NCBI GenBank assembly: GCA_016787575.1 | Contig: JAEUUO010000010.1 | Location: forward strand, 62,001 to 126,000 | Origin: Saprospiraceae bacterium | GTDB taxonomy: Bacteria; Bacteroidota; Bacteroidia; Chitinophagales; Saprospiraceae | DNA length: 64,000 nucleotides | Reading direction: 5' to 3' | Shown: in pieces, positions 1-64,000 of the stretch | Layout of the letters: each line of letters starts with the position of its first letter | Numbering within the stretch: position 1 is the first letter of the stretch | Position numbers and translations under genes: made by a program | Notes under the pieces: generated by a model | Seen by the model: only the letters and a program-made list of their open reading frames with translations | The model's database searches: none | What the model was told of the DNA's origin: nothing

Positions 1-55
1 GCCAGTCTACCAGTTGCAATCCCTGAGTTTCTGACACTAATTGTACTGCTCTCAT
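1..55 (-). CDS. Partial gene leaving the left edge, possible MDR-type dehydrogenase N-terminus
   Basis: An ATG on the minus strand at 53-55 opens a reading frame that runs off the window, giving 18 residues that begin MRAVQLVSETQG and continue LQLVDW. The pattern (M-K/R-A-V-x-L, then L-x-L-V-D after about ten residues) resembles the start of medium-chain zinc or quinone dehydrogenases, but 18 residues cannot establish this. A TATTTTTG -7-like box lies four bases upstream, so the message may be leaderless. Only the presence of a start is moderately supported; the family is a guess. Confidence 0.35.
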   Translation of the reverse strand, partial: MRAVQLVSETQGLQLVDW

Positions 56-59
56 ATTG

Positions 60-67
60 CAAAAATA
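60..67 (-). promoter_or_regulatory. Putative -7 box for the left-edge gene
   Basis: On the minus strand the sequence reads TATTTTTG, an exact match to the Bacteroidota -7 consensus TAnnTTTG, and ends four bases before the ATG at 55. It overlaps the T-run of the upstream terminator, so the match may be partly fortuitous. Confidence 0.3.
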
Positions 68-97
68 AAAAAAGTGTCCCCCGAAAGGGACACTTTT
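68..97 (-). terminator. Rho-independent terminator of the first giant surface gene
   Basis: AAGTGTCCC and GGGACACTT form a 9-bp stem with a 6-base loop. On the minus strand it is followed by a run of T, and it lies just past the stop codon of the 1431-aa gene. It closes the minus-strand giant-protein array. Confidence 0.85.
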
Positions 98-124
98 AAT
101 TATTAAACCGATATAAAAAAATCT

Positions 125-3100
125 CTAATTAGTCAAAAGCAATTTTCGTGTGCCAACAAAATTGTCTGTTTCCAGCTGGTAATAATAAATACCCGCACGT
201 CCAATCTCTTGTTGTTGTAATGTCACTTTATTTTTGCCTTTTTCTGCTACAAATTCCTTTTTTAATATAATATTTCCTCTTACATCAAATACTTTCAAGA
301 CCACCAATTGTTTTTCCGGAACCTGAAAACCAATTTGCGTTTGTTCGCTAAATGGGTTTGGCTGATTTTGATACAATTCACATGTCAATTGGTTTGGATC
401 TGTTCCTCTTTGAGCAATTGCAATATTCATGATATGAATTTGATCATCATATGCTTCGGATTTTAAGGTATTTGGATTTAATTCCAATAATTGTAAGGCA
501 TTGCATGGACTAACAATTTTAAATTCCATATAAAACAATGGCTTGCTGGTTGATTTCAATGCTACGTTGCTGCTCCAGCTAATTAATACCTGTGCATTTT
601 GACCTTCAATTACTTTATAATTACTAGCATTTATTTCAAGTTCACCAGAACGCAATTGGATAAATTGCGCATAATCTGAATTAAACTGCAATGCAAACTG
701 GAATCCATTTAATTGGGTCTGCCAACTTCCATAAACCGGAATTTGTACAGATGCTGCAGGAGTTAAATTTGATTTATCTAATCCTAGAATCAAGCGGTCC
801 CCTGAGCGACTTTCGCTGGATGTATTTAAATCAGTAGTTTTTGCACTGTAATTAACATCACCCATTTTAATACCCATGAAATCCATTGAAGCATTAACTC
901 CTTGCAAATCTTTAAGTTCGTATTGATTATCCCATGGATAATTCAACCATGGATTCTCCTGATCTGTAAATGTCATGCTATTCTTAACAAATGCCCATGA
1001 ATTTACACCATCCTTAAACGAATCGGTGATTCCAAGAATTAATTTACGCAATTCTGAAACGTCTGCTGCAGTGATCGATTTTGAATTGTTAACGTCGGCT
1101 GCAATGTATTGGTACACTGAAGCAAACTTTTGAACACCCAAAATATGTTTTTGTATCAATACTATATCAGCAGTTGATATTCCATTTGCTACATCGTCGT
1201 TCTTATTTGGCGTCAATTTATAGTTTCCTCCTTCAGGAATATCCACAAAAGTGAATGTCCCCGTTTTCTCAGAATTAATTGAACCAAACATTACATCTGA
1301 TTTAAATAAATCCATATGGGCATTTTGCAACACCGAACTGTTGTTAGTACTTACCAATCCTGAAATAATACCACCATTAGTAAATTTATCTGGACAAACA
1401 CCAGGACTTCCATCTTGTAAGAATAATTTAGTATCACAGAAACTCTGATTACCAAATAAATCAGTTACATACATTCTTACTATTACAGAGTCTTGTTTAC
1501 CATTTCTGATATTTGCACATGTGTAAGTTTTGAATGAATCAGAAGGATTTGTACTATAAGAAAATTTCAATAAATTTTGCGGCGTGCAATTGTCTTCACT
1601 CTTTTGATCAAAGGTTCTTGCAGGAACTGTAATAGATCCATTTGAAGGCATAACAACTGTAATAGCACCTACTTTACAAATTGGCGTTGGCGCTTTGCAA
1701 TCTCTAATTGTAAACAATTGATTGCAAGTTGCTGTATTTGCACATGAATCTGCGACCGTCCATTCAACTTTATGGGTTCCTACCGGGTATTTTCCACTTG
1801 CATTGTTTCCAGGATTAGAAGGTCCAAACGACCCGTCATTGTTTAAATCAATCCTATAGGACCAGATTAATTTATTGGCATCAGTACAATCATCTGTTGC
1901 ACGACCAATTAATTCTATGTTCCCATCACAGGTTAAATCATTAGCACATGCCTCTTTTGCTGAACACGTACTATTTTCCAAAGTAGGTGCAACTTTATTT
2001 CTCAAATAGATCAATTGATCTCTGGTAAACAATCCTCCATTTGCTGGATTATTCACATCATATAAACACCAATCAATAACTCTCCAATGACGAATGATTT
2101 TAATACAATATCCTCCAACACTGTAAAATCTTTCATCTGTATAACCACTTATTAAATTGCTGCAAGCTGTTTTAGTAGGTGGAATTGGTTTGCCTGCAAA
2201 ATCAGGATGTGCATCTGCTGCTTTGCATCCGTCAATTATAATATCAGCTGGCCAGATTATTGAATTGCTGGTAACCGGATTCTGATCAATTACAGTGATG
2301 TATTGATCGCAGAAGGTTGAAATCCCACCGGCAGTGGTTGCAGTCCAACGTCTTCTTATTAATCCTGTACCGCATTTCCATGTCAGTGTATCATTTCTAT
2401 AAGTAATGGTTGTATTTGAACAAATATTGGTAGCTGTAGCACGACCTAAAAGTGTAAGATTGGATAAATCAGTTCCACAATCTACTGTTATTGGATTTGG
2501 ACATGTAATTGCAGGCGGAGTTTTTTCCTGTACCGTAACCTGAACCATACAATCATTGAAATTACCCTTTTTATCCCATACCCGAAATACAACCATGTGT
2601 GGATTACGAGTTAAATCTTCACAACAGAAAGTTACGTAGCGTCCAAATGTTGTATTGTTTGAAATACCACACCAGTCATTCATTCTGCGAATCGCCATTG
2701 AATCCAATTCACAATTATCGTAACTGCCTTGATTTACTGATGTAGCAAACAATTCACCAACACCTTGATCGTTTATAGAAACTACTGTATGCTGATCGCA
2801 AATAGCAACAGGGTCCAATCTATCAACGATTAATACTTCAATACGGCATCTTGTACTATTTCCACATGCATCCGTAACTACATATTGTACCCAGGTTGTA
2901 TCCTGAGGCAATCCTGTAATTACTGCATTACCTCCCTGGTAACTGATATTATCTGTGCGATAATCGCCTGCTTCAGGCTTACCATCCGGGCCTGCTAATT
3001 TATACTCTACTGTAAAAGTGGTCGCTGAGCAATCTGTAATTAAATCTGGTGGGGGAATTGTTGCTGTTCCCGTACATTCGTAATAGTCAGTTGGGAATGT

Positions 3101-4420
3101 TATATAGTTTCTGCTGCAAGAAACGATTGGAGCACGTTCATCTGTTACTTTTATAAATTGAACACATTCAGTCAAAGTCCCTGTACACCAGTCAAATATT
3201 TTCCAATTGCGCAATAACTTAAAAGAATTACCACAAACAGGAATTCGAATATCTCTAAATGTTACAGCAATGTGATCACAACTAACTCCCGCAGGAAAAC
3301 CAGTTCCTCTCCATATTAGTTGACCATTTCTATAATAATCATAAGGTGAAGGATTGCCATTATCCAAAGCATTCCAACCTGCAGGGTAAGGTGCAAATGG
3401 ATACTCTATACTATCGCATTGCAATGGTGGTCTTTGAAATCCATCATAATTTGGAGGGCAAACTAAATTTGCCAAAGTAGCCTGTATAATATAAATAGAA
3501 TCGGTGCAAGTTGATTTATTTCCTTTACAGTCTGTTGCAACCCATTTACGCTCAACTTGAGCATATGGATAATTATTACATCCGTTCTTTTGATAATAAT
3601 CTGTGTAACACAATTCTACATCACAACATAAGTCAAAATTCTTTACCACAAAACATTGTTGGTGTGTTGGATGCGGTGTATGGGTCGCTCCTATTGGCAA
3701 CGGAAATCCAATTGTATCAGGTGAATAATCTCTGTTGCATGCAACTATATATGGACTTGGGTTACAAGTTAATTCAGGTATAAACTTATCTTCAATATAA
3801 ATTCTTCCCCAACAGGCAACACCTGAACATAAATGTCTAACATGCACTTTCAATGTTTTCCCTAAATGACTGTAATCAACAATATTTCCTGGAATAGGAA
3901 TATTATTAACATTATAAACTGTAACCAAATACGAATCGTCTGGATACAATTCACCTTCCAACATTACATCAGGAGTAATTAATGCCTGACAATTTCCATT
4001 TAAAGAAACATTCACAAGATCATCACATGCCAGTGAATAATCTCCTTCAACGTGAACGCGTTGGGTGTAAAATCCACCGATTCCATTGTCAAGACGCATT
4101 AAATAAATGCCAGGAACATTTCCCCAGGCGATCATAAAGCTATTTGCTGGACCTACAGGTGAAAGCAATGTGCCACCACCATTCAGTAATTGAATGGTCC
4201 ATGGTCCTCCACTGAAATTGTAATTTACAGTGGTTCCAGGACATACACTGGTGTCTCCGCTAATATATTGCGCGGTTCCAGTACTTGCATAAACAAACAA
4301 CAAACCGATTGCTACTTGTAAACGCATCTTGCTGAACAGCGCATTTAGAAGAGAAAACCCTTGAAGAGTTTGGAATATCTCTTTCATAATACTATTTTTT
4401 AATGGTAACTTCTTGGTCAT
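125..4420 (-). CDS. Giant Cys-rich T9SS-secreted surface protein A (dockerin-like and cohesin-like modules)
   Basis: Predicted extracellular protein of 1431 aa, fourth and last of the tandem paralogs. The N-terminus has a signal peptide ending around TGTAQ near residue 51. A second in-frame ATG at 4387 would shorten the n-region and is equally plausible. A PKD-like head (to about residue 130) precedes a Cys-rich stalk that starts with the block containing CWGRIYIEDK and continues with hyalin-repeat-like units marked by DxxxPxxxC and two W-x-x-x-DWC motifs (FDWC and VIDWC). A dockerin-like EF-hand pair lies at about 1075-1130 (ISTADIVLIQKHILG, then AADVNNSKSITAADVSELRK), a cohesin-like beta domain at about 1210-1330 and a T9SS type A sorting domain at about 1343-1431 (QNQPNPFS, then GIYYYQLE). 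Module names come from family resemblance. The substrate or binding partner is unknown. Confidence 0.85.
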   Translation of the reverse strand: MTKKLPLKNSIMKEIFQTLQGFSLLNALFSKMRLQVAIGLLFVYASTGTAQYISGDTSVCPGTTVNYNFSGGPWTIQLLNGGGTLLSPVGPANSFMIAWGNVPGIYLMRLDNGIGGFYTQRVHVEGDYSLACDDLVNVSLNGNCQALITPDVMLEGELYPDDSYLVTVYNVNNIPIPGNIVDYSHLGKTLKVHVRHLCSGVACWGRIYIEDKFIPELTCNPSPYIVACNRDYSPDTIGFPLPIGATHTPHPTHQQCFVVKNFDLCCDVELCYTDYYQKNGCNNYPYAQVERKWVATDCKGNKSTCTDSIYIIQATLANLVCPPNYDGFQRPPLQCDSIEYPFAPYPAGWNALDNGNPSPYDYYRNGQLIWRGTGFPAGVSCDHIAVTFRDIRIPVCGNSFKLLRNWKIFDWCTGTLTECVQFIKVTDERAPIVSCSRNYITFPTDYYECTGTATIPPPDLITDCSATTFTVEYKLAGPDGKPEAGDYRTDNISYQGGNAVITGLPQDTTWVQYVVTDACGNSTRCRIEVLIVDRLDPVAICDQHTVVSINDQGVGELFATSVNQGSYDNCELDSMAIRRMNDWCGISNNTTFGRYVTFCCEDLTRNPHMVVFRVWDKKGNFNDCMVQVTVQEKTPPAITCPNPITVDCGTDLSNLTLLGRATATNICSNTTITYRNDTLTWKCGTGLIRRRWTATTAGGISTFCDQYITVIDQNPVTSNSIIWPADIIIDGCKAADAHPDFAGKPIPPTKTACSNLISGYTDERFYSVGGYCIKIIRHWRVIDWCLYDVNNPANGGLFTRDQLIYLRNKVAPTLENSTCSAKEACANDLTCDGNIELIGRATDDCTDANKLIWSYRIDLNNDGSFGPSNPGNNASGKYPVGTHKVEWTVADSCANTATCNQLFTIRDCKAPTPICKVGAITVVMPSNGSITVPARTFDQKSEDNCTPQNLLKFSYSTNPSDSFKTYTCANIRNGKQDSVIVRMYVTDLFGNQSFCDTKLFLQDGSPGVCPDKFTNGGIISGLVSTNNSSVLQNAHMDLFKSDVMFGSINSEKTGTFTFVDIPEGGNYKLTPNKNDDVANGISTADIVLIQKHILGVQKFASVYQYIAADVNNSKSITAADVSELRKLILGITDSFKDGVNSWAFVKNSMTFTDQENPWLNYPWDNQYELKDLQGVNASMDFMGIKMGDVNYSAKTTDLNTSSESRSGDRLILGLDKSNLTPAASVQIPVYGSWQTQLNGFQFALQFNSDYAQFIQLRSGELEINASNYKVIEGQNAQVLISWSSNVALKSTSKPLFYMEFKIVSPCNALQLLELNPNTLKSEAYDDQIHIMNIAIAQRGTDPNQLTCELYQNQPNPFSEQTQIGFQVPEKQLVVLKVFDVRGNIILKKEFVAEKGKNKVTLQQQEIGRAGIYYYQLETDNFVGTRKLLLTN

Positions 4421-4477
4421 GATGAAGAAATTTTATATCGTTTAATTAATTTTGATTGATTCGGTATTTGGCTTTCA

Positions 4478-4503
4478 TCCGGGAACGTTTTACTGTTCCC
4501 GGA
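4478..4503. repeat. Intergenic hairpin between giant genes B and A
   Basis: TCCGGGAAC and GTTCCCGGA form a perfect 9-bp inverted repeat with an 8-base loop, 25 bases past the stop of gene B and about 58 bases before the start of gene A. No T-run follows on the minus strand, so it is a poor intrinsic terminator. It may be an mRNA-stabilising or processing hairpin between cotranscribed genes, which is inference. Confidence 0.6.
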
Positions 4504-4528
4504 ATCAGCCTAATTACCCAAGAACCGT

Positions 4529-7500
4529 TTATTTTAAAATAATCATTTTTCGTGTTGAACTAAATCGATCAGCATCCAGCTTGTAGTAAAGCACTCCATT
4601 TGAATTAAAGTCCTCACTTTTAACTTTTAGCGTGTTGATTCCTTTTTTAGCAGCTATTTCATAAGATTTCAACATCTTCCCGGAAATATCATAAAATCCA
4701 ATCATTACGTGTTCTTCCTCCGGAACACGGAAGTAGATATTCGTTTCACTGTAAAAAGGATTTGGAATATTCTGGAATAACTCATATGATTCGTCTGCTT
4801 TATTATTTCTTGATCGGTAAACCAAAGCAATTTCATAATCTCCACCTTCAACATAGGCTTCAGCAGCATATTCATCCTGATTCAATTGAAGTGTATTGAA
4901 GTTTAACTGGCCATCTTGCTTCGCCTGACAAACTATATAAAATAGATTCTCAGAGTTGCTTATCAATTTAGCTTGGTTTGCATTCCAACTTAATCGAATT
5001 GTGCCATCAACCAATATATGGTAGTTAGAATTTTCAATTTCCAAGCCAGCTGATTCAATTTTAACAAATTCAAGTTGTCTGGTATCTAATTTCAGTTCAA
5101 ATTGAATTCCCATTAAACTAATGTCATTGTTAATACTATGAATTGGAATTTTAATTATCTCATTTTTTACATAATTGGCTTCTCCTATCTCAAACACAAG
5201 ACTATTATTTGTTCTGATAGCTGCAGTTTGATTTTGCAATCCTGTATTTGCTTCACCTGTTACATCTCCAGTCTTGATTGAAATAAAATCAACATTGGTT
5301 GCAGATTGATTAAAATCATTTAGTTGAATCTGATTTTTGTATGAAGCAAAATTATCAGCAGTAATTGCCCAATTTGCATCCACAAAATTCCAGGATTTAT
5401 TGTTTTCAAAATGCGTATCAATTCCTAAAATAAGCTTACGCAATTCGCTGATATCCCTTGCAGTAATGCTACCTGAACGGTTTACATCCGCTGCAATGTA
5501 CTTATACGGTGAATCCAATATTTCCAATCCTAAAATATGACGCTGAATTTTTACAATATCCTTAGTTGAAATACCATTTAATGGATCTTTATCATACTCG
5601 GGAGTTAGTATATAATCCTTGTGCATATTTAAATTATTAAATACATAAGAACCAGTACCATTTGTATTACCTGAAGTTATTGCACTACCTGCAGATTGTA
5701 CATTCACCAATACATCTGGGGAAGGATTTTGATTGTAGCCTCTGATGGCACCTCCTAAATTTCCAAATGTTGGTACATCTGGACATACATCCTGGTTATC
5801 TTGAATTATAATATTCGTTCTGCAAAAATCTTGATTACCTGCTAAATCGGTAACAAACATCATTACTTCTACAGTATCTGCCTTTCCATTTGCTAAATCT
5901 GCACATGTAAATACGCGTGAAATATTATTGGTGTCACTTGAAAATGAATATCTCAATTCAGGCTTCTCTGTACAATTATCAAATGATCCAGCGTTAAAAT
6001 CTTTAGCCCATATGGTTACAGAGCCATTGTTTTGCATCAATACAGTAACAATACCAGGCAAACAATATGGTGTTGGCTTCTTACAATCTACTACTGAAAT
6101 CAAATAGCTGCAGGTTGACTTATTTCCGCACTGGTCTTCTACTGTCCAGCTAATTCTATGTTCACCTTGTACTAAATCATAGTAAAACTTGTTATTAGTA
6201 CCTGTGATGATTCCTCTTCCATCATTATTTATATCAAACTGATAGGTCCACCGCAATTCATCCTGAGGAGTGCATTTATCAGTAGCTGTTGCCTCCAGTA
6301 AAACATTTACAGAACAATCTGAAGTAATGCAATATTGCTTGTTGTCGCATGAACTTGTAAATGTAGGCGCATCTGTATTGTTAATTTTAATTACTTGCGT
6401 ATGATACCAAACACCTGTAGGATTTGGCAATGCTGCTGGATTGTAGGTACACCAGTCAATTACTGTCCAGGTTCTTAATATTTTGTAACAGACTCCTTCA
6501 ACATAATTAAACGAGAGATCTGTATATGAAGAAATCGGTTGATTACAGGCATCTCTGTTTTTATAACTAGGTCTGCCTGTTACACTCGGATCCGGACTAT
6601 CTGTACATCCAGTCAACAAAATATCTGCTGGCCAAATAATATCATTCTTTGTAAAGGGGCTATTATCGTACACTGTTATAATTTGTGCGCACGAATCCCG
6701 AAGTCCGCCGTTATCAATTGCTATAAACTCGCGAACGATTGTTCCAACATTGCAACTCGTAAGATTGTTAGAAACTCTGGTTTCAATTCTAACAGTACAA
6801 TTGTCAGTAGCAGTAGCAACACCAAATGCATTTAAATTACTTAAGTCTGTACCACATGTTACACTTATGTTTTTAGGGCACGTAATTTTTGGAGGCAATT
6901 TATCTTGAATAAAAGCATCCACCATGCATTCACTTCTGTTTCTTGAAGCATCAATTACACTCAAAACCACTCTAACAGGAACAGTAGAAGAAACATCTGC
7001 ACAGCAAAATTCCTGATCTGCCCTAAATGAAGTCGTTCCACAAGGTCCAGGATCCATTCTCCGTACTTCAAAAGTTACCGGACCGCAATTATCATGACTG
7101 CGATCGTTAAACACAGAAGCTGGAACAATTGCCTTTCCATTTGATCCCAATGAAATGACAGTTTTCTGTTGACAAACTGCAACCGGAGGCGTTTTATCTT
7201 CAACCACAATATCAAACTGACAAACAGTAGAATTTCCACATCCATCCGTAATTACATAATAAATCCAATTACAACCCAATGGCATGTTGTCTACGCGATA
7301 GCGGCCATCTGCAAGTTTTGTGATATTCTTTGTATCTCCTTGACCTGGTATGGGTGTGCAATCATTTGGATTGGTGGCAGGCAAATGTTTAACATAATAA
7401 GTCCAGCCTGAACAATTTTCAATCACCAATGGGATCGTATTTGAATCAATAGCTGTAGTCGGTGTCCAATCTATAGGTACAGGTAGAATCAAAGATCCTG

Positions 7501-9001
7501 TACAAGACCATGGATTGGTATTGACTGTATAATTTTTTGGGCATGTAACCAATGGTTGCTGATCATCAACAACTTTAATTTGTTGAATCCAGTCAATTCT
7601 AAATGATGGATTGCACCAATCTAAAATGACCCACCTACGCAACAACTTATAAGTACCTTTACATACCTGTAATGTATCATCAGTAAAATCAAATTGTATA
7701 TTTCCACAAAATACTCCTGATGGACTACCCGTACCAGATGGAGAAGTATCCGGAAATCCATTACTTAATTTGGTCCAGTTTCCATCACATTTTAACATTG
7801 GCAAATTGCCAGGCTGCCCATCGTAATGACGTGGCAAAGTTATATCAGCAAGTGTTCCTCTACGCAAATCAATGGTGTCATAACAACAAGCTGTAAATCC
7901 ACCTGGATCTCTTGCGCACCATTTACGAAATATGGTTGCACTCAATGAATCATTTGAACAATCATATTTAACCAAACTATCCTGGTATGTTAAATATACA
8001 ATACCACATGAATCTATGTGTCTTACAATATAAGGGTAGACACTTTGATCAACAAATGAGCTATTTACTGGAAATCCCAATGCTTGTGGAGATGTATTTG
8101 CTGCACAACTAATGGTGTCGCGCAAACGACAATTTAATGCTGGTGGAGTCTTATCCTCCAAAATCATGTATCCCCAGCAGTTGTTGTTACAAACTATATT
8201 TCTTACATTAACTTTTAATTTCTTATTTAAATACGATTGATCTAATGGAAGATTAATCCGTTTAGTACCATCATAGATAGTAACTTCAAAAAATCCAAGA
8301 TCAGCACAATCTGCATATTCGCCTTCTAGTATCATTGCAGCAAGTATTTGCGCTTCGCAAACACTGTTTACAGAAATTTGCACCTGATTATTACATGCCA
8401 ATTGACAATTAGTCCAACAATCCGGTATGCTCACAATATTTGAATTAATGATGGTTTCAGGAACTGTCGGACCATGACTAACGCTAAATTGATTGTTTAA
8501 AGGAGATGGAGCACCAGAGATTCTAGGATTTACTTCATAGGTAACACTGTAAGTCACTTCTTCATAACCAACCGGAATATTAAAAAATATCCCTGATCCA
8601 TCGGTTAAATTGTGATTTGGTGCAATACCAGTAAAACCAGGATTAATTGTTCCAGCATTAAATGGATTGGTTGCCGCAACAATTACAGGTGTTCCAACCA
8701 CTCGTATAAAGGCAGAACCTAAATTTGATGGTAGCGATGGTTCATCAAAAACATCCACACTTGTAGTTACAGGACATGTGTTTCTCAGATGCAAATGATA
8801 AGTGACATCAATATTACCAGCGATTCCACTGGAAGCAGGTGCAACACCAATCAATGTTTTTGTCAAATCTAAACACTGAGCATCGGCTTGCTGCGTGGCT
8901 GCCCATGTAAACAGCAAGACTGCAATCATTTGTTTCATCTGAAACAAGCATCGTGCGCGGCTCCAGATTGATAATTGCTTTGGGTAAAGTAATTTGCTCA
9001 T
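4529..9001 (-). CDS. Giant Cys-rich T9SS-secreted surface protein B
   Basis: Predicted secreted protein of 1490 aa. The start at 9001 (MSKLLYPKQ) is preferred over an upstream ATG at 9157, because the upstream part translates an intergenic hairpin and would bury the signal peptide (MKQMIAVLLFTWAATQQADAQ). The head, residues about 43-200, looks like a DUF11-type beta domain unlike those of the sister proteins. The shared stalk then begins with CWGYMILEDK and carries hyalin-like DKTPP units and two DWC motifs (ILDWC, VIDWC). The dockerin-like pair is at about 1139-1192 (ISTKDIVKIQRHILG, AADVNRSGSITARDISELRK), followed by a cohesin-like domain at about 1270-1392 and a T9SS type A domain at the C-terminus (QNIPNPFYS, GVLYYKLD). 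Probably cotranscribed with gene C upstream. No enzymatic motif was seen. Confidence 0.85.
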   Translation of the reverse strand: MSKLLYPKQLSIWSRARCLFQMKQMIAVLLFTWAATQQADAQCLDLTKTLIGVAPASSGIAGNIDVTYHLHLRNTCPVTTSVDVFDEPSLPSNLGSAFIRVVGTPVIVAATNPFNAGTINPGFTGIAPNHNLTDGSGIFFNIPVGYEEVTYSVTYEVNPRISGAPSPLNNQFSVSHGPTVPETIINSNIVSIPDCWTNCQLACNNQVQISVNSVCEAQILAAMILEGEYADCADLGFFEVTIYDGTKRINLPLDQSYLNKKLKVNVRNIVCNNNCWGYMILEDKTPPALNCRLRDTISCAANTSPQALGFPVNSSFVDQSVYPYIVRHIDSCGIVYLTYQDSLVKYDCSNDSLSATIFRKWCARDPGGFTACCYDTIDLRRGTLADITLPRHYDGQPGNLPMLKCDGNWTKLSNGFPDTSPSGTGSPSGVFCGNIQFDFTDDTLQVCKGTYKLLRRWVILDWCNPSFRIDWIQQIKVVDDQQPLVTCPKNYTVNTNPWSCTGSLILPVPIDWTPTTAIDSNTIPLVIENCSGWTYYVKHLPATNPNDCTPIPGQGDTKNITKLADGRYRVDNMPLGCNWIYYVITDGCGNSTVCQFDIVVEDKTPPVAVCQQKTVISLGSNGKAIVPASVFNDRSHDNCGPVTFEVRRMDPGPCGTTSFRADQEFCCADVSSTVPVRVVLSVIDASRNRSECMVDAFIQDKLPPKITCPKNISVTCGTDLSNLNAFGVATATDNCTVRIETRVSNNLTSCNVGTIVREFIAIDNGGLRDSCAQIITVYDNSPFTKNDIIWPADILLTGCTDSPDPSVTGRPSYKNRDACNQPISSYTDLSFNYVEGVCYKILRTWTVIDWCTYNPAALPNPTGVWYHTQVIKINNTDAPTFTSSCDNKQYCITSDCSVNVLLEATATDKCTPQDELRWTYQFDINNDGRGIITGTNNKFYYDLVQGEHRISWTVEDQCGNKSTCSYLISVVDCKKPTPYCLPGIVTVLMQNNGSVTIWAKDFNAGSFDNCTEKPELRYSFSSDTNNISRVFTCADLANGKADTVEVMMFVTDLAGNQDFCRTNIIIQDNQDVCPDVPTFGNLGGAIRGYNQNPSPDVLVNVQSAGSAITSGNTNGTGSYVFNNLNMHKDYILTPEYDKDPLNGISTKDIVKIQRHILGLEILDSPYKYIAADVNRSGSITARDISELRKLILGIDTHFENNKSWNFVDANWAITADNFASYKNQIQLNDFNQSATNVDFISIKTGDVTGEANTGLQNQTAAIRTNNSLVFEIGEANYVKNEIIKIPIHSINNDISLMGIQFELKLDTRQLEFVKIESAGLEIENSNYHILVDGTIRLSWNANQAKLISNSENLFYIVCQAKQDGQLNFNTLQLNQDEYAAEAYVEGGDYEIALVYRSRNNKADESYELFQNIPNPFYSETNIYFRVPEEEHVMIGFYDISGKMLKSYEIAAKKGINTLKVKSEDFNSNGVLYYKLDADRFSSTRKMIILK

Positions 9002-9063
9002 CTTGAATAATTTATTTGTTTTAGTATTTATCTTTTTACAATTTGAATGACAATTTTTGAGAT

Positions 9064-9083
9064 CCTCAAACGGTTCTTTGAGG
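9064..9083. repeat. Intergenic hairpin between giant genes C and B
   Basis: CCTCAAA and TTTGAGG form a 7-bp inverted repeat with a 6-base loop in the 148-base gap between the stop of gene C and the preferred start of gene B. There is no T-run, so it is not a convincing terminator. A hairpin at the equivalent junction between genes B and A suggests a shared role in message stability or translation. Confidence 0.4.
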
Positions 9084-9149
9084 GTATAATGAGTTTTGAT
9101 TATTAAAATATGGGGGTAAAAACGGGAGTATAATTTGAAAACGATCTCT

Positions 9150-12100
9150 TTATTCAATAAGAAGCATTTTCCGTATGGCTCGATGTCCTTCCATTTCTAA
9201 TTGGTAATAAAGTACACCAGCCCTGTTTAGTTCCCGCTTATCGATTTCCACCGTGTGAAAACCTGATTTATAGAATTGGCTTAGATTCATAAGTACACGC
9301 CCATCTACATCTGTTACTTTCAATCTTACTTCACCATCTTTTGGAAGTTGAAATGAAATATTGGTAGATTGGCTAAATGGATTGGGTTGGTTTTGAAACA
9401 AGTAGAATCCATTTATCGATACATTATTATTGTCGTAGAATTTCAAAGCAAGATCAAATGCTTCTGTATTTTCACCATAAGCCTCTGCTTTAAAATTATT
9501 GTTCATCAAGGTCAAGCTTCTGCTCAAATCACCTTTGCGGTTTGCTCTAAAAACCAAAGTAAACAATGTTTCTGAGGCATCTACACCACTTACATGTTCC
9601 CAGCTCATACGCATTTTTCCATTTGCAAAACCATTGCTGATAAAATTGGAAGCATCCAATTTAACTGCACCGGATTCAATATCCACAAAGCTCAAACTGG
9701 ATGGATCAAAATTAAATTCTGATTGCATGCCATAAATTGTTCGCGCTGCATTAATCCTTACAGGAACACGTACCAATTCATTTACAGAGAAATTTACATC
9801 CGGAACTGCTATTTCCATTACACCTGCAGTTCTGGATTGTATAGCTCCCAGTTGGCTTGTTCGTGCATTTCCACTTACGTCACCCATTTTGACTGCTATA
9901 AAATTATTGTCTAATTTATCTGAGCCTAATTGGTTGATAGTACTATTTTCATTAAAAGGCCATGGATGATTGATGTCGGTAAATACCTGACTTGCATTTA
10001 CAAATTTCCAGGATTTGTGATCTATAAAATCAGTAGTAACTCCCAGAATCAATCTTCTTAAATCGGAAACATCCTTCGCAGTTATTGATTGCGAATTGTT
10101 TACATCCGCAGCAATCAATTTATAAGGAGAATTCAACAGTTGCAATCCCAAAATATGTCTTTGGATTAATACAATATCCTGTGTAGTTACTCCATTTAAT
10201 GGATCATCTGTCTTTTCAGCAGATAATATATAATTTTCGTTTAATGGAATTTGTATAAATGAATACTGTCCATCCGGTCTCGTCATTTCATACTTTGGCA
10301 TGCTTGGCATATTTGCATTTAAAGTCACCATAGCATTTTCAACCTTGCTATTAGCTTCGTTGTAAATATTTCCAGCAAGATTTCCAGTTGAACCTCCTCC
10401 AGTCAAATGATCCGGACAAGCATTTCCCAAACCATCCTGTATAATTACTTTCGTATCACAATAATCGAAGTTATTATTTTCATCCCAAACGTAAATACGC
10501 ACATCAAACGATTGAGAAACTCCATTGTCAATTTGCGAACAAGTATAGGTTCTGGATCGATCTGATGGATCCGATGAAAATGAGTAATTCAATCGTTGTG
10601 GAGGGGTACAGTTATCAAAACTTTTAGAATTGAAATCTGATGCCCATATTGTGATTTGACCATTAGATGGCATAATCACAGTTACAATACCCGTCACGCA
10701 AACAGGAGATGGTTTCTTTTTATCAAGTATGGTAAATAAATAAGTGCAGCTTGTAGCGTTTCCGCATTGATCTGTTACAGTCCACTTGATCCGGTGGGTT
10801 CCAACAGGATATGTTCCACTTGCATTGTTTCCAATTCCTGTATAATCTATAGAACCATTATTTCCTAAATCAATCTCATAATTATAAACCAACTGAGCCG
10901 GCTGACAATCATCAATTGCTGTTGCCACCAATGTTGCAAATCCGTTGCAATCTGATGAGATGCCTTCAAATGAAACATCTGAACAACTACTAGTGAAAGT
11001 AGGCGCAATAGAGTTTTTAACTTTTATTACTTGAGTAAACGACCATCTACCATAACCGGTTTTGCTATCATATATACACCAATCAACTACCGTCCATTTG
11101 CGCAAAACCTTAAAGCATACATTTTCCACAATACTAAATACCTGGTCATCGTAAGTTGCCAATATGTTTGAACAAGTTAGATTCGTTGGCCAGCTTGGCT
11201 TTCCTGTTACATTTGGATCTATGGCAGCATGACATCCATCTACTTCAATAGGAGATGCTGGCCATGAAATAGCACCATTAAATGGAGTTGAATCAACTAC
11301 AGTAATATACTGATCACAAGTATATGGAGCATTAAAATCATCATAAAAGGTATACCTCCGTAGAATATTTCCAATTCCGCAATGATTTAAAGCATAACTA
11401 ACAGAAGAATCTATGTGTAGATTGCAATCTTCAATGACCAATCCATCGTAACCCCATAAATGTGGTTGTACAAATTTATCATAAGTAGGATCGAATAACT
11501 TTATAGATCTTCGATCAGCTGCATCTCTTCTGTATGTACCAAATACGCCTAAATTAGAATAATCGAATTCACAGCTAATTGTAATATTAGGCAAGCAAGT
11601 TACCACTGGTGGTTTTTTATCCTGAACTATTACACGCACCATGCATTCATTGGTGTTTCCTGCAAGGTCTGATACTTCTAAAACAACCAAGGTTGGATTA
11701 TTTGGTATATCGTTACAACAAAATTCTACATACGGACCGTATTGATCATCTGCCTTAATTGGACTTGGACAATTTCCAGGTGTCATCCTACGAACCCGAA
11801 ATCCTCCCATGGCGCAATTGTCATGCGAGCCGTCGTCAAAGGTTTCTGCATAAACTTTTGCAGATCCATCATCTGTCAATGCTACAACAGTTTCCAAATC
11901 ACAAACAGCAATTGGCTTTGTTTTTTCAATCACAGTAACTTCAGTTGCGCAGGTATCAATATTTCCACAATTATCTGTGCCAATAAATAATACCCATGAT
12001 AAACCAACCGGTATGTTTTTAACTTTATAAAGCGAATCATTTAATTTAATTATTCCATCGGAAGATGCATCCAGTGCAGAAGGTGGAATATTAGGATCCA

Positions 12101-13484
12101 GAACACCTCTTTTAATTAATACGTTCCAGGTAATGTGCGAACACTCTTTAAAAGCCTGTGGTACTGCTATGGTAGTTTCACCTTCGCAGCTATTAGGCAA
12201 GGTAACAATGGTCTGATTTAATGAACAGGTTAAGATCAGTCGATCATCCAATACTTTAATTACTTGTATACAAGTAGTTGTACGACCGGTACACCAATCT
12301 GCAATTATCCATTCACGCAATATTTTATAGCTTCCTTCACATACTTTTAGTTTAATATCATTGTATGTAAAATCCAAATTACGGCAATGAACAAAACTAG
12401 GATAACCAGTTTCATCTGGATGAGGATTTCCCTTTGCATCCCGCAAATAAGGATCGCTGCAACTTAATGCTGCATGCTGTATGTTGTCATAATTGGGTGG
12501 GCATATAACTGCACCTATATCTCCAATGCGTATCAAGATAGTATCCGAACAATTGGTAATATTTCCGTAAGAATCTGTTGCTGTCCAATCTCTAAATACA
12601 GTATCTATATAAGGTACCGGTGGAGGGCAATTTGCATGTACTAACCGGTCCGTATAACGCAATGTTACAGGTCCGCAATTATCATATGCAGAATTGGTAG
12701 TGTAATACGTTCGAATCCCAATTGCTAAAGGATTGGTACCACCTGGAGGAACTGGAAAGCCAATATTTTCAGGAGCATAAAGCGCATCACAATTGATGGT
12801 ATATGTCGAACAAGCCAATTTAGGCTTGATTTTATCTTCTACTAAAATATATCCCCAACAATAATTTCCAGAACATATATGAGTTACATAAACAATATAA
12901 TATTTTCCAATATTAGATCCATTTACATACGGACTTGAATTCAATGGAACTCTGGTAACCGCATCTACAATTGTTATTGAATAATCCATTGAATCAAAAG
13001 GACCTTCTAAAAACATGCTAGGATAAATCAATGCACTGCAAAATTCATCCAATGATACATTGACGGTATCATTGCAATTCATTTGAGGCGCTGCTCTGTC
13101 AGATAGATGTATATTAAATGTATCCGCACACGCATTGCCCGGAGGGTTTATTACTTGAAAATACAAATTGTAATTTCCAGGAACATTACCCCAAACAACA
13201 ATAAATCCAGGAATTGCAGGATCAAAAGTTGCTGAAGTATATCCACCAATCGGTGCAATTGATAATTGATACGTGTAGGCTGCATTGTAAGTGCCCACTC
13301 TAAATCTAAAGGTATCAACTTCACTATTACATACCACTGATGTAACGCCTGTTAATGGAGAAGGACTCCCGCAAGGTTGTTGAGCATTGGAAACATTTAC
13401 TGCAAAACCAACTATTAGTAACAATTGCAATAAATACTTTTCCAAGGCAAACCTAGTGTCTCGTGTAAGTATTGGTTTATTCAT
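9150..13484 (-). CDS. Giant Cys-rich T9SS-secreted surface protein C
   Basis: Predicted secreted protein of 1444 aa. The start at 13484 gives MNKPILTRD followed by a hydrophobic stretch and a cleavage site near VSNAQ at about residue 35. A PKD-like head (FIVVWGNVPGNYNLYFQ) resembles that of protein A. The shared stalk opens with CWGYILVEDK and includes two DWC motifs (IADWC, VVDWC), the DDGSHDNC segment and DKKPP-type units. The dockerin-like pair is at about 1093-1147 (VTTQDIVLIQRHILG, AADVNNSQSITAKDVSDLRR). The cohesin-like domain spans about 1228-1350 (YGMQSEFNFDPSSLSFVDIE) and the T9SS type A domain is at the end (QNQPNPFSQ, GVLYYQLE). The terminator of the upstream gene implies its own promoter in 13,485-13,879, but no exact -7 box was found there. 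Confidence 0.85.
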   Translation of the reverse strand: MNKPILTRDTRFALEKYLLQLLLIVGFAVNVSNAQQPCGSPSPLTGVTSVVCNSEVDTFRFRVGTYNAAYTYQLSIAPIGGYTSATFDPAIPGFIVVWGNVPGNYNLYFQVINPPGNACADTFNIHLSDRAAPQMNCNDTVNVSLDEFCSALIYPSMFLEGPFDSMDYSITIVDAVTRVPLNSSPYVNGSNIGKYYIVYVTHICSGNYCWGYILVEDKIKPKLACSTYTINCDALYAPENIGFPVPPGGTNPLAIGIRTYYTTNSAYDNCGPVTLRYTDRLVHANCPPPVPYIDTVFRDWTATDSYGNITNCSDTILIRIGDIGAVICPPNYDNIQHAALSCSDPYLRDAKGNPHPDETGYPSFVHCRNLDFTYNDIKLKVCEGSYKILREWIIADWCTGRTTTCIQVIKVLDDRLILTCSLNQTIVTLPNSCEGETTIAVPQAFKECSHITWNVLIKRGVLDPNIPPSALDASSDGIIKLNDSLYKVKNIPVGLSWVLFIGTDNCGNIDTCATEVTVIEKTKPIAVCDLETVVALTDDGSAKVYAETFDDGSHDNCAMGGFRVRRMTPGNCPSPIKADDQYGPYVEFCCNDIPNNPTLVVLEVSDLAGNTNECMVRVIVQDKKPPVVTCLPNITISCEFDYSNLGVFGTYRRDAADRRSIKLFDPTYDKFVQPHLWGYDGLVIEDCNLHIDSSVSYALNHCGIGNILRRYTFYDDFNAPYTCDQYITVVDSTPFNGAISWPASPIEVDGCHAAIDPNVTGKPSWPTNLTCSNILATYDDQVFSIVENVCFKVLRKWTVVDWCIYDSKTGYGRWSFTQVIKVKNSIAPTFTSSCSDVSFEGISSDCNGFATLVATAIDDCQPAQLVYNYEIDLGNNGSIDYTGIGNNASGTYPVGTHRIKWTVTDQCGNATSCTYLFTILDKKKPSPVCVTGIVTVIMPSNGQITIWASDFNSKSFDNCTPPQRLNYSFSSDPSDRSRTYTCSQIDNGVSQSFDVRIYVWDENNNFDYCDTKVIIQDGLGNACPDHLTGGGSTGNLAGNIYNEANSKVENAMVTLNANMPSMPKYEMTRPDGQYSFIQIPLNENYILSAEKTDDPLNGVTTQDIVLIQRHILGLQLLNSPYKLIAADVNNSQSITAKDVSDLRRLILGVTTDFIDHKSWKFVNASQVFTDINHPWPFNENSTINQLGSDKLDNNFIAVKMGDVSGNARTSQLGAIQSRTAGVMEIAVPDVNFSVNELVRVPVRINAARTIYGMQSEFNFDPSSLSFVDIESGAVKLDASNFISNGFANGKMRMSWEHVSGVDASETLFTLVFRANRKGDLSRSLTLMNNNFKAEAYGENTEAFDLALKFYDNNNVSINGFYLFQNQPNPFSQSTNISFQLPKDGEVRLKVTDVDGRVLMNLSQFYKSGFHTVEIDKRELNRAGVLYYQLEMEGHRAIRKMLLIE

Positions 13485-13879
13485 ATCCGTATATTTATAA
13501 AATTCGTTTTTGCTCATTAATAAGTAATGCAGGCACAAATGGCCTGAAACCGTTTATGTGTAAATCTGGGTGGGGGGTAGGTGAAATTCAGAGTTCCCTC
13601 ATAAGGGATTGTCTCCGATTCTCTCTTCAATAATTACAACTAACATTCCAAAAAATGAGCTCGGATTATTACCCTTATTGAATAAATCTAATTTAAATAG
13701 ATTACTATTTGTTCTAATATATTAGTTACTTGAAAACTTGATTTTATACTTTAACTAAAATATAGATGGGGAAAAAAAAATTATATAAAAAGTTTTTTTA
13801 GGCTTTTTAAAATCAATACCCAAATTATTTGAAGAGGCTTCACTTGACACAAATGACTTATTATCAAGCACAAACACAT
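13485..13879. other. Intergenic region upstream of giant gene C, nothing identified
   Basis: About 395 AT-rich bases between the start of gene C and the terminator of gene D. It must hold the promoter of gene C if the terminator is efficient, but no exact TAnnTTTG is visible on the minus strand. A short TCCCT/AGGGA inverted repeat lies near 13,595. No ORF, tRNA or repeat was recognised. Confidence 0.5.
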
Positions 13880-13915
13880 AAAAAAAAGGGCACAAGATAA
13901 TTCTTGTGCCCTTTT
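13880..13915 (-). terminator. Rho-independent terminator of giant gene D
   Basis: AAAAGGGCACAAGA pairs with TCTTGTGCCCTTTT around a very short loop and is followed on the minus strand by a T-run. It sits just downstream of the 2110-aa gene stop. It separates gene D transcriptionally from genes C, B and A. Confidence 0.88.
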
Positions 13916-13945
13916 GGCTTTATTTTTTAAAGTTTAATCCACAAA

Positions 13946-16900
13946 TTAATCCATTACTAACATCCGCTTTGTAGCTGTAAAGTTTAATGCATCTAATTGA
14001 TAATACAGAACACCACTGGTGTTTAATTCGTCACGATTAATTTTAACTGAATTAAGTCCTTTTACTCCATTCAATTCATAAACCCTTAAGACCTTTCCTG
14101 TAACATCATAGATACTCAATTTGGCTAAACCAGCTGCTGGCAATCTGTAATTAATCACAGACTCTTTCACAAATGGATTGGGCGTGTTTTGATACAATTC
14201 AAAAACTCCACTTTCGACAATGCCTTTTTCCGTACGAATACTTAATAAGACATCTTTTGATTTTAACTGTGAATCATAGGCCTCAGCAATTGTAATGTCG
14301 CTTGTTATTGCAATTAGATTACTGATTTGAGCTGAGCCTGCTGCACGGAATACGATTGTAAATAAACCTGCTGAAGATTCAACGCTTATTGGAGTTTTAC
14401 TATTCCAACTTGTGGTTAAAATTCCTGACTCTACCCTATTGATTCCGAAATTAGATTCATCAACTGCCAGTGCACCAGCTTCAATTCCGACATAGCTTAA
14501 AAGCTTTGCGTCAAACTTTAATGTAAACTGGTATCCGGAAATATTAGAGAAATCACTTGCTTTAAATTGCAGTTTATACAATTCTCCAGCAACTAACGGA
14601 TTATTATCTACTTCAAAATGAAGTTGGCCATTGTTTCTACTGGTAGTACCTGAATAATTGTGTCCACGGGCATTGTTATTTACATCACCCATTTTTACAG
14701 CAATAAAGTCTTCAATTTTTTCAGTAGCGGTTGGCATAGGAACGATTATTTCTCTTGGCGCATTCCAAGGATTTTGAGCATCCATAAAATGATCCTTTGG
14801 AATAAACGTCCATGAATCAACCTTACTAAACTGATTCGAAACACCCAAAATCAACTTTCTGATTTCAGAAATATCAGCAGCAGTAATTGAAGAACTGTTA
14901 TTTACATCAGCAGCAATTAATTTATAAGGACTGTTTAATGTTTCAATGCCTAAAATATGGCGTTGAATTTTAACAATGTCTGCAGTAGAAACTCCATTCA
15001 ACGGATCATCAGTTCTTCTTGGCTTAACAACATACTCTTGAGCAACTCCATAATCCAGATCACCAAATAAATACAATCCATTGCTGGAAGTAGTCATTTG
15101 TTTTTTCATAACAGCTGATTCAATCAATTGAACCTCTGCATCCTGAGTTCCTTCATCGTTCAATGTTTTCAATTCACCGGTAATTCTACCAAATGAACCA
15201 ACATCAGGACATACGTTATGTGGGTCTTGAATTACAATCGTGGTTTTACAACAATCTTTATTTCCTTCTTCGTCTTCAACACAAATTGTAACAGGTATAA
15301 TTAATTCATCATTGATTTTACTTGAGACAAAATCTTCGCAACAGATTGTTACACTGTCAGATCCAAAATCATCAAAATATATTCTCAAGTCTTCAGGATC
15401 TGTACAGTTATCATAACTACCTGCATCCAAATCTCTTGCCCAAAGCGTTACACAACCACTGCTTGGCATTACTGTAGTGATTACACCTACATGACAATAA
15501 GGAGTTGGTGCTTTGCAATCTTTAATTTCAAACAACTGACAATTTGCAGCAATGTTTCCGCAACCGTCTTCTACAAACCAACAGATTTTATGGATACCAA
15601 TTGGATAACTTCCGCTCGCATCAAATGGATTGAATTCATCATCCGCTAATGGATTGTGATGCTTTAACGGGGTACGACCTGCAGCATATTCTTTTTTAGT
15701 GAGTGGACCAACTGCATAATCATATCCTGAATGAACTCCAATACCATCGTTGTAGATATCTATCTTGTAATCGTAAGATAACCAGTCAAGCGGACTGCAA
15801 TTATCAGTAGCATCTGCGGTTATAGTTATATGACCGTAACAAATGTTGTTTGCTGCATTTTTTACTGCAGGCTCACAATCACCGATTTCTACACTAATTA
15901 CTGGTTTATCTGTATCATGTACTTTTATAATTTGCAAATAAGACCAACGTCCTTTTAACGGATCAATGCTTGGATCGTATTGGCACCAGTCAATTACTGT
16001 CCAGTGACGCAAGACTTTAAAACAAGCATCCGGCTCAATGGTAAATATTTCATCGGTATATTCTATACTTATAAGGGCACAAAGATCATCAGCATTGTTT
16101 TCGATAACCGGTCTACCTAACAATGGATTGTCAGGACTGATGTCGGCACCGCATCCATCGATGGTAGTAGCTTGACCTGTACAATTACCTGGCCAGGTAA
16201 TGTCATCATCCGGATCACAATTGTCTGTACGATTGATATAAAATGGATCACAATCAACCACCCAAATGATTTGGGTACCTGTGACGCTGATTCCATTTGG
16301 ACCTCTCGCTACAATGGTTCTGGTAAGTTGACCCTGTCCGCATTCACGATTGTCGTTAACAGAAATTGAGTAATTGGTTCCACATGCACCTAAAACTGTA
16401 CCGTCAAATCCCCACACTAGCTCATATTTCCTATCATAATGAGCCGTATCAAACAAGAAACGGTAATACTCACATGCACGATTCCATGCAGGTGGATTTG
16501 AAGGTGGTGCACCTGGCACATAACCTGGATATCCAGTTATATCATTGCGTACACAATAATTATAGCAAACCAAATCATTGGTAACTACTTTATGTCTTTG
16601 ACTTAAATCATTTACTACACGTCCAAAAGTTGCATCATTTGGATCGGTTAATTTATCAACATCAAACCAGAACCAACAACTTACAACAATGTTTGGAGGA
16701 GGAACAACTGTAGGAACACTTTTATCCTGAACTTCAACTTCAATCATACAATCGCTGAAGCGATTAAATAATGGTCCACCTGGATTCATCCTGTTAGGTG
16801 CTATTGGTCCTGTTCCGGGATCACGGTCAAATACTCTCAACACGACCATTATAGATTTACCTACATCGGTACAACAGAATTTTACGTGATCATCAAAATA

Positions 16901-19900
16901 AATTTGATTTCCATCTAAAACTGGATTATCATCTCCGTTCACAGCAGCACAATTATTTCCATTATCTGCTTGATTAGCATTGCTACCATTATTTGTACCA
17001 CGCAATTGTTCCATGCGTATTACTTTAAAGAAAATATGAGGAGCGCAATTATCAAAACTTCCTTGGTTCAAATCTTTTGCAAATACTTTTCCAAAATTTT
17101 CACCAGGACTTTGATTGCCATTTATACTAACTACCGTTTTTTGATCGCAAACTGCAACTGGAGGCACGTTATCGACTACATTAACTGCGACTCTGTGTTT
17201 TGTTATATTTCCACAACAGTCTTCTGCAACGATGTAACCATTCCATACACCAGGTTCAATTCCGATAATTATATATCCTGCATTTTCATCGCCTAATACA
17301 GTACCATTTTCAATTTCAACGGTGTAATGAATTTCGTTGCTACAATTGTCCAACAACCAAGGTTTTGGAACTTCCCATTTTCCGGTACAAGTCCAAACTT
17401 CCATGTTTACATTAACTGTATCTGGATACAATACCTGAGGTCCATGTTTATCTACAACTTTAATAACCTGATTATGACCTCCAATCAAAGAAGTACACCA
17501 ATCCAAAACAGTCCATTTCCGCAATACTTTGTAACATCCGATCGGCCCTGCATCGCATCCAGGTTTAGCAATATCAATTACAATATCCTGGAAATTGATA
17601 CCTAAATTAGAACAACCGCTACCGCTTGGATAACCGGTACCTGCCCACATAACGACCTCGTCAGGACCCCAACAAACAGGATTGTTTGGTCTCCAGCTAG
17701 GATGTGCTGGATAATAGATTGGCCATGGACTTGGATGACCTACATATAAACCTGTATCTATACAATTCCATCCGAGTACTCTTGGCAAACGCTCTCCTGC
17801 TAAATCACCATTTGGACTTGGTAAAAATCCACCAGTAGCAAACCAATGGGCTGAATCCAGAATATATCCATCCACACAATATGGGTAAGCCAAATAATGG
17901 GGTGTATAATCTTTAGTAGTATTTATTTTTTCATCACAACCTAAAGCAGGTTCTTCAAGATCATCGTAATTTTTTGGAACGCTAACACTGTTTAAAGTAG
18001 CCAATCCAACAGTTATTGTTTGAACACATACTGCTTTATTCCCTGAACCATCAATGGCCGTCCAGGTACGAACAATTCTTTCTTCGTAACCAACCGCACA
18101 TCCACCTTGTGTTACAGCATCTTTATAGGTTAATGAATAACTTCCACAGTTTTCTGTAACTCTGGTTGTTCCTAAAAATGCAGGACTTAATTCAGTAGTT
18201 CCACAAGTAACACAGGTATCTCTAGCACACACTAAAATAGGTGCTATCTTGTCTTCTATTGTCAAATGACCCCAACATGAATTGCCTGTTGCAGGATCTC
18301 TAACCGTTACTTTAATTTCTCTTCCAATATCTTGTACACCAACTTGTACACCAGGTACATTCGGCTGGCGATCAATCAGGACATTTGTAATCCAATCTCT
18401 CAATTCTACAATATATAAATCATAACATTTGTAAGGACCACCAGAAAGCACTTCATCAGGACTGATGGTAGCAAAACAATTCTCATCCAAACTAATTTGA
18501 ATTTCATCATGACATGTTAACTGGGTAACTGTATTTGGATATGCGCGAACGCACACATCAAATACGCATGTTGAAGTATTGCCTGCGGCATCTGTTGCCT
18601 GGTAGCAAAGTGTTTTACATCCAACCGGGAAATAGGAACCAGGACCATATGGCTGACCGCAAGTTTGAACCACAGGTACCATCCCTAATGTTGCAGGATC
18701 AATTCTGGAATACAATACATCGCCTGGAAAACCAAAAGGACTGCATGCAATACCAAAATTTGCACCGGCTAAGTTGACTGAGATAACTCCAACGCTACCC
18801 GCTGGAGTATTATGCAATGGATTGATTGCAATAATGCTGTCTCCAAAATTTCCAGCTGCGCAAGTACCAAAACCAGGAAGATTCATACTATATCCTGAAC
18901 CGATAGTTCCTAAAATTCCAAATCCTCTGATTTCACCTGGATTTAACAATATACCCTTATCATCATTTGCTTGTTGAAAAATTGCACCTGAGTTATTACA
19001 AATTGGAGCTGTGCGATTTCCAACAACCGGTTTAGAAAGATAAATAGTGTCTTTAAACAATCCTGCTGTTCCTGAAGTCCATGCAGAAGTGCGCACTGAG
19101 TCAGCAGTTCCGGTTGTTTTTATTAATGACCATGCAGATTTAGGCATGTTGTTTAAACAAGTATTTCCAGCTGCAGGCCACCCACCTGTTGGTGCTGCCC
19201 TCCAAGATGTGTTTGCCGTATTTCTGGTATATACCTCATAGGTCCCAAAATTACTGGCAGAACCACCTGTAAAAGCTGATGAAAATCCACGAATGTAAAT
19301 TGGGCAATTGCTTTTATTTCTGATATCAAAAAAGTAACCACCACTGTCTCCGCAAGCATTGATTCCGCAGAAATTTTGAAAAAACTGATTGCATCCTCCA
19401 GACAATGCATTTTGGCCAAATACTATTGGAAATGGACAGTCATCCATAGCCATAAACATTGGAGCATTCCAAGCAGCTTCGCATTCACCGGGCCCTAAAT
19501 TGATAGTAATCCCTTTGCTTGGACAATTTAAAATAACAGGTGGAATTCGGTCATTTACATTGATTTCCTGAACTGTTGAAATTTCTTCACAGGTGTATTT
19601 ATTTATACTTGTCCATTTAATCTTTGTAATTCCATTAGGCAATTCGACTTCGCCTCCACATAAGTGATTGATATCATTAATTGCACGGATGTTAGATTGA
19701 GGGATTCTCAATTCAATATCTACCCAACTTTCCTGACAAAAAGGAAAAGAAGAACCATTGGTTATCAAAGAATTGGGCAATATTTTCCAACGCAAGCCTC
19801 CTTGTATTTGTGAATTGAATTCACAAAATGACATGGTACAGCTGCTCTCTACGACTTGACAATCAAGTCCTCCGACTCTACAGATAATAGTTCCATGTTC

Positions 19901-20278
19901 GTCAACCAATACTAAATCCTCAAACGGCCTGGCGCTCAAGTCCCCAATCGCTGTCATAATGATGGTTACATCCGCACAACCTGCAGCTGGGACAGTTTCG
20001 AAAATTGTTAAGGTTGAATCCAAATGAATTCCTCCAGGCGGAAACGGCTGGAAATTCAATTCAAAATGCTTCTTAACAATAGCAGGCTTGGCATTTGGAT
20101 CCGGAATGCAACCACATTCTGGCAAAACAAAATCCGGACATTCCAAAGCCACCTTTCCGGCACAACTGGAAGTCAGTCCTTGCGGCGGAAAAGCTGCGAA
20201 TTGGCAATCTTGGGCAATACTTGTTTGGGTTACAAGAATCCCTAGAAATAAGCTTAAATACAAAATTGAACGTTTCAT
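13946..20278 (-). CDS. Giant Cys-rich T9SS-secreted surface protein D (largest paralog)
   Basis: Predicted secreted protein of 2110 aa. The start at 20278 gives a clean signal peptide (MKRSILYLSLFLGILVTQTS, then IAQ). An ATG 14 codons upstream is possible but adds a poor n-region. Residues about 24-585 form a head absent from the three sister proteins, including a hyalin-repeat-like unit (NDRIPPVILNCP) and a long Gly/Asn-rich insert. The shared stalk begins at about 586 with CWGHLTIEDK, and W-x-V-x-DWC occurs twice (VLDWC, VIDWC). The dockerin-like pair is at about 1758-1812 (VSTADIVKIQRHILG, AADVNNSSSITAADISEIRK), the cohesin-like domain at about 1890-2012, and a T9SS type A domain ends the protein (QNTPNPFVK, GVLYYQLD). 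It has its own promoter, a structured leader and a terminator, so it is probably regulated separately from genes C-B-A. Confidence 0.88.
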   Translation of the reverse strand: MKRSILYLSLFLGILVTQTSIAQDCQFAAFPPQGLTSSCAGKVALECPDFVLPECGCIPDPNAKPAIVKKHFELNFQPFPPGGIHLDSTLTIFETVPAAGCADVTIIMTAIGDLSARPFEDLVLVDEHGTIICRVGGLDCQVVESSCTMSFCEFNSQIQGGLRWKILPNSLITNGSSFPFCQESWVDIELRIPQSNIRAINDINHLCGGEVELPNGITKIKWTSINKYTCEEISTVQEINVNDRIPPVILNCPSKGITINLGPGECEAAWNAPMFMAMDDCPFPIVFGQNALSGGCNQFFQNFCGINACGDSGGYFFDIRNKSNCPIYIRGFSSAFTGGSASNFGTYEVYTRNTANTSWRAAPTGGWPAAGNTCLNNMPKSAWSLIKTTGTADSVRTSAWTSGTAGLFKDTIYLSKPVVGNRTAPICNNSGAIFQQANDDKGILLNPGEIRGFGILGTIGSGYSMNLPGFGTCAAGNFGDSIIAINPLHNTPAGSVGVISVNLAGANFGIACSPFGFPGDVLYSRIDPATLGMVPVVQTCGQPYGPGSYFPVGCKTLCYQATDAAGNTSTCVFDVCVRAYPNTVTQLTCHDEIQISLDENCFATISPDEVLSGGPYKCYDLYIVELRDWITNVLIDRQPNVPGVQVGVQDIGREIKVTVRDPATGNSCWGHLTIEDKIAPILVCARDTCVTCGTTELSPAFLGTTRVTENCGSYSLTYKDAVTQGGCAVGYEERIVRTWTAIDGSGNKAVCVQTITVGLATLNSVSVPKNYDDLEEPALGCDEKINTTKDYTPHYLAYPYCVDGYILDSAHWFATGGFLPSPNGDLAGERLPRVLGWNCIDTGLYVGHPSPWPIYYPAHPSWRPNNPVCWGPDEVVMWAGTGYPSGSGCSNLGINFQDIVIDIAKPGCDAGPIGCYKVLRKWTVLDWCTSLIGGHNQVIKVVDKHGPQVLYPDTVNVNMEVWTCTGKWEVPKPWLLDNCSNEIHYTVEIENGTVLGDENAGYIIIGIEPGVWNGYIVAEDCCGNITKHRVAVNVVDNVPPVAVCDQKTVVSINGNQSPGENFGKVFAKDLNQGSFDNCAPHIFFKVIRMEQLRGTNNGSNANQADNGNNCAAVNGDDNPVLDGNQIYFDDHVKFCCTDVGKSIMVVLRVFDRDPGTGPIAPNRMNPGGPLFNRFSDCMIEVEVQDKSVPTVVPPPNIVVSCWFWFDVDKLTDPNDATFGRVVNDLSQRHKVVTNDLVCYNYCVRNDITGYPGYVPGAPPSNPPAWNRACEYYRFLFDTAHYDRKYELVWGFDGTVLGACGTNYSISVNDNRECGQGQLTRTIVARGPNGISVTGTQIIWVVDCDPFYINRTDNCDPDDDITWPGNCTGQATTIDGCGADISPDNPLLGRPVIENNADDLCALISIEYTDEIFTIEPDACFKVLRHWTVIDWCQYDPSIDPLKGRWSYLQIIKVHDTDKPVISVEIGDCEPAVKNAANNICYGHITITADATDNCSPLDWLSYDYKIDIYNDGIGVHSGYDYAVGPLTKKEYAAGRTPLKHHNPLADDEFNPFDASGSYPIGIHKICWFVEDGCGNIAANCQLFEIKDCKAPTPYCHVGVITTVMPSSGCVTLWARDLDAGSYDNCTDPEDLRIYFDDFGSDSVTICCEDFVSSKINDELIIPVTICVEDEEGNKDCCKTTIVIQDPHNVCPDVGSFGRITGELKTLNDEGTQDAEVQLIESAVMKKQMTTSSNGLYLFGDLDYGVAQEYVVKPRRTDDPLNGVSTADIVKIQRHILGIETLNSPYKLIAADVNNSSSITAADISEIRKLILGVSNQFSKVDSWTFIPKDHFMDAQNPWNAPREIIVPMPTATEKIEDFIAVKMGDVNNNARGHNYSGTTSRNNGQLHFEVDNNPLVAGELYKLQFKASDFSNISGYQFTLKFDAKLLSYVGIEAGALAVDESNFGINRVESGILTTSWNSKTPISVESSAGLFTIVFRAAGSAQISNLIAITSDITIAEAYDSQLKSKDVLLSIRTEKGIVESGVFELYQNTPNPFVKESVINYRLPAAGLAKLSIYDVTGKVLRVYELNGVKGLNSVKINRDELNTSGVLYYQLDALNFTATKRMLVMD

Positions 20279-20341
20279 GAATTTGGTTATTCTATTAAAT
20301 AAATTCGTCTTTAATACCATATCTTTTAAAATTAAGCTTCG

Positions 20342-20436
20342 CCTTAGGCAATTCCGAAAGCATTCGGAACACCTAAAACAATTACTTAAACATCAAAAAA
20401 CCTTAACAAATAAACCGAAGTTCAATTGCCTAAGGC
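20342..20436 (-). promoter_or_regulatory. 13-bp inverted repeat in the leader of giant gene D
   Basis: GCCTTAGGCAATT at 20,342-20,354 is the exact reverse complement of AATTGCCTAAGGC at 20,424-20,436. Inside lies a second hairpin (TTCCGA and TCGGAA around 20,352-20,369). The element falls between the predicted promoter and the start codon of gene D, so it would be part of the 5' leader. It could be a cis-regulatory RNA, a protein-binding site, or a small MITE-like insertion; clear target-site duplications are not visible. Confidence 0.5.
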
Positions 20437-20460
20437 CTTGATTCATAATAATTTACAGTC

Positions 20461-20500
20461 TTGATTTTGGAAGAGTTGCTTCGTCTCTATCAAAAATCAA
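20461..20500 (-). repeat. Second leader hairpin of giant gene D
   Basis: TTGATTTT at 20,461-20,468 and AAAATCAA at 20,493-20,500 are exact inverted repeats with a 24-base loop. They lie between the predicted promoter and the larger inverted repeat, so the leader would contain two successive structured elements. The AT-rich stem is weak on its own. Confidence 0.35.
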
Positions 20501-20537
20501 ATAAGAGGATCTGACTTAACAGACTCCTATCACCTAG

Positions 20538-20568
20538 CAAAAATAGCACAGCATTTTGAAATACCAAA
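20538..20568 (-). promoter_or_regulatory. Predicted Bacteroidota promoter for giant gene D
   Basis: Reading the minus strand, TTTG (20,565-20,568) is followed after exactly 19 bases by TATTTTTG (20,538-20,545). This matches the Bacteroidota -33/-7 consensus TTTG-N19-TAnnTTTG at every fixed position and is the best promoter match in the window. It implies a leader of about 250 nt. Confidence 0.6.
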
Positions 20569-20746
20569 TTATTAGCTTCTTTTTTTATTCGGATGATATA
20601 TCGAAAACTATATATATAATTTTTTAAAATACAGCCTGTTGCACCATAAGACAGATTTTGATGAAAAATGGAGAATAAAGCAACTGAATGCTTTACTTTT
20701 ACGTACTCAGTCATATAAAAACTATATTTTGATTAAAAATCACAAC

Positions 20747-23700
20747 ATGCGATTCAGAAATCTTACTCTAAGTATTGGCGTCTTATTACTTTTCTTAGGT
20801 TTTAGCAAGCCTCTCTTTGCTTGTGAGCTTTTCGACTTGGTCATTACGAAGTCAAATTGCAATGCCGATAAGAAATTTGCTGTAAAAATCAATTTTGGCT
20901 TTAGGGATGCCGGAGATTTCTTTACAATTACTGGAAATGGTAAAAATTATGGGACGTTTTCCTATTCGAAACTTCCAATTATAATTGATGGATTACCAGG
21001 CGATTGCACTACAGTTTATGAATTTGCGATAACCGATGTTAACAATCAATCCTGCCACATCGCTAAGGAATTGGGGAAGGTTTGTTGTGAATTAAATTGT
21101 GAACTTTTTGATTTGAAATACGACAAATCAGATTGTGACACTAACAATCGCTTTAAGTTGCTTTTTAATTTCAAATATCAAAACGCATCCAATTGCTTCA
21201 GATTAAAAATAAACGACCACAATTACGGTGAATTTGAATACAGCGCTTTGCCACTTAATCTTGGACCTTTTGAAGGTGATTGTGTTACAAAAAGACTTAT
21301 TACAGTTGTGGATTGTGCAAAACCCGAATGTCAAGCACGAATCGAAATTCCGGAGGTTTGTTGTCCTGAAAAATGCAAAATATCAGAAATTAAAATAGAA
21401 CGGACTCCTTGCGATTCTGATAAGATGTTTTATGCAAAAATTGCTTTTAAAGCGAGTGGAGTTTCCGATAGCTTTTATCTAAAAGCAAATAACCGTTTTA
21501 TGGGGAAATTCAAATATGGGGAAGCTTTTTATAAAATAGGTCCCTTCCTGGGTGATTGTGTCACTAAATACAATTTTCTCATTGCTGATCACAAAGATCC
21601 ATCCTGTGCAACAGATACGTTGTGGGGTCCTGTTTGTTGCGACATCACACAAGAGCCTTGTAAATTGTATGATTTAATTACAGAAAAAACCGCATGCACT
21701 CCAGATAAATTGTTTTATGTGTTTTTTAATTTTAAAAATCAGAATTCATCTGATTGCTTTAAAGTAACAGGTAATGGAAAATTCTATGGTGAATTTTCAT
21801 ACAGCACACTTCCACTAAAATTAGGCCCCTTTCATGGTGATTGCACTACTGAATATGAGTTTGTCATTAAAGATTGTAAAGATGAACGCTGCGGACTCGA
21901 AAAATTTATTGGCAAAGTCTGTTGCGACAGTGTTCCTCCAGAACCATGTAAATTATTTGATTTAAATGTTTTACGCCTGGATTGTAACAATGACAAACAA
22001 TTTTTCTTTAAAATAAACTTTGGCCACAAAAATACTTCAGATTGTTTCAGAGTTACAGGCAATGGTCACACCTATGGTGAATTTCCATATTCATCTTTGC
22101 CTTTGTTGTTGGGACCTCTGCCCGGAGACTGTATTACAGAATACGAATTGGTAATTAAAGATTGTAAAGACGAACATTGTGGTTTGGAAAAATTTATTGG
22201 CAAAGTCTGTTGCGACGTTGTGCCCCCTGAACCTTGCAAATTGTATGATTTAAATGTTACTCGTTTGGAATGCAACAATGACAAACAATTTTTCTTTAAA
22301 ATAAATTTTGGTCATAACAATACTTCCGATTGTTTTAGAGTTTCCGGAAATGGACACAATTACGGAGAATTCCCTTATTCTTCTTTACCCCTATTGTTAG
22401 GGCCATTACCGGGTGATTGTACAACAGAATATGAGTTGGTAATTAAAGACTGTAAAGATGAACGCTGCGGTCTGGAAAAATTTATAGGCAAAGTCTGCTG
22501 CGACAGTGTCCCTCCTGATCCATGCAAATTATCAGAATTGCGTTTTGAAAAATCTGCATGTGATCCAAATGGTAATTTTTATGTTTCCTTTGATTTTGAT
22601 CACAAAAACACTTCGGATTGTTTTAAAATTCAAGGAAACGGAAAAACGTATGGAGAATTCAAATACAGCCAACTTCCGGTTAAATTAGGTCCGTTGCCTG
22701 GCGACTGCCACACAGACTATGAGTTTTTAATTGTAGATTGCAAAGACCCCCATTGTTCCTTAATCAAAGAACTAGGTGTTGTCTGTTGCAATACTGCAGA
22801 TTGTAAAATATCAAATGTTAGCGTTTCACGAACCCATTGTGAAGGTGAGCGAAAATTCTATGCAATTCTTAAATTTAATTATACCGGCACTTCTGAATGT
22901 TTCCGAGTTCGTGGAAATGGACATGATTATGGCGAATTCCGTTATGCAAACATACCTGTTAAAATTGGTCCACTTACTGCTGACTGCAATACGCCGTATG
23001 AATTTGTAATTGAGGATTGCAGGAAAAATGAATGCAGGGCTGAGGTAGTTTTAAGAAAGGTTTGCTGTGATTCAGCAGATGCTAAAATTTATGAATTAAC
23101 AATGACTCGCTCGGATTGCGAACCAGACTCCACATTTAATGTAAAATTTGGATTTCGTTACAGAGATGTTTCTGATTCATTCCAGATTTTTGTAAATGGA
23201 AGTTTGTTTAAAAATTATGCTTACAACCAAGTCCCTGTTGTTTTAGGTCCTTTTAAAGCAGATTGCCATACTATCTATAAATTCCGAATCCGAGACCAAA
23301 AAGACACTACCATTTTTACAGATCGATATATTGAAAGACCCTGTTGTAAACCTCAGGGTGAACCATGCCGTATTTATGATGTTAAAGCAACTCCATTAAA
23401 TTGTACAGGACCCGATGAGTATGCTTTAAAAATAGATTTCAAATACCAAGGCACGACCAATTCATTTTTTGATGTATTTGACCGAACCAAAAATATAGGC
23501 TTTTTTAAATTTGATTCTTTGCCATTGATAATTAATAATTTCAAGCAAAGCGGTCGGGATTTTGACTTTATAAAAATTTGTGAGAATGACAACCCAGGAT
23601 GTTGTTCTGTTATTGAATTCCGCACTATTGACTGCTTAACAAATGATCCCTCAAAATTCAGTATTAAACAATTGATTGTAAATAATTCATCCAGCACAGT

Positions 23701-23905
23701 TGCCTTGTTTTCTGAACAAGAGATTCCATCAGATCTCAAATTGGAACTGTTTAATTTGGAAAGTAAACAAATTCCAATTATACCCTTAGAATCGGGACCG
23801 CATGAAATTTTAATTTCAACTGAAAATTTAAGTACGAATGTGTACTTTATACGAATTAAAAACGCTACAGATTCAAAGACTTATAAGTTTTTCCATATAC
23901 GATAA
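20747..23905 (+). CDS. Secreted Cys-rich tandem-repeat protein with T9SS-like C-terminus
   Basis: Predicted secreted protein of 1052 aa. The ATG at 20,747 gives a signal peptide (MRFRNLTLSIGVLLLFLGFS, cleavage near PLFA); 36 upstream in-frame codons look untranslated. The body is ten tandem units of about 91-96 aa starting with C-K/E-L-x-D-L and ending in V-CC-D, each with conserved segments such as GDCTTEYEFVIKDCKDERCG and NGKFYGEFSYS. Unit starts (first Cys codon) fall near 20,823, 21,100, 21,373, 21,659, 21,947, 22,235, 22,523, 22,802, 23,081 and 23,366. The last about 80 residues (VALFSEQEIPSDLKLELFN, NVYFIRIKN, YKFFHIR) look like a T9SS type A domain. I do not recognise the repeat family. 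Many paired cysteines suggest a disulfide-stabilised extracellular rod. It is divergent from giant gene D. Confidence 0.85.
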   Translation: MRFRNLTLSIGVLLLFLGFSKPLFACELFDLVITKSNCNADKKFAVKINFGFRDAGDFFTITGNGKNYGTFSYSKLPIIIDGLPGDCTTVYEFAITDVNNQSCHIAKELGKVCCELNCELFDLKYDKSDCDTNNRFKLLFNFKYQNASNCFRLKINDHNYGEFEYSALPLNLGPFEGDCVTKRLITVVDCAKPECQARIEIPEVCCPEKCKISEIKIERTPCDSDKMFYAKIAFKASGVSDSFYLKANNRFMGKFKYGEAFYKIGPFLGDCVTKYNFLIADHKDPSCATDTLWGPVCCDITQEPCKLYDLITEKTACTPDKLFYVFFNFKNQNSSDCFKVTGNGKFYGEFSYSTLPLKLGPFHGDCTTEYEFVIKDCKDERCGLEKFIGKVCCDSVPPEPCKLFDLNVLRLDCNNDKQFFFKINFGHKNTSDCFRVTGNGHTYGEFPYSSLPLLLGPLPGDCITEYELVIKDCKDEHCGLEKFIGKVCCDVVPPEPCKLYDLNVTRLECNNDKQFFFKINFGHNNTSDCFRVSGNGHNYGEFPYSSLPLLLGPLPGDCTTEYELVIKDCKDERCGLEKFIGKVCCDSVPPDPCKLSELRFEKSACDPNGNFYVSFDFDHKNTSDCFKIQGNGKTYGEFKYSQLPVKLGPLPGDCHTDYEFLIVDCKDPHCSLIKELGVVCCNTADCKISNVSVSRTHCEGERKFYAILKFNYTGTSECFRVRGNGHDYGEFRYANIPVKIGPLTADCNTPYEFVIEDCRKNECRAEVVLRKVCCDSADAKIYELTMTRSDCEPDSTFNVKFGFRYRDVSDSFQIFVNGSLFKNYAYNQVPVVLGPFKADCHTIYKFRIRDQKDTTIFTDRYIERPCCKPQGEPCRIYDVKATPLNCTGPDEYALKIDFKYQGTTNSFFDVFDRTKNIGFFKFDSLPLIINNFKQSGRDFDFIKICENDNPGCCSVIEFRTIDCLTNDPSKFSIKQLIVNNSSSTVALFSEQEIPSDLKLELFNLESKQIPIIPLESGPHEILISTENLSTNVYFIRIKNATDSKTYKFFHIR
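21659..22810 (+). repeat. Near-identical 288-bp tandem coding repeats
   Basis: Within the Cys-rich repeat gene, four consecutive unit boundaries are spaced exactly 288 bases apart (21,659; 21,947; 22,235; 22,523). The units at 21,947 and 22,235 are almost identical at the protein level and share long DNA stretches. Outer units are shorter (273-285 bases) and more diverged. This indicates recent unit duplication in the middle of the array. Confidence 0.8.
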
Positions 23906-23930
23906 AAATCGTTTGGATCCTATTTCTTTT

Positions 23931-23958
23931 AAAACCGGGGCTTGCTCCCGGTTTTTTT
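23931..23958 (+). terminator. Rho-independent terminator of the Cys-rich repeat gene
   Basis: AAACCGGG and CCCGGTTT form a GC-rich stem with a short loop (GCTTGCT), followed by a seven-T run. It lies 25 bases past the stop codon at 23,905. Confidence 0.88.
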
Positions 23959-24001
23959 ATTTTAGGAGGATCGTATCAGCAATTATTCAGACATTTGCAC
24001 G

Positions 24002-25195
24002 ATGTTTAAAATAGCGCAAAGAGCTCAGTTAATGACCGAGTCTGCCACATTAAAAATGGCACAACTTGCCAGGCAAATGACAACTCAGGGCCATGATGTC
24101 ATCAATTTAAGTTTGGGCGAACCCGATTTTGATACCCCTGAACATATAAAACTAGCTGCAATTCAAGCAATTCGAGACGGATACACCAAATACACGCCAG
24201 TAGCAGGAACACTGGAATTGCGTCAAGCCATCTCAAAAAAATTCAAAAAAGATAATAAGTTGGATTACAGCCCGGATGAAATTATGGTATCCAATGGCGC
24301 CAAACAGTGTTTTTCAAATTTATGCTTTGCCCTGCTTGAGGCAGGAGATGAGGTTGTTTTATTTTCCCCATATTGGGTCTCTTATTTTGAAATTATAAAA
24401 CTAGCAGGAGCAACACCGGTTTGTGTTTTTGCTGATGTAGATATGGACTTTAAACCTTCTGCTAAACAGCTTAGGGATGCTATTAGCTCCAAAACCAGAA
24501 TGTTCGTGTTTTCAAGTCCTTGCAATCCTACAGGAACTGTATTTAGCCTGGATGATCTTGAATTATACGCAGAAGTATTGAGAGATTTTCCGAATGTTCT
24601 TGTGGTTTCAGACGAAATATATGAATACATCCAATTTAATTCAAAACATATTAGCATCGGTTCTTTACCAGAAATGAATCATAGAACTGCAACTATAAAC
24701 GGTTTTTCAAAAGGATTCTCAATGACCGGTTGGAGGCTTGGCTATATGGGTGCACCTTCCGATGTTCTAGCAGCATGTGTTAAAATTCAAGGCCAGTTTA
24801 CCTCCGGAGCTGCCTCTTTTAGTCAAAAAGCAGCTTGCCATGCCTTAGAATCTGATCTCAAACCTACCCACGAAATGCGCAAAGCATTCGAAAAAAGACG
24901 TGACCTCTTACTTGAGGAATTAAAATCCATTCCAGAATGGCATGTCAATAAACCACAGGGTGCTTTTTACGTGCTACCCAATGTAAACGCGTGTTTTGGA
25001 AAAAAATATGGCACTGGCATTATAGAAAACTCAGATGATTTAGCAATTTATTTACTTCAAGAAGCAAAAGTTGCTGTTGTAAATGGAATTGCATTTGGTG
25101 CTCCAAATTGTCTTAGAATTTCATATTCCTTATCCGAAGCTCGCATCGTTGAATCAATTAAACGAATCAGAATTGCACTTGATAAGCTTAGCTAA
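24002..25195 (+). CDS. Aspartate aminotransferase family, PLP-dependent (class I/II)
   Basis: Predicted cytoplasmic aminotransferase of 397 aa, full length for fold-type I subgroup Ib (aspartate or aspartate/prephenate aminotransferases). Visible motifs are LSLGEPDFDTP near the start, SNGAKQC, the NPTG turn (CNPTGTVFS), SDEIYEY, the PLP-lysine segment NGFSKGFSMTGWRLGY with Lys at about residue 237, and RISYS near the end for the carboxylate-binding Arg. It would transfer the amino group of aspartate or a related amino acid to 2-oxoglutarate. It stands alone between the upstream terminator and a convergent PAP2 gene. TTTG lies only four bases before the ATG, suggesting a very short or absent leader. 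Substrate choice among Asp, Phe/Tyr or prephenate is not resolvable here. Confidence 0.9.
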   Translation: MFKIAQRAQLMTESATLKMAQLARQMTTQGHDVINLSLGEPDFDTPEHIKLAAIQAIRDGYTKYTPVAGTLELRQAISKKFKKDNKLDYSPDEIMVSNGAKQCFSNLCFALLEAGDEVVLFSPYWVSYFEIIKLAGATPVCVFADVDMDFKPSAKQLRDAISSKTRMFVFSSPCNPTGTVFSLDDLELYAEVLRDFPNVLVVSDEIYEYIQFNSKHISIGSLPEMNHRTATINGFSKGFSMTGWRLGYMGAPSDVLAACVKIQGQFTSGAASFSQKAACHALESDLKPTHEMRKAFEKRRDLLLEELKSIPEWHVNKPQGAFYVLPNVNACFGKKYGTGIIENSDDLAIYLLQEAKVAVVNGIAFGAPNCLRISYSLSEARIVESIKRIRIALDKLS

Positions 25196-25227
25196 GCTTT
25201 AAATGCAATCAAACTCAACAATTGTCT

Positions 25228-25806
25228 TTAGTATTCTTCTTTGAGTTTAAAGAATTTGGTTTTTTGGCTCATAGAATAGATTGTAAATGCCAATAAAGCG
25301 CCTTCTAAAAACCCCACTGCTATATCAATTGGAAAATGAACACCCACATAAATTTGCGAAAATCCGATCAGCAATGCCCAAACTAAAAACAACCATTTAA
25401 ATGGCCCCAAATACCTGCCACAAGTTAAAATGATCATTACAGCAATTCCCATATGATTGGTTGCATGCGATGAAGGAAAACTATAACCACCAGAGCAAGG
25501 CAGAACCGGAACAAATTGATCTTTAAAATAAACTTCGTTGCAAGGTCGATCCCGGCGAACCAATTTTTTTAATAAAGTACTATTCATTTGATCTGTTACA
25601 ATTATTGTAATTAAAATCAACAAAAATAGTTTCCAGGCTTGCCTGCCGAATTTAAATCCAACCCAGGAAATCAGAATAATGTATAAAGGAATCCAAAATA
25701 ATTTATCTCGAGCAGCTAGAAAGATTGGATCTAAAAACGAATTGCGCATATGCATTTGAATCCATTCAAAGAGCTCATGATCTAATTGACTAAAATATTT
25801 AATCAT
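25228..25806 (-). CDS. PAP2-family membrane phosphatase
   Basis: Integral membrane protein of 192 aa with the three PAP2 motifs. KX6RP is K80 to RP at 87-88 (within KKLVRRDRP), PSSH is at 111-114, and motif 3 is SQIYVGVHFPID with His157 and Asp161, where the usual SR is SQ. About five hydrophobic segments fit the small bacterial phosphatidic-acid or undecaprenyl-pyrophosphate phosphatases. It likely dephosphorylates a lipid phosphate at the membrane. The start lies three bases after the stop of the methyltransferase gene, so the two form an operon. The specific substrate is unknown. Confidence 0.85.
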   Translation of the reverse strand: MIKYFSQLDHELFEWIQMHMRNSFLDPIFLAARDKLFWIPLYIILISWVGFKFGRQAWKLFLLILITIIVTDQMNSTLLKKLVRRDRPCNEVYFKDQFVPVLPCSGGYSFPSSHATNHMGIAVMIILTCGRYLGPFKWLFLVWALLIGFSQIYVGVHFPIDIAVGFLEGALLAFTIYSMSQKTKFFKLKEEY

Positions 25807-25809
25807 TTT

Positions 25810-26535
25810 TCATTTTTTAAATACTAAAATCATTCGCTCTGAGTGCTCTGGATCATAGGTGTCCAATTGATAAGATCCAAATTTTTTATATACATTCAAT
25901 CCAAATTGACTGAATAAATTTACAAGATCTTGAATTTGATACAGTCGAACTTTTTCATGGAAAATAGAACATTTATCTTCTTCAATAACGCATATTTTTT
26001 TGGAAATCCAATGGTCCTCTAGCTTTTTATAAATTAAAAAAAGGTATCCACCAGTTTCAATTTGCTCTTCAGATAGCAAATGTTTTCGAATGTATGCTGT
26101 ATTTAGATAATCAATTACAAAGATTCCCCCCTCTTTTACATTTGCCGCAATAGCCGCCGCTGCATTTAATTCATCGTAATGCGATTTAAAATATCCGAAG
26201 CTGGTAAATAAATTTAAAACCACATCAAAATAATTGATTCGGAATAACTGACGCATATCGTGGCGGTAAAAATGTAAATTCTCTTTTTCAAAACGGAGAT
26301 TTTCACGCGTCTTATTAAATGACAGGTCAATTCCGGTAACATCGTAACCCAGTTGATTAAATGCAAGGGCATGTCGTCCATTCCCGCAGGCAACATCTAA
26401 AATTCGGGAACTTGGTGGAATTTCCAACGCTTTGACCAGCCTTGCCACAAATGCATCTGCTTCGTGTTCGTTTCGTTGATAGTACAAATTGTAATAAAAT
26501 GCTGTATCGAACCACTCTTCAAACCATTCCTTCAT
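25810..26535 (-). CDS. Class I SAM-dependent methyltransferase
   Basis: Cytoplasmic protein of 241 aa. Motif I is ILDVACGNGRHALAF at about residues 45-59, followed by the acidic end of beta-2 (VTGIDLS) and the segment YFDVVLNLFTSFGYF, as in small-molecule methyltransferases of the UbiE/Methyltransf_25 type. It transfers a methyl group from S-adenosylmethionine to an unidentified acceptor. It is the first gene of a two-gene minus-strand operon with the PAP2 phosphatase (three-base gap) and diverges from the GlmM-type gene 63 bases away. Confidence 0.82.
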   Translation of the reverse strand: MKEWFEEWFDTAFYYNLYYQRNEHEADAFVARLVKALEIPPSSRILDVACGNGRHALAFNQLGYDVTGIDLSFNKTRENLRFEKENLHFYRHDMRQLFRINYFDVVLNLFTSFGYFKSHYDELNAAAAIAANVKEGGIFVIDYLNTAYIRKHLLSEEQIETGGYLFLIYKKLEDHWISKKICVIEEDKCSIFHEKVRLYQIQDLVNLFSQFGLNVYKKFGSYQLDTYDPEHSERMILVFKK

Positions 26536-26568
26536 GTATTGTTTTAGCGAATTGAAGCCCGAAATTAA

Positions 26569-26576
26569 TACTTTTG
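26569..26576 (+). promoter_or_regulatory. Putative -7 box for the GlmM-type gene
   Basis: TACTTTTG matches TAnnTTTG exactly and lies 22 bases before the TTG start. The -33 element is weak (TTTA 22 bases upstream). Because the box is so close, translation from any upstream start is unlikely, which supports the TTG. Confidence 0.45.
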
Positions 26577-26598
26577 CAGGGTAAAAAAAATCAAAGCC

Positions 26599-27972
26599 TT
26601 GAGCTTAATTACTTCAGTTTCGGGAATACGAGGTACCATTGGTGGTTTTCCAGGCGACAATTTAAGTCCCTTAGACCTCTTAAAATTCACTACAGCCTAT
26701 GTGCGTTTGCTTAAATTAAAATCTAAACGGCCAAAAGTTGTTATTGGAAGAGATGGTCGGATGAGTGGCGAAATTGTATCTCAATTTGTTTGTGCTAGTC
26801 TTCAAGCATTAGGGGTTGACGTAGTTCAAACTGGATTGAGCACAACCCCTACCGTTGAAATGGCGGTACCTTTTCACAAAGCAGATGGTGGTATCATATT
26901 AACTGCCAGCCACAATCCAAAAAATTGGAATGCATTAAAACTGCTCAATGCTTCAGGAGAATTTATTTCTGCTGAAGAAGGAATCCAGATATTGGAATGG
27001 AGTCAGGACACTCAAATTGAATATGCTGAAGTTGATACCTTAGGCCATTTAGAAATTGATAGCCAATCTATTCAACGCCATGTAAATGCTATTTTGAATC
27101 TCCCATTTATTCCTGTAGACGAGATCCGAAAGAAACAATTTCGAATTGCCGCTGATTGTATTAATTCTACTGCAGCATTGGCACTTCCTATATTGTTTGA
27201 AGCATTGAACATTGAGTTTGTCTTAATAAACAAGGAACTAACCGGTGATTTTATACATGACCCAGAGCCCTTACCCCAAAATCTTGTTGAATTGATGAAT
27301 TTAATGAATTCAGATAACTTTGATTTAGGAGTTGCAGTCGATCCGGATGTGGACCGTTTGGCATTAGTTGACGAAAACGGGTTATACTTTGGCGAAGAAT
27401 ATACCTTGGTTTGTGCAGCCGATTTTATGATGCAAATAAAACCTGGAAATGCAGTTTCAAATTTATCTTCATCCAGAGCCTTGCGTGATTTATGCGCCAG
27501 AAAAAACCTCGGCTATTTTGCAAGTCCGGTTGGCGAAGTACATGTTGTTAAAAAAATGAAAGAAACAAATGCATGCATTGGTGGGGAAGGAAATGGTGGA
27601 ATCATTTTACCTGATCTGCATTACGGGCGTGATTCCTTAGTAGGAATCGCTTTAATTCTTTCAAATATGTGTCACCAAAACAAATCCCTCAGCCAATTAA
27701 AAGAATCCTATCCTACTTATTTTATGCACAAGGATAAAATCAAATTGGATGCTGATTTAAAATATACAGAATTGCTAAACTATTTGCAGAAAGAATTTCA
27801 AAAAGAGCAACTAAATTTTGAAGATGGAATGAAAATAGATTTTGAAGAATCATGGATTCATTTAAGAAAATCAAATACAGAACCCATCATCAGAATTTAT
27901 ACAGAAGCTAAAACATCCGCAGAAGCAGAGAAGCTTGCTCTGACGATTAAATCGAAAATTGATTCATTCTAA
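26599..27972 (+). CDS. glmM: Phosphoglucosamine mutase / phosphohexomutase
   Basis: Cytoplasmic enzyme of 457 aa in the alpha-D-phosphohexomutase superfamily. The start codon is TTG; the protein must begin about here because the substrate loop SVSGIRGTIGG follows directly. Visible are the phosphoserine loop LTASHNPKNWNALK with Ser104, the metal site DPDVDRLALVDE, the sugar-binding GEGNGGI and the phosphate-binding RKSNTEPIIRI near the C-terminus. It would convert glucosamine-6-phosphate to glucosamine-1-phosphate for peptidoglycan and LPS precursors. Phosphomannomutase activity is the alternative. It is followed after seven bases by the cysteine desulfurase gene. Confidence 0.85.
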   Translation: MSLITSVSGIRGTIGGFPGDNLSPLDLLKFTTAYVRLLKLKSKRPKVVIGRDGRMSGEIVSQFVCASLQALGVDVVQTGLSTTPTVEMAVPFHKADGGIILTASHNPKNWNALKLLNASGEFISAEEGIQILEWSQDTQIEYAEVDTLGHLEIDSQSIQRHVNAILNLPFIPVDEIRKKQFRIAADCINSTAALALPILFEALNIEFVLINKELTGDFIHDPEPLPQNLVELMNLMNSDNFDLGVAVDPDVDRLALVDENGLYFGEEYTLVCAADFMMQIKPGNAVSNLSSSRALRDLCARKNLGYFASPVGEVHVVKKMKETNACIGGEGNGGIILPDLHYGRDSLVGIALILSNMCHQNKSLSQLKESYPTYFMHKDKIKLDADLKYTELLNYLQKEFQKEQLNFEDGMKIDFEESWIHLRKSNTEPIIRIYTEAKTSAEAEKLALTIKSKIDSF

Positions 27973-27979
27973 AGCAAAT

Positions 27980-29113
27980 ATGCAAGCCAAGAGAATATAT
28001 CTGGATTATGCAGCAACAAGCCCAATTCTTCCAGAGGTCATAGATTACATTTCAGAAATTGCAAAAACTATTTTTGGAAATCCATCATCAACTCATGCTG
28101 AAGGAAGGATTGCCAAAAGCTTTCTTGAAGAACACCGTAAAACAATTTCAAGTTTATTGAAATGCAACAGCTCAGAATTATTTTTTACCAGTTGTGGAAC
28201 GGAATCTAACAATTTGATTTTAAAATCTTCGGTTAGTACTTTGGGAGTTAAACGAATCATAAGCAGTCCAATTGAACACTCCTGCAATCTTCAATGTTTT
28301 AAATGGCTTCAGAAAGAATACAAGACTCAGGTAGATTTTCTTAAAGTTAATGAATTTGGACAAATTGATCTGGAAGAGTTGGAATCATTATTGCACGATA
28401 ATTCTCAGAAAACGCTGGTTTCATTAATGCATGTAAACAACGAACTGGGCACCATGTTGAATCTGGAAGAAACGGGACATATTTGTAGAAAGCACCATGC
28501 ATTGTTTCACACAGATACTGTGCAAGGCATTGGTTTTTTTCCATATAATTTTTCTGAACTTCCTATTGATTTTGCCAGCGGATCTGCCCATAAATTTTAT
28601 GCACCCAAGTCCTGCGGTTTTGCATATATTAACAATCAAAACATACTGGAACCATTGTTGCATGGAGGCTCACAAGAACGATCTGTTCGCGCCGGCACAG
28701 AAAATCTAATTGGAATTGGCGCCATGTCTAAAGCCCTGTCATATTGTTACGCGGATTTAGAAAACAGAATGACCCATTTGGAACAACTAAATTTACAGCT
28801 TCGTAGCTTGCTTTCAAAACAATTTCCTGATATACTAATAAACAGCCCATGGCATGCATCTTCGCCGAAAATATTGAATGTTCAATTTCCATATTTTGAA
28901 GGAATTGAACTGTTGACAATCAAATTAGACATTGAAGGGCTGAGTGTCTCTGGAGGAAGTGCTTGTGCATCCGGAGCTGAAACAGCAAGCCATGTAATCA
29001 GTCAAATTCGTCCGGATCATCCGGGAAAAGCAATTCGCTTTTCATTTTCACATTTAACAAATTCAGAAGAAATTGAACGGTGTGTTTCTATTCTCGCTAA
29101 GGTAATTCACTGA
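27980..29113 (+). CDS. Cysteine desulfurase (NifS/IscS family)
   Basis: PLP enzyme of 377 aa that would remove sulfur from L-cysteine for Fe-S clusters or tRNA thiolation. The start at 27,980 (MQAKRIYLDYAATSP) is chosen over an ATG seven codons upstream that overlaps the previous gene. Visible are the N-terminal YLDYAATSP, GNPSSTHAEGR, the PLP lysine in SAHKFYAPKSCG (His204, Lys205), HGGSQERSVRAGTEN and the catalytic-loop cysteine in GGSACASGAE (Cys329). The length fits the NifS-like subgroup. It is probably cotranscribed with the mutase. Its stop codon abuts that of the convergent subtilase gene. Confidence 0.9.
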   Translation: MQAKRIYLDYAATSPILPEVIDYISEIAKTIFGNPSSTHAEGRIAKSFLEEHRKTISSLLKCNSSELFFTSCGTESNNLILKSSVSTLGVKRIISSPIEHSCNLQCFKWLQKEYKTQVDFLKVNEFGQIDLEELESLLHDNSQKTLVSLMHVNNELGTMLNLEETGHICRKHHALFHTDTVQGIGFFPYNFSELPIDFASGSAHKFYAPKSCGFAYINNQNILEPLLHGGSQERSVRAGTENLIGIGAMSKALSYCYADLENRMTHLEQLNLQLRSLLSKQFPDILINSPWHASSPKILNVQFPYFEGIELLTIKLDIEGLSVSGGSACASGAETASHVISQIRPDHPGKAIRFSFSHLTNSEEIERCVSILAKVIH

Positions 29114-32035
29114 TCAATTGCGAATGACTTTAATAATCCGGAAATTTGAATCTGATAAATGAACACAAAGCCAGTACATTCCAGGAGTTAATTCTGTTGG
29201 TAAGTTTAATATTCGATCAGTGGACTGAACCGTTAGTTGATGTACCTTAGTTCCATCTAATTTGTAAAATTGAACGTAAGAAATAAATTGCTGGTCAGGA
29301 TTTTCTAATAACAAATAATCACCAAATGGATTTGGAAATACTTTCAAATTTTCCTTTACAGTTTCTTTGTTTTTAATTATACATCCTGTGCCAGGAGTTC
29401 TGAATTTCAACACAAGCGGTGGTGTTACAAAATCATTGCACTTTGTGTGTACCTGAATTTCATACAAACTGCAACTATCCAGATTCATCAATTGAATGTC
29501 TCGTGAATCACTGCTGCCAAAAGTCCACCATGCATCATACAATTTACGATACGCAAAATCGACTGGCCGGGAATTGTTTAACATCGCTGTAAAAGATGCA
29601 TTGTTTTGTCTGATATAATTTGGTACAATAGATTGAATAGCTTCACAAGGCCCCTCATTGATCCAAATGCAATAATCCTCGTACTCACCAAATTCAATGG
29701 ATTGAAAACAGGCCAGCGGGGTTGCATCTGATACTTCTGCATATTTCATGCAAATGCGCATTCTGGTTAATCCACTTTTGGCATTTAGTGGCACCGTTAG
29801 ATTGTAAGATTTGGAATAAATAAATTTTTCAGTAGGGTCTGCAAAATTTTCAGCGGAATCAAAAAATCCATCATGATTAAAATCCAGCCATGCTGCTACA
29901 ACAACTTGACTGCTGTCGCTGAGATAGCCTGCATTAAACCTAAAATTATGATTGGAGCCTTTCTCAAAAACATACGATTGGTTGGTACCAATAAAATTTC
30001 CATAACCAGCATTATTGCCACTTACAAAGGCAACATTGTCCACAACAATTGACTGAAGCCACTCAAGACTGCTTGAGGGCCTGAATCGCTTGCAATAGTC
30101 TGCATCACTGCATTGGGCACATCCATCGGTATTTATAAGTAAAACATCGCTTAAAGGACTTGGATGGTTGTTGCAAAAACTATAACAACGCAATTCATAT
30201 TGCGAACAAGCTTGCAGATTTGCAATTGAAAACAAATCATTGATTGGTTTGACAACAAATGTATCCCATTTTTGAGAACCATTTAAGCGCAACAGAGCTG
30301 TAATCTGTCCAGAACCACTGGGATCCCGAAATTTGAGGGTTACATCTTGATCAGTTTTACTAATTATTCGAAAATCATATGGAGACTCGCAGCAACCTGC
30401 CGTTTTATAAATTCGAATGGGAGAATAAAATGACTCATATCGTTGACAAGCACTTTTAAGTTGCAACTCATATTCAGTACATGGTTCCAGATTGCTCAGT
30501 AACAATTGATTTCCAGTATAGACTATCGTATCCGTCCAACTTGTTTTGTCTTTTATGCGGTATCTAATATTGATTGGATAGATGGCTATCGATTCCCATT
30601 CAAATAACAGTGAATTAAGACCTTGATGAGTCAGGTTTAAAGGACTGGCGTACAGAAGACTTTGGTATAAATTCAAAACCCCACCGGAAACAGTAATATT
30701 TGTTAAATCGTCGTTTGGCTTCACTGAATTAAGCAAAATATGTTTTACTTCCAATGCAGCCTGTGCAGGATTTGATTTAGACAATGCTGCCAAATTCGTA
30801 CATGGCAAAGAATAGATCAAGCCAACGGCGCCGCTAACTTGCGGACAAGCTGCGCTGGTACCACTAAAAGTTCTGTAAGTGTTATTTATATAAGTTGTAT
30901 AAACAGATTCTCCATATGCAGCTATATCAATGGATTTTTTACCATAGCCGGAATTGTTATCCTTTTTATTCAAATCATTCATACTGGTTACAGCTACGAG
31001 GTAATCACTCTCGCAGGTTGTTGGAAGGTCACCTTCAATATCTACATCTACATTCTGATTAGTTGTAGAAGCAACGTTTAAAATCCCAACACTACCTAAA
31101 CTGTCATAAATAGCACACCATAATGGGGCATCCTCTGGGCGTGCATTGTCTGCTCCCCAGGATGAATTGGTAGCCACCACAAAGGCTCCTTGCTTACCGT
31201 TGGACTGATTGTATTGGCGTCGGAACAGAAATGGATAAGCGTAAGATTCCAAAGCATTGGCCTCATCGCCTCCACCGGCAACAACCATAATTTTAACGTT
31301 CCAATTAATTCCACTGATTCCTTTTAGGTTATTTCCTCTGGCCCCAATGAGGCCCATAACAGGAGATCCGTGTTTCCCTAATTCAAACACATCGTTGTTG
31401 GTGTAGGTATTCCAGCCATGAAAATCATCAACATAACCATTTAGGTCGTCGTCAACACCGTTGCCATTTATTTCTTTTAAGTTAAGCCAAAGATTATCAA
31501 AAAGGTCTTCATGAAACCAATCTACCCCATCATCAATTACACAAATAACAATAGTATCCCCATTTTCTGTATACCCTCCTGTGGTGAGGTCCCATGCTTT
31601 CTCAGAATCAAAATCAGCGGCAGGGTTTCTGCCATTGGAACCATCGTTTAAATGATGCCACTGCCTGTTAAAAAAGGGGTCGTTTGGGATCAGGCGTTCT
31701 TGAATCAAATGATTTCGCTGAGCATGTAAGATTTCAGGGATTTGAAGCAATTGATTGACAAGTGCCGTTTCGTTGTGTTGAACGTAATCAAACTTAAGTA
31801 GCCAAAAATTCCAAACCGGACCAAGTTTTCTAACAGGCTGAAGCAAGTTTAAAACTGATTTAGTGCGCTTTGAAATTGATTGTGACTTTAAATTGTCAAA
31901 ATCAAGCCCGTCAGCTAGTTGTACGATAAGTTCTCCTTGCTTATAGCTTAGTGCTTGGCAAAGTACTTTATCAGCCATTAAAAAACAAACAAAAGCAAAA
32001 ACAAGCTTTATTGAATTTCGACAAAAATGGATCAT
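29114..32035 (-). CDS. T9SS-exported subtilisin-like (S8) serine protease
   Basis: Secreted protein of 973 aa. A signal peptide covers about residues 1-26 (cleavage near VLCQA), followed by an inhibitor-like propeptide. The S8 catalytic domain has Asp168 (VICVIDDGVDW), His222 (GKHGSPVMG) and Ser394 (FSGTSAACPQVSG). After it come fibronectin-like segments with Cys pairs (LEPCTEYELQLKSAC), a GEVED-type domain at about 722-790 (AWLDFNHDGFFDSAENF, FGEYEDYCIWI), and a T9SS type A domain (KVFPNPFGDYLLLEN, ending KVIRN). It would degrade extracellular protein or process other surface proteins. It has no partner on its strand, and its stop is immediately adjacent to the convergent desulfurase stop. 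Confidence 0.9.
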   Translation of the reverse strand: MIHFCRNSIKLVFAFVCFLMADKVLCQALSYKQGELIVQLADGLDFDNLKSQSISKRTKSVLNLLQPVRKLGPVWNFWLLKFDYVQHNETALVNQLLQIPEILHAQRNHLIQERLIPNDPFFNRQWHHLNDGSNGRNPAADFDSEKAWDLTTGGYTENGDTIVICVIDDGVDWFHEDLFDNLWLNLKEINGNGVDDDLNGYVDDFHGWNTYTNNDVFELGKHGSPVMGLIGARGNNLKGISGINWNVKIMVVAGGGDEANALESYAYPFLFRRQYNQSNGKQGAFVVATNSSWGADNARPEDAPLWCAIYDSLGSVGILNVASTTNQNVDVDIEGDLPTTCESDYLVAVTSMNDLNKKDNNSGYGKKSIDIAAYGESVYTTYINNTYRTFSGTSAACPQVSGAVGLIYSLPCTNLAALSKSNPAQAALEVKHILLNSVKPNDDLTNITVSGGVLNLYQSLLYASPLNLTHQGLNSLLFEWESIAIYPINIRYRIKDKTSWTDTIVYTGNQLLLSNLEPCTEYELQLKSACQRYESFYSPIRIYKTAGCCESPYDFRIISKTDQDVTLKFRDPSGSGQITALLRLNGSQKWDTFVVKPINDLFSIANLQACSQYELRCYSFCNNHPSPLSDVLLINTDGCAQCSDADYCKRFRPSSSLEWLQSIVVDNVAFVSGNNAGYGNFIGTNQSYVFEKGSNHNFRFNAGYLSDSSQVVVAAWLDFNHDGFFDSAENFADPTEKFIYSKSYNLTVPLNAKSGLTRMRICMKYAEVSDATPLACFQSIEFGEYEDYCIWINEGPCEAIQSIVPNYIRQNNASFTAMLNNSRPVDFAYRKLYDAWWTFGSSDSRDIQLMNLDSCSLYEIQVHTKCNDFVTPPLVLKFRTPGTGCIIKNKETVKENLKVFPNPFGDYLLLENPDQQFISYVQFYKLDGTKVHQLTVQSTDRILNLPTELTPGMYWLCVHLSDSNFRIIKVIRN

Positions 32036-32197
32036 TTGAAGTATTTAAACCTGTGAAAAGGTACACAATATTAGAAAACGAAGCACAAATCAAAAAATAT
32101 ATTAAATATTTTAGTAATCTGTATATAAATTATAAATATTTTTAATATATTAGCGCTTTAATAACAGACGCCTGCCAAGGTAACCAAAATTGAAACT

Positions 32198-33130
32198 ATG
32201 AAAAAAATAATTCTTATTTCACTGGGTTTGATTCTTGTCAGCCCAATTTCTGATCTTGTTTCGCAAAACCGAGACGCTAATCAGCCAAATCAAAATGCAT
32301 CGATAAAAAGACAAGAAACGGTCTCAAAACCGGTTGAAGCCGAATTAAAAACAGCTAATACTTCCGGACAATTGACTCCTAAAGCAGCTATTGCTAAAAA
32401 GACTGCTCCTGAAGCTGAAATTTTACAAACAAAACAAACATCAATCATTGATGAACCATCTTCCAGTTTAGAAGGCTTGCAAGAATTAACCGATGTTCGT
32501 CTAATGGCAACTGATAAAGTTCTATTATTTGATGATCCTGCAATTTCCGGCAAAGCTGAAGCACAGGCAAACAAGCTGTATTTTATCCAAATTACTGCCT
32601 TAAGTAAATATACCGATAAAATGACAGATCGATTCAGTAAATATGCTGCTTATGGAGACGTTTATAAAGTTGAAGCTGACGGAGCTACCAAGATCCGTAT
32701 CGGAAGTTTTCAGGATGTCAATGAAGCAATCGCAGTATTGAATTTATTAAAGAAAAATGGATTAAAAGACGCATTCATCGTGGCAGATATCCTTGACAGT
32801 GGAAGAACTAACTTATTATTTAAATCAACTGCATCATCTCCAAAAGCCACAGCAAATACAGAAACCACAGCAACTAAGACGAGTGATTTTGAGGAAGGCA
32901 AATTTAAAATTCGCGTTTCAGAATACAAAGCCCCTGATTGGTTTGATGTTAGTAAAATCAATGATTTAGGAAACATCGAACATTGGACAAAAGGAGGTTG
33001 GACCATCATTGTTTTAGGAAATTACAAAACCGAACAGACAGCTAAAGAAGTTATGGATAAATTAAAAACGAGAGGCTTCAAAGAGGCTTATCTAGTTGTT
33101 GAAGAAAATGGAAAACTGTATCGACAATAG
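32198..33130 (+). CDS. Exported SPOR-like domain protein
   Basis: Protein of 310 aa with a signal peptide (MKKIILISLGLILVSPISD, then LVSQN). A low-complexity Ala/Thr/Lys-rich linker is followed by two SPOR-like segments. One is at about 125-200 (YFIQITALSKYTDK, then KIRIGSFQDVNEAIAVLNLL); the other is at about 235-308 (FKIRVSEYKAPDWFD, then IIVLGNYKTEQTAKEVMDKL). SPOR domains bind denuded peptidoglycan glycan strands, so a periplasmic envelope role is likely. The assignment rests on the pattern of beta-strand, G-x-F/Y and A-x-x-x-x-x-L-K and is not certain. A terminator follows directly, so it is monocistronic. Confidence 0.7.
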   Translation: MKKIILISLGLILVSPISDLVSQNRDANQPNQNASIKRQETVSKPVEAELKTANTSGQLTPKAAIAKKTAPEAEILQTKQTSIIDEPSSSLEGLQELTDVRLMATDKVLLFDDPAISGKAEAQANKLYFIQITALSKYTDKMTDRFSKYAAYGDVYKVEADGATKIRIGSFQDVNEAIAVLNLLKKNGLKDAFIVADILDSGRTNLLFKSTASSPKATANTETTATKTSDFEEGKFKIRVSEYKAPDWFDVSKINDLGNIEHWTKGGWTIIVLGNYKTEQTAKEVMDKLKTRGFKEAYLVVEENGKLYRQ

Positions 33131-33147
33131 TGTATTCTAAAAAAATA

Positions 33148-33181
33148 AAAAAAGCCGATGACTTACGCATCGGCTTTTTTA
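33148..33181 (+). terminator. Rho-independent terminator after the SPOR-like gene
   Basis: AAAAAAGCCGATG and CATCGGCTTTTTT form a long stem with a 7-base loop (ACTTACG) and a T-run, 17 bases past the stop. The A-run on the other side would also let it act in the opposite direction. Confidence 0.9.
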
Positions 33182-33207
33182 TTGAAATTTTTTAATATTC
33201 AGAAATT

Positions 33208-33906
33208 ATGCAAAATTCATTCAAATCAGATTTAAGCGGTAAAGAGTATTCCATTATGGAACGGGTTCCAGCCTCTACGATTCGCAAATCAATTTTTGAT
33301 TTAATCCAAAAGGACCAGGCTGATTTTAACGAAAAAAGCAGCATTTCAATTTCAGAATTAAACTCGTACCGTCAACGATTTATTTCAAATACTTTAATCC
33401 AGGAAGTAGATGATCTCGCCGATCTACGAGAAAATGTTTTGCATGCTATTAAAGACGAAACCAGCTTAACAGATCAAATTGAAAAAGAAGACAACACCTC
33501 ATTGAGCAAAGGGCAACGGCTGGCTGATCTGGTAGCCACTTTTGGAGGAAGTTGGACATTTATTCTCACTTTTTTAGGATTTATTGCCCTTTGGATTTGT
33601 GTCAATATATTTTGGTTTAAACATCAACAATTTGATCCTTATCCATTTATATTGTTAAATTTAATCTTATCCTGTGTCGCTTCCTTGCAAGCTCCTATCA
33701 TCATGATGAGTCAGAACCGTCAAGAAGAAAAAGACCGGGAACGATCCAAAAAAGATTATATGATTAATTTAAAATCGGAGCTTGAAATTCGGATGTTGCA
33801 TGAAAAATTAGACCATTTAATCTTGCATCAGCAACGAGAATTAATAGAAATTCAAAAATTACAAATAGAAATGATGAATGATATTATGAATAAAATTAAA
33901 TCCTGA
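33208..33906 (+). CDS. DUF1003 family membrane protein
   Basis: Protein of 232 aa. A soluble N-terminal region (about 1-100) is followed by two transmembrane segments at about 112-135 (WTFILTFLGFIALWICVNIF) and 147-168 (PFILLNLILSCVASLQAPII). The motif DPYPFILLNLILS...QAPIIMMSQNRQ is the signature of DUF1003. A charged coiled coil follows (EEKDRERSKKDYMINLKSE). The molecular function of the family is not established. It sits right after a terminator and converges on the YwqK-like gene 18 bases away. Confidence 0.85.
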   Translation: MQNSFKSDLSGKEYSIMERVPASTIRKSIFDLIQKDQADFNEKSSISISELNSYRQRFISNTLIQEVDDLADLRENVLHAIKDETSLTDQIEKEDNTSLSKGQRLADLVATFGGSWTFILTFLGFIALWICVNIFWFKHQQFDPYPFILLNLILSCVASLQAPIIMMSQNRQEEKDRERSKKDYMINLKSELEIRMLHEKLDHLILHQQRELIEIQKLQIEMMNDIMNKIKS

Positions 33907-33924
33907 TAAATAATTGTGTATCGT

Positions 33925-34407
33925 TTATTTTTGAAGCGCAATACCATTCACCTCAACAAGCTTTTCCATTTCATATTTTGCAAAAAAATACTGCGTGCCA
34001 GTGGTATCAAATTTGCGAACGAATCCATTTTTTAAGCCATCTTTATATTCAACGATCATTTTTACAATACCATTTTCATAAAAGCTGGTATCTCCCCCAT
34101 TTTGCTTATCTTTTTCAAAGTATTGAACTTCTTCAATAGATCCATTTTGATAATAAAAGGTGCTTTTACCCGTTTGAAAGTCATCTTTAAAAAGTCTTAC
34201 AGATTTGACCTTGCCATCTACATAATAATCAATCATTTCACCCTGCTTTTTATTATTTATCAAATGGGTTTTTTTACTGATAGCCCCATTCCCGTAATAC
34301 TGCAGTTCGTCTTTAGCGTCTTTTTTACAATTAATCAATAAGCAAGCCAATAGGACAAACCATAAAATTGGATTTTTCTGTTTTATATTTTGAGGTTGCA
34401 ATGTCAT
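33925..34407 (-). CDS. YwqK/MORN-like repeat lipoprotein
   Basis: Predicted lipoprotein of 160 aa. The start at 34,407 gives a signal ending in lipobox LLINC. A longer frame upstream would translate the neighbouring terminator hairpin and is rejected. The body is a run of short repeats of the form YYxDGKVKSxxxFKDxxxxG (about residues 38-150), the YwqK-type MORN variant. Such proteins are labelled 'YwqK family antitoxin' in databases, but no toxin gene is adjacent. A surface or periplasmic binding role is equally possible. Confidence 0.72.
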   Translation of the reverse strand: MTLQPQNIKQKNPILWFVLLACLLINCKKDAKDELQYYGNGAISKKTHLINNKKQGEMIDYYVDGKVKSVRLFKDDFQTGKSTFYYQNGSIEEVQYFEKDKQNGGDTSFYENGIVKMIVEYKDGLKNGFVRKFDTTGTQYFFAKYEMEKLVEVNGIALQK

Positions 34408-34477
34408 TTTCGATAATTGAATTCGGAATAAAAATACAAACAAATAGGACTCAGGACAACAGGCAGAAAGTTTTAAT

Positions 34478-34513
34478 AAAAAGAGCTTGGATGAATCATC
34501 CAAGCTCTTTTAT
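34478..34513 (-). terminator. Rho-independent terminator of haloperoxidase-like gene 1
   Basis: AAAAGAGCTTGGAT pairs with ATCCAAGCTCTTTT around a 5-base loop, with flanking A and T runs that make it usable in both directions. It lies 23 bases past the stop of the minus-strand 464-aa gene. Confidence 0.88.
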
Positions 34514-34535
34514 TTATGATCAAAAAATTACGAAC

Positions 34536-35930
34536 TTATTTTTTTCTCCAAGGCAGATTGTTAACTGCTCTACCAATTTTAGTACCGAAATTAACACCTT
34601 CATCACAGTCCATTCTCCAGTGCACTCCCAACAAAACGCGAGACCAAGCATTTTCAAGTGCCATTTCGTATAGACTACCGAAACTTCTTGGTTTACCTTC
34701 AAATTCTATTCTTCCTTCATGGCATCTGTCTGTCATAGAATAAGCGTATCCAAATACACTTGCTAATGCCTCAGCAGCAGAAGCACCCATTGTGGAGTGA
34801 CCTGATGGATATGCAGGAAAAGGAGGTGTAAACCCTTTATCACCAGTTAATGGATTATCCAAATTTGGCTTGTAATTAGGGTCAATAACCTTTAAAATAT
34901 AAGTAGCTGGACGCTCTACATTGTAGTAATATTTAGAGTTCCATGCGCCTACAGCTGCATCATTTAAGGCCATGCCACATTTTGCATAGGCCACTGTTGC
35001 AGTTTCGAGATTTGATTTTTCAGTTTGGATGATTTGATTTGCAATAGCAATCCAACGTGGACCAGGGCTGAATGTAAGGTTTAACAAATCATCGCTCCAA
35101 AATTCGCCTACCCATTCTGTCTGATAATTTGAAGCTGTTTTAGTGTAAACCTGTAAAGCTTGTGAATAATACTCAGAATTTGGACTTTCTGAATATTGCA
35201 TAAAATATGCTGAAGGTGGCAAACAAATTTTTTCAGTTTCAGTGATTGCAAATGTTCTCACCTTTCCAAAAACTGATCCCATTGGTTTTGTTGGACCAGG
35301 AACAGTCGGTTTCCAATCTCCAGGTCCTCTGTAATGAGCAGACCAATCGTAAGTCCCAAATGGATCTTTGTAATGATCGTGGCCATAAAAATCGGTAGTT
35401 GACCAATTCCAAACTGCCAGGCCAACCTCATCACCAAAAGCCTTAGAATCTTTAAAAACTTCTTCTCCAGCCTCAGCCAGAAATTTATCATTTTGGCTTT
35501 TGATCAAACCATCCACGCGAACTTTAACATCCGTTTTGATGTCAGGAAAAAATTTAGGAATCATGGTTGTATAAACAGCATGAACAACCGTTGGCCAGTG
35601 ATATTTTTTACCTGTTACCGTCTTAGGTATATTTAAACCGGCGTAACGGCTAGCCAAAGAATTGTATTCCGGCATGCCAGAAATACATGCTTCGTAACAT
35701 GCAAGCCCCATTAATCCAAGAGATCTTGGAGCTGGTCCAGGTCTGTAACCGGCAGCATAACGCTCAATTTCTAGGAAGATTTTATTCCATTCCAGAGATG
35801 CATTTGCATCGTAATCTGAAACAAGATTCTCTGAATCTGATTTTTTGTCGTCATCTTTACTACAAGATCCGTAAAACAAAACGAAGCTTGAAGCAAGAAG
35901 AAATAAAGATAATAATTGCTTGATTTTCAT
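34536..35930 (-). CDS. Vanadium-haloperoxidase/PAP2-type lipoprotein 1
   Basis: Protein of 464 aa with a lipoprotein-like signal (MKIKQLLSLFLLASSFVLFY, then GSCSKDDD). The C-terminal half has all three motifs of the vanadium-dependent haloperoxidase/PAP2 phosphatase superfamily: KX6RP in KYYYNVERP (about residue 335), YPSGHST (about 375) and SRX5HX3D in SRVLLGVHWRMD (about 427). The long alpha-helical N-terminal half fits the VCPO type rather than small membrane PAP2 enzymes. It could be a halide-oxidising peroxidase or an acid phosphatase; sequence alone does not decide. A close paralog lies 2.3 kb away, on the other side of a two-component system. A -7 box TATCTTTG sits about 40 bases upstream. 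Confidence 0.83.
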   Translation of the reverse strand: MKIKQLLSLFLLASSFVLFYGSCSKDDDKKSDSENLVSDYDANASLEWNKIFLEIERYAAGYRPGPAPRSLGLMGLACYEACISGMPEYNSLASRYAGLNIPKTVTGKKYHWPTVVHAVYTTMIPKFFPDIKTDVKVRVDGLIKSQNDKFLAEAGEEVFKDSKAFGDEVGLAVWNWSTTDFYGHDHYKDPFGTYDWSAHYRGPGDWKPTVPGPTKPMGSVFGKVRTFAITETEKICLPPSAYFMQYSESPNSEYYSQALQVYTKTASNYQTEWVGEFWSDDLLNLTFSPGPRWIAIANQIIQTEKSNLETATVAYAKCGMALNDAAVGAWNSKYYYNVERPATYILKVIDPNYKPNLDNPLTGDKGFTPPFPAYPSGHSTMGASAAEALASVFGYAYSMTDRCHEGRIEFEGKPRSFGSLYEMALENAWSRVLLGVHWRMDCDEGVNFGTKIGRAVNNLPWRKK

Positions 35931-35969
35931 AGATTAGAAATGATATTAAAAAATATTTCGTTCGGGTGA

Positions 35970-35977
35970 CAAAGATA
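35970..35977 (-). promoter_or_regulatory. Putative -7 box for haloperoxidase-like gene 1
   Basis: The minus strand reads TATCTTTG, an exact TAnnTTTG match, 39 bases before the start codon at 35,930. No clear TTTG is found 19 bases further upstream. The intergenic region to the divergent response-regulator gene is only about 174 bases and must hold both promoters. Confidence 0.4.
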
Positions 35978-36104
35978 AAAGGCATATAAACCGGAGGACT
36001 TAAGAAGCTTTTAGAATCTAATTAGAATTTCCTTAAAATCAGCTTAACATTTGAAAACCTGAGTTCCTATGGCGATATTTGGTTTTCGCCCTGAAATAAA
36101 TTCC

Positions 36105-36785
36105 ATGAAAGTACTCGTAATTGAAGATGAATTTAAAGCTATTGAGGCATTAAAACAAGGATTTGAAGAACATCAGATTTCTGTTGATTTAGCCCATGAA
36201 GGATTAAATGGACTTCGATTGGCTTTGGACAATGATTACGATGTAATCATATCCGACATCGTAATGCCAAATCTAAATGGAATTGAACTGGTTAAGTCTT
36301 TACGTGAAAAAAAACAAAGTACCCCAATAATCTTATTGACCGCGCTTGCAGGTACCAATAATACAGTTGAAGGCTTAGATGCAGGCGCAGATGATTATTT
36401 AGTAAAACCTTTTGAATTTAAAGAACTCCTTGCACGGGTTAAAGCCCTTTCCCGAAGAGGAAAAGGCAGAGCTCAGTCCAACCAAATTTTGATTTTTGAA
36501 GATGTCCGAATGGATATTGATGCCAAAGAATTTTACCGGTCCAATAAAAAAATCGATCTCACCCCTAAGGAATTTGCTCTTTTGGAGTACTTTTTAAGGC
36601 ATCAGGGACGGGTAATTTCCAAAGCTGAAATAGCTGAAAAAGTTTGGGACATTCATTTTGACACCAATACCAACATGATTGAAGTTTACATCAATTATCT
36701 AAGAAATAAGATGGATAGACCTTTTGATAAGAAGCTGATACACACTATATTTGGTGCCGGATATATATTTAAATTGGAACATTAA
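36105..36785 (+). CDS. OmpR/PhoB-family response regulator
   Basis: Cytoplasmic DNA-binding regulator of 226 aa. The start at 36,105 (MKVLVIEDEFKAIEAL) is chosen because the receiver domain begins immediately; an ATG 12 codons upstream adds an unrelated tail. The receiver has the acidic pair in VIEDE, phosphoacceptor Asp51 (DVIISDIVMPNLNG), Thr in LLTALAG and Lys in DYLVKPFEF. A winged-helix Trans_reg_C domain follows at about 130-224 (LTPKEFALLEYFLRH, NYLRNKMDRPFDKKLIHTIF). It pairs with the histidine kinase 38 bases downstream and is flanked by two haloperoxidase-like genes that are its most obvious candidate targets. Confidence 0.92.
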   Translation: MKVLVIEDEFKAIEALKQGFEEHQISVDLAHEGLNGLRLALDNDYDVIISDIVMPNLNGIELVKSLREKKQSTPIILLTALAGTNNTVEGLDAGADDYLVKPFEFKELLARVKALSRRGKGRAQSNQILIFEDVRMDIDAKEFYRSNKKIDLTPKEFALLEYFLRHQGRVISKAEIAEKVWDIHFDTNTNMIEVYINYLRNKMDRPFDKKLIHTIFGAGYIFKLEH

Positions 36786-36823
36786 TCTCAAATTGAATCC
36801 ATTTCACTAAACGATTCCCTAAC

Positions 36824-38257
36824 ATGCAAATTCGCAGAAGGCTTACAATACAATTTATATTAATCGTTGCTATCATCATGGTATTTGCTTTGATGTTTAT
36901 ACATTTTGAATTTGAAGAACAAGTTCGGGATGATTTTTACGGTAACCTTCGATCCAAAGCAATCATGACTGCAGATATGATAGCCGGCCATGAAACACTG
37001 TACAATGAAAAAAAGAATGAAACCAGTCCAACTTTATCGATTTATACTGAAAACATAACCATTTACAATCATCAAAACAAAAGGATTTACAGCTTTAATC
37101 CTGGTTCTGAATTACTGGATGCCGGAAAATTGGCAGCAATTAAAAATTCGAATGAATACCGGTTTAACAGAGATGCTTTCAACGCTTTGGGATTGGTTTA
37201 TAAAGACAAATCAAACAATGAGTATGTTGTTGTAGCAGAAGCAGTATTTAAATCAGAACATCTCAATGATTTGACTAAAATATTAATGATCGTTTTTATT
37301 TTATTCATTGTTTTGGTTGCAATTGGCGGATGGATTTTTGCAGGCCAGGCTTTGGCTCCTGTTAATCATATCATGAATGAGTTGGAAGCCATCCTTCCCA
37401 CTGACATGAGCCATCGTTTGAAAATCCACAATCAAAATGATGAATTGTCTCGTTTGGTTGTAACATTTAATAATTTATTGGACCGAATTCAAAAAGCTTT
37501 TGTGACTCAAAAATTATTTCTGTCTAATATATCTCATGAATTAAAAAATCCGCTTAGTGTAATCATCAGCCAGATTGAAGTGAGTCTTCAAAACGAACGA
37601 ACAACATTGCAGTATAAAGAAACACTTAATTCTATTTTGGAAGATACAAAAAATCTGAACGAAGTTTCCAATAAACTCATGCAACTTGCACGCATAACAG
37701 CCGATCATACTGTTGTTGAATTTGGTGAAATTCGAATTGATGAATTGGTTTGGCAAGTAAAATCGCAATTAGTGAAAGCACATCCTGATTATAAAATTCA
37801 TTTCGAAATTTTTAATTTGCCAGAAAACGAACGAAATCTGGTTATTAAAGCAAATGAAGCACTAATAAAAACGGCCCTGATAAATTTAATGGAAAATGGA
37901 TGTAAGTTTAGTCCGGATCACAAAATTAAAGTCTTGATGGATTGTCAAATTAATCAACAAATCCAAGTTGATATCATAGACAATGGCCCAGGAATTAGTG
38001 AATCGGATTTGCCTTATATTTTTGAACCATTTTATCGAAGTCCTCAAACTTCAGTTGTCAAAGGCTCAGGTATTGGATTATCTTTAGTGTCTTCCATTTT
38101 AAAGATACATAAAATCCAGATGAATGTAATTCCTGGAGAAGAAAGCGGAACAATATTTAGATTGTTGTTTAGTTCAGTAGTGAATCCGACAGTTGAAAAT
38201 CCTGTTAAGACCTTTGCTAATCAAACAAAATCACAACTTGAATTGCAATACAACTAA
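36824..38257 (+). CDS. Membrane sensor histidine kinase
   Basis: Protein of 477 aa. TM1 is at about 8-28 (FILIVAIIMVFALMFIHF), a periplasmic sensor loop spans about 29-153, and TM2 is at about 154-175, followed by a HAMP linker. The HisKA site is FLSNISHELKNPLSV with His238. The ATPase domain has the N box (NLMENGCKFSPDH), G1 (DNGPGISESD), F box (IFEPFYRS) and G2 (KGSGIGLSLV). It would phosphorylate the adjacent response regulator. No known ligand-binding domain is recognised in the sensor loop. The haloperoxidase-like gene 2 starts 16 bases after its stop, giving a three-gene operon. Confidence 0.92.
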   Translation: MQIRRRLTIQFILIVAIIMVFALMFIHFEFEEQVRDDFYGNLRSKAIMTADMIAGHETLYNEKKNETSPTLSIYTENITIYNHQNKRIYSFNPGSELLDAGKLAAIKNSNEYRFNRDAFNALGLVYKDKSNNEYVVVAEAVFKSEHLNDLTKILMIVFILFIVLVAIGGWIFAGQALAPVNHIMNELEAILPTDMSHRLKIHNQNDELSRLVVTFNNLLDRIQKAFVTQKLFLSNISHELKNPLSVIISQIEVSLQNERTTLQYKETLNSILEDTKNLNEVSNKLMQLARITADHTVVEFGEIRIDELVWQVKSQLVKAHPDYKIHFEIFNLPENERNLVIKANEALIKTALINLMENGCKFSPDHKIKVLMDCQINQQIQVDIIDNGPGISESDLPYIFEPFYRSPQTSVVKGSGIGLSLVSSILKIHKIQMNVIPGEESGTIFRLLFSSVVNPTVENPVKTFANQTKSQLELQYN

Positions 38258-38273
38258 ACAATAGATTTCGCCT

Positions 38274-39665
38274 GTGTATAATCTTTTCAATATAAAACAA
38301 AAATTACAAATAAATTGGCGCAGCTCGATTATTCTTGGTGTATCTCTCGTGCTATTTTTATCAGCAATCGCTTGGAATGCATGTTTAGATCCAAATAAAT
38401 CTTATTCAGATAAAACAACGGAACTCATCGTTGATTGGTATCATTTTTTCCTGGAAGCAGATCGATTTTCTGAAGGATACCGAGGACCAAATTCAGCAAG
38501 AGCCTTTGGCTTTATTGGGTTAGCGGGCATTGAAAGTGCACGTCCAGCATTTGCAGGTGATTTAAACCCTGTTGATATTTTTTTACCCGGATATCAAAGT
38601 ATTCATTTTAATGAAAAAGAACCCTTCGTTTTACAAGCGGCCTTAAATGCTTGTTACCGTAAAATGTATTCAAAATTTTACCTCACTGCTCCTCCTGATG
38701 TATACAAGCATTCCGAAGCACTGTTTTTAAAATGGGAAAATTACTTATTAAAACATTACACCAAATCTCAAATTGAAAACTCAAAGCTATATGGTGATTC
38801 GATAGCAAATTCAATCTATGCTTTCTCTTCCTCAGATTCTATAGGGCATCAAGCATATTTACACATCTACGACAAACAATTTGTTTCATCAAAAGAAGAA
38901 GGTAAATGGAAAATATCAGAAGAAATTCCAATGCCACCACTCCTACCCTATTGGGGAAAAGCCAGACCTTTTGTAATTAACCTTAAGGATTTTATTGCAA
39001 AGCCTTTGCCAGAATATTCAACATTAGCAGGATCTGAATATTACACTGAAGCACTTGAAGTTTTAACAATTAGTTCTCCGCTTTCCTTTGAAAATAAATG
39101 GATTGCTGAATTTTGGAGTGACGACCATCCCGGATTAACATTTACTCCCAGTTCTCGTTGGATTTCAATTGCAAATCAGGTTATTTGTAAAGAATTGCCA
39201 TCCATTGAAAAAACACTTGAAACTTATTTAAAACTAGGCATTGCTCTGTACGACGCATCCATATCGTGCTGGAACTCAAAATACATTTACAATATGGAAA
39301 GACCAGAAGCCTACATTCACAAAGTATTTAATAAAGATTGGCAACCATTATTTCATACACCTCCCTTTCCATCCTATCCTTCAGGACATTCCACTTTTGG
39401 TGCAGCCGCTTCTGAAGTTTTAACTTCAATGTTTGGTGGCAATTATTCTATGATTGACAACAGTCATAAAGGTCGCGATGAATTTATGGGCACTCCCAGA
39501 AAGTTTCATTCTTTTTATGAAATGGCTTTTGAAAATGCATTTTCTAGAATTCCATTAGGGGTACATTTTAGAATGGATTGTGAAGAAGGATTGCGACTTG
39601 GTTTTTTAGTTGGAAAGAAAGTGAGCGCTTTACAAATTTTTAAGCAAGATTATTCTTCCTTGTAA
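38274..39665 (+). CDS. Vanadium-haloperoxidase/PAP2-type protein 2
   Basis: Protein of 463 aa starting at a GTG codon (MYNLFNIKQ), with one N-terminal hydrophobic segment (ILGVSLVLFLSAIAWNAC) that is either an uncleaved anchor or a weak lipoprotein signal. The catalytic motifs match paralog 1: KYIYNMERP (about residue 337), YPSGHST (about 369) and SRIPLGVHFRMD (about 423). The flanking sequences CEEG and ARAFGFIGLAG also correspond. It is the third gene of the RR-HK operon, which suggests regulation together with the sensor. Peroxidase versus phosphatase activity is undetermined. Confidence 0.83.
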   Translation: MYNLFNIKQKLQINWRSSIILGVSLVLFLSAIAWNACLDPNKSYSDKTTELIVDWYHFFLEADRFSEGYRGPNSARAFGFIGLAGIESARPAFAGDLNPVDIFLPGYQSIHFNEKEPFVLQAALNACYRKMYSKFYLTAPPDVYKHSEALFLKWENYLLKHYTKSQIENSKLYGDSIANSIYAFSSSDSIGHQAYLHIYDKQFVSSKEEGKWKISEEIPMPPLLPYWGKARPFVINLKDFIAKPLPEYSTLAGSEYYTEALEVLTISSPLSFENKWIAEFWSDDHPGLTFTPSSRWISIANQVICKELPSIEKTLETYLKLGIALYDASISCWNSKYIYNMERPEAYIHKVFNKDWQPLFHTPPFPSYPSGHSTFGAAASEVLTSMFGGNYSMIDNSHKGRDEFMGTPRKFHSFYEMAFENAFSRIPLGVHFRMDCEEGLRLGFLVGKKVSALQIFKQDYSSL

Positions 39666-39698
39666 TAATTTTAGTTTCTTTCAAAAGAATTTTTGTTA

Positions 39699-39706
39699 TA
39701 CCTTTG
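39699..39706 (+). promoter_or_regulatory. Putative -7 box for the CxxC-type envelope cluster
   Basis: TACCTTTG matches TAnnTTTG exactly, 15 bases before the ATG at 39,722. A TTTC 20 bases upstream may serve as an imperfect -33 element. It suggests that the following three genes start a new transcription unit. Confidence 0.42.
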
Positions 39707-39721
39707 GAACAATAAGAATAA

Positions 39722-40093
39722 ATGGTAAATAAATCCTTTGCCTTCTTGTTTTCTATTCTAATGATTGCATCAGGCATGCAAGGTTTTATTGCTTTTAGCT
39801 TCTATAAACTAAACCAACAAACAATCGAGCAGACAGTCTGTGTAAACAAAAACAAGCCACAGAAAAAATGCCATGGCAAATGTTACCTTAAGAAAAAATT
39901 GCTTGAGCAGAAGAAAAAACAAAACCAAACAAGCTATTGGATTGAATTAACCAATTCACTTACTCTTTTTACACCAATAGCTACACTACAATCAATAAAT
40001 TTAGAAATTCCTATTTGTAAATTAAATTCGAATTATCTATTTCCACATACTATACTGTATCACGCTGCAATTGACGAACCACCCAAGGCATAA
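39722..40093 (+). CDS. Small membrane-anchored Cys/Lys-rich protein
   Basis: Protein of 123 aa with an N-terminal hydrophobic segment (FAFLFSILMIASGMQGFIAF) and a short basic motif CVNKNKPQKKCHGKCYLKKK at about residues 40-59, with three Cys and one His. Small Bacteroidota proteins with this C-x-N-K...C-x-GKC-Y-L pattern are known to me only as uncharacterised. The Cys/His spacing would suit metal binding. The next gene also carries a CxxC motif (CDICGC), which supports a common envelope function, but no substrate can be named. Confidence 0.65.
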   Translation: MVNKSFAFLFSILMIASGMQGFIAFSFYKLNQQTIEQTVCVNKNKPQKKCHGKCYLKKKLLEQKKKQNQTSYWIELTNSLTLFTPIATLQSINLEIPICKLNSNYLFPHTILYHAAIDEPPKA

Positions 40094-40256
40094 ATGCAAT
40101 TATTAATATCCCTTTTAGTTTTGTTGCATATTTTTTATTAAACAATCATTTCCTTCAATGAAATAATTGGTTATTAAAAATGGTACACTGATTCAAAGAG
40201 ATTTTTAGTGGTATCAAGAATTTTTAATTTTATTTCTAAAAATTAAATTTAGTCCT

Positions 40257-41156
40257 ATGTACAGAAAGATTTTTGCAATCTGGCTGGGCTCTATGTTGTG
40301 CGTTTCTTATTTAAGTGCCTGTGATATTTGCGGTTGCAGCATCCCTCATTCTAATATGGGTTTACTGACAAATTTGCATCGAAATAGTTTGGGTTGTAGA
40401 TTTTCAAATACCTCCTTTGAAGTTGCAGCTTTATCCGGCAGTAAAATAAAAGATCGTTTTCAGGCTTATGAATTAAATGGAGCATATTATTTTCATAACA
40501 AACTTCGATTTTATGCAGATGTTTCTTACCAAAATAATCAACGGATTGAATCCGATCAAAAGAATTCCATTCATGGCATTGGAGATCTAAAAGCGGGTCT
40601 TGCGTACGAATTAGTAAACAGGGAATTATTCAATGATTCTTATAAATTTTATTTCGAGATTGCTTCTCAAATTAAAATTCCAATTGGAAAATACAATGCC
40701 AATTTACATGATTTAAATTTGCCTGAGAACTTTAATTTGTCAAACGGAGCTTGGGGCATTGGCCTAAATCCCAGATGTGCATTTTCGAATGCAATCAACG
40801 GACTTGTGATAAATGCTAATTATATCCTTCAGTCAAATTCAAAATATGGCTATAAATTTGGAAATCCATTTCAGTTTCAAACATTGTATTATTATGAAAC
40901 CACTATTTCCGAACAGTTTAAAATAATCCCATTTGCCGGATATTATTTTGAGCATATTGGCGCTGATCATCATAAAAACAAACGAACAGTCGAAGGCACC
41001 GGAGGTCAGGGTCATTTTATTGACGTCGGAATGAATCTCAACTATACAAATTTTCTACTGAGCTTTTCAAATGCATTTGCACTTGACCAAAAGTATTCCG
41101 GAGGCACTGCTAAATTGGGAAGCAAATATTCAGTTCAATTAACTTATTTATTTTAA
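40257..41156 (+). CDS. Putative outer-membrane beta-barrel with CDICGC motif
   Basis: Protein of 299 aa. A signal peptide (IWLGSMLCVSYLSA) is followed at once by CDICGCS, a double CxxC-like motif at the mature N-terminus. The rest alternates hydrophobic and polar residues with many Tyr/Phe (ELNGAYYFHNKLRFYADVSY) and ends in QLTYLF, with the terminal Phe typical of outer-membrane barrels. The family is uncharacterised; the Cys motif could bind Cu or another soft metal near the periplasmic face. It is 163 bases after the small Cys/Lys-rich gene and 12 bases before the next lipoprotein, so it is probably cotranscribed with the latter. Confidence 0.65.
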   Translation: MYRKIFAIWLGSMLCVSYLSACDICGCSIPHSNMGLLTNLHRNSLGCRFSNTSFEVAALSGSKIKDRFQAYELNGAYYFHNKLRFYADVSYQNNQRIESDQKNSIHGIGDLKAGLAYELVNRELFNDSYKFYFEIASQIKIPIGKYNANLHDLNLPENFNLSNGAWGIGLNPRCAFSNAINGLVINANYILQSNSKYGYKFGNPFQFQTLYYYETTISEQFKIIPFAGYYFEHIGADHHKNKRTVEGTGGQGHFIDVGMNLNYTNFLLSFSNAFALDQKYSGGTAKLGSKYSVQLTYLF

Positions 41157-41168
41157 AAAAAATTAAAA

Positions 41169-41588
41169 ATGAAAATATTTCTGACTTTGATTGCTTTTAT
41201 CAATCTAATTTTATTTGCATGCTCTGATGATGACAATCAATTAATTTATGATTATCATGCACATATTGAACAACCAGCTGCGACTAGTTATCAATTAGGC
41301 GACAGTCTTAAAATTCAAATAAATTTTGAAAGCCATACCGGTGAAACCGTACATCACATCAATGTACGAATTACAAATAAAGCAACAGGCATTGAGGTTT
41401 ACTCCAAACCGACAAATGAACATGTGGATGATCCAAGTGGTTCCTTTGAGTTTACAGACCATATCTTACTAAATGCAACAAATGGTTTCAGTGCAAATAG
41501 TTCATGGGTATTAGAAGCAAAGGTCTGGGGTCATGAAGATGGAATTGAAGAAGTAACTTCTAAAATAGAATTTACTATTAAACCTTGA
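41169..41588 (+). CDS. Periplasmic lipoprotein of unknown function
   Basis: Predicted lipoprotein of 139 aa with signal MKIFLTLIAFINLILFA and lipobox Cys in FACSDDD. The mature part looks like a single beta-sandwich (LGDSLKIQINFESHTGETVH, VLEAKVWGHEDG). His-containing segments (YDYHAHIEQ, TVHHINVRI, NEHVDD) suggest a metal-binding possibility. It resembles small DUF4625-like Bacteroidota lipoproteins in size and layout, but I cannot confirm membership. It is the last gene of the three-gene cluster. Confidence 0.6.
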   Translation: MKIFLTLIAFINLILFACSDDDNQLIYDYHAHIEQPAATSYQLGDSLKIQINFESHTGETVHHINVRITNKATGIEVYSKPTNEHVDDPSGSFEFTDHILLNATNGFSANSSWVLEAKVWGHEDGIEEVTSKIEFTIKP

Positions 41589-41612
41589 TTGCAAATTTGT
41601 CTATTAACAAAC

Positions 41613-41645
41613 AAAAATCCCGGGGTGTTATCACTCCGGGATTCT
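41613..41645 (-). terminator. Rho-independent terminator of typA
   Basis: AATCCCGGGGTG pairs with CACTCCGGGATT (one wobble) around a 4-base loop. The minus strand continues into TTTTT. It lies three bases past the typA stop codon and may also stop plus-strand transcription from the lipoprotein gene. Confidence 0.82.
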
Positions 41646-41647
41646 TA

Positions 41648-43471
41648 TTAAGCCATTGCTTCTATAGATTCTGTACGTTTTTGAGCTTTCTTGCGCTCAT
41701 TTTCGTCTAATATGATTTTCCGAATGCGGATAGATTTTGGAGTAACTTCAACATACTCATCTTCCTGAATGTATTCAAGCGCTTCTTCCAGAGAAAAGTT
41801 AATTTTAGGAACAATCTGTACGGTACCATCCGATCCAGAAGCACGCATATTGGTTAATTTTTTACCTTCCACGATATTCACAACAAGATCACCCGGACGA
41901 ATTTGCTCTCCAAGGATTTGACCAATGTAAATATTTTCACCTGGGTCAATAAAAAAGCGGCCCCGATCCTGTAAGTAACTAATCGAATATGCAGTTGCCA
42001 TACCTGCTAGTTTTGAAACCAGTACCCCATTTGTTCTGGATGGGATATTTCCCTTCCATGCCTGGAATTCTTTAAATCGATGTGCAATGATGGCTTCCCC
42101 AGCTGAAGCTGTGAGTAGCATGTTTCGCAAGCCAATTAAACCCCTTGATGGAATTTGAAATTCTATATGAATCAGATCTCCTCGTGTTTCCATCACCAAC
42201 ATTTCACCTTTGCGCTGACTAACCAATTCGATGACTTTTCCAGAAAATGGTTCCGGAACATCTACCGTCATGACTTCAATGGGCTCGCATTTGACCCCGT
42301 CTATTTCTTTTATTATTACGCGAGGCTGACCAACTTGCAACTCATAGCCTTCCCGTCTCATGGTTTCTATTAAAACCGATAGGTGAAGAATCCCTCTTCC
42401 ATAAACAAGGATTGATTCCGGACTCTCGGTGTCTTCCAGGCGAAGAGCCAAATTCTTTTCCAATTCTTTCTCCAATCGTTCGCGAATGTGTCTTGAAGTG
42501 ACGTATTTGCCTTCTTTTCCAAAAAATGGTGAATTGTTAATGGTGAACAGCATAGAAATGGTGGGTTCATCTACTTTGATCGGAGTTAAGCCTTCCGGAT
42601 TTTCAAAATCAGCGATGGTATCCCCTATTTCAAAATCCTCCAATCCAAATACTGCACAAATATCTCCAGCTTCTACTGCTTCTACTTTACTCTTTCCCAA
42701 GCCCTCAAACGTATACAATTCTTTTATACGAGACTTCATGATAGAGCCATCCCGTTTAACAAGAGATACGGGTTGGTTAATCTTAATCCCTTGTCTTAAA
42801 ATTCGGCCAATGGCAATTCGGCCAATGTAGTTTGAATAATCCAAACTACTGATCATCATTTGTAAATTGCCTTCAGGAATCACTGGAGCCGGTATATGTT
42901 CAATTATAGCATCTAAAAGCGGCGTAACGTCTTCAGTGGGTGTTTTATAATCCATACCCATCCAACCCTGCTTTGAGGAGCCATAAATTGTTGGAAAATT
43001 CAACTGTTCTTCGGTAGCATCTAAATTGAAAAACAATTCAAAAACATGATCGTGTACTTCTTCAGGGCGACAATTGGGTTTATCCACCTTATTGATTACT
43101 ACAATTGGCTTTTTTCCTAAACTCAACGCTTTTTGCAAGACAAATCGGGTTTGAGGCATTGGACCTTCAAATGCATCCACCAAGAGCAATACGCCATCAG
43201 CCATATTAAGCACCCTTTCAACTTCTCCACCAAAATCCGCGTGTCCAGGGGTGTCAATGATATTAATTTTAGTGCCCTTGTAATTGACAGAAACATTTTT
43301 TGCAAGAATGGTAATACCCCGTTCACGCTCTAATTCATTGTTGTCCAGGATTAATTCTCCAGTTTGTTGATTTTCCCTAAACAACTTAGTTTGGTGTAAT
43401 ATCTTATCAACCAGGGTAGTTTTTCCATGATCGACGTGGGCTATAATAGCTATGTTGCGAATATCCTGCAT
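41648..43471 (-). CDS. typA: Ribosome-associated GTPase TypA/BipA
   Basis: Translational GTPase of 607 aa, normal length for the family. The start at 43,471 ([19 protein letters not shown]) puts the G1 loop near the N-terminus as expected; a 28-codon upstream extension is hydrophobic nonsense. Visible are G1 AHVDHGKTT, the G2 region ERERGITI, G3 [10 protein letters not shown]4 NKVD and G5 GSSKQGW. The EF-G-like domains III and V and the TypA-specific C-terminal domain ([19 protein letters not shown]) follow. It acts on the ribosome in stress adaptation and large-subunit assembly. It is monocistronic, with its own -7 box and terminator. Confidence 0.96.
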
Positions 43472-43492
43472 AAAATTTACTAAAATGGACTG

Positions 43493-43520
43493 CAAAATTA
43501 CTCTAAATAATGCATTCAAA
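43493..43520 (-). promoter_or_regulatory. Predicted promoter of typA
   Basis: On the minus strand TAATTTTG (43,493-43,500) matches TAnnTTTG and lies 21 bases before the ATG. TTTG (43,517-43,520) is 16 bases upstream, slightly closer than the usual spacing of about 19. Confidence 0.42.
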
Positions 43521-43809
43521 ATAAAGACTAAATTGCGATAACATATAATTTGCAATTAATAATAAAGACCTTATATATATTTATTTATTTAATATAACTC
43601 GTTGCCATGCTTAATTGAAGCCAATCTCACGTAAGTTATATGTCACTGTAAAACAGCAGATTATAAAAAAATAAAAAAAATATTGAAAAAAGTTCATTTA
43701 AAAGCAGCATTCTTAACTTTTAACGGGTCTTTAGAATGTAGCCGGTTATTATGTGGAATTGTTTGAATAAATGAAATTAAAACCTAATCTATCATTTACT
43801 GAATTAAAA

Positions 43810-43943
43810 GGTAGTGATAGGTAAGGTTCGCTTCAATATCCCGGGTATTGAAGCATATTGATTAAGGATTTTTTTAAATTTTATACATTACCTACTACTG
43901 TCTTAGAAACTATCCGCCCACAGGGGACGGGTAGTTTTTTTTT
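43810..43943 (+). ncRNA. Candidate structured small RNA ending in an intrinsic terminator
   Basis: This intergenic stretch can fold into a long closing stem, with 43,812-43,824 pairing to 43,888-43,900 (TAGGTAA with TTACCTA plus further pairs and one mismatch). The stem encloses a 9-bp hairpin (GCTTCAATA with TATTGAAGC, 43,830-43,854). A separate strong terminator follows. No plus-strand protein gene precedes the terminator: upstream typA is on the other strand, and the only ORF of note is a 17-codon one at 43,771-43,824. An independent small RNA is the simplest reading. It does not match 4.5S RNA, tmRNA or RNase P RNA by eye; a 6S-like RNA or a leader peptide remain possible. The 5' end is not defined. 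Confidence 0.42.
43907..43943 (+). terminator. Orphan strong Rho-independent terminator
   Basis: AAACTATCCG pairs with CGGGTAGTTT (one wobble), with further CCC/GGG pairing inside, followed by a nine-T run. It is oriented for plus-strand transcripts, yet no annotated plus-strand gene lies upstream within 2 kb. Confidence 0.85.
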
Positions 43944-44237
43944 ACAGAAAGCTTTTTGGCTATTAGTCAATTGACTTCTGCTTGCAGGCTCTATCCTTGC
44001 TTATGGAATTAAGTTCACCAATTTCTTTAATATTAATTTATAATTTAATATATATAGCTTTGATTATAAGCCAATTTTTTGCAATTAATTAATTTTTAAT
44101 CCCATTAAATTGTTTTTTTCAAAGAATCAGGGATTTTTTAGGCACCTTATATCGTTGAAAGTTTGACATTGTATCTAAAACACCTATTGGCTGTAATTGA
44201 GAGTAGACTCCTCTGCTTAGAATAACATAGAGTATTG
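43944..44237. other. AT-rich intergenic region upstream of yidC
   Basis: About 290 bases with no ORF of note. A second TAGCTTTG (-7-like) box is at 44,055-44,062, which could give yidC a longer alternative leader. Nothing else was recognised. Confidence 0.4.
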
Positions 44238-44245
44238 TAGCTTTG
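44238..44245 (+). promoter_or_regulatory. Putative -7 box for yidC
   Basis: TAGCTTTG matches TAnnTTTG exactly, 25 bases before the ATG at 44,271. No clear -33 TTTG lies at the expected distance. Confidence 0.4.
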
Positions 44246-44270
44246 CCCCCCTTAACCCTTCCTGAATTTT

Positions 44271-46091
44271 ATGGAGCGTAATCACATCATTGGAATTTTG
44301 CTAATTATTGCTGTCTTGTTTCTTTGGAACCAATATTTTTTCCAACCTGAAATGCAAGAGCAACTAAGAAAAAAACAAAATCAAGATTCACTCAGTCAAT
44401 TGCAAAGTCCAAAGCCTGCTGCTGAACCTGCAATGCATACCAGCCCGGTTTCAGATACTAACACTGCAAATCCATTGAATGATAGTTTAGTTCAAATCCC
44501 AATTAAGGAAGTGGTTCTCGAAAACGAATTGATTAAAGTTAAGTTCAGTTCAAAAGGTGCCAGAATAACAGAAGCTACCATTAAAAATCATTATAAAATC
44601 CACATTGCCAAAGATAGTTCAGAGCAAAAGCTACCCTTAACCCTATTAGAAGATTTAAAGAATGAATATGACCTTAGATTTAAAACCGAAGCAGGAGACG
44701 TTGCTACAAAAAATTTAAATTTCGAAATCAATCAAGTCAGTTCCAATGAAATTCGCTTTACAACTCAATTAAATACTGGAGGCAACATTATCATTAATTA
44801 CCGTTTATTGCCATCAGACTATCAACTTGATTATAGCATCCGTACAGAAAACGTCAAATTAAAAGAAGATCTGATTATCCATTGGGAAAATTATTTAGAT
44901 AAACTGGAACGAAATACGGATTATGAGAAATATGCCAGCACGGTTTATTTCAAAGAAAAAGAAGAGAATCCAGATTATTGTTCTTGTCGCAATGATGATA
45001 AAATTGAAACCAATGACAAACGTGTTCAATGGGTATCTCATTCCAATCAATTTTTTAACAGCAGTCTAATATCTGAAAATGGCTTTAGCAAAGGTCGATA
45101 TGAAACTGTTTTGCTTGATCCTAAATCAGAGGATTTAAAAAAACTAATAACCGATGTAAGCATTCCTGCGAGTGAGCTTGAACAAAAAGAGCTTAAATTG
45201 AAATGGTATATTGGACCCAATGAATTTAAAAGATTAAAAGCTTTTAATGTAGAATTGGAAGATATCATTTCTTATGGCTGGAGCATATTTGGAAGCATCA
45301 ACAGATATGCAATTCGACCACTTTTTGTATTTCTCTCTAATTTTATTGGCAACAAAGGATTTATTATCTTATTAATGACCTTAGTTGTAAAGCTGCTTGT
45401 TTTTCCATTGGCGTATAAAATGTTGCATTCACAAGCAAAAATGACTGCTTTAAAACCTGAGATCGAAAAAGTCAGGAACAAGCATAAAGATGATATGCAA
45501 AAGCAACAGATGGAAACCATGAAAATGTACAACGAGTTTGGTGTGAATCCTCTCGGAGGTTGTTTTCCATTGTTGTTACAAATGCCAATTTGGATTGCTT
45601 TGTATCGCTTTTTTCCAGCCACGATTGAATTTAGACAGGCTTCCTTTTTATGGGCAGCTGATTTGACCTCTTTTGATGAATTTATTCATCTTTCATTTAA
45701 CTTACCTTTGTTTGGCAATACACTTTCATTGTTTGCTTTTCTATGGATGATTTCTACTTTAATTTTTACTTATTACTCCGCTCAATCCATGGATTTTTCA
45801 GCAAATCCAGCAATGAAATACATGCAATATTTAATGCCTGTGATCTTCTGGTTTATGTTCAACAAAACCGCTGCCGGCTTGACTTGCTATATGTTTTTTA
45901 GTAACTTATTGAATATTGGTCAAACCATACTTGGCAGAAGTCTGCTCTTTGATACAGATAAAATACGAGGCGAACTTGAATTGAACAAAACCAAACCTCG
46001 AAAAAAGGGTGGTTTTAGAGAACGATTGGAAACCATGATGAAAGAACAGCAACGACAAGCCCTTGAACGGGAGAAAAAGACCAAAAAATGA
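44271..46091 (+). CDS. yidC: Membrane protein insertase YidC
   Basis: Inner-membrane insertase of 606 aa with the Gram-negative layout. An N-terminal TM (HIIGILLIIAVLFLWNQYFF) is followed by a large periplasmic P1 domain at about 60-340. The conserved 60KD_IMP core begins around FIILLMTLVVKLLVFPLAYK, then MYNEFGVNPLGGCFPLLLQM, the TM segment with WMISTLIFTYYS and the segment LMPVIFWFMFNKTAAGLTCY. A basic tail (KPRKKGGFRERLETMMKEQQ) fits ribosome contact. It inserts and folds inner-membrane proteins with or without SecYEG. It overlaps the next gene by four bases (ATGA), so they are translationally coupled. Confidence 0.96.
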   Translation: MERNHIIGILLIIAVLFLWNQYFFQPEMQEQLRKKQNQDSLSQLQSPKPAAEPAMHTSPVSDTNTANPLNDSLVQIPIKEVVLENELIKVKFSSKGARITEATIKNHYKIHIAKDSSEQKLPLTLLEDLKNEYDLRFKTEAGDVATKNLNFEINQVSSNEIRFTTQLNTGGNIIINYRLLPSDYQLDYSIRTENVKLKEDLIIHWENYLDKLERNTDYEKYASTVYFKEKEENPDYCSCRNDDKIETNDKRVQWVSHSNQFFNSSLISENGFSKGRYETVLLDPKSEDLKKLITDVSIPASELEQKELKLKWYIGPNEFKRLKAFNVELEDIISYGWSIFGSINRYAIRPLFVFLSNFIGNKGFIILLMTLVVKLLVFPLAYKMLHSQAKMTALKPEIEKVRNKHKDDMQKQQMETMKMYNEFGVNPLGGCFPLLLQMPIWIALYRFFPATIEFRQASFLWAADLTSFDEFIHLSFNLPLFGNTLSLFAFLWMISTLIFTYYSAQSMDFSANPAMKYMQYLMPVIFWFMFNKTAAGLTCYMFFSNLLNIGQTILGRSLLFDTDKIRGELELNKTKPRKKGGFRERLETMMKEQQRQALEREKKTKK

Positions 46092-46633
46092 AATTTGTAA
46101 TATCATTCTTACTTTTTTGTTGTTTCTTATGTGCAAGTTCTTGCAACAGAAAAAGCACACATAAAAATAAAAAGCCAACAGAACCTGAATTGCCATCAGC
46201 ATTACCTGTATTTAAACAGGTTTTTAATCCTGAAGACACCCTGCTTTTGAATACAGATACCTTGCTATTTTACCGCCGTTCTGCATGTTTCGGCTTTTGT
46301 CCAACGTTTGATTTTACAATTTATCAAAATGGCATCGTAAAATATGATGGAATCCAGCATGTTGACCATCTGGGTACGGCCTATCGTTTGGCCACAGATT
46401 CTTGGTGGGTTTCCGTTAAATCTGAATTGCGAAAATTTGATTTTTATAAACTTGCTCCGGTATATCCTATAGAACCTGAACTTTACATCCCAGATTTACC
46501 TAATACCATCATTACATTAAAAGAAACAGGTACTCGAAAATCTGTGATAGACAACCATCATGCACCCAAAGAATTAAAAGATTTCGAAATATTTATCGAA
46601 GCACATTTTCAAGAATTATTTAATCATCGGTAA
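46088..46633 (+). CDS. DUF6438-like lipoprotein
   Basis: Predicted lipoprotein of 181 aa with signal FVISFLLFCCFLCASSC and lipobox Cys at about residue 19. The core segment LLFYRRSACFGFCPTFDFTI, followed by YQNGIVKYDG, matches the R-x-x-C-x-G-x-CP-x-Y pattern of DUF6438, a small Bacteroidota domain of unknown function. The two Cys (CFGFC) might bind metal or form a disulfide. It is coupled to yidC by a four-base overlap and followed by gpsA. Confidence 0.75.
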   Translation: MKFVISFLLFCCFLCASSCNRKSTHKNKKPTEPELPSALPVFKQVFNPEDTLLLNTDTLLFYRRSACFGFCPTFDFTIYQNGIVKYDGIQHVDHLGTAYRLATDSWWVSVKSELRKFDFYKLAPVYPIEPELYIPDLPNTIITLKETGTRKSVIDNHHAPKELKDFEIFIEAHFQELFNHR

Positions 46634-46665
46634 GCACAAACTTGCCATTAAGCAATTTCGATTGC

Positions 46666-47709
46666 ATGTCAGAAAAACATAAAGTTGTAGGAGTTATTGG
46701 TGCTGGTAGTTTTGGTACTACCATTGCAACTTTGCTTGCTCACAACACAGATGTTTTAATTTATGCACGCAAGAAAGAAATTGTTGATAGAATTAATACG
46801 CAACACAGCAATTTAAATGTAGATCTTAGTCCACGCATTCGTGCTACAAATTCCTTTGAAGAAATCTGTGGAGAAACCCGAATTATTTTCCCAGTTGTTC
46901 CCTCAGAAAACTTCCGGGAAACCTGTTCAAACATGGCAGCTCATTTAACACCGGCTCATATTTTAATTCATGCAACAAAAGGATTGGACATTGCAGGAAT
47001 TCCAATTGCCAATCTTGCAATGGTCAATATTTCTCGCAAAAATATCCATACCATGAGTGAAGTCATTCGGCAAGAAACTTCCGTCATCCGGGTTGGTTGT
47101 TTAGCTGGTCCGAATCTTTACAGAGAAATACTTGATAAACAACCCGCAGCTTCTGTAATAGCAAGTGAATATGATGAAGTAATCAAAGCTGGTTCTGATG
47201 TACTTGGCAGTCGTTTGTTTTATGTTTTTGGATCATATGATTTGGTTGGTGCTGAAATGGCTGGGGCACTTAAAAATATTATTGCACTTGGATCCGGCAT
47301 GTTGGCTGGGAAAGGACTTGGAAAAAACCTTGAAGCTATGTTAATTACACGTGGTCTCCGAGAAATGATTGAGTTGGGAAGAAGCGTTGGCGCTACTTCA
47401 AGGTCCTTTTTAGGTACCGCAGGTATTGGTGATTTAATTGCAACCGCTACCAGCACGAAAAGCAGAAATTTTAGCTTTGGATACCGTTTGGGCAAGGGAG
47501 AGACACTCCAGGAAATCATACAATCTGTAGATGAGGTAGTAGAAGGTGTTCGCACGGTCAGAATTGCAAACCAGCTAGCCAAACATTATCATTTGCGCCT
47601 TCCGATTATCAACATGATATACAGCGTAGTGTATGATCAGTTGGATCTTGAAAAAGCAATTCAATTTCTAATGAGATACCCCTATTTACCAGATGTCGAT
47701 TTTGTATAG
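46666..47709 (+). CDS. gpsA: NAD(P)-dependent glycerol-3-phosphate dehydrogenase
   Basis: Cytoplasmic enzyme of 347 aa that reduces dihydroxyacetone phosphate to sn-glycerol-3-phosphate for phospholipid synthesis. The ATG at 46,666 is preferred to an upstream TTG at 46,642. Visible are the Rossmann loop VIGAGSFGTTIA, the HATKGLD segment, CLAGPNLYREI, the catalytic lysine region AGALKNIIALGSGM and AGIGDLIATATSTKSRNFSFG. The length is typical. It follows the DUF6438 gene by 32 bases and is probably in the yidC operon. Confidence 0.93.
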   Translation: MSEKHKVVGVIGAGSFGTTIATLLAHNTDVLIYARKKEIVDRINTQHSNLNVDLSPRIRATNSFEEICGETRIIFPVVPSENFRETCSNMAAHLTPAHILIHATKGLDIAGIPIANLAMVNISRKNIHTMSEVIRQETSVIRVGCLAGPNLYREILDKQPAASVIASEYDEVIKAGSDVLGSRLFYVFGSYDLVGAEMAGALKNIIALGSGMLAGKGLGKNLEAMLITRGLREMIELGRSVGATSRSFLGTAGIGDLIATATSTKSRNFSFGYRLGKGETLQEIIQSVDEVVEGVRTVRIANQLAKHYHLRLPIINMIYSVVYDQLDLEKAIQFLMRYPYLPDVDFV

Positions 47710-47771
47710 CGGTCAATCGAAGAAATAAATACATTTATAGGTTTAAATCCCATTTTTTATCTGAATAGCAA

Positions 47772-47779
47772 TACTTTTG
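47772..47779 (+). promoter_or_regulatory. Putative -7 box for the coiled-coil membrane protein gene
   Basis: TACTTTTG matches TAnnTTTG exactly, 32 bases before the ATG at 47,812. No clear -33 box is seen at 19 bases. Confidence 0.4.
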
Positions 47780-47811
47780 TTTAATATTAAATTTCATACA
47801 AACCAGAAATT

Positions 47812-48831
47812 ATGGCAGTAATTAATCCAGGACCAGGAATGGAAAAACCAAAAGGCTTTTGGAGCAAACCCGAAGGCGTAACAGGTACCGTTGTCTTAGC
47901 AGGCTTATTGATAGGCGGAGGAGCGATCCTCTATAAATACCTACCCTATTTGATCAGCCTCACCCAAAATATGGTATATCTGGCAGGGATGTTATTGGTC
48001 TTGGGCGCGATCATCTATATGGTTTTAGACCCTCGGATGCGCACGCTGATTGGCTATATGTACAAAAGCATTATGCGATGGATAACAGGTATTTTTGTTA
48101 CCATTGATCCAATTGGTATTTTAAAAAATTACATCAGTGACCTTGAAAACAATTTGTCAAAAATGAGTGAACAAATTGGTGTATTGAAAGGACAAATTAA
48201 AAAACTACAAAACAATGTATCTGAAAATTCAAAAGAAATAGAAACCCAATTGCGAATGGCCCAAGTTGCAAGAACGCAAAATCAGGAACCTCAAATGGTT
48301 TTGTCAACTCGGAAAGCAGCTCGGCTTCAGGAGACCAACGAAAAATACAATCATTTGCTTAGCAAAATGGACATCCTGAACAAGGTGCTCGTTAAAATGT
48401 ATCAAAACTCAGAAATTTTGTTGGCAGATACAAAAGATCAAGTAAGCTTAAAAGAACAAGAGCGAAAAGCTATCAGAGCTTCACACAGCGCTATGAAATC
48501 AGCCATGAATGTTATAAGTGGAAATACGGATCAACGTGTATTATTTGATCAAGCCCTCGAACATATTGCCGATGATGTTGCCTACAAAGTTGGTGAGATG
48601 GAACGCTTTATGGAATTATCAGAAAACTTTATGAATAGTGTTGATTTACAAAATGGAGTTTTTGAGGAAGAAGGTTTGAAAATGCTACAGGATTATGACG
48701 AAAAGAGCAAATTGCTTTTAATGGGCGGAAAAGATGACAAATTCAAAATGGAAAGTAAAATTCCAGAGCGCATTAAAGTAGAAAAGAATGACTCAGAAGG
48801 AAATGCGTATGACGGACTTTTTAATAAATAG
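47812..48831 (+). CDS. Membrane-anchored coiled-coil protein, possibly PspA-like
   Basis: Protein of 339 aa, not firmly recognised. Two adjacent transmembrane segments at about 25-45 (GTVVLAGLLIGGGAILYKYL) and 54-72 (MVYLAGMLLVLGAIIYMVL) are followed by a long, largely helical, charged region at about 95-310. The segment ITGIFVTIDPIGILKNYISD, followed by LENNLSKM, recalls the start of PspA/Vipp1 (ESCRT-III-like) proteins, where a D-P-x-x-x-L-x-x-x-I-x-D-x-E pattern opens the coiled coil. Here it is tethered to the membrane. A membrane-stress or scaffold role is therefore speculative. The next gene, 29 bases downstream, is another small membrane protein. Confidence 0.6.
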   Translation: MAVINPGPGMEKPKGFWSKPEGVTGTVVLAGLLIGGGAILYKYLPYLISLTQNMVYLAGMLLVLGAIIYMVLDPRMRTLIGYMYKSIMRWITGIFVTIDPIGILKNYISDLENNLSKMSEQIGVLKGQIKKLQNNVSENSKEIETQLRMAQVARTQNQEPQMVLSTRKAARLQETNEKYNHLLSKMDILNKVLVKMYQNSEILLADTKDQVSLKEQERKAIRASHSAMKSAMNVISGNTDQRVLFDQALEHIADDVAYKVGEMERFMELSENFMNSVDLQNGVFEEEGLKMLQDYDEKSKLLLMGGKDDKFKMESKIPERIKVEKNDSEGNAYDGLFNK

Positions 48832-48860
48832 ATTTATTTTGTACAGGTTTAATTTTTAAT

Positions 48861-49382
48861 ATGCTATTTTATTTAGGTGTTGTATGTATTCTAGGAGGAA
48901 TTTATTTTTTATTGAGTAATTTCAAAATAATAAATAAAAATTCGGTTTCTAACAAACCGATTGAGGCTCAAAAAGTCGATAATTTTATAGTGCGGACACT
49001 TTCAATTTGCATGTGTTGTTTAGGCCTGTATTTAGTCTGGCCTAGCCAAAAAGTGACTGCATCCAAACCAATACAAAATTCAGACAGTCCCAAAAAAGTA
49101 TATTATTGGGAACAAAGTGTCCGGGATGCACTAACTAAACAATGTCTTGAAAATGGAAAAAAAACAGCAGAAGCATATCCTCAGCTAGTAAAAGATTATT
49201 GTAGCTGTGCTACTGATCGGATCACAGAAGCTATGAGCCCTGAAGATTACACGCAAATAATTTCCAAATCACAGGAAGAGCAGGCTGCAACCATTCGACC
49301 GTTGGTTCAATCATGTGTTGATATATTAACCAGATTGATTCAATTGAGTGAAGAATCAAAAGATGATTCAAAAACAAAATAA
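48861..49382 (+). CDS. Small membrane protein with conserved-looking Cys motif
   Basis: Protein of 173 aa with two hydrophobic segments at about 2-20 (FYLGVVCILGGIYFLLSNF) and 46-64 (TLSICMCCLGLYLVWP), then a soluble helical domain with spaced cysteines (QCLENGKKTAEAY, DYCSCATDRITEAM, QSCVDIL). I do not recognise the family. The C-terminal domain pattern C-x(n)-YCSC-x-x-D-x-I recurs in unannotated Bacteroidota proteins. It is probably cotranscribed with the upstream coiled-coil protein gene. Confidence 0.58.
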   Translation: MLFYLGVVCILGGIYFLLSNFKIINKNSVSNKPIEAQKVDNFIVRTLSICMCCLGLYLVWPSQKVTASKPIQNSDSPKKVYYWEQSVRDALTKQCLENGKKTAEAYPQLVKDYCSCATDRITEAMSPEDYTQIISKSQEEQAATIRPLVQSCVDILTRLIQLSEESKDDSKTK

Positions 49383-49638
49383 ACCAACATTGTTATTTGA
49401 AATATAGCACGAATCAAGCAAATTCAAATACTAGATTCTTCTCAAACTTTATACGGAATAAAATTGATAATTAAATTAACCAAACATAGTATTGTTTGAC
49501 TCCTGGCTTAGTGAATGAAATCATTGACTTGTTTTCCTAATTGTCCGGAATAACTCAGTCCTACCTAAAATTCTTGAATGGAATGTACTATTTAGTAATC
49601 TATTAATTCTCAATATGAATCCCAATGGCAATTTTGGC

Positions 49639-50244
49639 TTAATGCATCCGATCCCCACGTACTTGTAAACCTTTAATTAAATTGGCTTCAAAAGCCAGAA
49701 ATTCTTGCCAACGATTGCGCGCAATTTCTTTATCTGAATAAAATTCTGCCAATTCAAGAAACATTTTATAATGGCCTGCTTCAGAAACCATGAAATGATG
49801 ATAAAACGCTTGCAAATTAGGATCCTTCAATTCAATTGATAATAAACGAAATCGCTCACAACTTCTTGCTTCTATCAATGCACAAAACAACAATTGTTCA
49901 ATCAATCTATTGTTCCGGGATCCACCTTTTTTTAAAAATCCCATCAACCCATGAACGTATTCATCCTTTCTTTGAAACCCCAATTTCAAATTGCGTTTTT
50001 TAATTTCTGCAACAACCATTCGAAAATGCCCCCATTCTTCAGTAACTATTGGAGAAACTTTATCAACTAAAAGCTCTTTATCTGGATATTGTTGCACCAA
50101 TGAAATGCAAGAACTGGCCGCCTTTTGTTCGCAATATGCATGATCAGATAAAATATCCTCCAATGACATGGAAGCAAGATCCGTCCAACGAGGATCTGAT
50201 GGCAAATGCAATCCTAGTTTCGTTAGTTCCTTTTTTTGAGGCAT
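49639..50244 (-). CDS. miaE: tRNA-(ms2io6A) hydroxylase MiaE
   Basis: Ferritin-like di-iron monooxygenase of 201 aa that would hydroxylate the 2-methylthio-N6-isopentenyl group of A37 in tRNA. The family start (LPSDPRWTDLASMSLEDILS) and the di-iron ligand set are visible: Glu in DHAYCEQKAA, E-E-x-x-H in TEEWGHFRMV, Glu in LLFCALIEARSCERF and Glu-x-x-His in VSEAGHYKMFLELA. The length fits MiaE. Its start overlaps the end of the upstream gene by 22 bases, implying translational coupling. Confidence 0.9.
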   Translation of the reverse strand: MPQKKELTKLGLHLPSDPRWTDLASMSLEDILSDHAYCEQKAASSCISLVQQYPDKELLVDKVSPIVTEEWGHFRMVVAEIKKRNLKLGFQRKDEYVHGLMGFLKKGGSRNNRLIEQLLFCALIEARSCERFRLLSIELKDPNLQAFYHHFMVSEAGHYKMFLELAEFYSDKEIARNRWQEFLAFEANLIKGLQVRGDRMH

Positions 50245-51209
50245 TCCAGCATGTTTTTTAAAACATCCAGATAAATTAGTTCAAAGCGATCCGCACCATT
50301 GGTCCAAATGATTGTAAACGCATCTACTTCATTTTTTAACAAATAATTCAAATCTTCTTTATCCAATTTATATTGGATTGTAATGATAGTATTTCCAGTG
50401 GAGGCTTCCAATTCTGAAGTATTTAATGCAAAGGTTTCCAAATAAATAAAATCACCATTTAAAAAATCCAATCGAGCTGGATTTGAGGGATCAATACTTC
50501 CATATAGCTGGGCAGCTTTTGGTGAATGTAAGACAAACTTTAACTCGAGATAATATTTTTTCCTGGATTTAATAAATCGGGCCAAGCATTCTAAAAAATC
50601 ACCTTCCTTAAAATAATTGCCAATTCTGGGATCTGTGTATTCAAAAAATGGAGAAAATTCATTTGCCCAGATTGAACCATCCTCATTTTGAGTAAGTTGA
50701 CAAGCAGATTCTAAAAAATGGTCGTAAACCTGAATTGGCAAGCCAAGCAGAGGTTTTTCTTCCAATACTTTATATTCTGACCCAGAAGGAATTCGATTGT
50801 TTTCAAGAGTTAAAAGGGCCTTATTAATTTTCTTCAAGCTTTTTGAAGCAGATTGATCTTTTAAATAAACCAATTTTCTGGATTCTGACAGGAGCATTAA
50901 ATACGCATTTTCGATTTTAATCAGGTCTGATCTCTTCCTGTTTAAAATCTTTAATTTTTTCTCTAATTCAGACTTTCGCCTTTTAGTTAGTTGCGAATCA
51001 GTCAATTGCATATTAATCTGCGCTTGGAGATCCTTGGTTTCCTTTATATTAATTCTTGAAATGTTAATGCCTTTAATCAAACGTGATTCCAGACGATTGA
51101 TCGAATCGCCTAATGAACCGGACGCAGAAAGTCTGAGGCTAATTCCGAAGAATATTAAAATAGCAGTTTTGAGATAAACATGCTTAGAATGTAAATAAAT
51201 TGCAAGCAC
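50223..51209 (-). CDS. Exported coiled-coil protein of unknown function
   Basis: Protein of 328 aa with a GTG start at 51,209 and a hydrophobic signal (YLKTAILIFFGISLRLSAS). Residues about 40-130 are a charged helical coiled coil (KRRKSELEKKLKILNRKRSD). The C-terminal part (about 150-325) is mixed alpha/beta with no recognised motif (YLETFALNTSELEASTGNTI). It overlaps miaE by 22 bases, but its exported nature gives no functional link to tRNA modification. A -7 box TAAATTTG lies 20 bases upstream. No family is assigned. Confidence 0.65.
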   Translation of the reverse strand: MLAIYLHSKHVYLKTAILIFFGISLRLSASGSLGDSINRLESRLIKGINISRINIKETKDLQAQINMQLTDSQLTKRRKSELEKKLKILNRKRSDLIKIENAYLMLLSESRKLVYLKDQSASKSLKKINKALLTLENNRIPSGSEYKVLEEKPLLGLPIQVYDHFLESACQLTQNEDGSIWANEFSPFFEYTDPRIGNYFKEGDFLECLARFIKSRKKYYLELKFVLHSPKAAQLYGSIDPSNPARLDFLNGDFIYLETFALNTSELEASTGNTIITIQYKLDKEDLNYLLKNEVDAFTIIWTNGADRFELIYLDVLKNMLECLKKRN

Positions 51210-51229
51210 ACGAATGTTTGAAATTCTTA

Positions 51230-51237
51230 CAAATTTA
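51230..51237 (-). promoter_or_regulatory. Putative -7 box for the coiled-coil/miaE operon
   Basis: The minus strand reads TAAATTTG, an exact TAnnTTTG, 20 bases before the GTG start at 51,209. It lies within 25 bases of a plus-strand -7 box, forming a compact divergent promoter region. Confidence 0.4.
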
Positions 51238-51259
51238 GTGAAAGATCCCTGTAATCCTT

Positions 51260-51267
51260 TAATTTTG
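51260..51267 (+). promoter_or_regulatory. Putative -7 box for the prolyl oligopeptidase gene
   Basis: TAATTTTG matches TAnnTTTG exactly and lies 31 bases before the ATG at 51,299. The nearest -33-like element is TTTA at 22 bases. Confidence 0.4.
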
Positions 51268-51298
51268 GCCTCTATTTCTAAAACTTGAACATTTTAGC

Positions 51299-53452
51299 AT
51301 GAAACGGACTTATTTATTTAATAGCATGTTGATGATGTGTGGAATTTTTGGGGCTTGCAAACAACAAACTGCTAATTCAAACGCTGAGGCAATTGAATCG
51401 AAGCTTATTTATCCAGAGAGCAGAATGGATACTGTTTCCGATAATTATTTTGGAACTAAAATTGACGATCCTTACAGGTGGCTGGAAGACGATCATTCGG
51501 CTGAAACTATGGACTGGGTTAAATCGCAAAATAAATTGACATTTTCAGTGCTTGATAAAATACCATTTCGGAATGATTTAAGAAAACACATTGAAACTTT
51601 ATTTGACTATACAAAATTTGGAACACCTGAAAAAAAATCTGGAAACTATTTTGTTTTCAAAAACAATGGACTGCAAAATCAAGATGTATTATACCGGACT
51701 AAAAATTTAAATGATAGTTTGCAACTGGTATTGGATCCCAATACATTTTCAAAAGATGGGACTGTTGCTTTAAGTGGCCACAGTTTTTCAAAAAATGGAA
51801 AATATATGGCTTATTTAATTTCAGAAGGCGGTTCGGACTGGAACAAAATAATTGTAAAAGATTTGGATCAAAATAAAGATTTAACCGATACGGTTCATTG
51901 GGTAAAATTTAGCGGTGCATCGTGGAAAGAAGATGGATTTTATTACAGTCGTTATCCAGAACCAAAGGGAACTGGAACATTATCGGCAAAAAATGAAAAT
52001 CACAGTGTTTACTTTCATAAATTGGGTACCAAGCAATCATCGGATGCTTTAATATACAGCGATCCAAAAAATCCGTTACGGAACTCCTATGCAAGCTTAA
52101 CAGATGATGAACGATTTTTAATTTTGAGTTCATCTGAATCCACAAGTGGCAATTCATTAGCAATCAAAGATCTTTCAAAAAAGAATGGTGTATTTCAATG
52201 GTTGGTGCGAACTTTTGAAAGCGATTACAATGTAATTGGAAATTCAGGAGATACTCTTTTTATTCATACAAATCATGAAAGTCCAAATTGGAAAGTATTT
52301 GCTGTAAGCATGAATGCGAGTTCGCCAGACAAATGGATTCCAGTGCTTACTGAATCAAAAGACGTATTGCAATCCGTAAATCTTATTGGAGGAAAGCTCA
52401 TCGCTGTGTATATGCACAATGCAACAAGTCTTGTTAAAATTTTTGACTTAAACGGCAAAGAATTGAATGAGTTGCAATTACCCGAACTGGGAACAATTGG
52501 TGGTTTTAGTGGAGAACAAAATGACACAGAAGCATTTTATTCTTTTTCTTCATTTGTCAGACCAAACACGATCTATCGTTTAGATCTTACAAGCTATACA
52601 TCCACCTTGCAATATGCCTCTGAAATTAAAGGATACAATCCGGACCTGTATACAACTGAGCAAGTGTGGTGTAAAAGCAAAGACGGAACTCAAGTTCCTA
52701 TGTTTATCACACATAAAAAGGATTTTAAAAAAGAAAGCAAGGCCCCATGCCTATTATATGCATACGGAGGATTTGATATATCCCTAACCCCTTCGTTTGC
52801 AGTTTCCCGATTGCCAATTTTAGAAAACAACGGGTTGTTTGTTGTTGCAAATTTAAGAGGCGGGGGTGAATTTGGTAAAAACTGGCATGAAGCAGGCACC
52901 AAAGAGCGAAAACAAAATGTCTTTGATGATTTTGCAGCAGCTGCAGATTTTTTAGTTGCTGAAAAATACACGGATCGTGATCATTTGGCAATTCAAGGAG
53001 GTTCAAATGGCGGTTTACTTATAGGTGCTACCATAACCCAAAGGCCAGATATCTGTAAAATTGCTTTTCCTGCGGTTGGAGTTTTAGATATGCTGCGCTA
53101 TCACAAATTTACAATTGGTTGGGCATGGGCTACAGATTACGGCACCAGTGAAAGCAAAGAAGGTTTTGATTATTTAGTCAAATATTCTCCGGTTCACAAT
53201 GCAAAACCAGCATCCTATCCAGCCACAATGATTACTACAGCAGATCACGATGATCGTGTAGTTCCCGCTCATTCCTTTAAATTTGCCGCAGCGATGCAAA
53301 AAGCACAACAAGGACCTTTGCCCATGTTAATTAGAATTGATGTAAGTGCCGGTCATGGTGCGGGCAAACCTACATCAAAACGAATTGATGAAGCAGCAGA
53401 TATATTGAGTTTTATGTTTTCGCAAATGAAGATTACTCCAACTTTAAAATAA
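51299..53452 (+). CDS. Prolyl oligopeptidase (S9A), lipoprotein
   Basis: Periplasmic or membrane-anchored serine peptidase of 717 aa, normal size for the family. A lipoprotein-like signal ends at Cys20 (MMCGIFGAC). The N-terminal helix and seven-bladed propeller (DDPYRWLEDDHSAETMDWV onward) precede the alpha/beta-hydrolase domain. Catalytic residues are Ser569 (GGSNGGLLIG), Asp in DDRVVPAHS (about 651) and His686 (SAGHGAGKPTSK). It cleaves short peptides after proline. The dipeptidase gene 40 bases downstream suggests a joint peptide-degradation role. Confidence 0.94.
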   Translation: MKRTYLFNSMLMMCGIFGACKQQTANSNAEAIESKLIYPESRMDTVSDNYFGTKIDDPYRWLEDDHSAETMDWVKSQNKLTFSVLDKIPFRNDLRKHIETLFDYTKFGTPEKKSGNYFVFKNNGLQNQDVLYRTKNLNDSLQLVLDPNTFSKDGTVALSGHSFSKNGKYMAYLISEGGSDWNKIIVKDLDQNKDLTDTVHWVKFSGASWKEDGFYYSRYPEPKGTGTLSAKNENHSVYFHKLGTKQSSDALIYSDPKNPLRNSYASLTDDERFLILSSSESTSGNSLAIKDLSKKNGVFQWLVRTFESDYNVIGNSGDTLFIHTNHESPNWKVFAVSMNASSPDKWIPVLTESKDVLQSVNLIGGKLIAVYMHNATSLVKIFDLNGKELNELQLPELGTIGGFSGEQNDTEAFYSFSSFVRPNTIYRLDLTSYTSTLQYASEIKGYNPDLYTTEQVWCKSKDGTQVPMFITHKKDFKKESKAPCLLYAYGGFDISLTPSFAVSRLPILENNGLFVVANLRGGGEFGKNWHEAGTKERKQNVFDDFAAAADFLVAEKYTDRDHLAIQGGSNGGLLIGATITQRPDICKIAFPAVGVLDMLRYHKFTIGWAWATDYGTSESKEGFDYLVKYSPVHNAKPASYPATMITTADHDDRVVPAHSFKFAAAMQKAQQGPLPMLIRIDVSAGHGAGKPTSKRIDEAADILSFMFSQMKITPTLK

Positions 53453-53492
53453 TCCATTTTAATTCACGTTAATAAACTTAAAATAAAATAAT

Positions 53493-54863
53493 ATGAACGC
53501 AAATCAATATTTAGAATCTAATAAACAAAGATTTTTAGATGAATTGCTGGAACTTTTAAGAATTCCATCTGTAAGCGCTGATTCAAACCACAATGAGGAC
53601 ACAAAGCGTTGTGCTGAAGCTGTAAAACAAGCGCTTCTTGAAGCTGGATGCGACAAGGCAGAAATTTGTAAAACCAAAGGCCATCCAGTAGTCTTGGCTG
53701 AAAAAATAATTGATCCAAAATTACCCACAGTATTAACTTATGGGCATTATGATGTTCAACCCCCAGATCCACTTAATTTATGGACCAGTGGCCCTTTCGA
53801 TCCTGTTGTAAAAGATGGCAACATTTATGCGCGGGGTGCCTGTGATGACAAAGGGCAAGTATTTATGCATGTAAAAGCATTGGAATGCATGGTTAAAACA
53901 AACAGTCTTCCTTGCAATGTAAAATTCATTATTGAAGGAGAGGAAGAAGTGGGCAGTGCAAATCTTGATAAATTTTTAAAAGCTAATAAAGAGAAACTTG
54001 CAGCAGATATCGTATTGGTAAGTGATACTTCGATGATCAGCATGGAAAATCCTTCAATTGAAACCGGTTTGCGTGGATTAACTTATATGGAAGTTGAAGT
54101 AACCGGACCAAATCGCGATTTGCATTCTGGTGTCTATGGTGGTGCAGTAGCCAATCCGATTACGATTCTAGCAAAAATGATTGCATCCCTTCACGATAAA
54201 AACAACAAAGTTAAGGTAAGTGGATTTTACAGAGATGTTGTTGAAATGACAGCTGCTGAACGAAAAGAATTAAACAATGCACCTTTTAATTTAGACGAAT
54301 ACAAAAAAGATTTAAACATCCAGGAAGTTTGGGGTGAAGATGGGTATACCACTTTGGAACGTACCGGAATTCGACCTACACTGGAATTAAATGGTATATG
54401 GGGTGGATACACTGGTGAAGGTGCTAAAACAGTTCTCCCATCGAAAGCGTATGCTAAAATTTCTATGCGTCTGGTACCCAATCAAAAATCTAAAAAAATT
54501 GCAAAGCAATTTGAAAAGCATTTCATGAAAATTGCACCCCCTTATGTAACAGTTAAAGTGACTGAATTGCATGGAGGTGAAGCTGCTGTAACCCCTACTG
54601 ACAGTGCGGCCTATAAAGCAGCTGCTAAAGCAATTGAAACCACATTTGGAAAGAAACCCATTCCAACCCGCGGAGGTGGAAGCATACCAATTGTAGCTCT
54701 GTTTGAAAAAGTATTGGGAATAAAAACTGTATTGATGGGATTTGGATTGGATTCAGATAACATCCATTCACCAAATGAAAAATTTGGATTGTTCAATTTT
54801 TATAAAGGCATTGAAACCATTCCACATTTTTACAAAAACTATTCAGAAACCAAAAAGAGCTAA
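53493..54863 (+). CDS. M20 family dipeptidase
   Basis: Zinc-dependent peptidase of 456 aa of the M20 (carnosinase/DapE-like) family. Metal and catalytic motifs are LTYGHYDVQPPDP, YARGACDDKGQVF, the catalytic EGEEEVGS, the ligand Asp in VSDTSM, and His in NIHSPNEKF near the end. The dimerisation lid begins near TGLRGLTYMEVEVTGP with HSGVYGG. It would cleave dipeptides, consistent with the prolyl oligopeptidase just upstream. No signal peptide is present, so it is cytoplasmic. The FKBP gene starts seven bases after its stop. Confidence 0.93.
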   Translation: MNANQYLESNKQRFLDELLELLRIPSVSADSNHNEDTKRCAEAVKQALLEAGCDKAEICKTKGHPVVLAEKIIDPKLPTVLTYGHYDVQPPDPLNLWTSGPFDPVVKDGNIYARGACDDKGQVFMHVKALECMVKTNSLPCNVKFIIEGEEEVGSANLDKFLKANKEKLAADIVLVSDTSMISMENPSIETGLRGLTYMEVEVTGPNRDLHSGVYGGAVANPITILAKMIASLHDKNNKVKVSGFYRDVVEMTAAERKELNNAPFNLDEYKKDLNIQEVWGEDGYTTLERTGIRPTLELNGIWGGYTGEGAKTVLPSKAYAKISMRLVPNQKSKKIAKQFEKHFMKIAPPYVTVKVTELHGGEAAVTPTDSAAYKAAAKAIETTFGKKPIPTRGGGSIPIVALFEKVLGIKTVLMGFGLDSDNIHSPNEKFGLFNFYKGIETIPHFYKNYSETKKS

Positions 54864-54870
54864 ATTTCTT

Positions 54871-55533
54871 ATGAAAAAATTTTACAGCATTTTATTTATC
54901 GGCGTGATTTTAAGCTTCAGCTTACAAGCACAAAAAAACAAATCAAACATGGATTCACTCAGTTACAGTATTGGAATTTTATTTGGAAACAGTCTCAAAC
55001 AACAAGGTCTTGATAAAATCAATTCAAAAGATCTTTCTGATGGATTAGAAGCTATCCTAAATAATAAACCAACAAGCATAACCAAAGAACAAGCTACTCA
55101 GATTTATTCACAAGCGATGTCTGCAATCGCGGCCAAGAAAAATGCAGGAGCCAAAGAAGAAGGAGAAAAGTTTCTTGCGGAAAACAAAAAACGTTCCGGC
55201 GTAACAACAACCGCCAGCGGACTCCAATACGAGGTTATTAAAATGGGAGATGGTGCCAAACCAGGTCCAACTTCAAAAGTTAAAACGCATTATCATGGAA
55301 CGCTTATTGATGGTACTGTATTCGATAGCAGTGTAGAGCGTGGCGAACCTATAAGTTTTCCTGTAAATGGGGTGATCGCAGGATGGCAAGAAGCTTTGCA
55401 ATTGATGAATGTCGGCTCTAAATACAAATTGTATATACCTTACAACCTGGCGTATGGCGAACGTGGAGCAGGTGCTGACATTAAGCCTTTTTCTGCTTTA
55501 ATTTTTGAAGTAGAATTATTAGGCATCGAATAG
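54871..55533 (+). CDS. FKBP-type peptidyl-prolyl cis-trans isomerase
   Basis: Exported isomerase of 220 aa. The ATG at 54,871 gives a signal peptide (MKKFYSILFIGVILSFSLQA); a longer frame running into the upstream gene is rejected. The N-terminal FKBP_N domain (MDSLSYSIGILFGNSLKQQG) is as in Mip/FkpA. The FKBP_C domain at about 112-220 contains TSKVKTHYHGTLIDGTVFDS, GVIAGWQEALQLM, YIPYNLAYGERGAG and FEVELLGIE. It assists proline-limited folding in the periplasm. It is probably cotranscribed with the peptidase genes; a strong hairpin lies downstream. Confidence 0.94.
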   Translation: MKKFYSILFIGVILSFSLQAQKNKSNMDSLSYSIGILFGNSLKQQGLDKINSKDLSDGLEAILNNKPTSITKEQATQIYSQAMSAIAAKKNAGAKEEGEKFLAENKKRSGVTTTASGLQYEVIKMGDGAKPGPTSKVKTHYHGTLIDGTVFDSSVERGEPISFPVNGVIAGWQEALQLMNVGSKYKLYIPYNLAYGERGAGADIKPFSALIFEVELLGIE

Positions 55534-55594
55534 ATTTCGATAATTGTGCAGGGGGTTTTTGAAACTTCCCTAAAGCAATTATAATAAATATTTT

Positions 55595-55632
55595 GGCCGT
55601 ATTGTACTTTACACCGATTGTACAATACGGCC
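55595..55632 (+). terminator. Long hairpin terminator after the FKBP gene
   Basis: GGCCGTATTGTAC and GTACAATACGGCC form a perfect 13-bp stem with a 12-base loop. Flanking A/T-rich runs (ATTTT on the left, ATTAAAATTTT on the right) could support termination in either direction. It lies 60 bases past the FKBP stop. Confidence 0.68.
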
Positions 55633-55646
55633 ATTAAAATTTTAAA

Positions 55647-55654
55647 TATCTTTG
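55647..55654 (+). promoter_or_regulatory. Putative -7 box for trmD
   Basis: TATCTTTG matches TAnnTTTG exactly and follows the terminator by 14 bases. The ATG of trmD is 50 bases downstream. The -33 position would fall inside the terminator stem and shows no TTTG. Confidence 0.38.
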
Positions 55655-55704
55655 ATACAATTAACGGATTCCAATTGAGGATTGCTGAATTATTAAGCTA
55701 AACC

Positions 55705-56385
55705 ATGCATATTTCTATCATTAGTCTTTTGCCTGAATTACTTCGGAGTCCATTAGAGCACTCAATTCTCAAACGAGCACGAGATAAAAATATTCTTAGT
55801 ATTGAACTCATCGACTTAAGAACCTTTGGGATTGGAGCTTACAAACAAGTAGATGACTATCAATATGGAGGTGCCGCAGGCATGGTACTAATGATTGAAC
55901 CCTTGGTTAATTGCATTGAATCCCTAAAATCAGTACGATCGTTTGATGAAATTATTTACTTAAGTCCGGATGGTGAATTATTGAATCAATCAATTGCCAA
56001 TCAACTAAGTTTAAAAGACAATCTGCTTTTAATATGCGGGCATTATAAAGGGATAGATCAACGCGTTCGGGATCACTGGATAAGTCGTGAAATTTCAATT
56101 GGTGATTATGTATTGTCCGGAGGAGAATTAGCAGCTTGTGTATTAACCGATGCAATTGGACGTCTCATTCCCGGCGTTTTAAATGATGAAACCTCGGCTT
56201 TAACCGATTCATTTCAAGACCAATTGTTAGCACCACCAGTTTATACACGTCCGGCTGAATATGGCGGCTTCCAAGTACCTGAAATCTTATTAAGTGGCCA
56301 TCAGGCACAGATAGAAAACTGGCGAATGGAACAATCCCTACAACGCACCCTTGAACGAAGGCCTGATTTGCTAAAAGAAGAATAA
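55705..56385 (+). CDS. trmD: tRNA (guanine-N1-)-methyltransferase
   Basis: Cytoplasmic SPOUT methyltransferase of 226 aa that makes m1G37 in tRNAs, preventing +1 frameshifts. Family signatures are the N-terminal ISIISLLPELLRSPLEHSIL, the DDYQYGGAAGMVLMIEPL loop, the SAM-binding knot LLICGHYKGIDQRV, and ISIGDYVLSGGELAACVLTD with DAIGRLIPGVL. Length is typical. It is separate from rpsP/rimM/rplS, which often accompany it in other phyla. The downstream YwaF-like gene starts 15 bases later. Confidence 0.96.
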   Translation: MHISIISLLPELLRSPLEHSILKRARDKNILSIELIDLRTFGIGAYKQVDDYQYGGAAGMVLMIEPLVNCIESLKSVRSFDEIIYLSPDGELLNQSIANQLSLKDNLLLICGHYKGIDQRVRDHWISREISIGDYVLSGGELAACVLTDAIGRLIPGVLNDETSALTDSFQDQLLAPPVYTRPAEYGGFQVPEILLSGHQAQIENWRMEQSLQRTLERRPDLLKEE

Positions 56386-56400
56386 AAATTATCTTTAGGC

Positions 56401-57147
56401 ATGGAGAGATGGTACGATCTTGTATTTGGGAGTAGTTCTGGCTTTCAACCTTTTGGCCTACAGCATCTGATCCCAATTCTATTTTTTATCATAATGAGTT
56501 TGATTTGGATTCAGTGGGCTCTAAAAAAAGAAGTTTCAATACAATACAAATCAGCCTGGTGGTTTTCTATATCACTTGCGATTGCAGTTATTTGGTGGAT
56601 GGCATTTAGATGGTGGAATGGAAAATTTGACATTCGTGAAGACCTACCATTTCATTTGTGTAATTTATTAACTCTGGTTTTCCCAATTGCCTTGTATTTT
56701 AGATCTCGCTGGTTTTTTGGAATTTTATACTTCTGGGTTTTAGCAGGAACTTTACAAGCCGTAATTACCCCTGACTTAAAAGAGCAATTTCCTCATTTTA
56801 TTTATTTTCGCTATTGGTGGATTCATTGTGGGTTAATTAGTTTGCTATTCTACGGACTAATTGTATTTAAATGGAAAATATATTTTTCGGATTTAAAAAA
56901 CGCCTTGATAGGAGCCAATGTTTATTTAATTTTTTCGCTGATTGTCAATGGCACAACCGGAGGTAATTATTTTTTTTCAATGCGCAAACCGGATGCCGCA
57001 ACAATGCTTGATTATTTAGGTCCCTGGCCCTGGTATTTGCTAACAGGTCAGTTTTTAATGGCCTTACTCTTTTTACTTTTTTATCTTCCATTTTACTTGA
57101 CGCGCAGAAGTGCTTTTTTAAAATCTGAAGCCTTTACTAAAATTTAA
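56401..57147 (+). CDS. YwaF/TIGR02206-like integral membrane protein
   Basis: Protein of 248 aa with about seven transmembrane segments. Family-type signatures are PFHLCNLLTLVFPIALYF, AGTLQAVITPDL, HFIYFRYWWIHCGLI and the C-terminal NGTTGGNYFFSMRKPDAATM with LGPWPWYLLTGQ. The function of the family is unknown. It follows trmD by 15 bases and is probably cotranscribed. Confidence 0.85.
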   Translation: MERWYDLVFGSSSGFQPFGLQHLIPILFFIIMSLIWIQWALKKEVSIQYKSAWWFSISLAIAVIWWMAFRWWNGKFDIREDLPFHLCNLLTLVFPIALYFRSRWFFGILYFWVLAGTLQAVITPDLKEQFPHFIYFRYWWIHCGLISLLFYGLIVFKWKIYFSDLKNALIGANVYLIFSLIVNGTTGGNYFFSMRKPDAATMLDYLGPWPWYLLTGQFLMALLFLLFYLPFYLTRRSAFLKSEAFTKI

Positions 57148-57170
57148 ATTCTCAACTCTATTCTCAAGGT

Positions 57171-57188
57171 CTTTTCTATCTAGAAAAG
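57171..57188. repeat. Perfect short palindrome between convergent genes
   Basis: CTTTTCTA and TAGAAAAG are exact inverted repeats separated by TC, in the 52-base gap between the convergent YwaF-like and TonB-C-domain genes. It could be a weak bidirectional terminator hairpin or a protein-binding site. Confidence 0.35.
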
Positions 57189-57199
57189 TAAGCAATGCC

Positions 57200-57625
57200 C
57201 TAACCTAGAGTAATCTTATAGTTTAATTTTTTTGAAGCAGGGTTAGTTAGATTTTTATCACTTTGTACAATTGAGTAATTAAGCAGCAATTCATTTGATT
57301 TAGGAGGCATTTTAAACTTAATATTAAATGTCTTAAAAAAACTAACTTTTATATCCCGAACTTTCTCAATTTTAAATTTTAATAATTTAACAACTCGCTT
57401 GGCTTCTTCATCACAGACGGGATGTAAACTTGAAATGATCTTAACATCAATAATCTCACCTTTGTAATTTATTTCTGCCTTCAATACTACAGTCCCTTCA
57501 ATTTTATGCAGCATTGCTTCATCTGGGTATTTCAATTCCCTATATATAAAATCAGTTATTCCCTTTGGTCCTCCTAGAAATTCCGGTTGTGGAATAAAGT
57601 TTTTATGCTTTTTAACTTTTTTCAA
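57200..57625 (-). CDS. Small TonB C-terminal-domain protein
   Basis: Protein of 141 aa with a TTG start three bases after the stop of the upstream gene, so it is translationally coupled. The TonB-C fold is recognisable at about residues 18-110: GGPKGITDFIYRELKYPDEA, then IEGTVVLKAEINYKGEIIDV. There is no transmembrane anchor or proline-rich spacer, so it is not a complete TonB energy transducer. Free-standing domains of this sort are common in Bacteroidota and their function is unclear. A longer product with an upstream anchor is excluded by the preceding stop. Confidence 0.68.
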   Translation of the reverse strand: MKKVKKHKNFIPQPEFLGGPKGITDFIYRELKYPDEAMLHKIEGTVVLKAEINYKGEIIDVKIISSLHPVCDEEAKRVVKLLKFKIEKVRDIKVSFFKTFNIKFKMPPKSNELLLNYSIVQSDKNLTNPASKKLNYKITLG

Positions 57626-57628
57626 AAT

Positions 57629-60600
57629 TTACTTAATTTCTTTAGGCTTTATTACCTCTAATTTCATTTCTAAAATTGTTTGATTAAATTGTTTGATTTG
57701 TTGAGCTTTCAGCGCATTGAAAGCATCCAATTGATCAACAATGAGTTTGTCTAACTCTAATCTGCAGGCTTCTGCCTGATCTGTGGGCGGATACGATCCA
57801 TGTGCAGTCAAATCAGAAAGGTGCGCCAATTTATTTGTCAATTTGATAGGATAATTAATTGGATCCTGATTGCTTTTACTCTTCGTTTGATACAATTCAT
57901 TTTCAATTGCTGTTAGGCTACTATCAATAGTCGTTTTTAATTTAAAAAGAGGATCTGTATCCTTGTTTTTTGCAAGGCTGCTCGTGAAATCAGACAATTG
58001 CTTCCGGACATCACGAATTTGGATGATGCATCGGTGAGCTTCATCCAGGCGATCGCGAACTTTTTTCACAAATTCATACTGCAATTGGATTGCGCTTTCT
58101 GACACCGGATAGATCGGGTCCGGTAAAATTTCAAAATTTGTTGAATCGCGATTTTTATTGGATTCAATTTGCAATTTGTATTTACCGGGAAGCGCACGAG
58201 GCCCTGATAAATCAGCACCCCACATAACCATCCCATCAAATGATTTCGCTGATTGCATTCTTGGATTTAAAATAATCCGATTGCTTCCAGAAACTAGATC
58301 TATTTTAAATTCATTCGTTTCAGGGAAATTTGAAAATATACTTACTGTATCATTTTTCTGGTCAATACAATACAATTTAAAAGTATCTTTTTGGTATACT
58401 GAATCGATATAATAATAAAGAATCAATCCATTTGGGTGATTCGTCCCGTTTGTCAATGATTCATAGGATCCACCGCCCATACGTATCATCGGTTTTGGTT
58501 TAAATAAGATGCTTGCCGGGTTTACCAAATTCATGGTTTTTAATTGGCGCAAAGGACTTATATCATCTATCATCCAAATACTACGACCCTGAGTCGCTGC
58601 TATAATAAAATCTTCACGCAAATTCAAATCAGTAATTGGAACAATTGGTAAATTTAATTGAAATGGTTTCCAATTTGAACCGTCATCTATTGAAAAATAC
58701 ATTCCATATTCTGTACCAGCAAATAAAAGACCTTTGCTTTTACTGTCTGCGCGAATTACACGAGTGAAATGATCTGCAGCAATTCCATTGACTATCAACT
58801 TCCATGATTTACCATAATCTTCCGTTTTATATAAATATGGTTTAAAATCACCGTTCTTATATGCAGTTGCAGCCATATAACATCCGGCCTCATTGAAGGG
58901 ATCTGCTTCCAGACTATTAATTTGGATCCATTCAGGCATATTAACCGGACTAATATTTGTCCAGCTTTGCCCTCCATTTTTTGTTACATGCACCAGACCA
59001 TCGTCAGATCCGACCCAAATAATTCCCGCTTTTAAAGAGGATTCAACGATTGAAAAAATTGTACAATAATATTCAACTGAAGTATTGTCTTTTGTGATCG
59101 GTCCGCCAGAAGATTTTAATTTAGAAGAATCGTTGCGAGTCAAATCAGGACTAATGGTTGTCCACGATTGACCTTCGTTTTCTGTGACGTGTAATTTATT
59201 AGAAGCACAATACAATCTTTTAGGATTGTGTGGAGAGAATACAATTGGAAAATTCCATTGAAACCGAAATTTCAATTTTTCAGCTCCATGCCCTATCGGA
59301 TTATCTGGCCAAACATTGATATTCCTTGAAATTTTTCTAGAATGATCGTATCGTGTAAGATAACCACCGTATGAACCCCCATAGACAATTTCGGGATTGA
59401 GTGGGTCTACAGCAATATGTCCAGATTCACCTCCAGCCGTGGGCTCCCAATCATCTTTACCAATTGCAGAATGAGACGTACGATGTGCTATGCGTATGGT
59501 GCTATTGTCTTGTTGAGCAGCATAAATCCGGAAAGGGACATAATTGTCTGTACTCACCCTGTAAAACTGAGCAGTCGGTTGATTGTCAAGCGTTGACCAA
59601 TGTCGTCCTCCATCATCCGTAATTTGAGCTCCCCCATCGTCTGCTAAAATCATTCTCTGAGAATTTGAAGGGTTTATCCATAGATCATGATGATCGCCAT
59701 GATTGGAAGGCATTGTAACAAATGTTTTCCCGCCATCTATAGATTTATGAAAAGAAACATTTAAAACATAAACCGTATTTTCATTTTGTGGATCTGCATA
59801 TACTCTCGAAAAATACCATGCTCGTTGTCGCAAATCACGATTGCTGTTGACAAGTGTCCAATTTTGTCCTCCATCATCAGATCGAAACAAACCACCAGCT
59901 TCATTTTCAATCATAGCAAAGATGCGATCGTGATTTGCTGAGCCTAGGCTCACCGTTACTTTTCCCCAGATCCCCTCTGGAAGGCCTTTGTTTTTTGAAA
60001 TATTCTTCCAGGTTTCACCTCCATCGGTGCTTTTCCATAAGCCAGATCCATTCCCTCCACTAGATAACTGATAGGCATTTCGTTGAACATTCCAGGTTCC
60101 GGCATACATTATCCGTGGATTTTCAGGATCATAAATTAAATCACTGATTCCTGTACTGTCATTGACAAACAATACTTTTCTCCAGGTATTTCCTCCATCT
60201 GTGGATTTGTATATACCACGATCCGGACCCGGTTTAAAAACATTTCCCAATGCAGCAGCCAAGACAATTTCTGAATTCTTTGGGTGTGTACGTATTCTGA
60301 CAATCTGCTTTGTATTTATAAGTCCGATATTTTTCCAATTTTTTCCACCATCTTCTGATTTCCAAACTCCATGACCCGAACTCATGTTTCCACGAATGGT
60401 TTCTTCACCTTCCCCGACATAAATAACATTAGGATCTGCAGAGCTTACTTCAATAGCTCCAATACTTCCTCCAAAAAATCCGTCAGAAATGTTTTTCCAA
60501 CTTGAACCGCTGTTGCTAGTTTTCCAAACTCCTCCACCAGTTGCTCCCATGTAGTATTCATTAGGTTTGGATTCAATGCCAACTACAGCGCAAGAGCGCC

Positions 60601-60733
60601 CTCCTCTAAAAGGTCCCACCAATCTCCATTGCATGGATTTGTAATACTTTTCATCCCATTTAACTTGTGAAAATGAATCCGTATTAAAAAAAATCGCAAG
60701 ACAATAAACTATTAAAATAAATCTTGTTTGCAT
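57629..60733 (-). CDS. Asp-box (BNR/VPS10-like) beta-propeller exported protein
   Basis: Exported protein of 1034 aa. The ATG at 60,733 gives a signal peptide (MQTRFILIVYCLAIFFNTDS, cleavage near FSQ). About ten Asp-box motifs S/T-x-D-x-G-x-S/T-W are visible, such as EDGGKNWKNIG, TDGGNTWRKV, TDGGETWKNIS, DDGGQNWTLV and KNGGQSWTNIS. They form two propellers as in sortilin/VPS10-like and xyloglucanase-type folds (about 25-690). The C-terminal third (about 700-1034) has a beta domain and a helical tail. There is no T9SS sorting domain. Databases often name such proteins glycosyl hydrolases, but no catalytic residues can be assigned. It is cotranscribed with the NhaD-type antiporter upstream. Confidence 0.82.
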   Translation of the reverse strand: MQTRFILIVYCLAIFFNTDSFSQVKWDEKYYKSMQWRLVGPFRGGRSCAVVGIESKPNEYYMGATGGGVWKTSNSGSSWKNISDGFFGGSIGAIEVSSADPNVIYVGEGEETIRGNMSSGHGVWKSEDGGKNWKNIGLINTKQIVRIRTHPKNSEIVLAAALGNVFKPGPDRGIYKSTDGGNTWRKVLFVNDSTGISDLIYDPENPRIMYAGTWNVQRNAYQLSSGGNGSGLWKSTDGGETWKNISKNKGLPEGIWGKVTVSLGSANHDRIFAMIENEAGGLFRSDDGGQNWTLVNSNRDLRQRAWYFSRVYADPQNENTVYVLNVSFHKSIDGGKTFVTMPSNHGDHHDLWINPSNSQRMILADDGGAQITDDGGRHWSTLDNQPTAQFYRVSTDNYVPFRIYAAQQDNSTIRIAHRTSHSAIGKDDWEPTAGGESGHIAVDPLNPEIVYGGSYGGYLTRYDHSRKISRNINVWPDNPIGHGAEKLKFRFQWNFPIVFSPHNPKRLYCASNKLHVTENEGQSWTTISPDLTRNDSSKLKSSGGPITKDNTSVEYYCTIFSIVESSLKAGIIWVGSDDGLVHVTKNGGQSWTNISPVNMPEWIQINSLEADPFNEAGCYMAATAYKNGDFKPYLYKTEDYGKSWKLIVNGIAADHFTRVIRADSKSKGLLFAGTEYGMYFSIDDGSNWKPFQLNLPIVPITDLNLREDFIIAATQGRSIWMIDDISPLRQLKTMNLVNPASILFKPKPMIRMGGGSYESLTNGTNHPNGLILYYYIDSVYQKDTFKLYCIDQKNDTVSIFSNFPETNEFKIDLVSGSNRIILNPRMQSAKSFDGMVMWGADLSGPRALPGKYKLQIESNKNRDSTNFEILPDPIYPVSESAIQLQYEFVKKVRDRLDEAHRCIIQIRDVRKQLSDFTSSLAKNKDTDPLFKLKTTIDSSLTAIENELYQTKSKSNQDPINYPIKLTNKLAHLSDLTAHGSYPPTDQAEACRLELDKLIVDQLDAFNALKAQQIKQFNQTILEMKLEVIKPKEIK

Positions 60734-60744
60734 AATGAAAAATG

Positions 60745-62013
60745 TTAAATCATAAAATAAATCCAAACCCATCCAACTAAATATCCTATTAAAGCCAATA
60801 AACTAACTCTTTTAAAATACCACTGATAGCTTATTTTTTCAATACCCATTGCAGCTACACCTGCAGCTGAGCCAATGATTAAAATACTTCCTCCTGTTCC
60901 AGCAGCATATGCCAATTCATGCCAGAAATGATGATCTAAAGGTAAATCATACATCCCTATGGCACCTGCCACCAATGGAACATTATCAATCACTGCAGAA
61001 AGAACTCCCAATATCAATGCTATGACAGCCGTATCATGGAAATAGACATTTAAAAAATCAGCAAGTGCTTTAAGTTGACCAATTACATCCAATGCTGAAA
61101 TAGCTAATAAGATTCCTAAAAAAAATAAGATGCTTGGAACTTCTATACGGGAAAGAGCATTTCGAATGGTTGGCTTTGTAAAACCAGTCTGTGGCGGATA
61201 AAGAGTTGGCCATTCCAATTCAGACACTAACCAAATTACAGCCAATGCTCCCAACATCCCAATAAATGGAGGTAAATGTGTAACTGCTTTTATCACTGGC
61301 ACTAAAATCAACAAGCCAATTCCTAGAAACAAGAAGACTTTTGAAGCCAATGGCAAAGACTCATTGGATTTAGGAGGAAATTCAATGATCTGTTGAAATC
61401 TTTTATTAAATCGCACAATACCAATTGGAATAGCGATACTTAAAATCGATGGAATAATCAGAAACTCTATCAAATGCAAAGTACTTACTTTGTGATTTAT
61501 CCAAAGCATCGTTGTTGTAACATCCCCTATTGGAGACCAGGCTCCTCCAGAATTTGCAGCAATTACAATAAAGCTTGCAAACCAAAATCTATCTTCCTGA
61601 TTGCTAAGAATTTTACGAATCAATGAGATCATAACTATTGTCGTGGTCAAATTATCCAATGCAGCTGAAAGAAAAAATGTAATTACGCATATAATAATCA
61701 ATAAGATCCATTTGTTATCAGCTTTGATCCAATTTGAAATCAGCTTGAATCCATGATGAAGATCAACCAACTCAACAATCGTCATGGCCCCCAGAAGAAA
61801 AAAAAGAATGGACGATATTTCCCCAAATTGATGAATCAGAACACTTGAAACATCTTCTCCGGCTGCCGTTATTGCATTGGGATAACAAGATAACACAATC
61901 CAGCTTATAACTCCTGCAAGTAAAGCACTGACTGCTTTATCTATTTTTACAACGTGCTCAAAAATGATAAGTAAATAGCCAATTAAAAAAACTAGACTTA
62001 CCGCTAATATCAT
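60745..62013 (-). CDS. NhaD-type Na+/H+ antiporter (ion transporter superfamily)
   Basis: Integral membrane protein of 422 aa with about 11-12 hydrophobic segments. The start at 62,013 (MILAVSLVFLIGYLLIIFEH) is an ATG; an upstream TTG at 62,031 is less likely. NhaD/ArsB-like features are the segment LSAALDNLTTTIVMISLIRK, the SGGAWSPIGDVTTTMLW loop and the symmetric second half with LSAVIDNVPLVAGAIGMYDL and AGTGGSILIIGSAAGVAAMG. It would exchange Na+ or Li+ for H+ across the inner membrane. It is the first gene of a three-gene minus-strand operon, 11 bases before the propeller gene. Two inverted repeats lie upstream. Confidence 0.87.
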   Translation of the reverse strand: MILAVSLVFLIGYLLIIFEHVVKIDKAVSALLAGVISWIVLSCYPNAITAAGEDVSSVLIHQFGEISSILFFLLGAMTIVELVDLHHGFKLISNWIKADNKWILLIIICVITFFLSAALDNLTTTIVMISLIRKILSNQEDRFWFASFIVIAANSGGAWSPIGDVTTTMLWINHKVSTLHLIEFLIIPSILSIAIPIGIVRFNKRFQQIIEFPPKSNESLPLASKVFLFLGIGLLILVPVIKAVTHLPPFIGMLGALAVIWLVSELEWPTLYPPQTGFTKPTIRNALSRIEVPSILFFLGILLAISALDVIGQLKALADFLNVYFHDTAVIALILGVLSAVIDNVPLVAGAIGMYDLPLDHHFWHELAYAAGTGGSILIIGSAAGVAAMGIEKISYQWYFKRVSLLALIGYLVGWVWIYFMI

Positions 62014-62103
62014 AGAACAAATTTTTGGCAAGTTAATACAGCCTTGACAAAGAATCTAGTCCATTTTTTTGTAAAGTAAATTTAAAATTTAACAAAACTT
62101 GTT

Positions 62104-62179
62104 GAACAGTTAAAGACTGTTCTCCGATTTAGAAATAGTGTATTTACTCCAAATTGGATGCCTAAATTGGTGAATACAC
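62104..62179. repeat. Two adjacent inverted repeats upstream of the antiporter gene
   Basis: GAACAGT/ACTGTTC (62,104-62,122, 5-base loop) and GTGTATT/AATACAC (62,138-62,179, with inner CCAA/TTGG pairing) lie in the 378-base gap between nhaD-like and dusB. They could be operators or leader hairpins for the antiporter operon. The remaining gap sequence is AT-rich with nothing else recognised. Confidence 0.45.
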
Positions 62180-62353
62180 ACATTATAAATTAAATGGTCA
62201 ATTTTTTATAATCAATTTAAATTATCAGTAATTTATTTTAATTCCAAAAAATCATCCTAAAACATTTCAGTAAATTCAATGATAAATTAAAAAAAAGGTC
62301 TCACAAGCTACTAAACAGTCAAGATGTCAAATTAGCTAAACAACACCTATGCG

Positions 62354-62384
62354 TTTAAAGATTCAAAGCTTCTGGTTACCTTTG
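62354..62384 (+). promoter_or_regulatory. Predicted promoter of dusB
   Basis: TTTA (62,354-62,357), 19 bases, then TACCTTTG (62,377-62,384): a near-perfect Bacteroidota promoter. The ATG is only eight bases past the -7 box, so the dusB message should be leaderless or nearly so. Confidence 0.52.
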
Positions 62385-62391
62385 CAGGTCC

Positions 62392-63405
62392 ATGCAAAAA
62401 TCAGTTCAAATAGGGCCCGTTTTACTTCCGGAATTCCCACTTCTCCTGGCTCCGATGGAAGATGTAAGCGATCCCCCATTTAGAGCTTTATGCAAGCTAC
62501 AGGGCTGTGATCTGATGTATACTGAATTTATCTCAGTAGAAGGATTGATTCGAGATGCCCAAAAATCAATTCAAAAATTGGATATATATCCTGAAGAACG
62601 GCCAATAGGCGTCCAAATTTTTGGCGCTGAGTACGATTCTATGATGAAAGCTGCCGAAATTGTTGAAAGAGCCAAACCAGAAATATTAGATATTAATTAT
62701 GGCTGTCCGGTGCAAAAAGTAGTATGCAAAATGGCCGGTGCCGGCATCCTAAAGGATGTGCCTAAAATGGTAAAACTTACGGAAGCCGTAGTAAAATCTA
62801 CCAGTTTACCGGTTACCGTTAAAACCAGACTAGGCTGGGATGATTCAATGATTTACATTGAAGATGTGGCAGAGCGACTCCAGGATATTGGAATTAAAGC
62901 ACTTACGATCCATGCCCGAACCAGGTCTCAAATGTATAAAGGCGAAGCAGATTGGAGTTGGATAGCAAAAGTTAAAAATAACCCAAGAATTCACATCCCA
63001 ATTTTTGGAAATGGAGACATTGACAATCCGGTTAAAGCGTTGGAATATAAAAATCGGTATGGAGTTGATGGCCTTATGATTGGAAGAGCCAGTATTGGAT
63101 ATCCATGGATTTTTAGAGAGATAAAGCATTATTTTGAAACAGGAACCCTTTTAAATCCACCCACCACAAAAGAGCGGGTTGATGCAGCACGACTGCATCT
63201 TATCAATTCTATTCGATGGAAAGGCGAAAAACTTGGCATTCTAGAAATGCGAAGACATTATACCAATTATTTTAAAGGCATGCCCAATATTAAGGAATAT
63301 AGAATGCAATTGGTAACTGAATCCAATGTGGACCTATTATTAGAAATTCTGAATGAGCTTGAAAATAGTTATTCATCAGAACCAAATCTCATTTTGCAAG
63401 AATGA
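62392..63405 (+). CDS. dusB: tRNA-dihydrouridine synthase DusB
   Basis: FMN-dependent enzyme of 337 aa that reduces uridine to dihydrouridine in tRNA. Motifs are LLAPMEDVSDPPFRALC near the N-terminus, the catalytic Cys105 in INYGCPVQKV, TVKTRLGWDD, the LTIHARTRSQMYKGEADW loop and the phosphate-binding FGNGDIDNP with GLMIGRASIGYPWIF. Length and start fit the DusB subgroup. The next gene overlaps by four bases (ATGA), indicating coupling with the tRNA nucleotidyltransferase. Confidence 0.94.
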   Translation: MQKSVQIGPVLLPEFPLLLAPMEDVSDPPFRALCKLQGCDLMYTEFISVEGLIRDAQKSIQKLDIYPEERPIGVQIFGAEYDSMMKAAEIVERAKPEILDINYGCPVQKVVCKMAGAGILKDVPKMVKLTEAVVKSTSLPVTVKTRLGWDDSMIYIEDVAERLQDIGIKALTIHARTRSQMYKGEADWSWIAKVKNNPRIHIPIFGNGDIDNPVKALEYKNRYGVDGLMIGRASIGYPWIFREIKHYFETGTLLNPPTTKERVDAARLHLINSIRWKGEKLGILEMRRHYTNYFKGMPNIKEYRMQLVTESNVDLLLEILNELENSYSSEPNLILQE

Positions 63406-64000
63406 ATCAATCTTTGATATTTAAGCTCGATCCATCCGAACAAAAAATTCTTTCAATTATATCTGAGGCAAGCAAAGAATTAAATTTAAAGTCATATGCA
63501 ATTGGTGGTTTTATCAGGGATAAAATTATTGGTAGAATATCAAAAGACATAGACATCGTTTGTATTGGTGATGGAATTCTTTTAGCTGAACACGTTGCCT
63601 CTAAATTACATCCTTTGCCACCCGTAAATGTGTTTAGTCGATTTGGAACAGCCATGATCAAACACCAAGAAATGGAAATTGAATTTGTGGGGGCCCGAAA
63701 AGAATCCTATCATCAAGATTCCAGAAAACCAACTGTGTTTAGTGGCAGTTTAAATGACGATCAACTTCGACGAGATTTCACCATAAATGCAATTTCTATC
63801 AGCATAAATTCAGAATCGTTTGGCGAAATACTGGATCCATTTAATGGATTAAAGGATATCGAACAAAAAATTATTCGGACGCCCAATAATCCAGAACAAA
63901 CATTTTCTGATGACCCTCTGAGGATGCTTCGTGCCATTCGATTTGCAAATCAATTACTTTATAAAATTGAAGACCGTACCTATGAAGGAATCATTCAATC
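63402..64000 (+). CDS. tRNA CCA-nucleotidyltransferase/poly(A) polymerase family, partial
   Basis: The frame starts at ATG 63,402, overlapping the dusB stop by four bases, and is still open at the window end (199 codons). The N-terminus has the class II nucleotidyltransferase signature YAIGGFIRDKIIGR followed by DIDIVCIGDG (catalytic Asp pair), then FGTAMI, RRDFTINAISISI, DPFNGLKDIEQKIIRTP and DDPLRMLRAIRFANQL, which identify the CCA-adding enzyme/poly(A) polymerase family. It would add or repair the 3' CCA end of tRNAs. The C-terminal part, including any HD domain, lies outside the window. Confidence 0.9.
   Translation, partial: MNQSLIFKLDPSEQKILSIISEASKELNLKSYAIGGFIRDKIIGRISKDIDIVCIGDGILLAEHVASKLHPLPPVNVFSRFGTAMIKHQEMEIEFVGARKESYHQDSRKPTVFSGSLNDDQLRRDFTINAISISINSESFGEILDPFNGLKDIEQKIIRTPNNPEQTFSDDPLRMLRAIRFANQLLYKIEDRTYEGIIQ

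Follow-up and report, generated by a model that had tools for sequence, protein, structure and literature searches.

A C-terminal dockerin–cohesin module in four giant T9SS proteins suggests a non-cellulosomal surface-assembly system in one Bacteroidota family

The window, i.e. the whole 64,000-nucleotide stretch of DNA analysed, encodes four giant proteins (A to D), each of which ends in one composite module of ~410 residues. The module runs in the order prealbumin-like domain with a putatively inserted dockerin, fixed linker of ~18 residues, cohesin, and T9SS type A sorting domain, and it is characteristic of one particular family of Bacteroidota. We assign a probability of roughly 0.55 to the reading that it is part of a family-wide, T9SS-delivered, non-cellulosomal cohesin–dockerin system that joins HYR-type giants in a surface layer. 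The findings suggest an undescribed surface-assembly system not based on cellulose, and in the set of open-access papers searched, the single one naming both Saprospiraceae and dockerin deals with an unrelated matter.

Architecture of the giants and their C-terminal module

All features of the window described here lie on the reverse strand. Giant A (125..4420; 1431 residues) comprises a signal region, HYR-type repeats, the C-terminal dockerin–cohesin module and the T9SS type A signal, and giant D (13946..20320; 2124 residues) shares the architecture of the others. Giants B (4529..9157) and C (9150..13538) encompass 1542 and 1462 residues, respectively, when started at TTG as listed; for B, an in-frame ATG near position 9001 (MSKLLYP...) is the more likely start, as judged from the signal peptide. 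The long N-terminal part of the giants was assigned as HYR-type by a profile scan, and giant C was used as the reference protein for residue numbering of the module. Terminator-like hairpins were found 3' of D (13884..13915; strong, with a 14-bp stem and a T run) and 3' of A (70..97; 12-bp stem and a T run), so that C, B and A may form one transcript and D another. The first-pass annotation had described dockerin-like and cohesin-like modules within the same polypeptide, four times over, and had suggested that they might act on the cell surface. All four ORFs are present, both modules are real, and the giants belong to a family of T9SS surface proteins. In the HMM comparison it had proposed, the dockerin and cohesin profiles both matched, rather than failing to match as its counter-case had it, whereas its spacing of 80–140 residues was approximate, with ~70 residues measured from the end of the dockerin to the start of the cohesin.

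The dockerins of A (1022..1204), B (5414..5596), C (10032..10214; AF2 helices at residues 68–78, 87–93 and 103–114) and D (14834..15016) were all detected by Dockerin_1 (PF00404) above the curated cut-off of 22.9 in a frame-level genome search (23.7–25.9 bits), and slightly below it in a whole-protein scan (18.7–21.9 bits). Solved cohesins and dockerins were retrieved by sequence (3l8q, at 5.8e-8, 4uyp and 4uyq_B), and 77 and 64 of 83 homologues were matched by the dockerin and cohesin profiles, respectively. Of the EF-hand pair proposed earlier, only the second calcium loop is complete, and it is kept in 97–100% of 245 modules. The first loop is degenerate: position 1 is T, N, D and T in C, A, B and D, respectively, and position 5 is without a ligand-type residue, as in ~88% of the 245 modules.

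Upstream of each dockerin lies a prealbumin-like half domain whose profile match breaks off midway: SpaA at 57/91 in A (1205..1375), CarboxypepD_reg at 53/82 in B (5597..5755) and at 55/82 in C (10215..10385), and SdrD_B at 63/112 in D (15017..15190). Downstream, a spacer (839..1021 in A, 5246..5413 in B, 9861..10031 in C and 14666..14833 in D) leads back into this domain and ends in an invariant K-x-G-D-V-N motif. A pseudo-likelihood coevolution analysis of 245 modules recovered within-domain contacts; in the spacer of C, residues 149–150 and 161–164 co-vary with prealbumin strands, and residues 165 and 170 with dockerin helix 1. This pattern points to the dockerin as an insert in the prealbumin-like domain, which would be completed by the strands that follow the insert.

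The cohesins of C (9432..9824) and D (14231..14629) scored 42.1 and 36.6 bits against PF00963 (cut-off, 24.1 bits), while those of A (404..799) and B (4811..5206), under the Pfam cut-off, scored 77.7 and 90.3 bits against a family profile built without A and B. An AF2 model of the C cohesin superposed on 6kge with a Z score of 12.7, the value noted for this cohesin against solved cohesins (2.3 Å over 119 residues), and adopts the type I cohesin fold; against 2xdh from A. fulgidus, the Z score was 11.6. All 50 structural matches listed for a shorter AF2 model were cohesins. Thus, the dockerin is supported by Pfam and by sequence matches to solved structures, and the cohesin by these and by its fold. 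Polar residues of the canonical cohesin sheet are near-invariant (Q221, 0.99). Q221 was considered as proof of dockerin binding and rejected, as it is common to cohesins generally, including solved type II ones. The chain ends in the sorting domain, matched by TIGR04183 with 41.6 bits in A (128..379), 25.9 in B (4532..4783), 29.1 in D (13949..14200) and 21.9 in C (9153..9404), the last just below the cut-off of 23 and with a fold resembling the PorU CTD (Z score of 10.5).

Lineage distribution and scaffoldin-like gene clusters

Within this Bacteroidota family (named relatives: Saprospiraceae), 180 of 199 genomes carry the module (36 of 41 in an earlier sample), often in 10–30 copies each. A search of the phylum with the whole module returned mostly sorting domains; repeated without these, it revealed almost no modules outside the family. 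A cohesin follows in ~95% of the 254 non-redundant dockerins from the loci examined, and chance is excluded since this order is the rule in ~250 homologues.

The same genomes contain scaffoldin-like ORFs with 3–10 cohesins, SprB repeats, a type B signal and a PorP/SprF partner, which recurrently cluster with giants. Among 35 sampled scaffold loci, a dockerin-free cohesin ORF was present in all and PorP/SprF in 27; within ~10 kb, 13 had a dockerin–cohesin giant and 18 any dockerin, against a chance estimate of ~8%. Reciprocally, of 80 stretches centred on a module (0.83 Mb in total), 7 contained a scaffold. Genes for stand-alone dockerin proteins of ~200 residues adjoin multi-cohesin genes, and genomes lacking the module mostly lack free cohesins (70/9/1/10; Fisher p of 1.6e-7, with phylogeny ignored). 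The genome of the window has a scaffold ORF with three cohesins (locus L129, 11210-14338); the giant cluster in the window has no scaffold beside it. The scaffolds of loci L129, L343, L344 and L346 matched cohesin, SprB and CHU_C, and CBM was not found in them; the dockerin proteins scanned in the window's own genome carry HYR, DUF11, PKD or AhpC-TSA, and no hydrolase. Face residues Q221, W262 and E301 are common to scaffold and giant cohesins, whereas S261 (0.49 vs 0.92) and Y303 (0.20 vs 0.96) differ between scaffolds and giants, the faces of giants being the more conserved. Owing to this partial dissimilarity, scaffold cohesins may take other dockerins.

Binding between and within chains

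Binding between polypeptides is plausible given the scaffold genes beside giants and the stand-alone dockerin genes beside multi-cohesin genes, and the presence of both gene types in the same genomes favours a real cohesin–dockerin assembly on the cell surface. In the proposed system, the type A signal at the C-terminus of the giants would be removed during surface attachment, and PorP/SprF partners would hold the multi-cohesin scaffolds, which bear a type B signal and SprB repeats, at the outer membrane. Further components would be stand-alone dockerin proteins and small proteins made up of a cohesin and a signal. The dockerins would most likely bind the system's cohesins with calcium on the cell surface, in part between polypeptides, and through these links the HYR giants would come together in an extracellular layer or a set of filaments. 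In a possible variant, each giant's pair would usually be docked in cis, and links in trans would form only to scaffolds or after opening. More tentatively, scaffolds held by PorP/SprF and bearing as many as ten cohesins might capture tens of different HYR giants via their dockerins, and the giants' own cohesins might branch or extend the array, giving a non-enzymatic, cellulosome-like outer layer. Counted against assembly are the degenerate first loop, the dockerin–cohesin coevolution, which does not exceed background, and the scaffold-free cluster of the window; in addition, given the fixed linker and the confident modelled placement within the chain, every site might already be occupied in cis.

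We consider rather unlikely a reading in which dockerin and cohesin bind one another in every giant, forming a rigid, calcium-stabilised C-terminal head by the T9SS signal; this head would stiffen or shield the stalk base and would link no proteins to one another. Between the GDVN motif and the cohesin, the linker is of fixed length (median of 19, IQR of 18–19, n = 284), and AF2 placed the cohesin confidently relative to the dockerin in a single dockerin–spacer–cohesin chain (pTM of 0.88, pLDDT of 92), where loosely tethered domains are estimated to cap pTM near 0.6; in a single-chain prediction, however, any compatible pair docks in cis, whatever the cell does. The 14 modules without a cohesin retain the second calcium loop but more often lose K166 (6/14 vs 1/292 in cohesin-bearing modules), D169 (4/14 vs 0/292), H77 (4/14 vs 5/293) and N64 (12/14 vs 30/292), so that conservation of the dockerin and spacer depends on the presence of a cohesin. 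A stricter version from the first five such modules, in which H77, K166 or D169 was always relaxed, gave way with 14 to a weaker effect that still holds. The greater conservation of the giants' cohesin faces relative to those of scaffolds likewise fits docking in cis, which leaves the multi-cohesin scaffold and stand-alone dockerin genes of the same clusters unexplained.

An intramolecular unit accounts for the fixed linker, the AF2 placement and the relaxation without a cohesin no less well than does the head-to-tail chaining first suggested, in which each giant's dockerin would bind the cohesin of its neighbour and a surface matrix would assemble itself with no scaffold. Each chain does have both modules, genomes hold 10–30 similar copies, and the near-invariant residues of the binding side lead one to expect little specificity between paralogues. 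We nevertheless regard such a polymer as improbable, as the two modules, separated by only ~70 residues and lying at the very C-terminus, would link the bases of stalks instead of protein ends, the fixed linker favours cis, and dedicated multi-cohesin scaffolds exist. Less probable still is that both folds are kept as spacer domains of the stalk with no mutual recognition, which would suit the degenerate first loop and the dockerin–cohesin couplings, no stronger than prealbumin–cohesin or spacer–cohesin ones in the 245 modules, but not the near-invariant polar cohesin sheet, the cohesin-dependent dockerin conservation, or the co-occurrence and clustering with multi-cohesin genes. An apparent enrichment of couplings at the canonical faces, reached by ~1% of shifted versions, was dropped as confounded with conservation. 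Cohesin–dockerin pairs are among the strongest non-covalent protein links known; if the proposed surface system is real, their biology would extend beyond polysaccharide degradation, and orthogonal new pairs would become available for protein engineering.

Comparison with known systems

In type II X-module–dockerins (XDoc), an Ig/prealbumin-like module is joined to the dockerin; in the giants, by contrast, the dockerin seems, from covariation, to interrupt the prealbumin-like domain, with the strands after it completing that domain. By sequence, the solved cohesins and dockerins nearest to those of the giants come from scaffoldins of A. cellulolyticus, and clostridial scaffoldins also carry cohesin and dockerin on one chain. 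They differ in that each giant has one dockerin and one cohesin, with the dockerin first and inserted in the prealbumin-like domain, and a T9SS signal takes the place of SLH or sortase; moreover, glycoside hydrolase and CBM were not seen in the proteins scanned here. Of the features of a cellulosome, a multi-cohesin scaffoldin is present, while dockerin-bearing hydrolases were not found among the own-genome proteins scanned, nor a CBM on the four scaffolds scanned. The premise of the first-pass annotation that cellulosomes place cohesin and dockerin on different partners does not stand, as scaffoldins and adaptor scaffoldins such as A. cellulolyticus ScaB have both in one polypeptide (PMC11557425), and so do proteins of ANME archaea, which combine a single dockerin with as many as five cohesins (PMC9012536). 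Archaeoglobus fulgidus and ANME archaea resemble the giants in having non-cellulosomal cohesins and dockerins and differ in secretion route, domain order and cargo. ‘Ca. Stygibacter’ (Cloacimonadota) combines dockerin proteins with a multi-cohesin scaffold bearing a C-terminal T9SS-type CTD (PMC8542988); its dockerins are mostly on enzymes and its CBMs on the scaffold, whereas here the HYR giants bear the dockerins, and the scaffold, a type B protein, has SprB repeats and is paired with PorP/SprF. As in the type B CTD surface anchoring of SprB–SprF and PG1035–PorP (PMC9143113), a CHU_C protein here adjoins a PorP/SprF gene, but it bears up to ten N-terminal cohesins. The proposed cohesin–dockerin system is T9SS-delivered and apparently non-enzymatic.

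Module architecture

The four ORFs proposed by the first-pass annotation were all found in place on the minus strand of the window (giants A, 125–4420; B, 4529–9157; C, 9150–13538; and D, 13946–20320), and they share a C-terminal module of ~410 residues, which aligns over its full length at ~36–38% identity to that of C. Residues are numbered according to the module of C, with residue 1 at window position 10385 on the minus strand. The Pfam profile Dockerin_1 matched residues ~58–118 in all four giants. A cohesin match at ~188–318 exceeded the Pfam cut-off in C and D and was recovered in A and B with a family profile built with both excluded. A PDB profile search (83 homologues) retrieved solved cohesins at 185–316 (3l8q, 5.8e-8; 4uyp, 4.6e-6) and solved dockerins at 62–117 (4uyq_B, 6.8e-5; 4uyp_B, 9.5e-5). 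The AF2 model of the whole module (pLDDT 93.4, pTM 0.82) was superposed through its cohesin part onto type I cohesins (6kge, Z 12.7; 1ohz, 12.6; A. fulgidus 2xdh, 11.6), and through its C-terminus onto the PorU sorting domain (Z 10.5); structure comparison of a shorter model returned cohesins in 50/50 rows. As fold comparison covered the cohesin and the C-terminus, the dockerin was assigned on the sequence matches and on helices 68–78, 87–93 and 103–114, all as expected.

Among 245 diverse modules, putative calcium loop 2 (residues 94, 96, 98, 102 and 105) is complete in 97–100%. Loop 1 has D/N at 59 (83%) and 61 (79%), S/T/N/D at 67 (99.6%) and D at 70 (100%), with a ligand-type residue at its position 5 (residue 63) in only 12%. 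Pfam prealbumin-like matches break off about two-thirds into the profile, at the dockerin start (e.g. CarboxypepD_reg 2–55/82). Covariation across the same modules pairs post-dockerin spacer strands with prealbumin strands (15–164, 20–150, 22–149) and helix 1 of the dockerin with the GDVN motif (74–170, z 11.5). From the truncated matches and the covariation, we infer that the prealbumin-like domain hosts the dockerin as an insertion. Stand-alone proteins of ~200 aa, comprising a signal peptide and prealbumin–dockerin–spacer alone, have matching boundaries.

Within the window, an ORF of 1088 aa at 20639–23905, divergent from giant D, had no Pfam match at E 0.001, and a secreted subtilase (29117–32035) that carries GEVED and fn3 as well as a weak T9SS tail is possibly a surface protease in the giants' region.

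Distribution and copy number

Named homologues are almost all from Saprospiraceae or unclassified Bacteroidota MAGs. Dockerin–spacer–cohesin was found in 36/41 sampled genomes of the family, with up to 33 matches per genome and in proteins reaching 11,186 aa, and a related cohesin-less profile matched in 180/199; 145 other genomes of the phylum yielded only one clear case (G131, 3.7e-41) and three weak ones. A recognisable cohesin follows 242–243 of the 254 non-redundant dockerins in the fetched loci, a rate biased upward because these loci were picked by a cohesin-including profile; of the remaining dockerins, two are truncated at a contig end, and several leave enough space for a divergent cohesin. 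Module relatives lie within open frames of 13,315 aa (G207:C1:1518096-1518548) and 11,186 aa (G078:C29:85319-86110), among the largest bacterial proteins. A full module on a contig assigned to an Alphaproteobacteria MAG (L038, JAJFHD010000048.1) probably reflects mis-binning of a Bacteroidota contig.

The window's own genome has ~15 complete modules. Its contigs C33 and C3 terminate within a module's sorting domain (L127 6074–6271; L128 12542–12739), which suggests that assembly is interrupted at the repeated modules and that the true copy number may be higher. A redoxin (AhpC/TSA) protein on C33 (L133 319–2088) combines the dockerin of the module with a divergent cohesin-like region; the module thus extends beyond the giants with HYR-type repeats.

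Predicted docking, in trans or in cis

A functional cohesin–dockerin surface system, with binding predicted, is our best reading, at a probability of roughly 0.55. The observation of dockerin-like and cohesin-like modules together in each giant was confirmed, and its interpretation as a calcium-dependent, self-assembling surface matrix was supported in part only.

Dockerin-free cohesin ORFs were found in 35 loci from 35 genomes, with 1–10 cohesins and mostly CHU_C, the type B T9SS signal; scanned multi-cohesin examples also bear SprB repeats, and a PorP/SprF gene is present in 27/35 loci. One recurring order is a giant (dockerin, cohesin, type A signal), a ~265-aa protein with cohesin and type A signal, the multi-cohesin protein and PorP/SprF. 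Dockerin–cohesin giants occur in 13/35 multi-cohesin windows and any dockerin in 18/35, compared with ~8% expected by our own estimate from module density; conversely, a scaffold gene was present in 7/80 windows centred on modules. Stand-alone dockerin genes immediately adjoin multi-cohesin genes in three cases, and genomes without modules mostly also lack free cohesins (70/9/1/10, p 1.6e-7, with genomes counted as independent and no phylogenetic correction). The small secreted proteins at these three loci approximate a signal peptide plus prealbumin–dockerin unit (L381 1470–2075; L383 12523–13116 and 19559–19999; L402 6113–6769). Of note, a gene for a LuxR-type response regulator separates two dockerin–cohesin giants of a scaffold cluster in the own genome (L129 5846–6619, C17), and an Imm11-like (immunity protein) ORF is flanked by two giants of a cluster in another (L343 13289–14044, G123).

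The main rival, a pure cis lock between dockerin and cohesin, is less likely. It accords with the almost constant linker from GDVN to cohesin (median 19, sd 1.3) and with the relaxation of K166, D169, H77 and N64, loop 2 being retained, in 14 cohesin-less modules, some mutually related, which makes the p-values too small. AF2 of dockerin–spacer–cohesin alone gave pTM 0.88, which we take to mean confident placement of the cohesin against the dockerin unit in the model; however, this single-chain model does not distinguish cis from domain-swapped docking, and the dockerin-free multi-cohesin proteins encoded in the same genomes as modules count for trans.

The canonical dockerin-binding face was assigned from homology and strand parity, not coordinates. 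On this putative sheet, Q221 is present in 99% of module and 86% of free cohesins, S261 in 92% versus 49%, W262 in 85% versus 93%, and E301 in 91% versus 97% (only 64 free cohesins). The faces are thus partly common to the two classes and partly different, so cross-binding between them may or may not occur. Q221 was rejected as a diagnostic residue, as solved type II cohesins carry it as well.

Comparison with known systems

Judged by the features tested, the system is not a cellulosome, as the proteins scanned included no hydrolases on dockerin proteins and no CBM on scaffolds. We found no description in the open-access literature searched of the family-wide combination of tens of HYR giants with nested dockerin and cohesin, type B multi-cohesin scaffolds and PorP/SprF partners. 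The first-pass annotation's surprise at cohesin and dockerin in one chain was misplaced, given that scaffoldins and adaptor scaffoldins normally have both (PMC11557425) and that ANME archaea also have such chains (PMC9012536). A multi-cohesin protein with a T9SS-type CTD is likewise already known from Cloacimonadota (PMC8542988).
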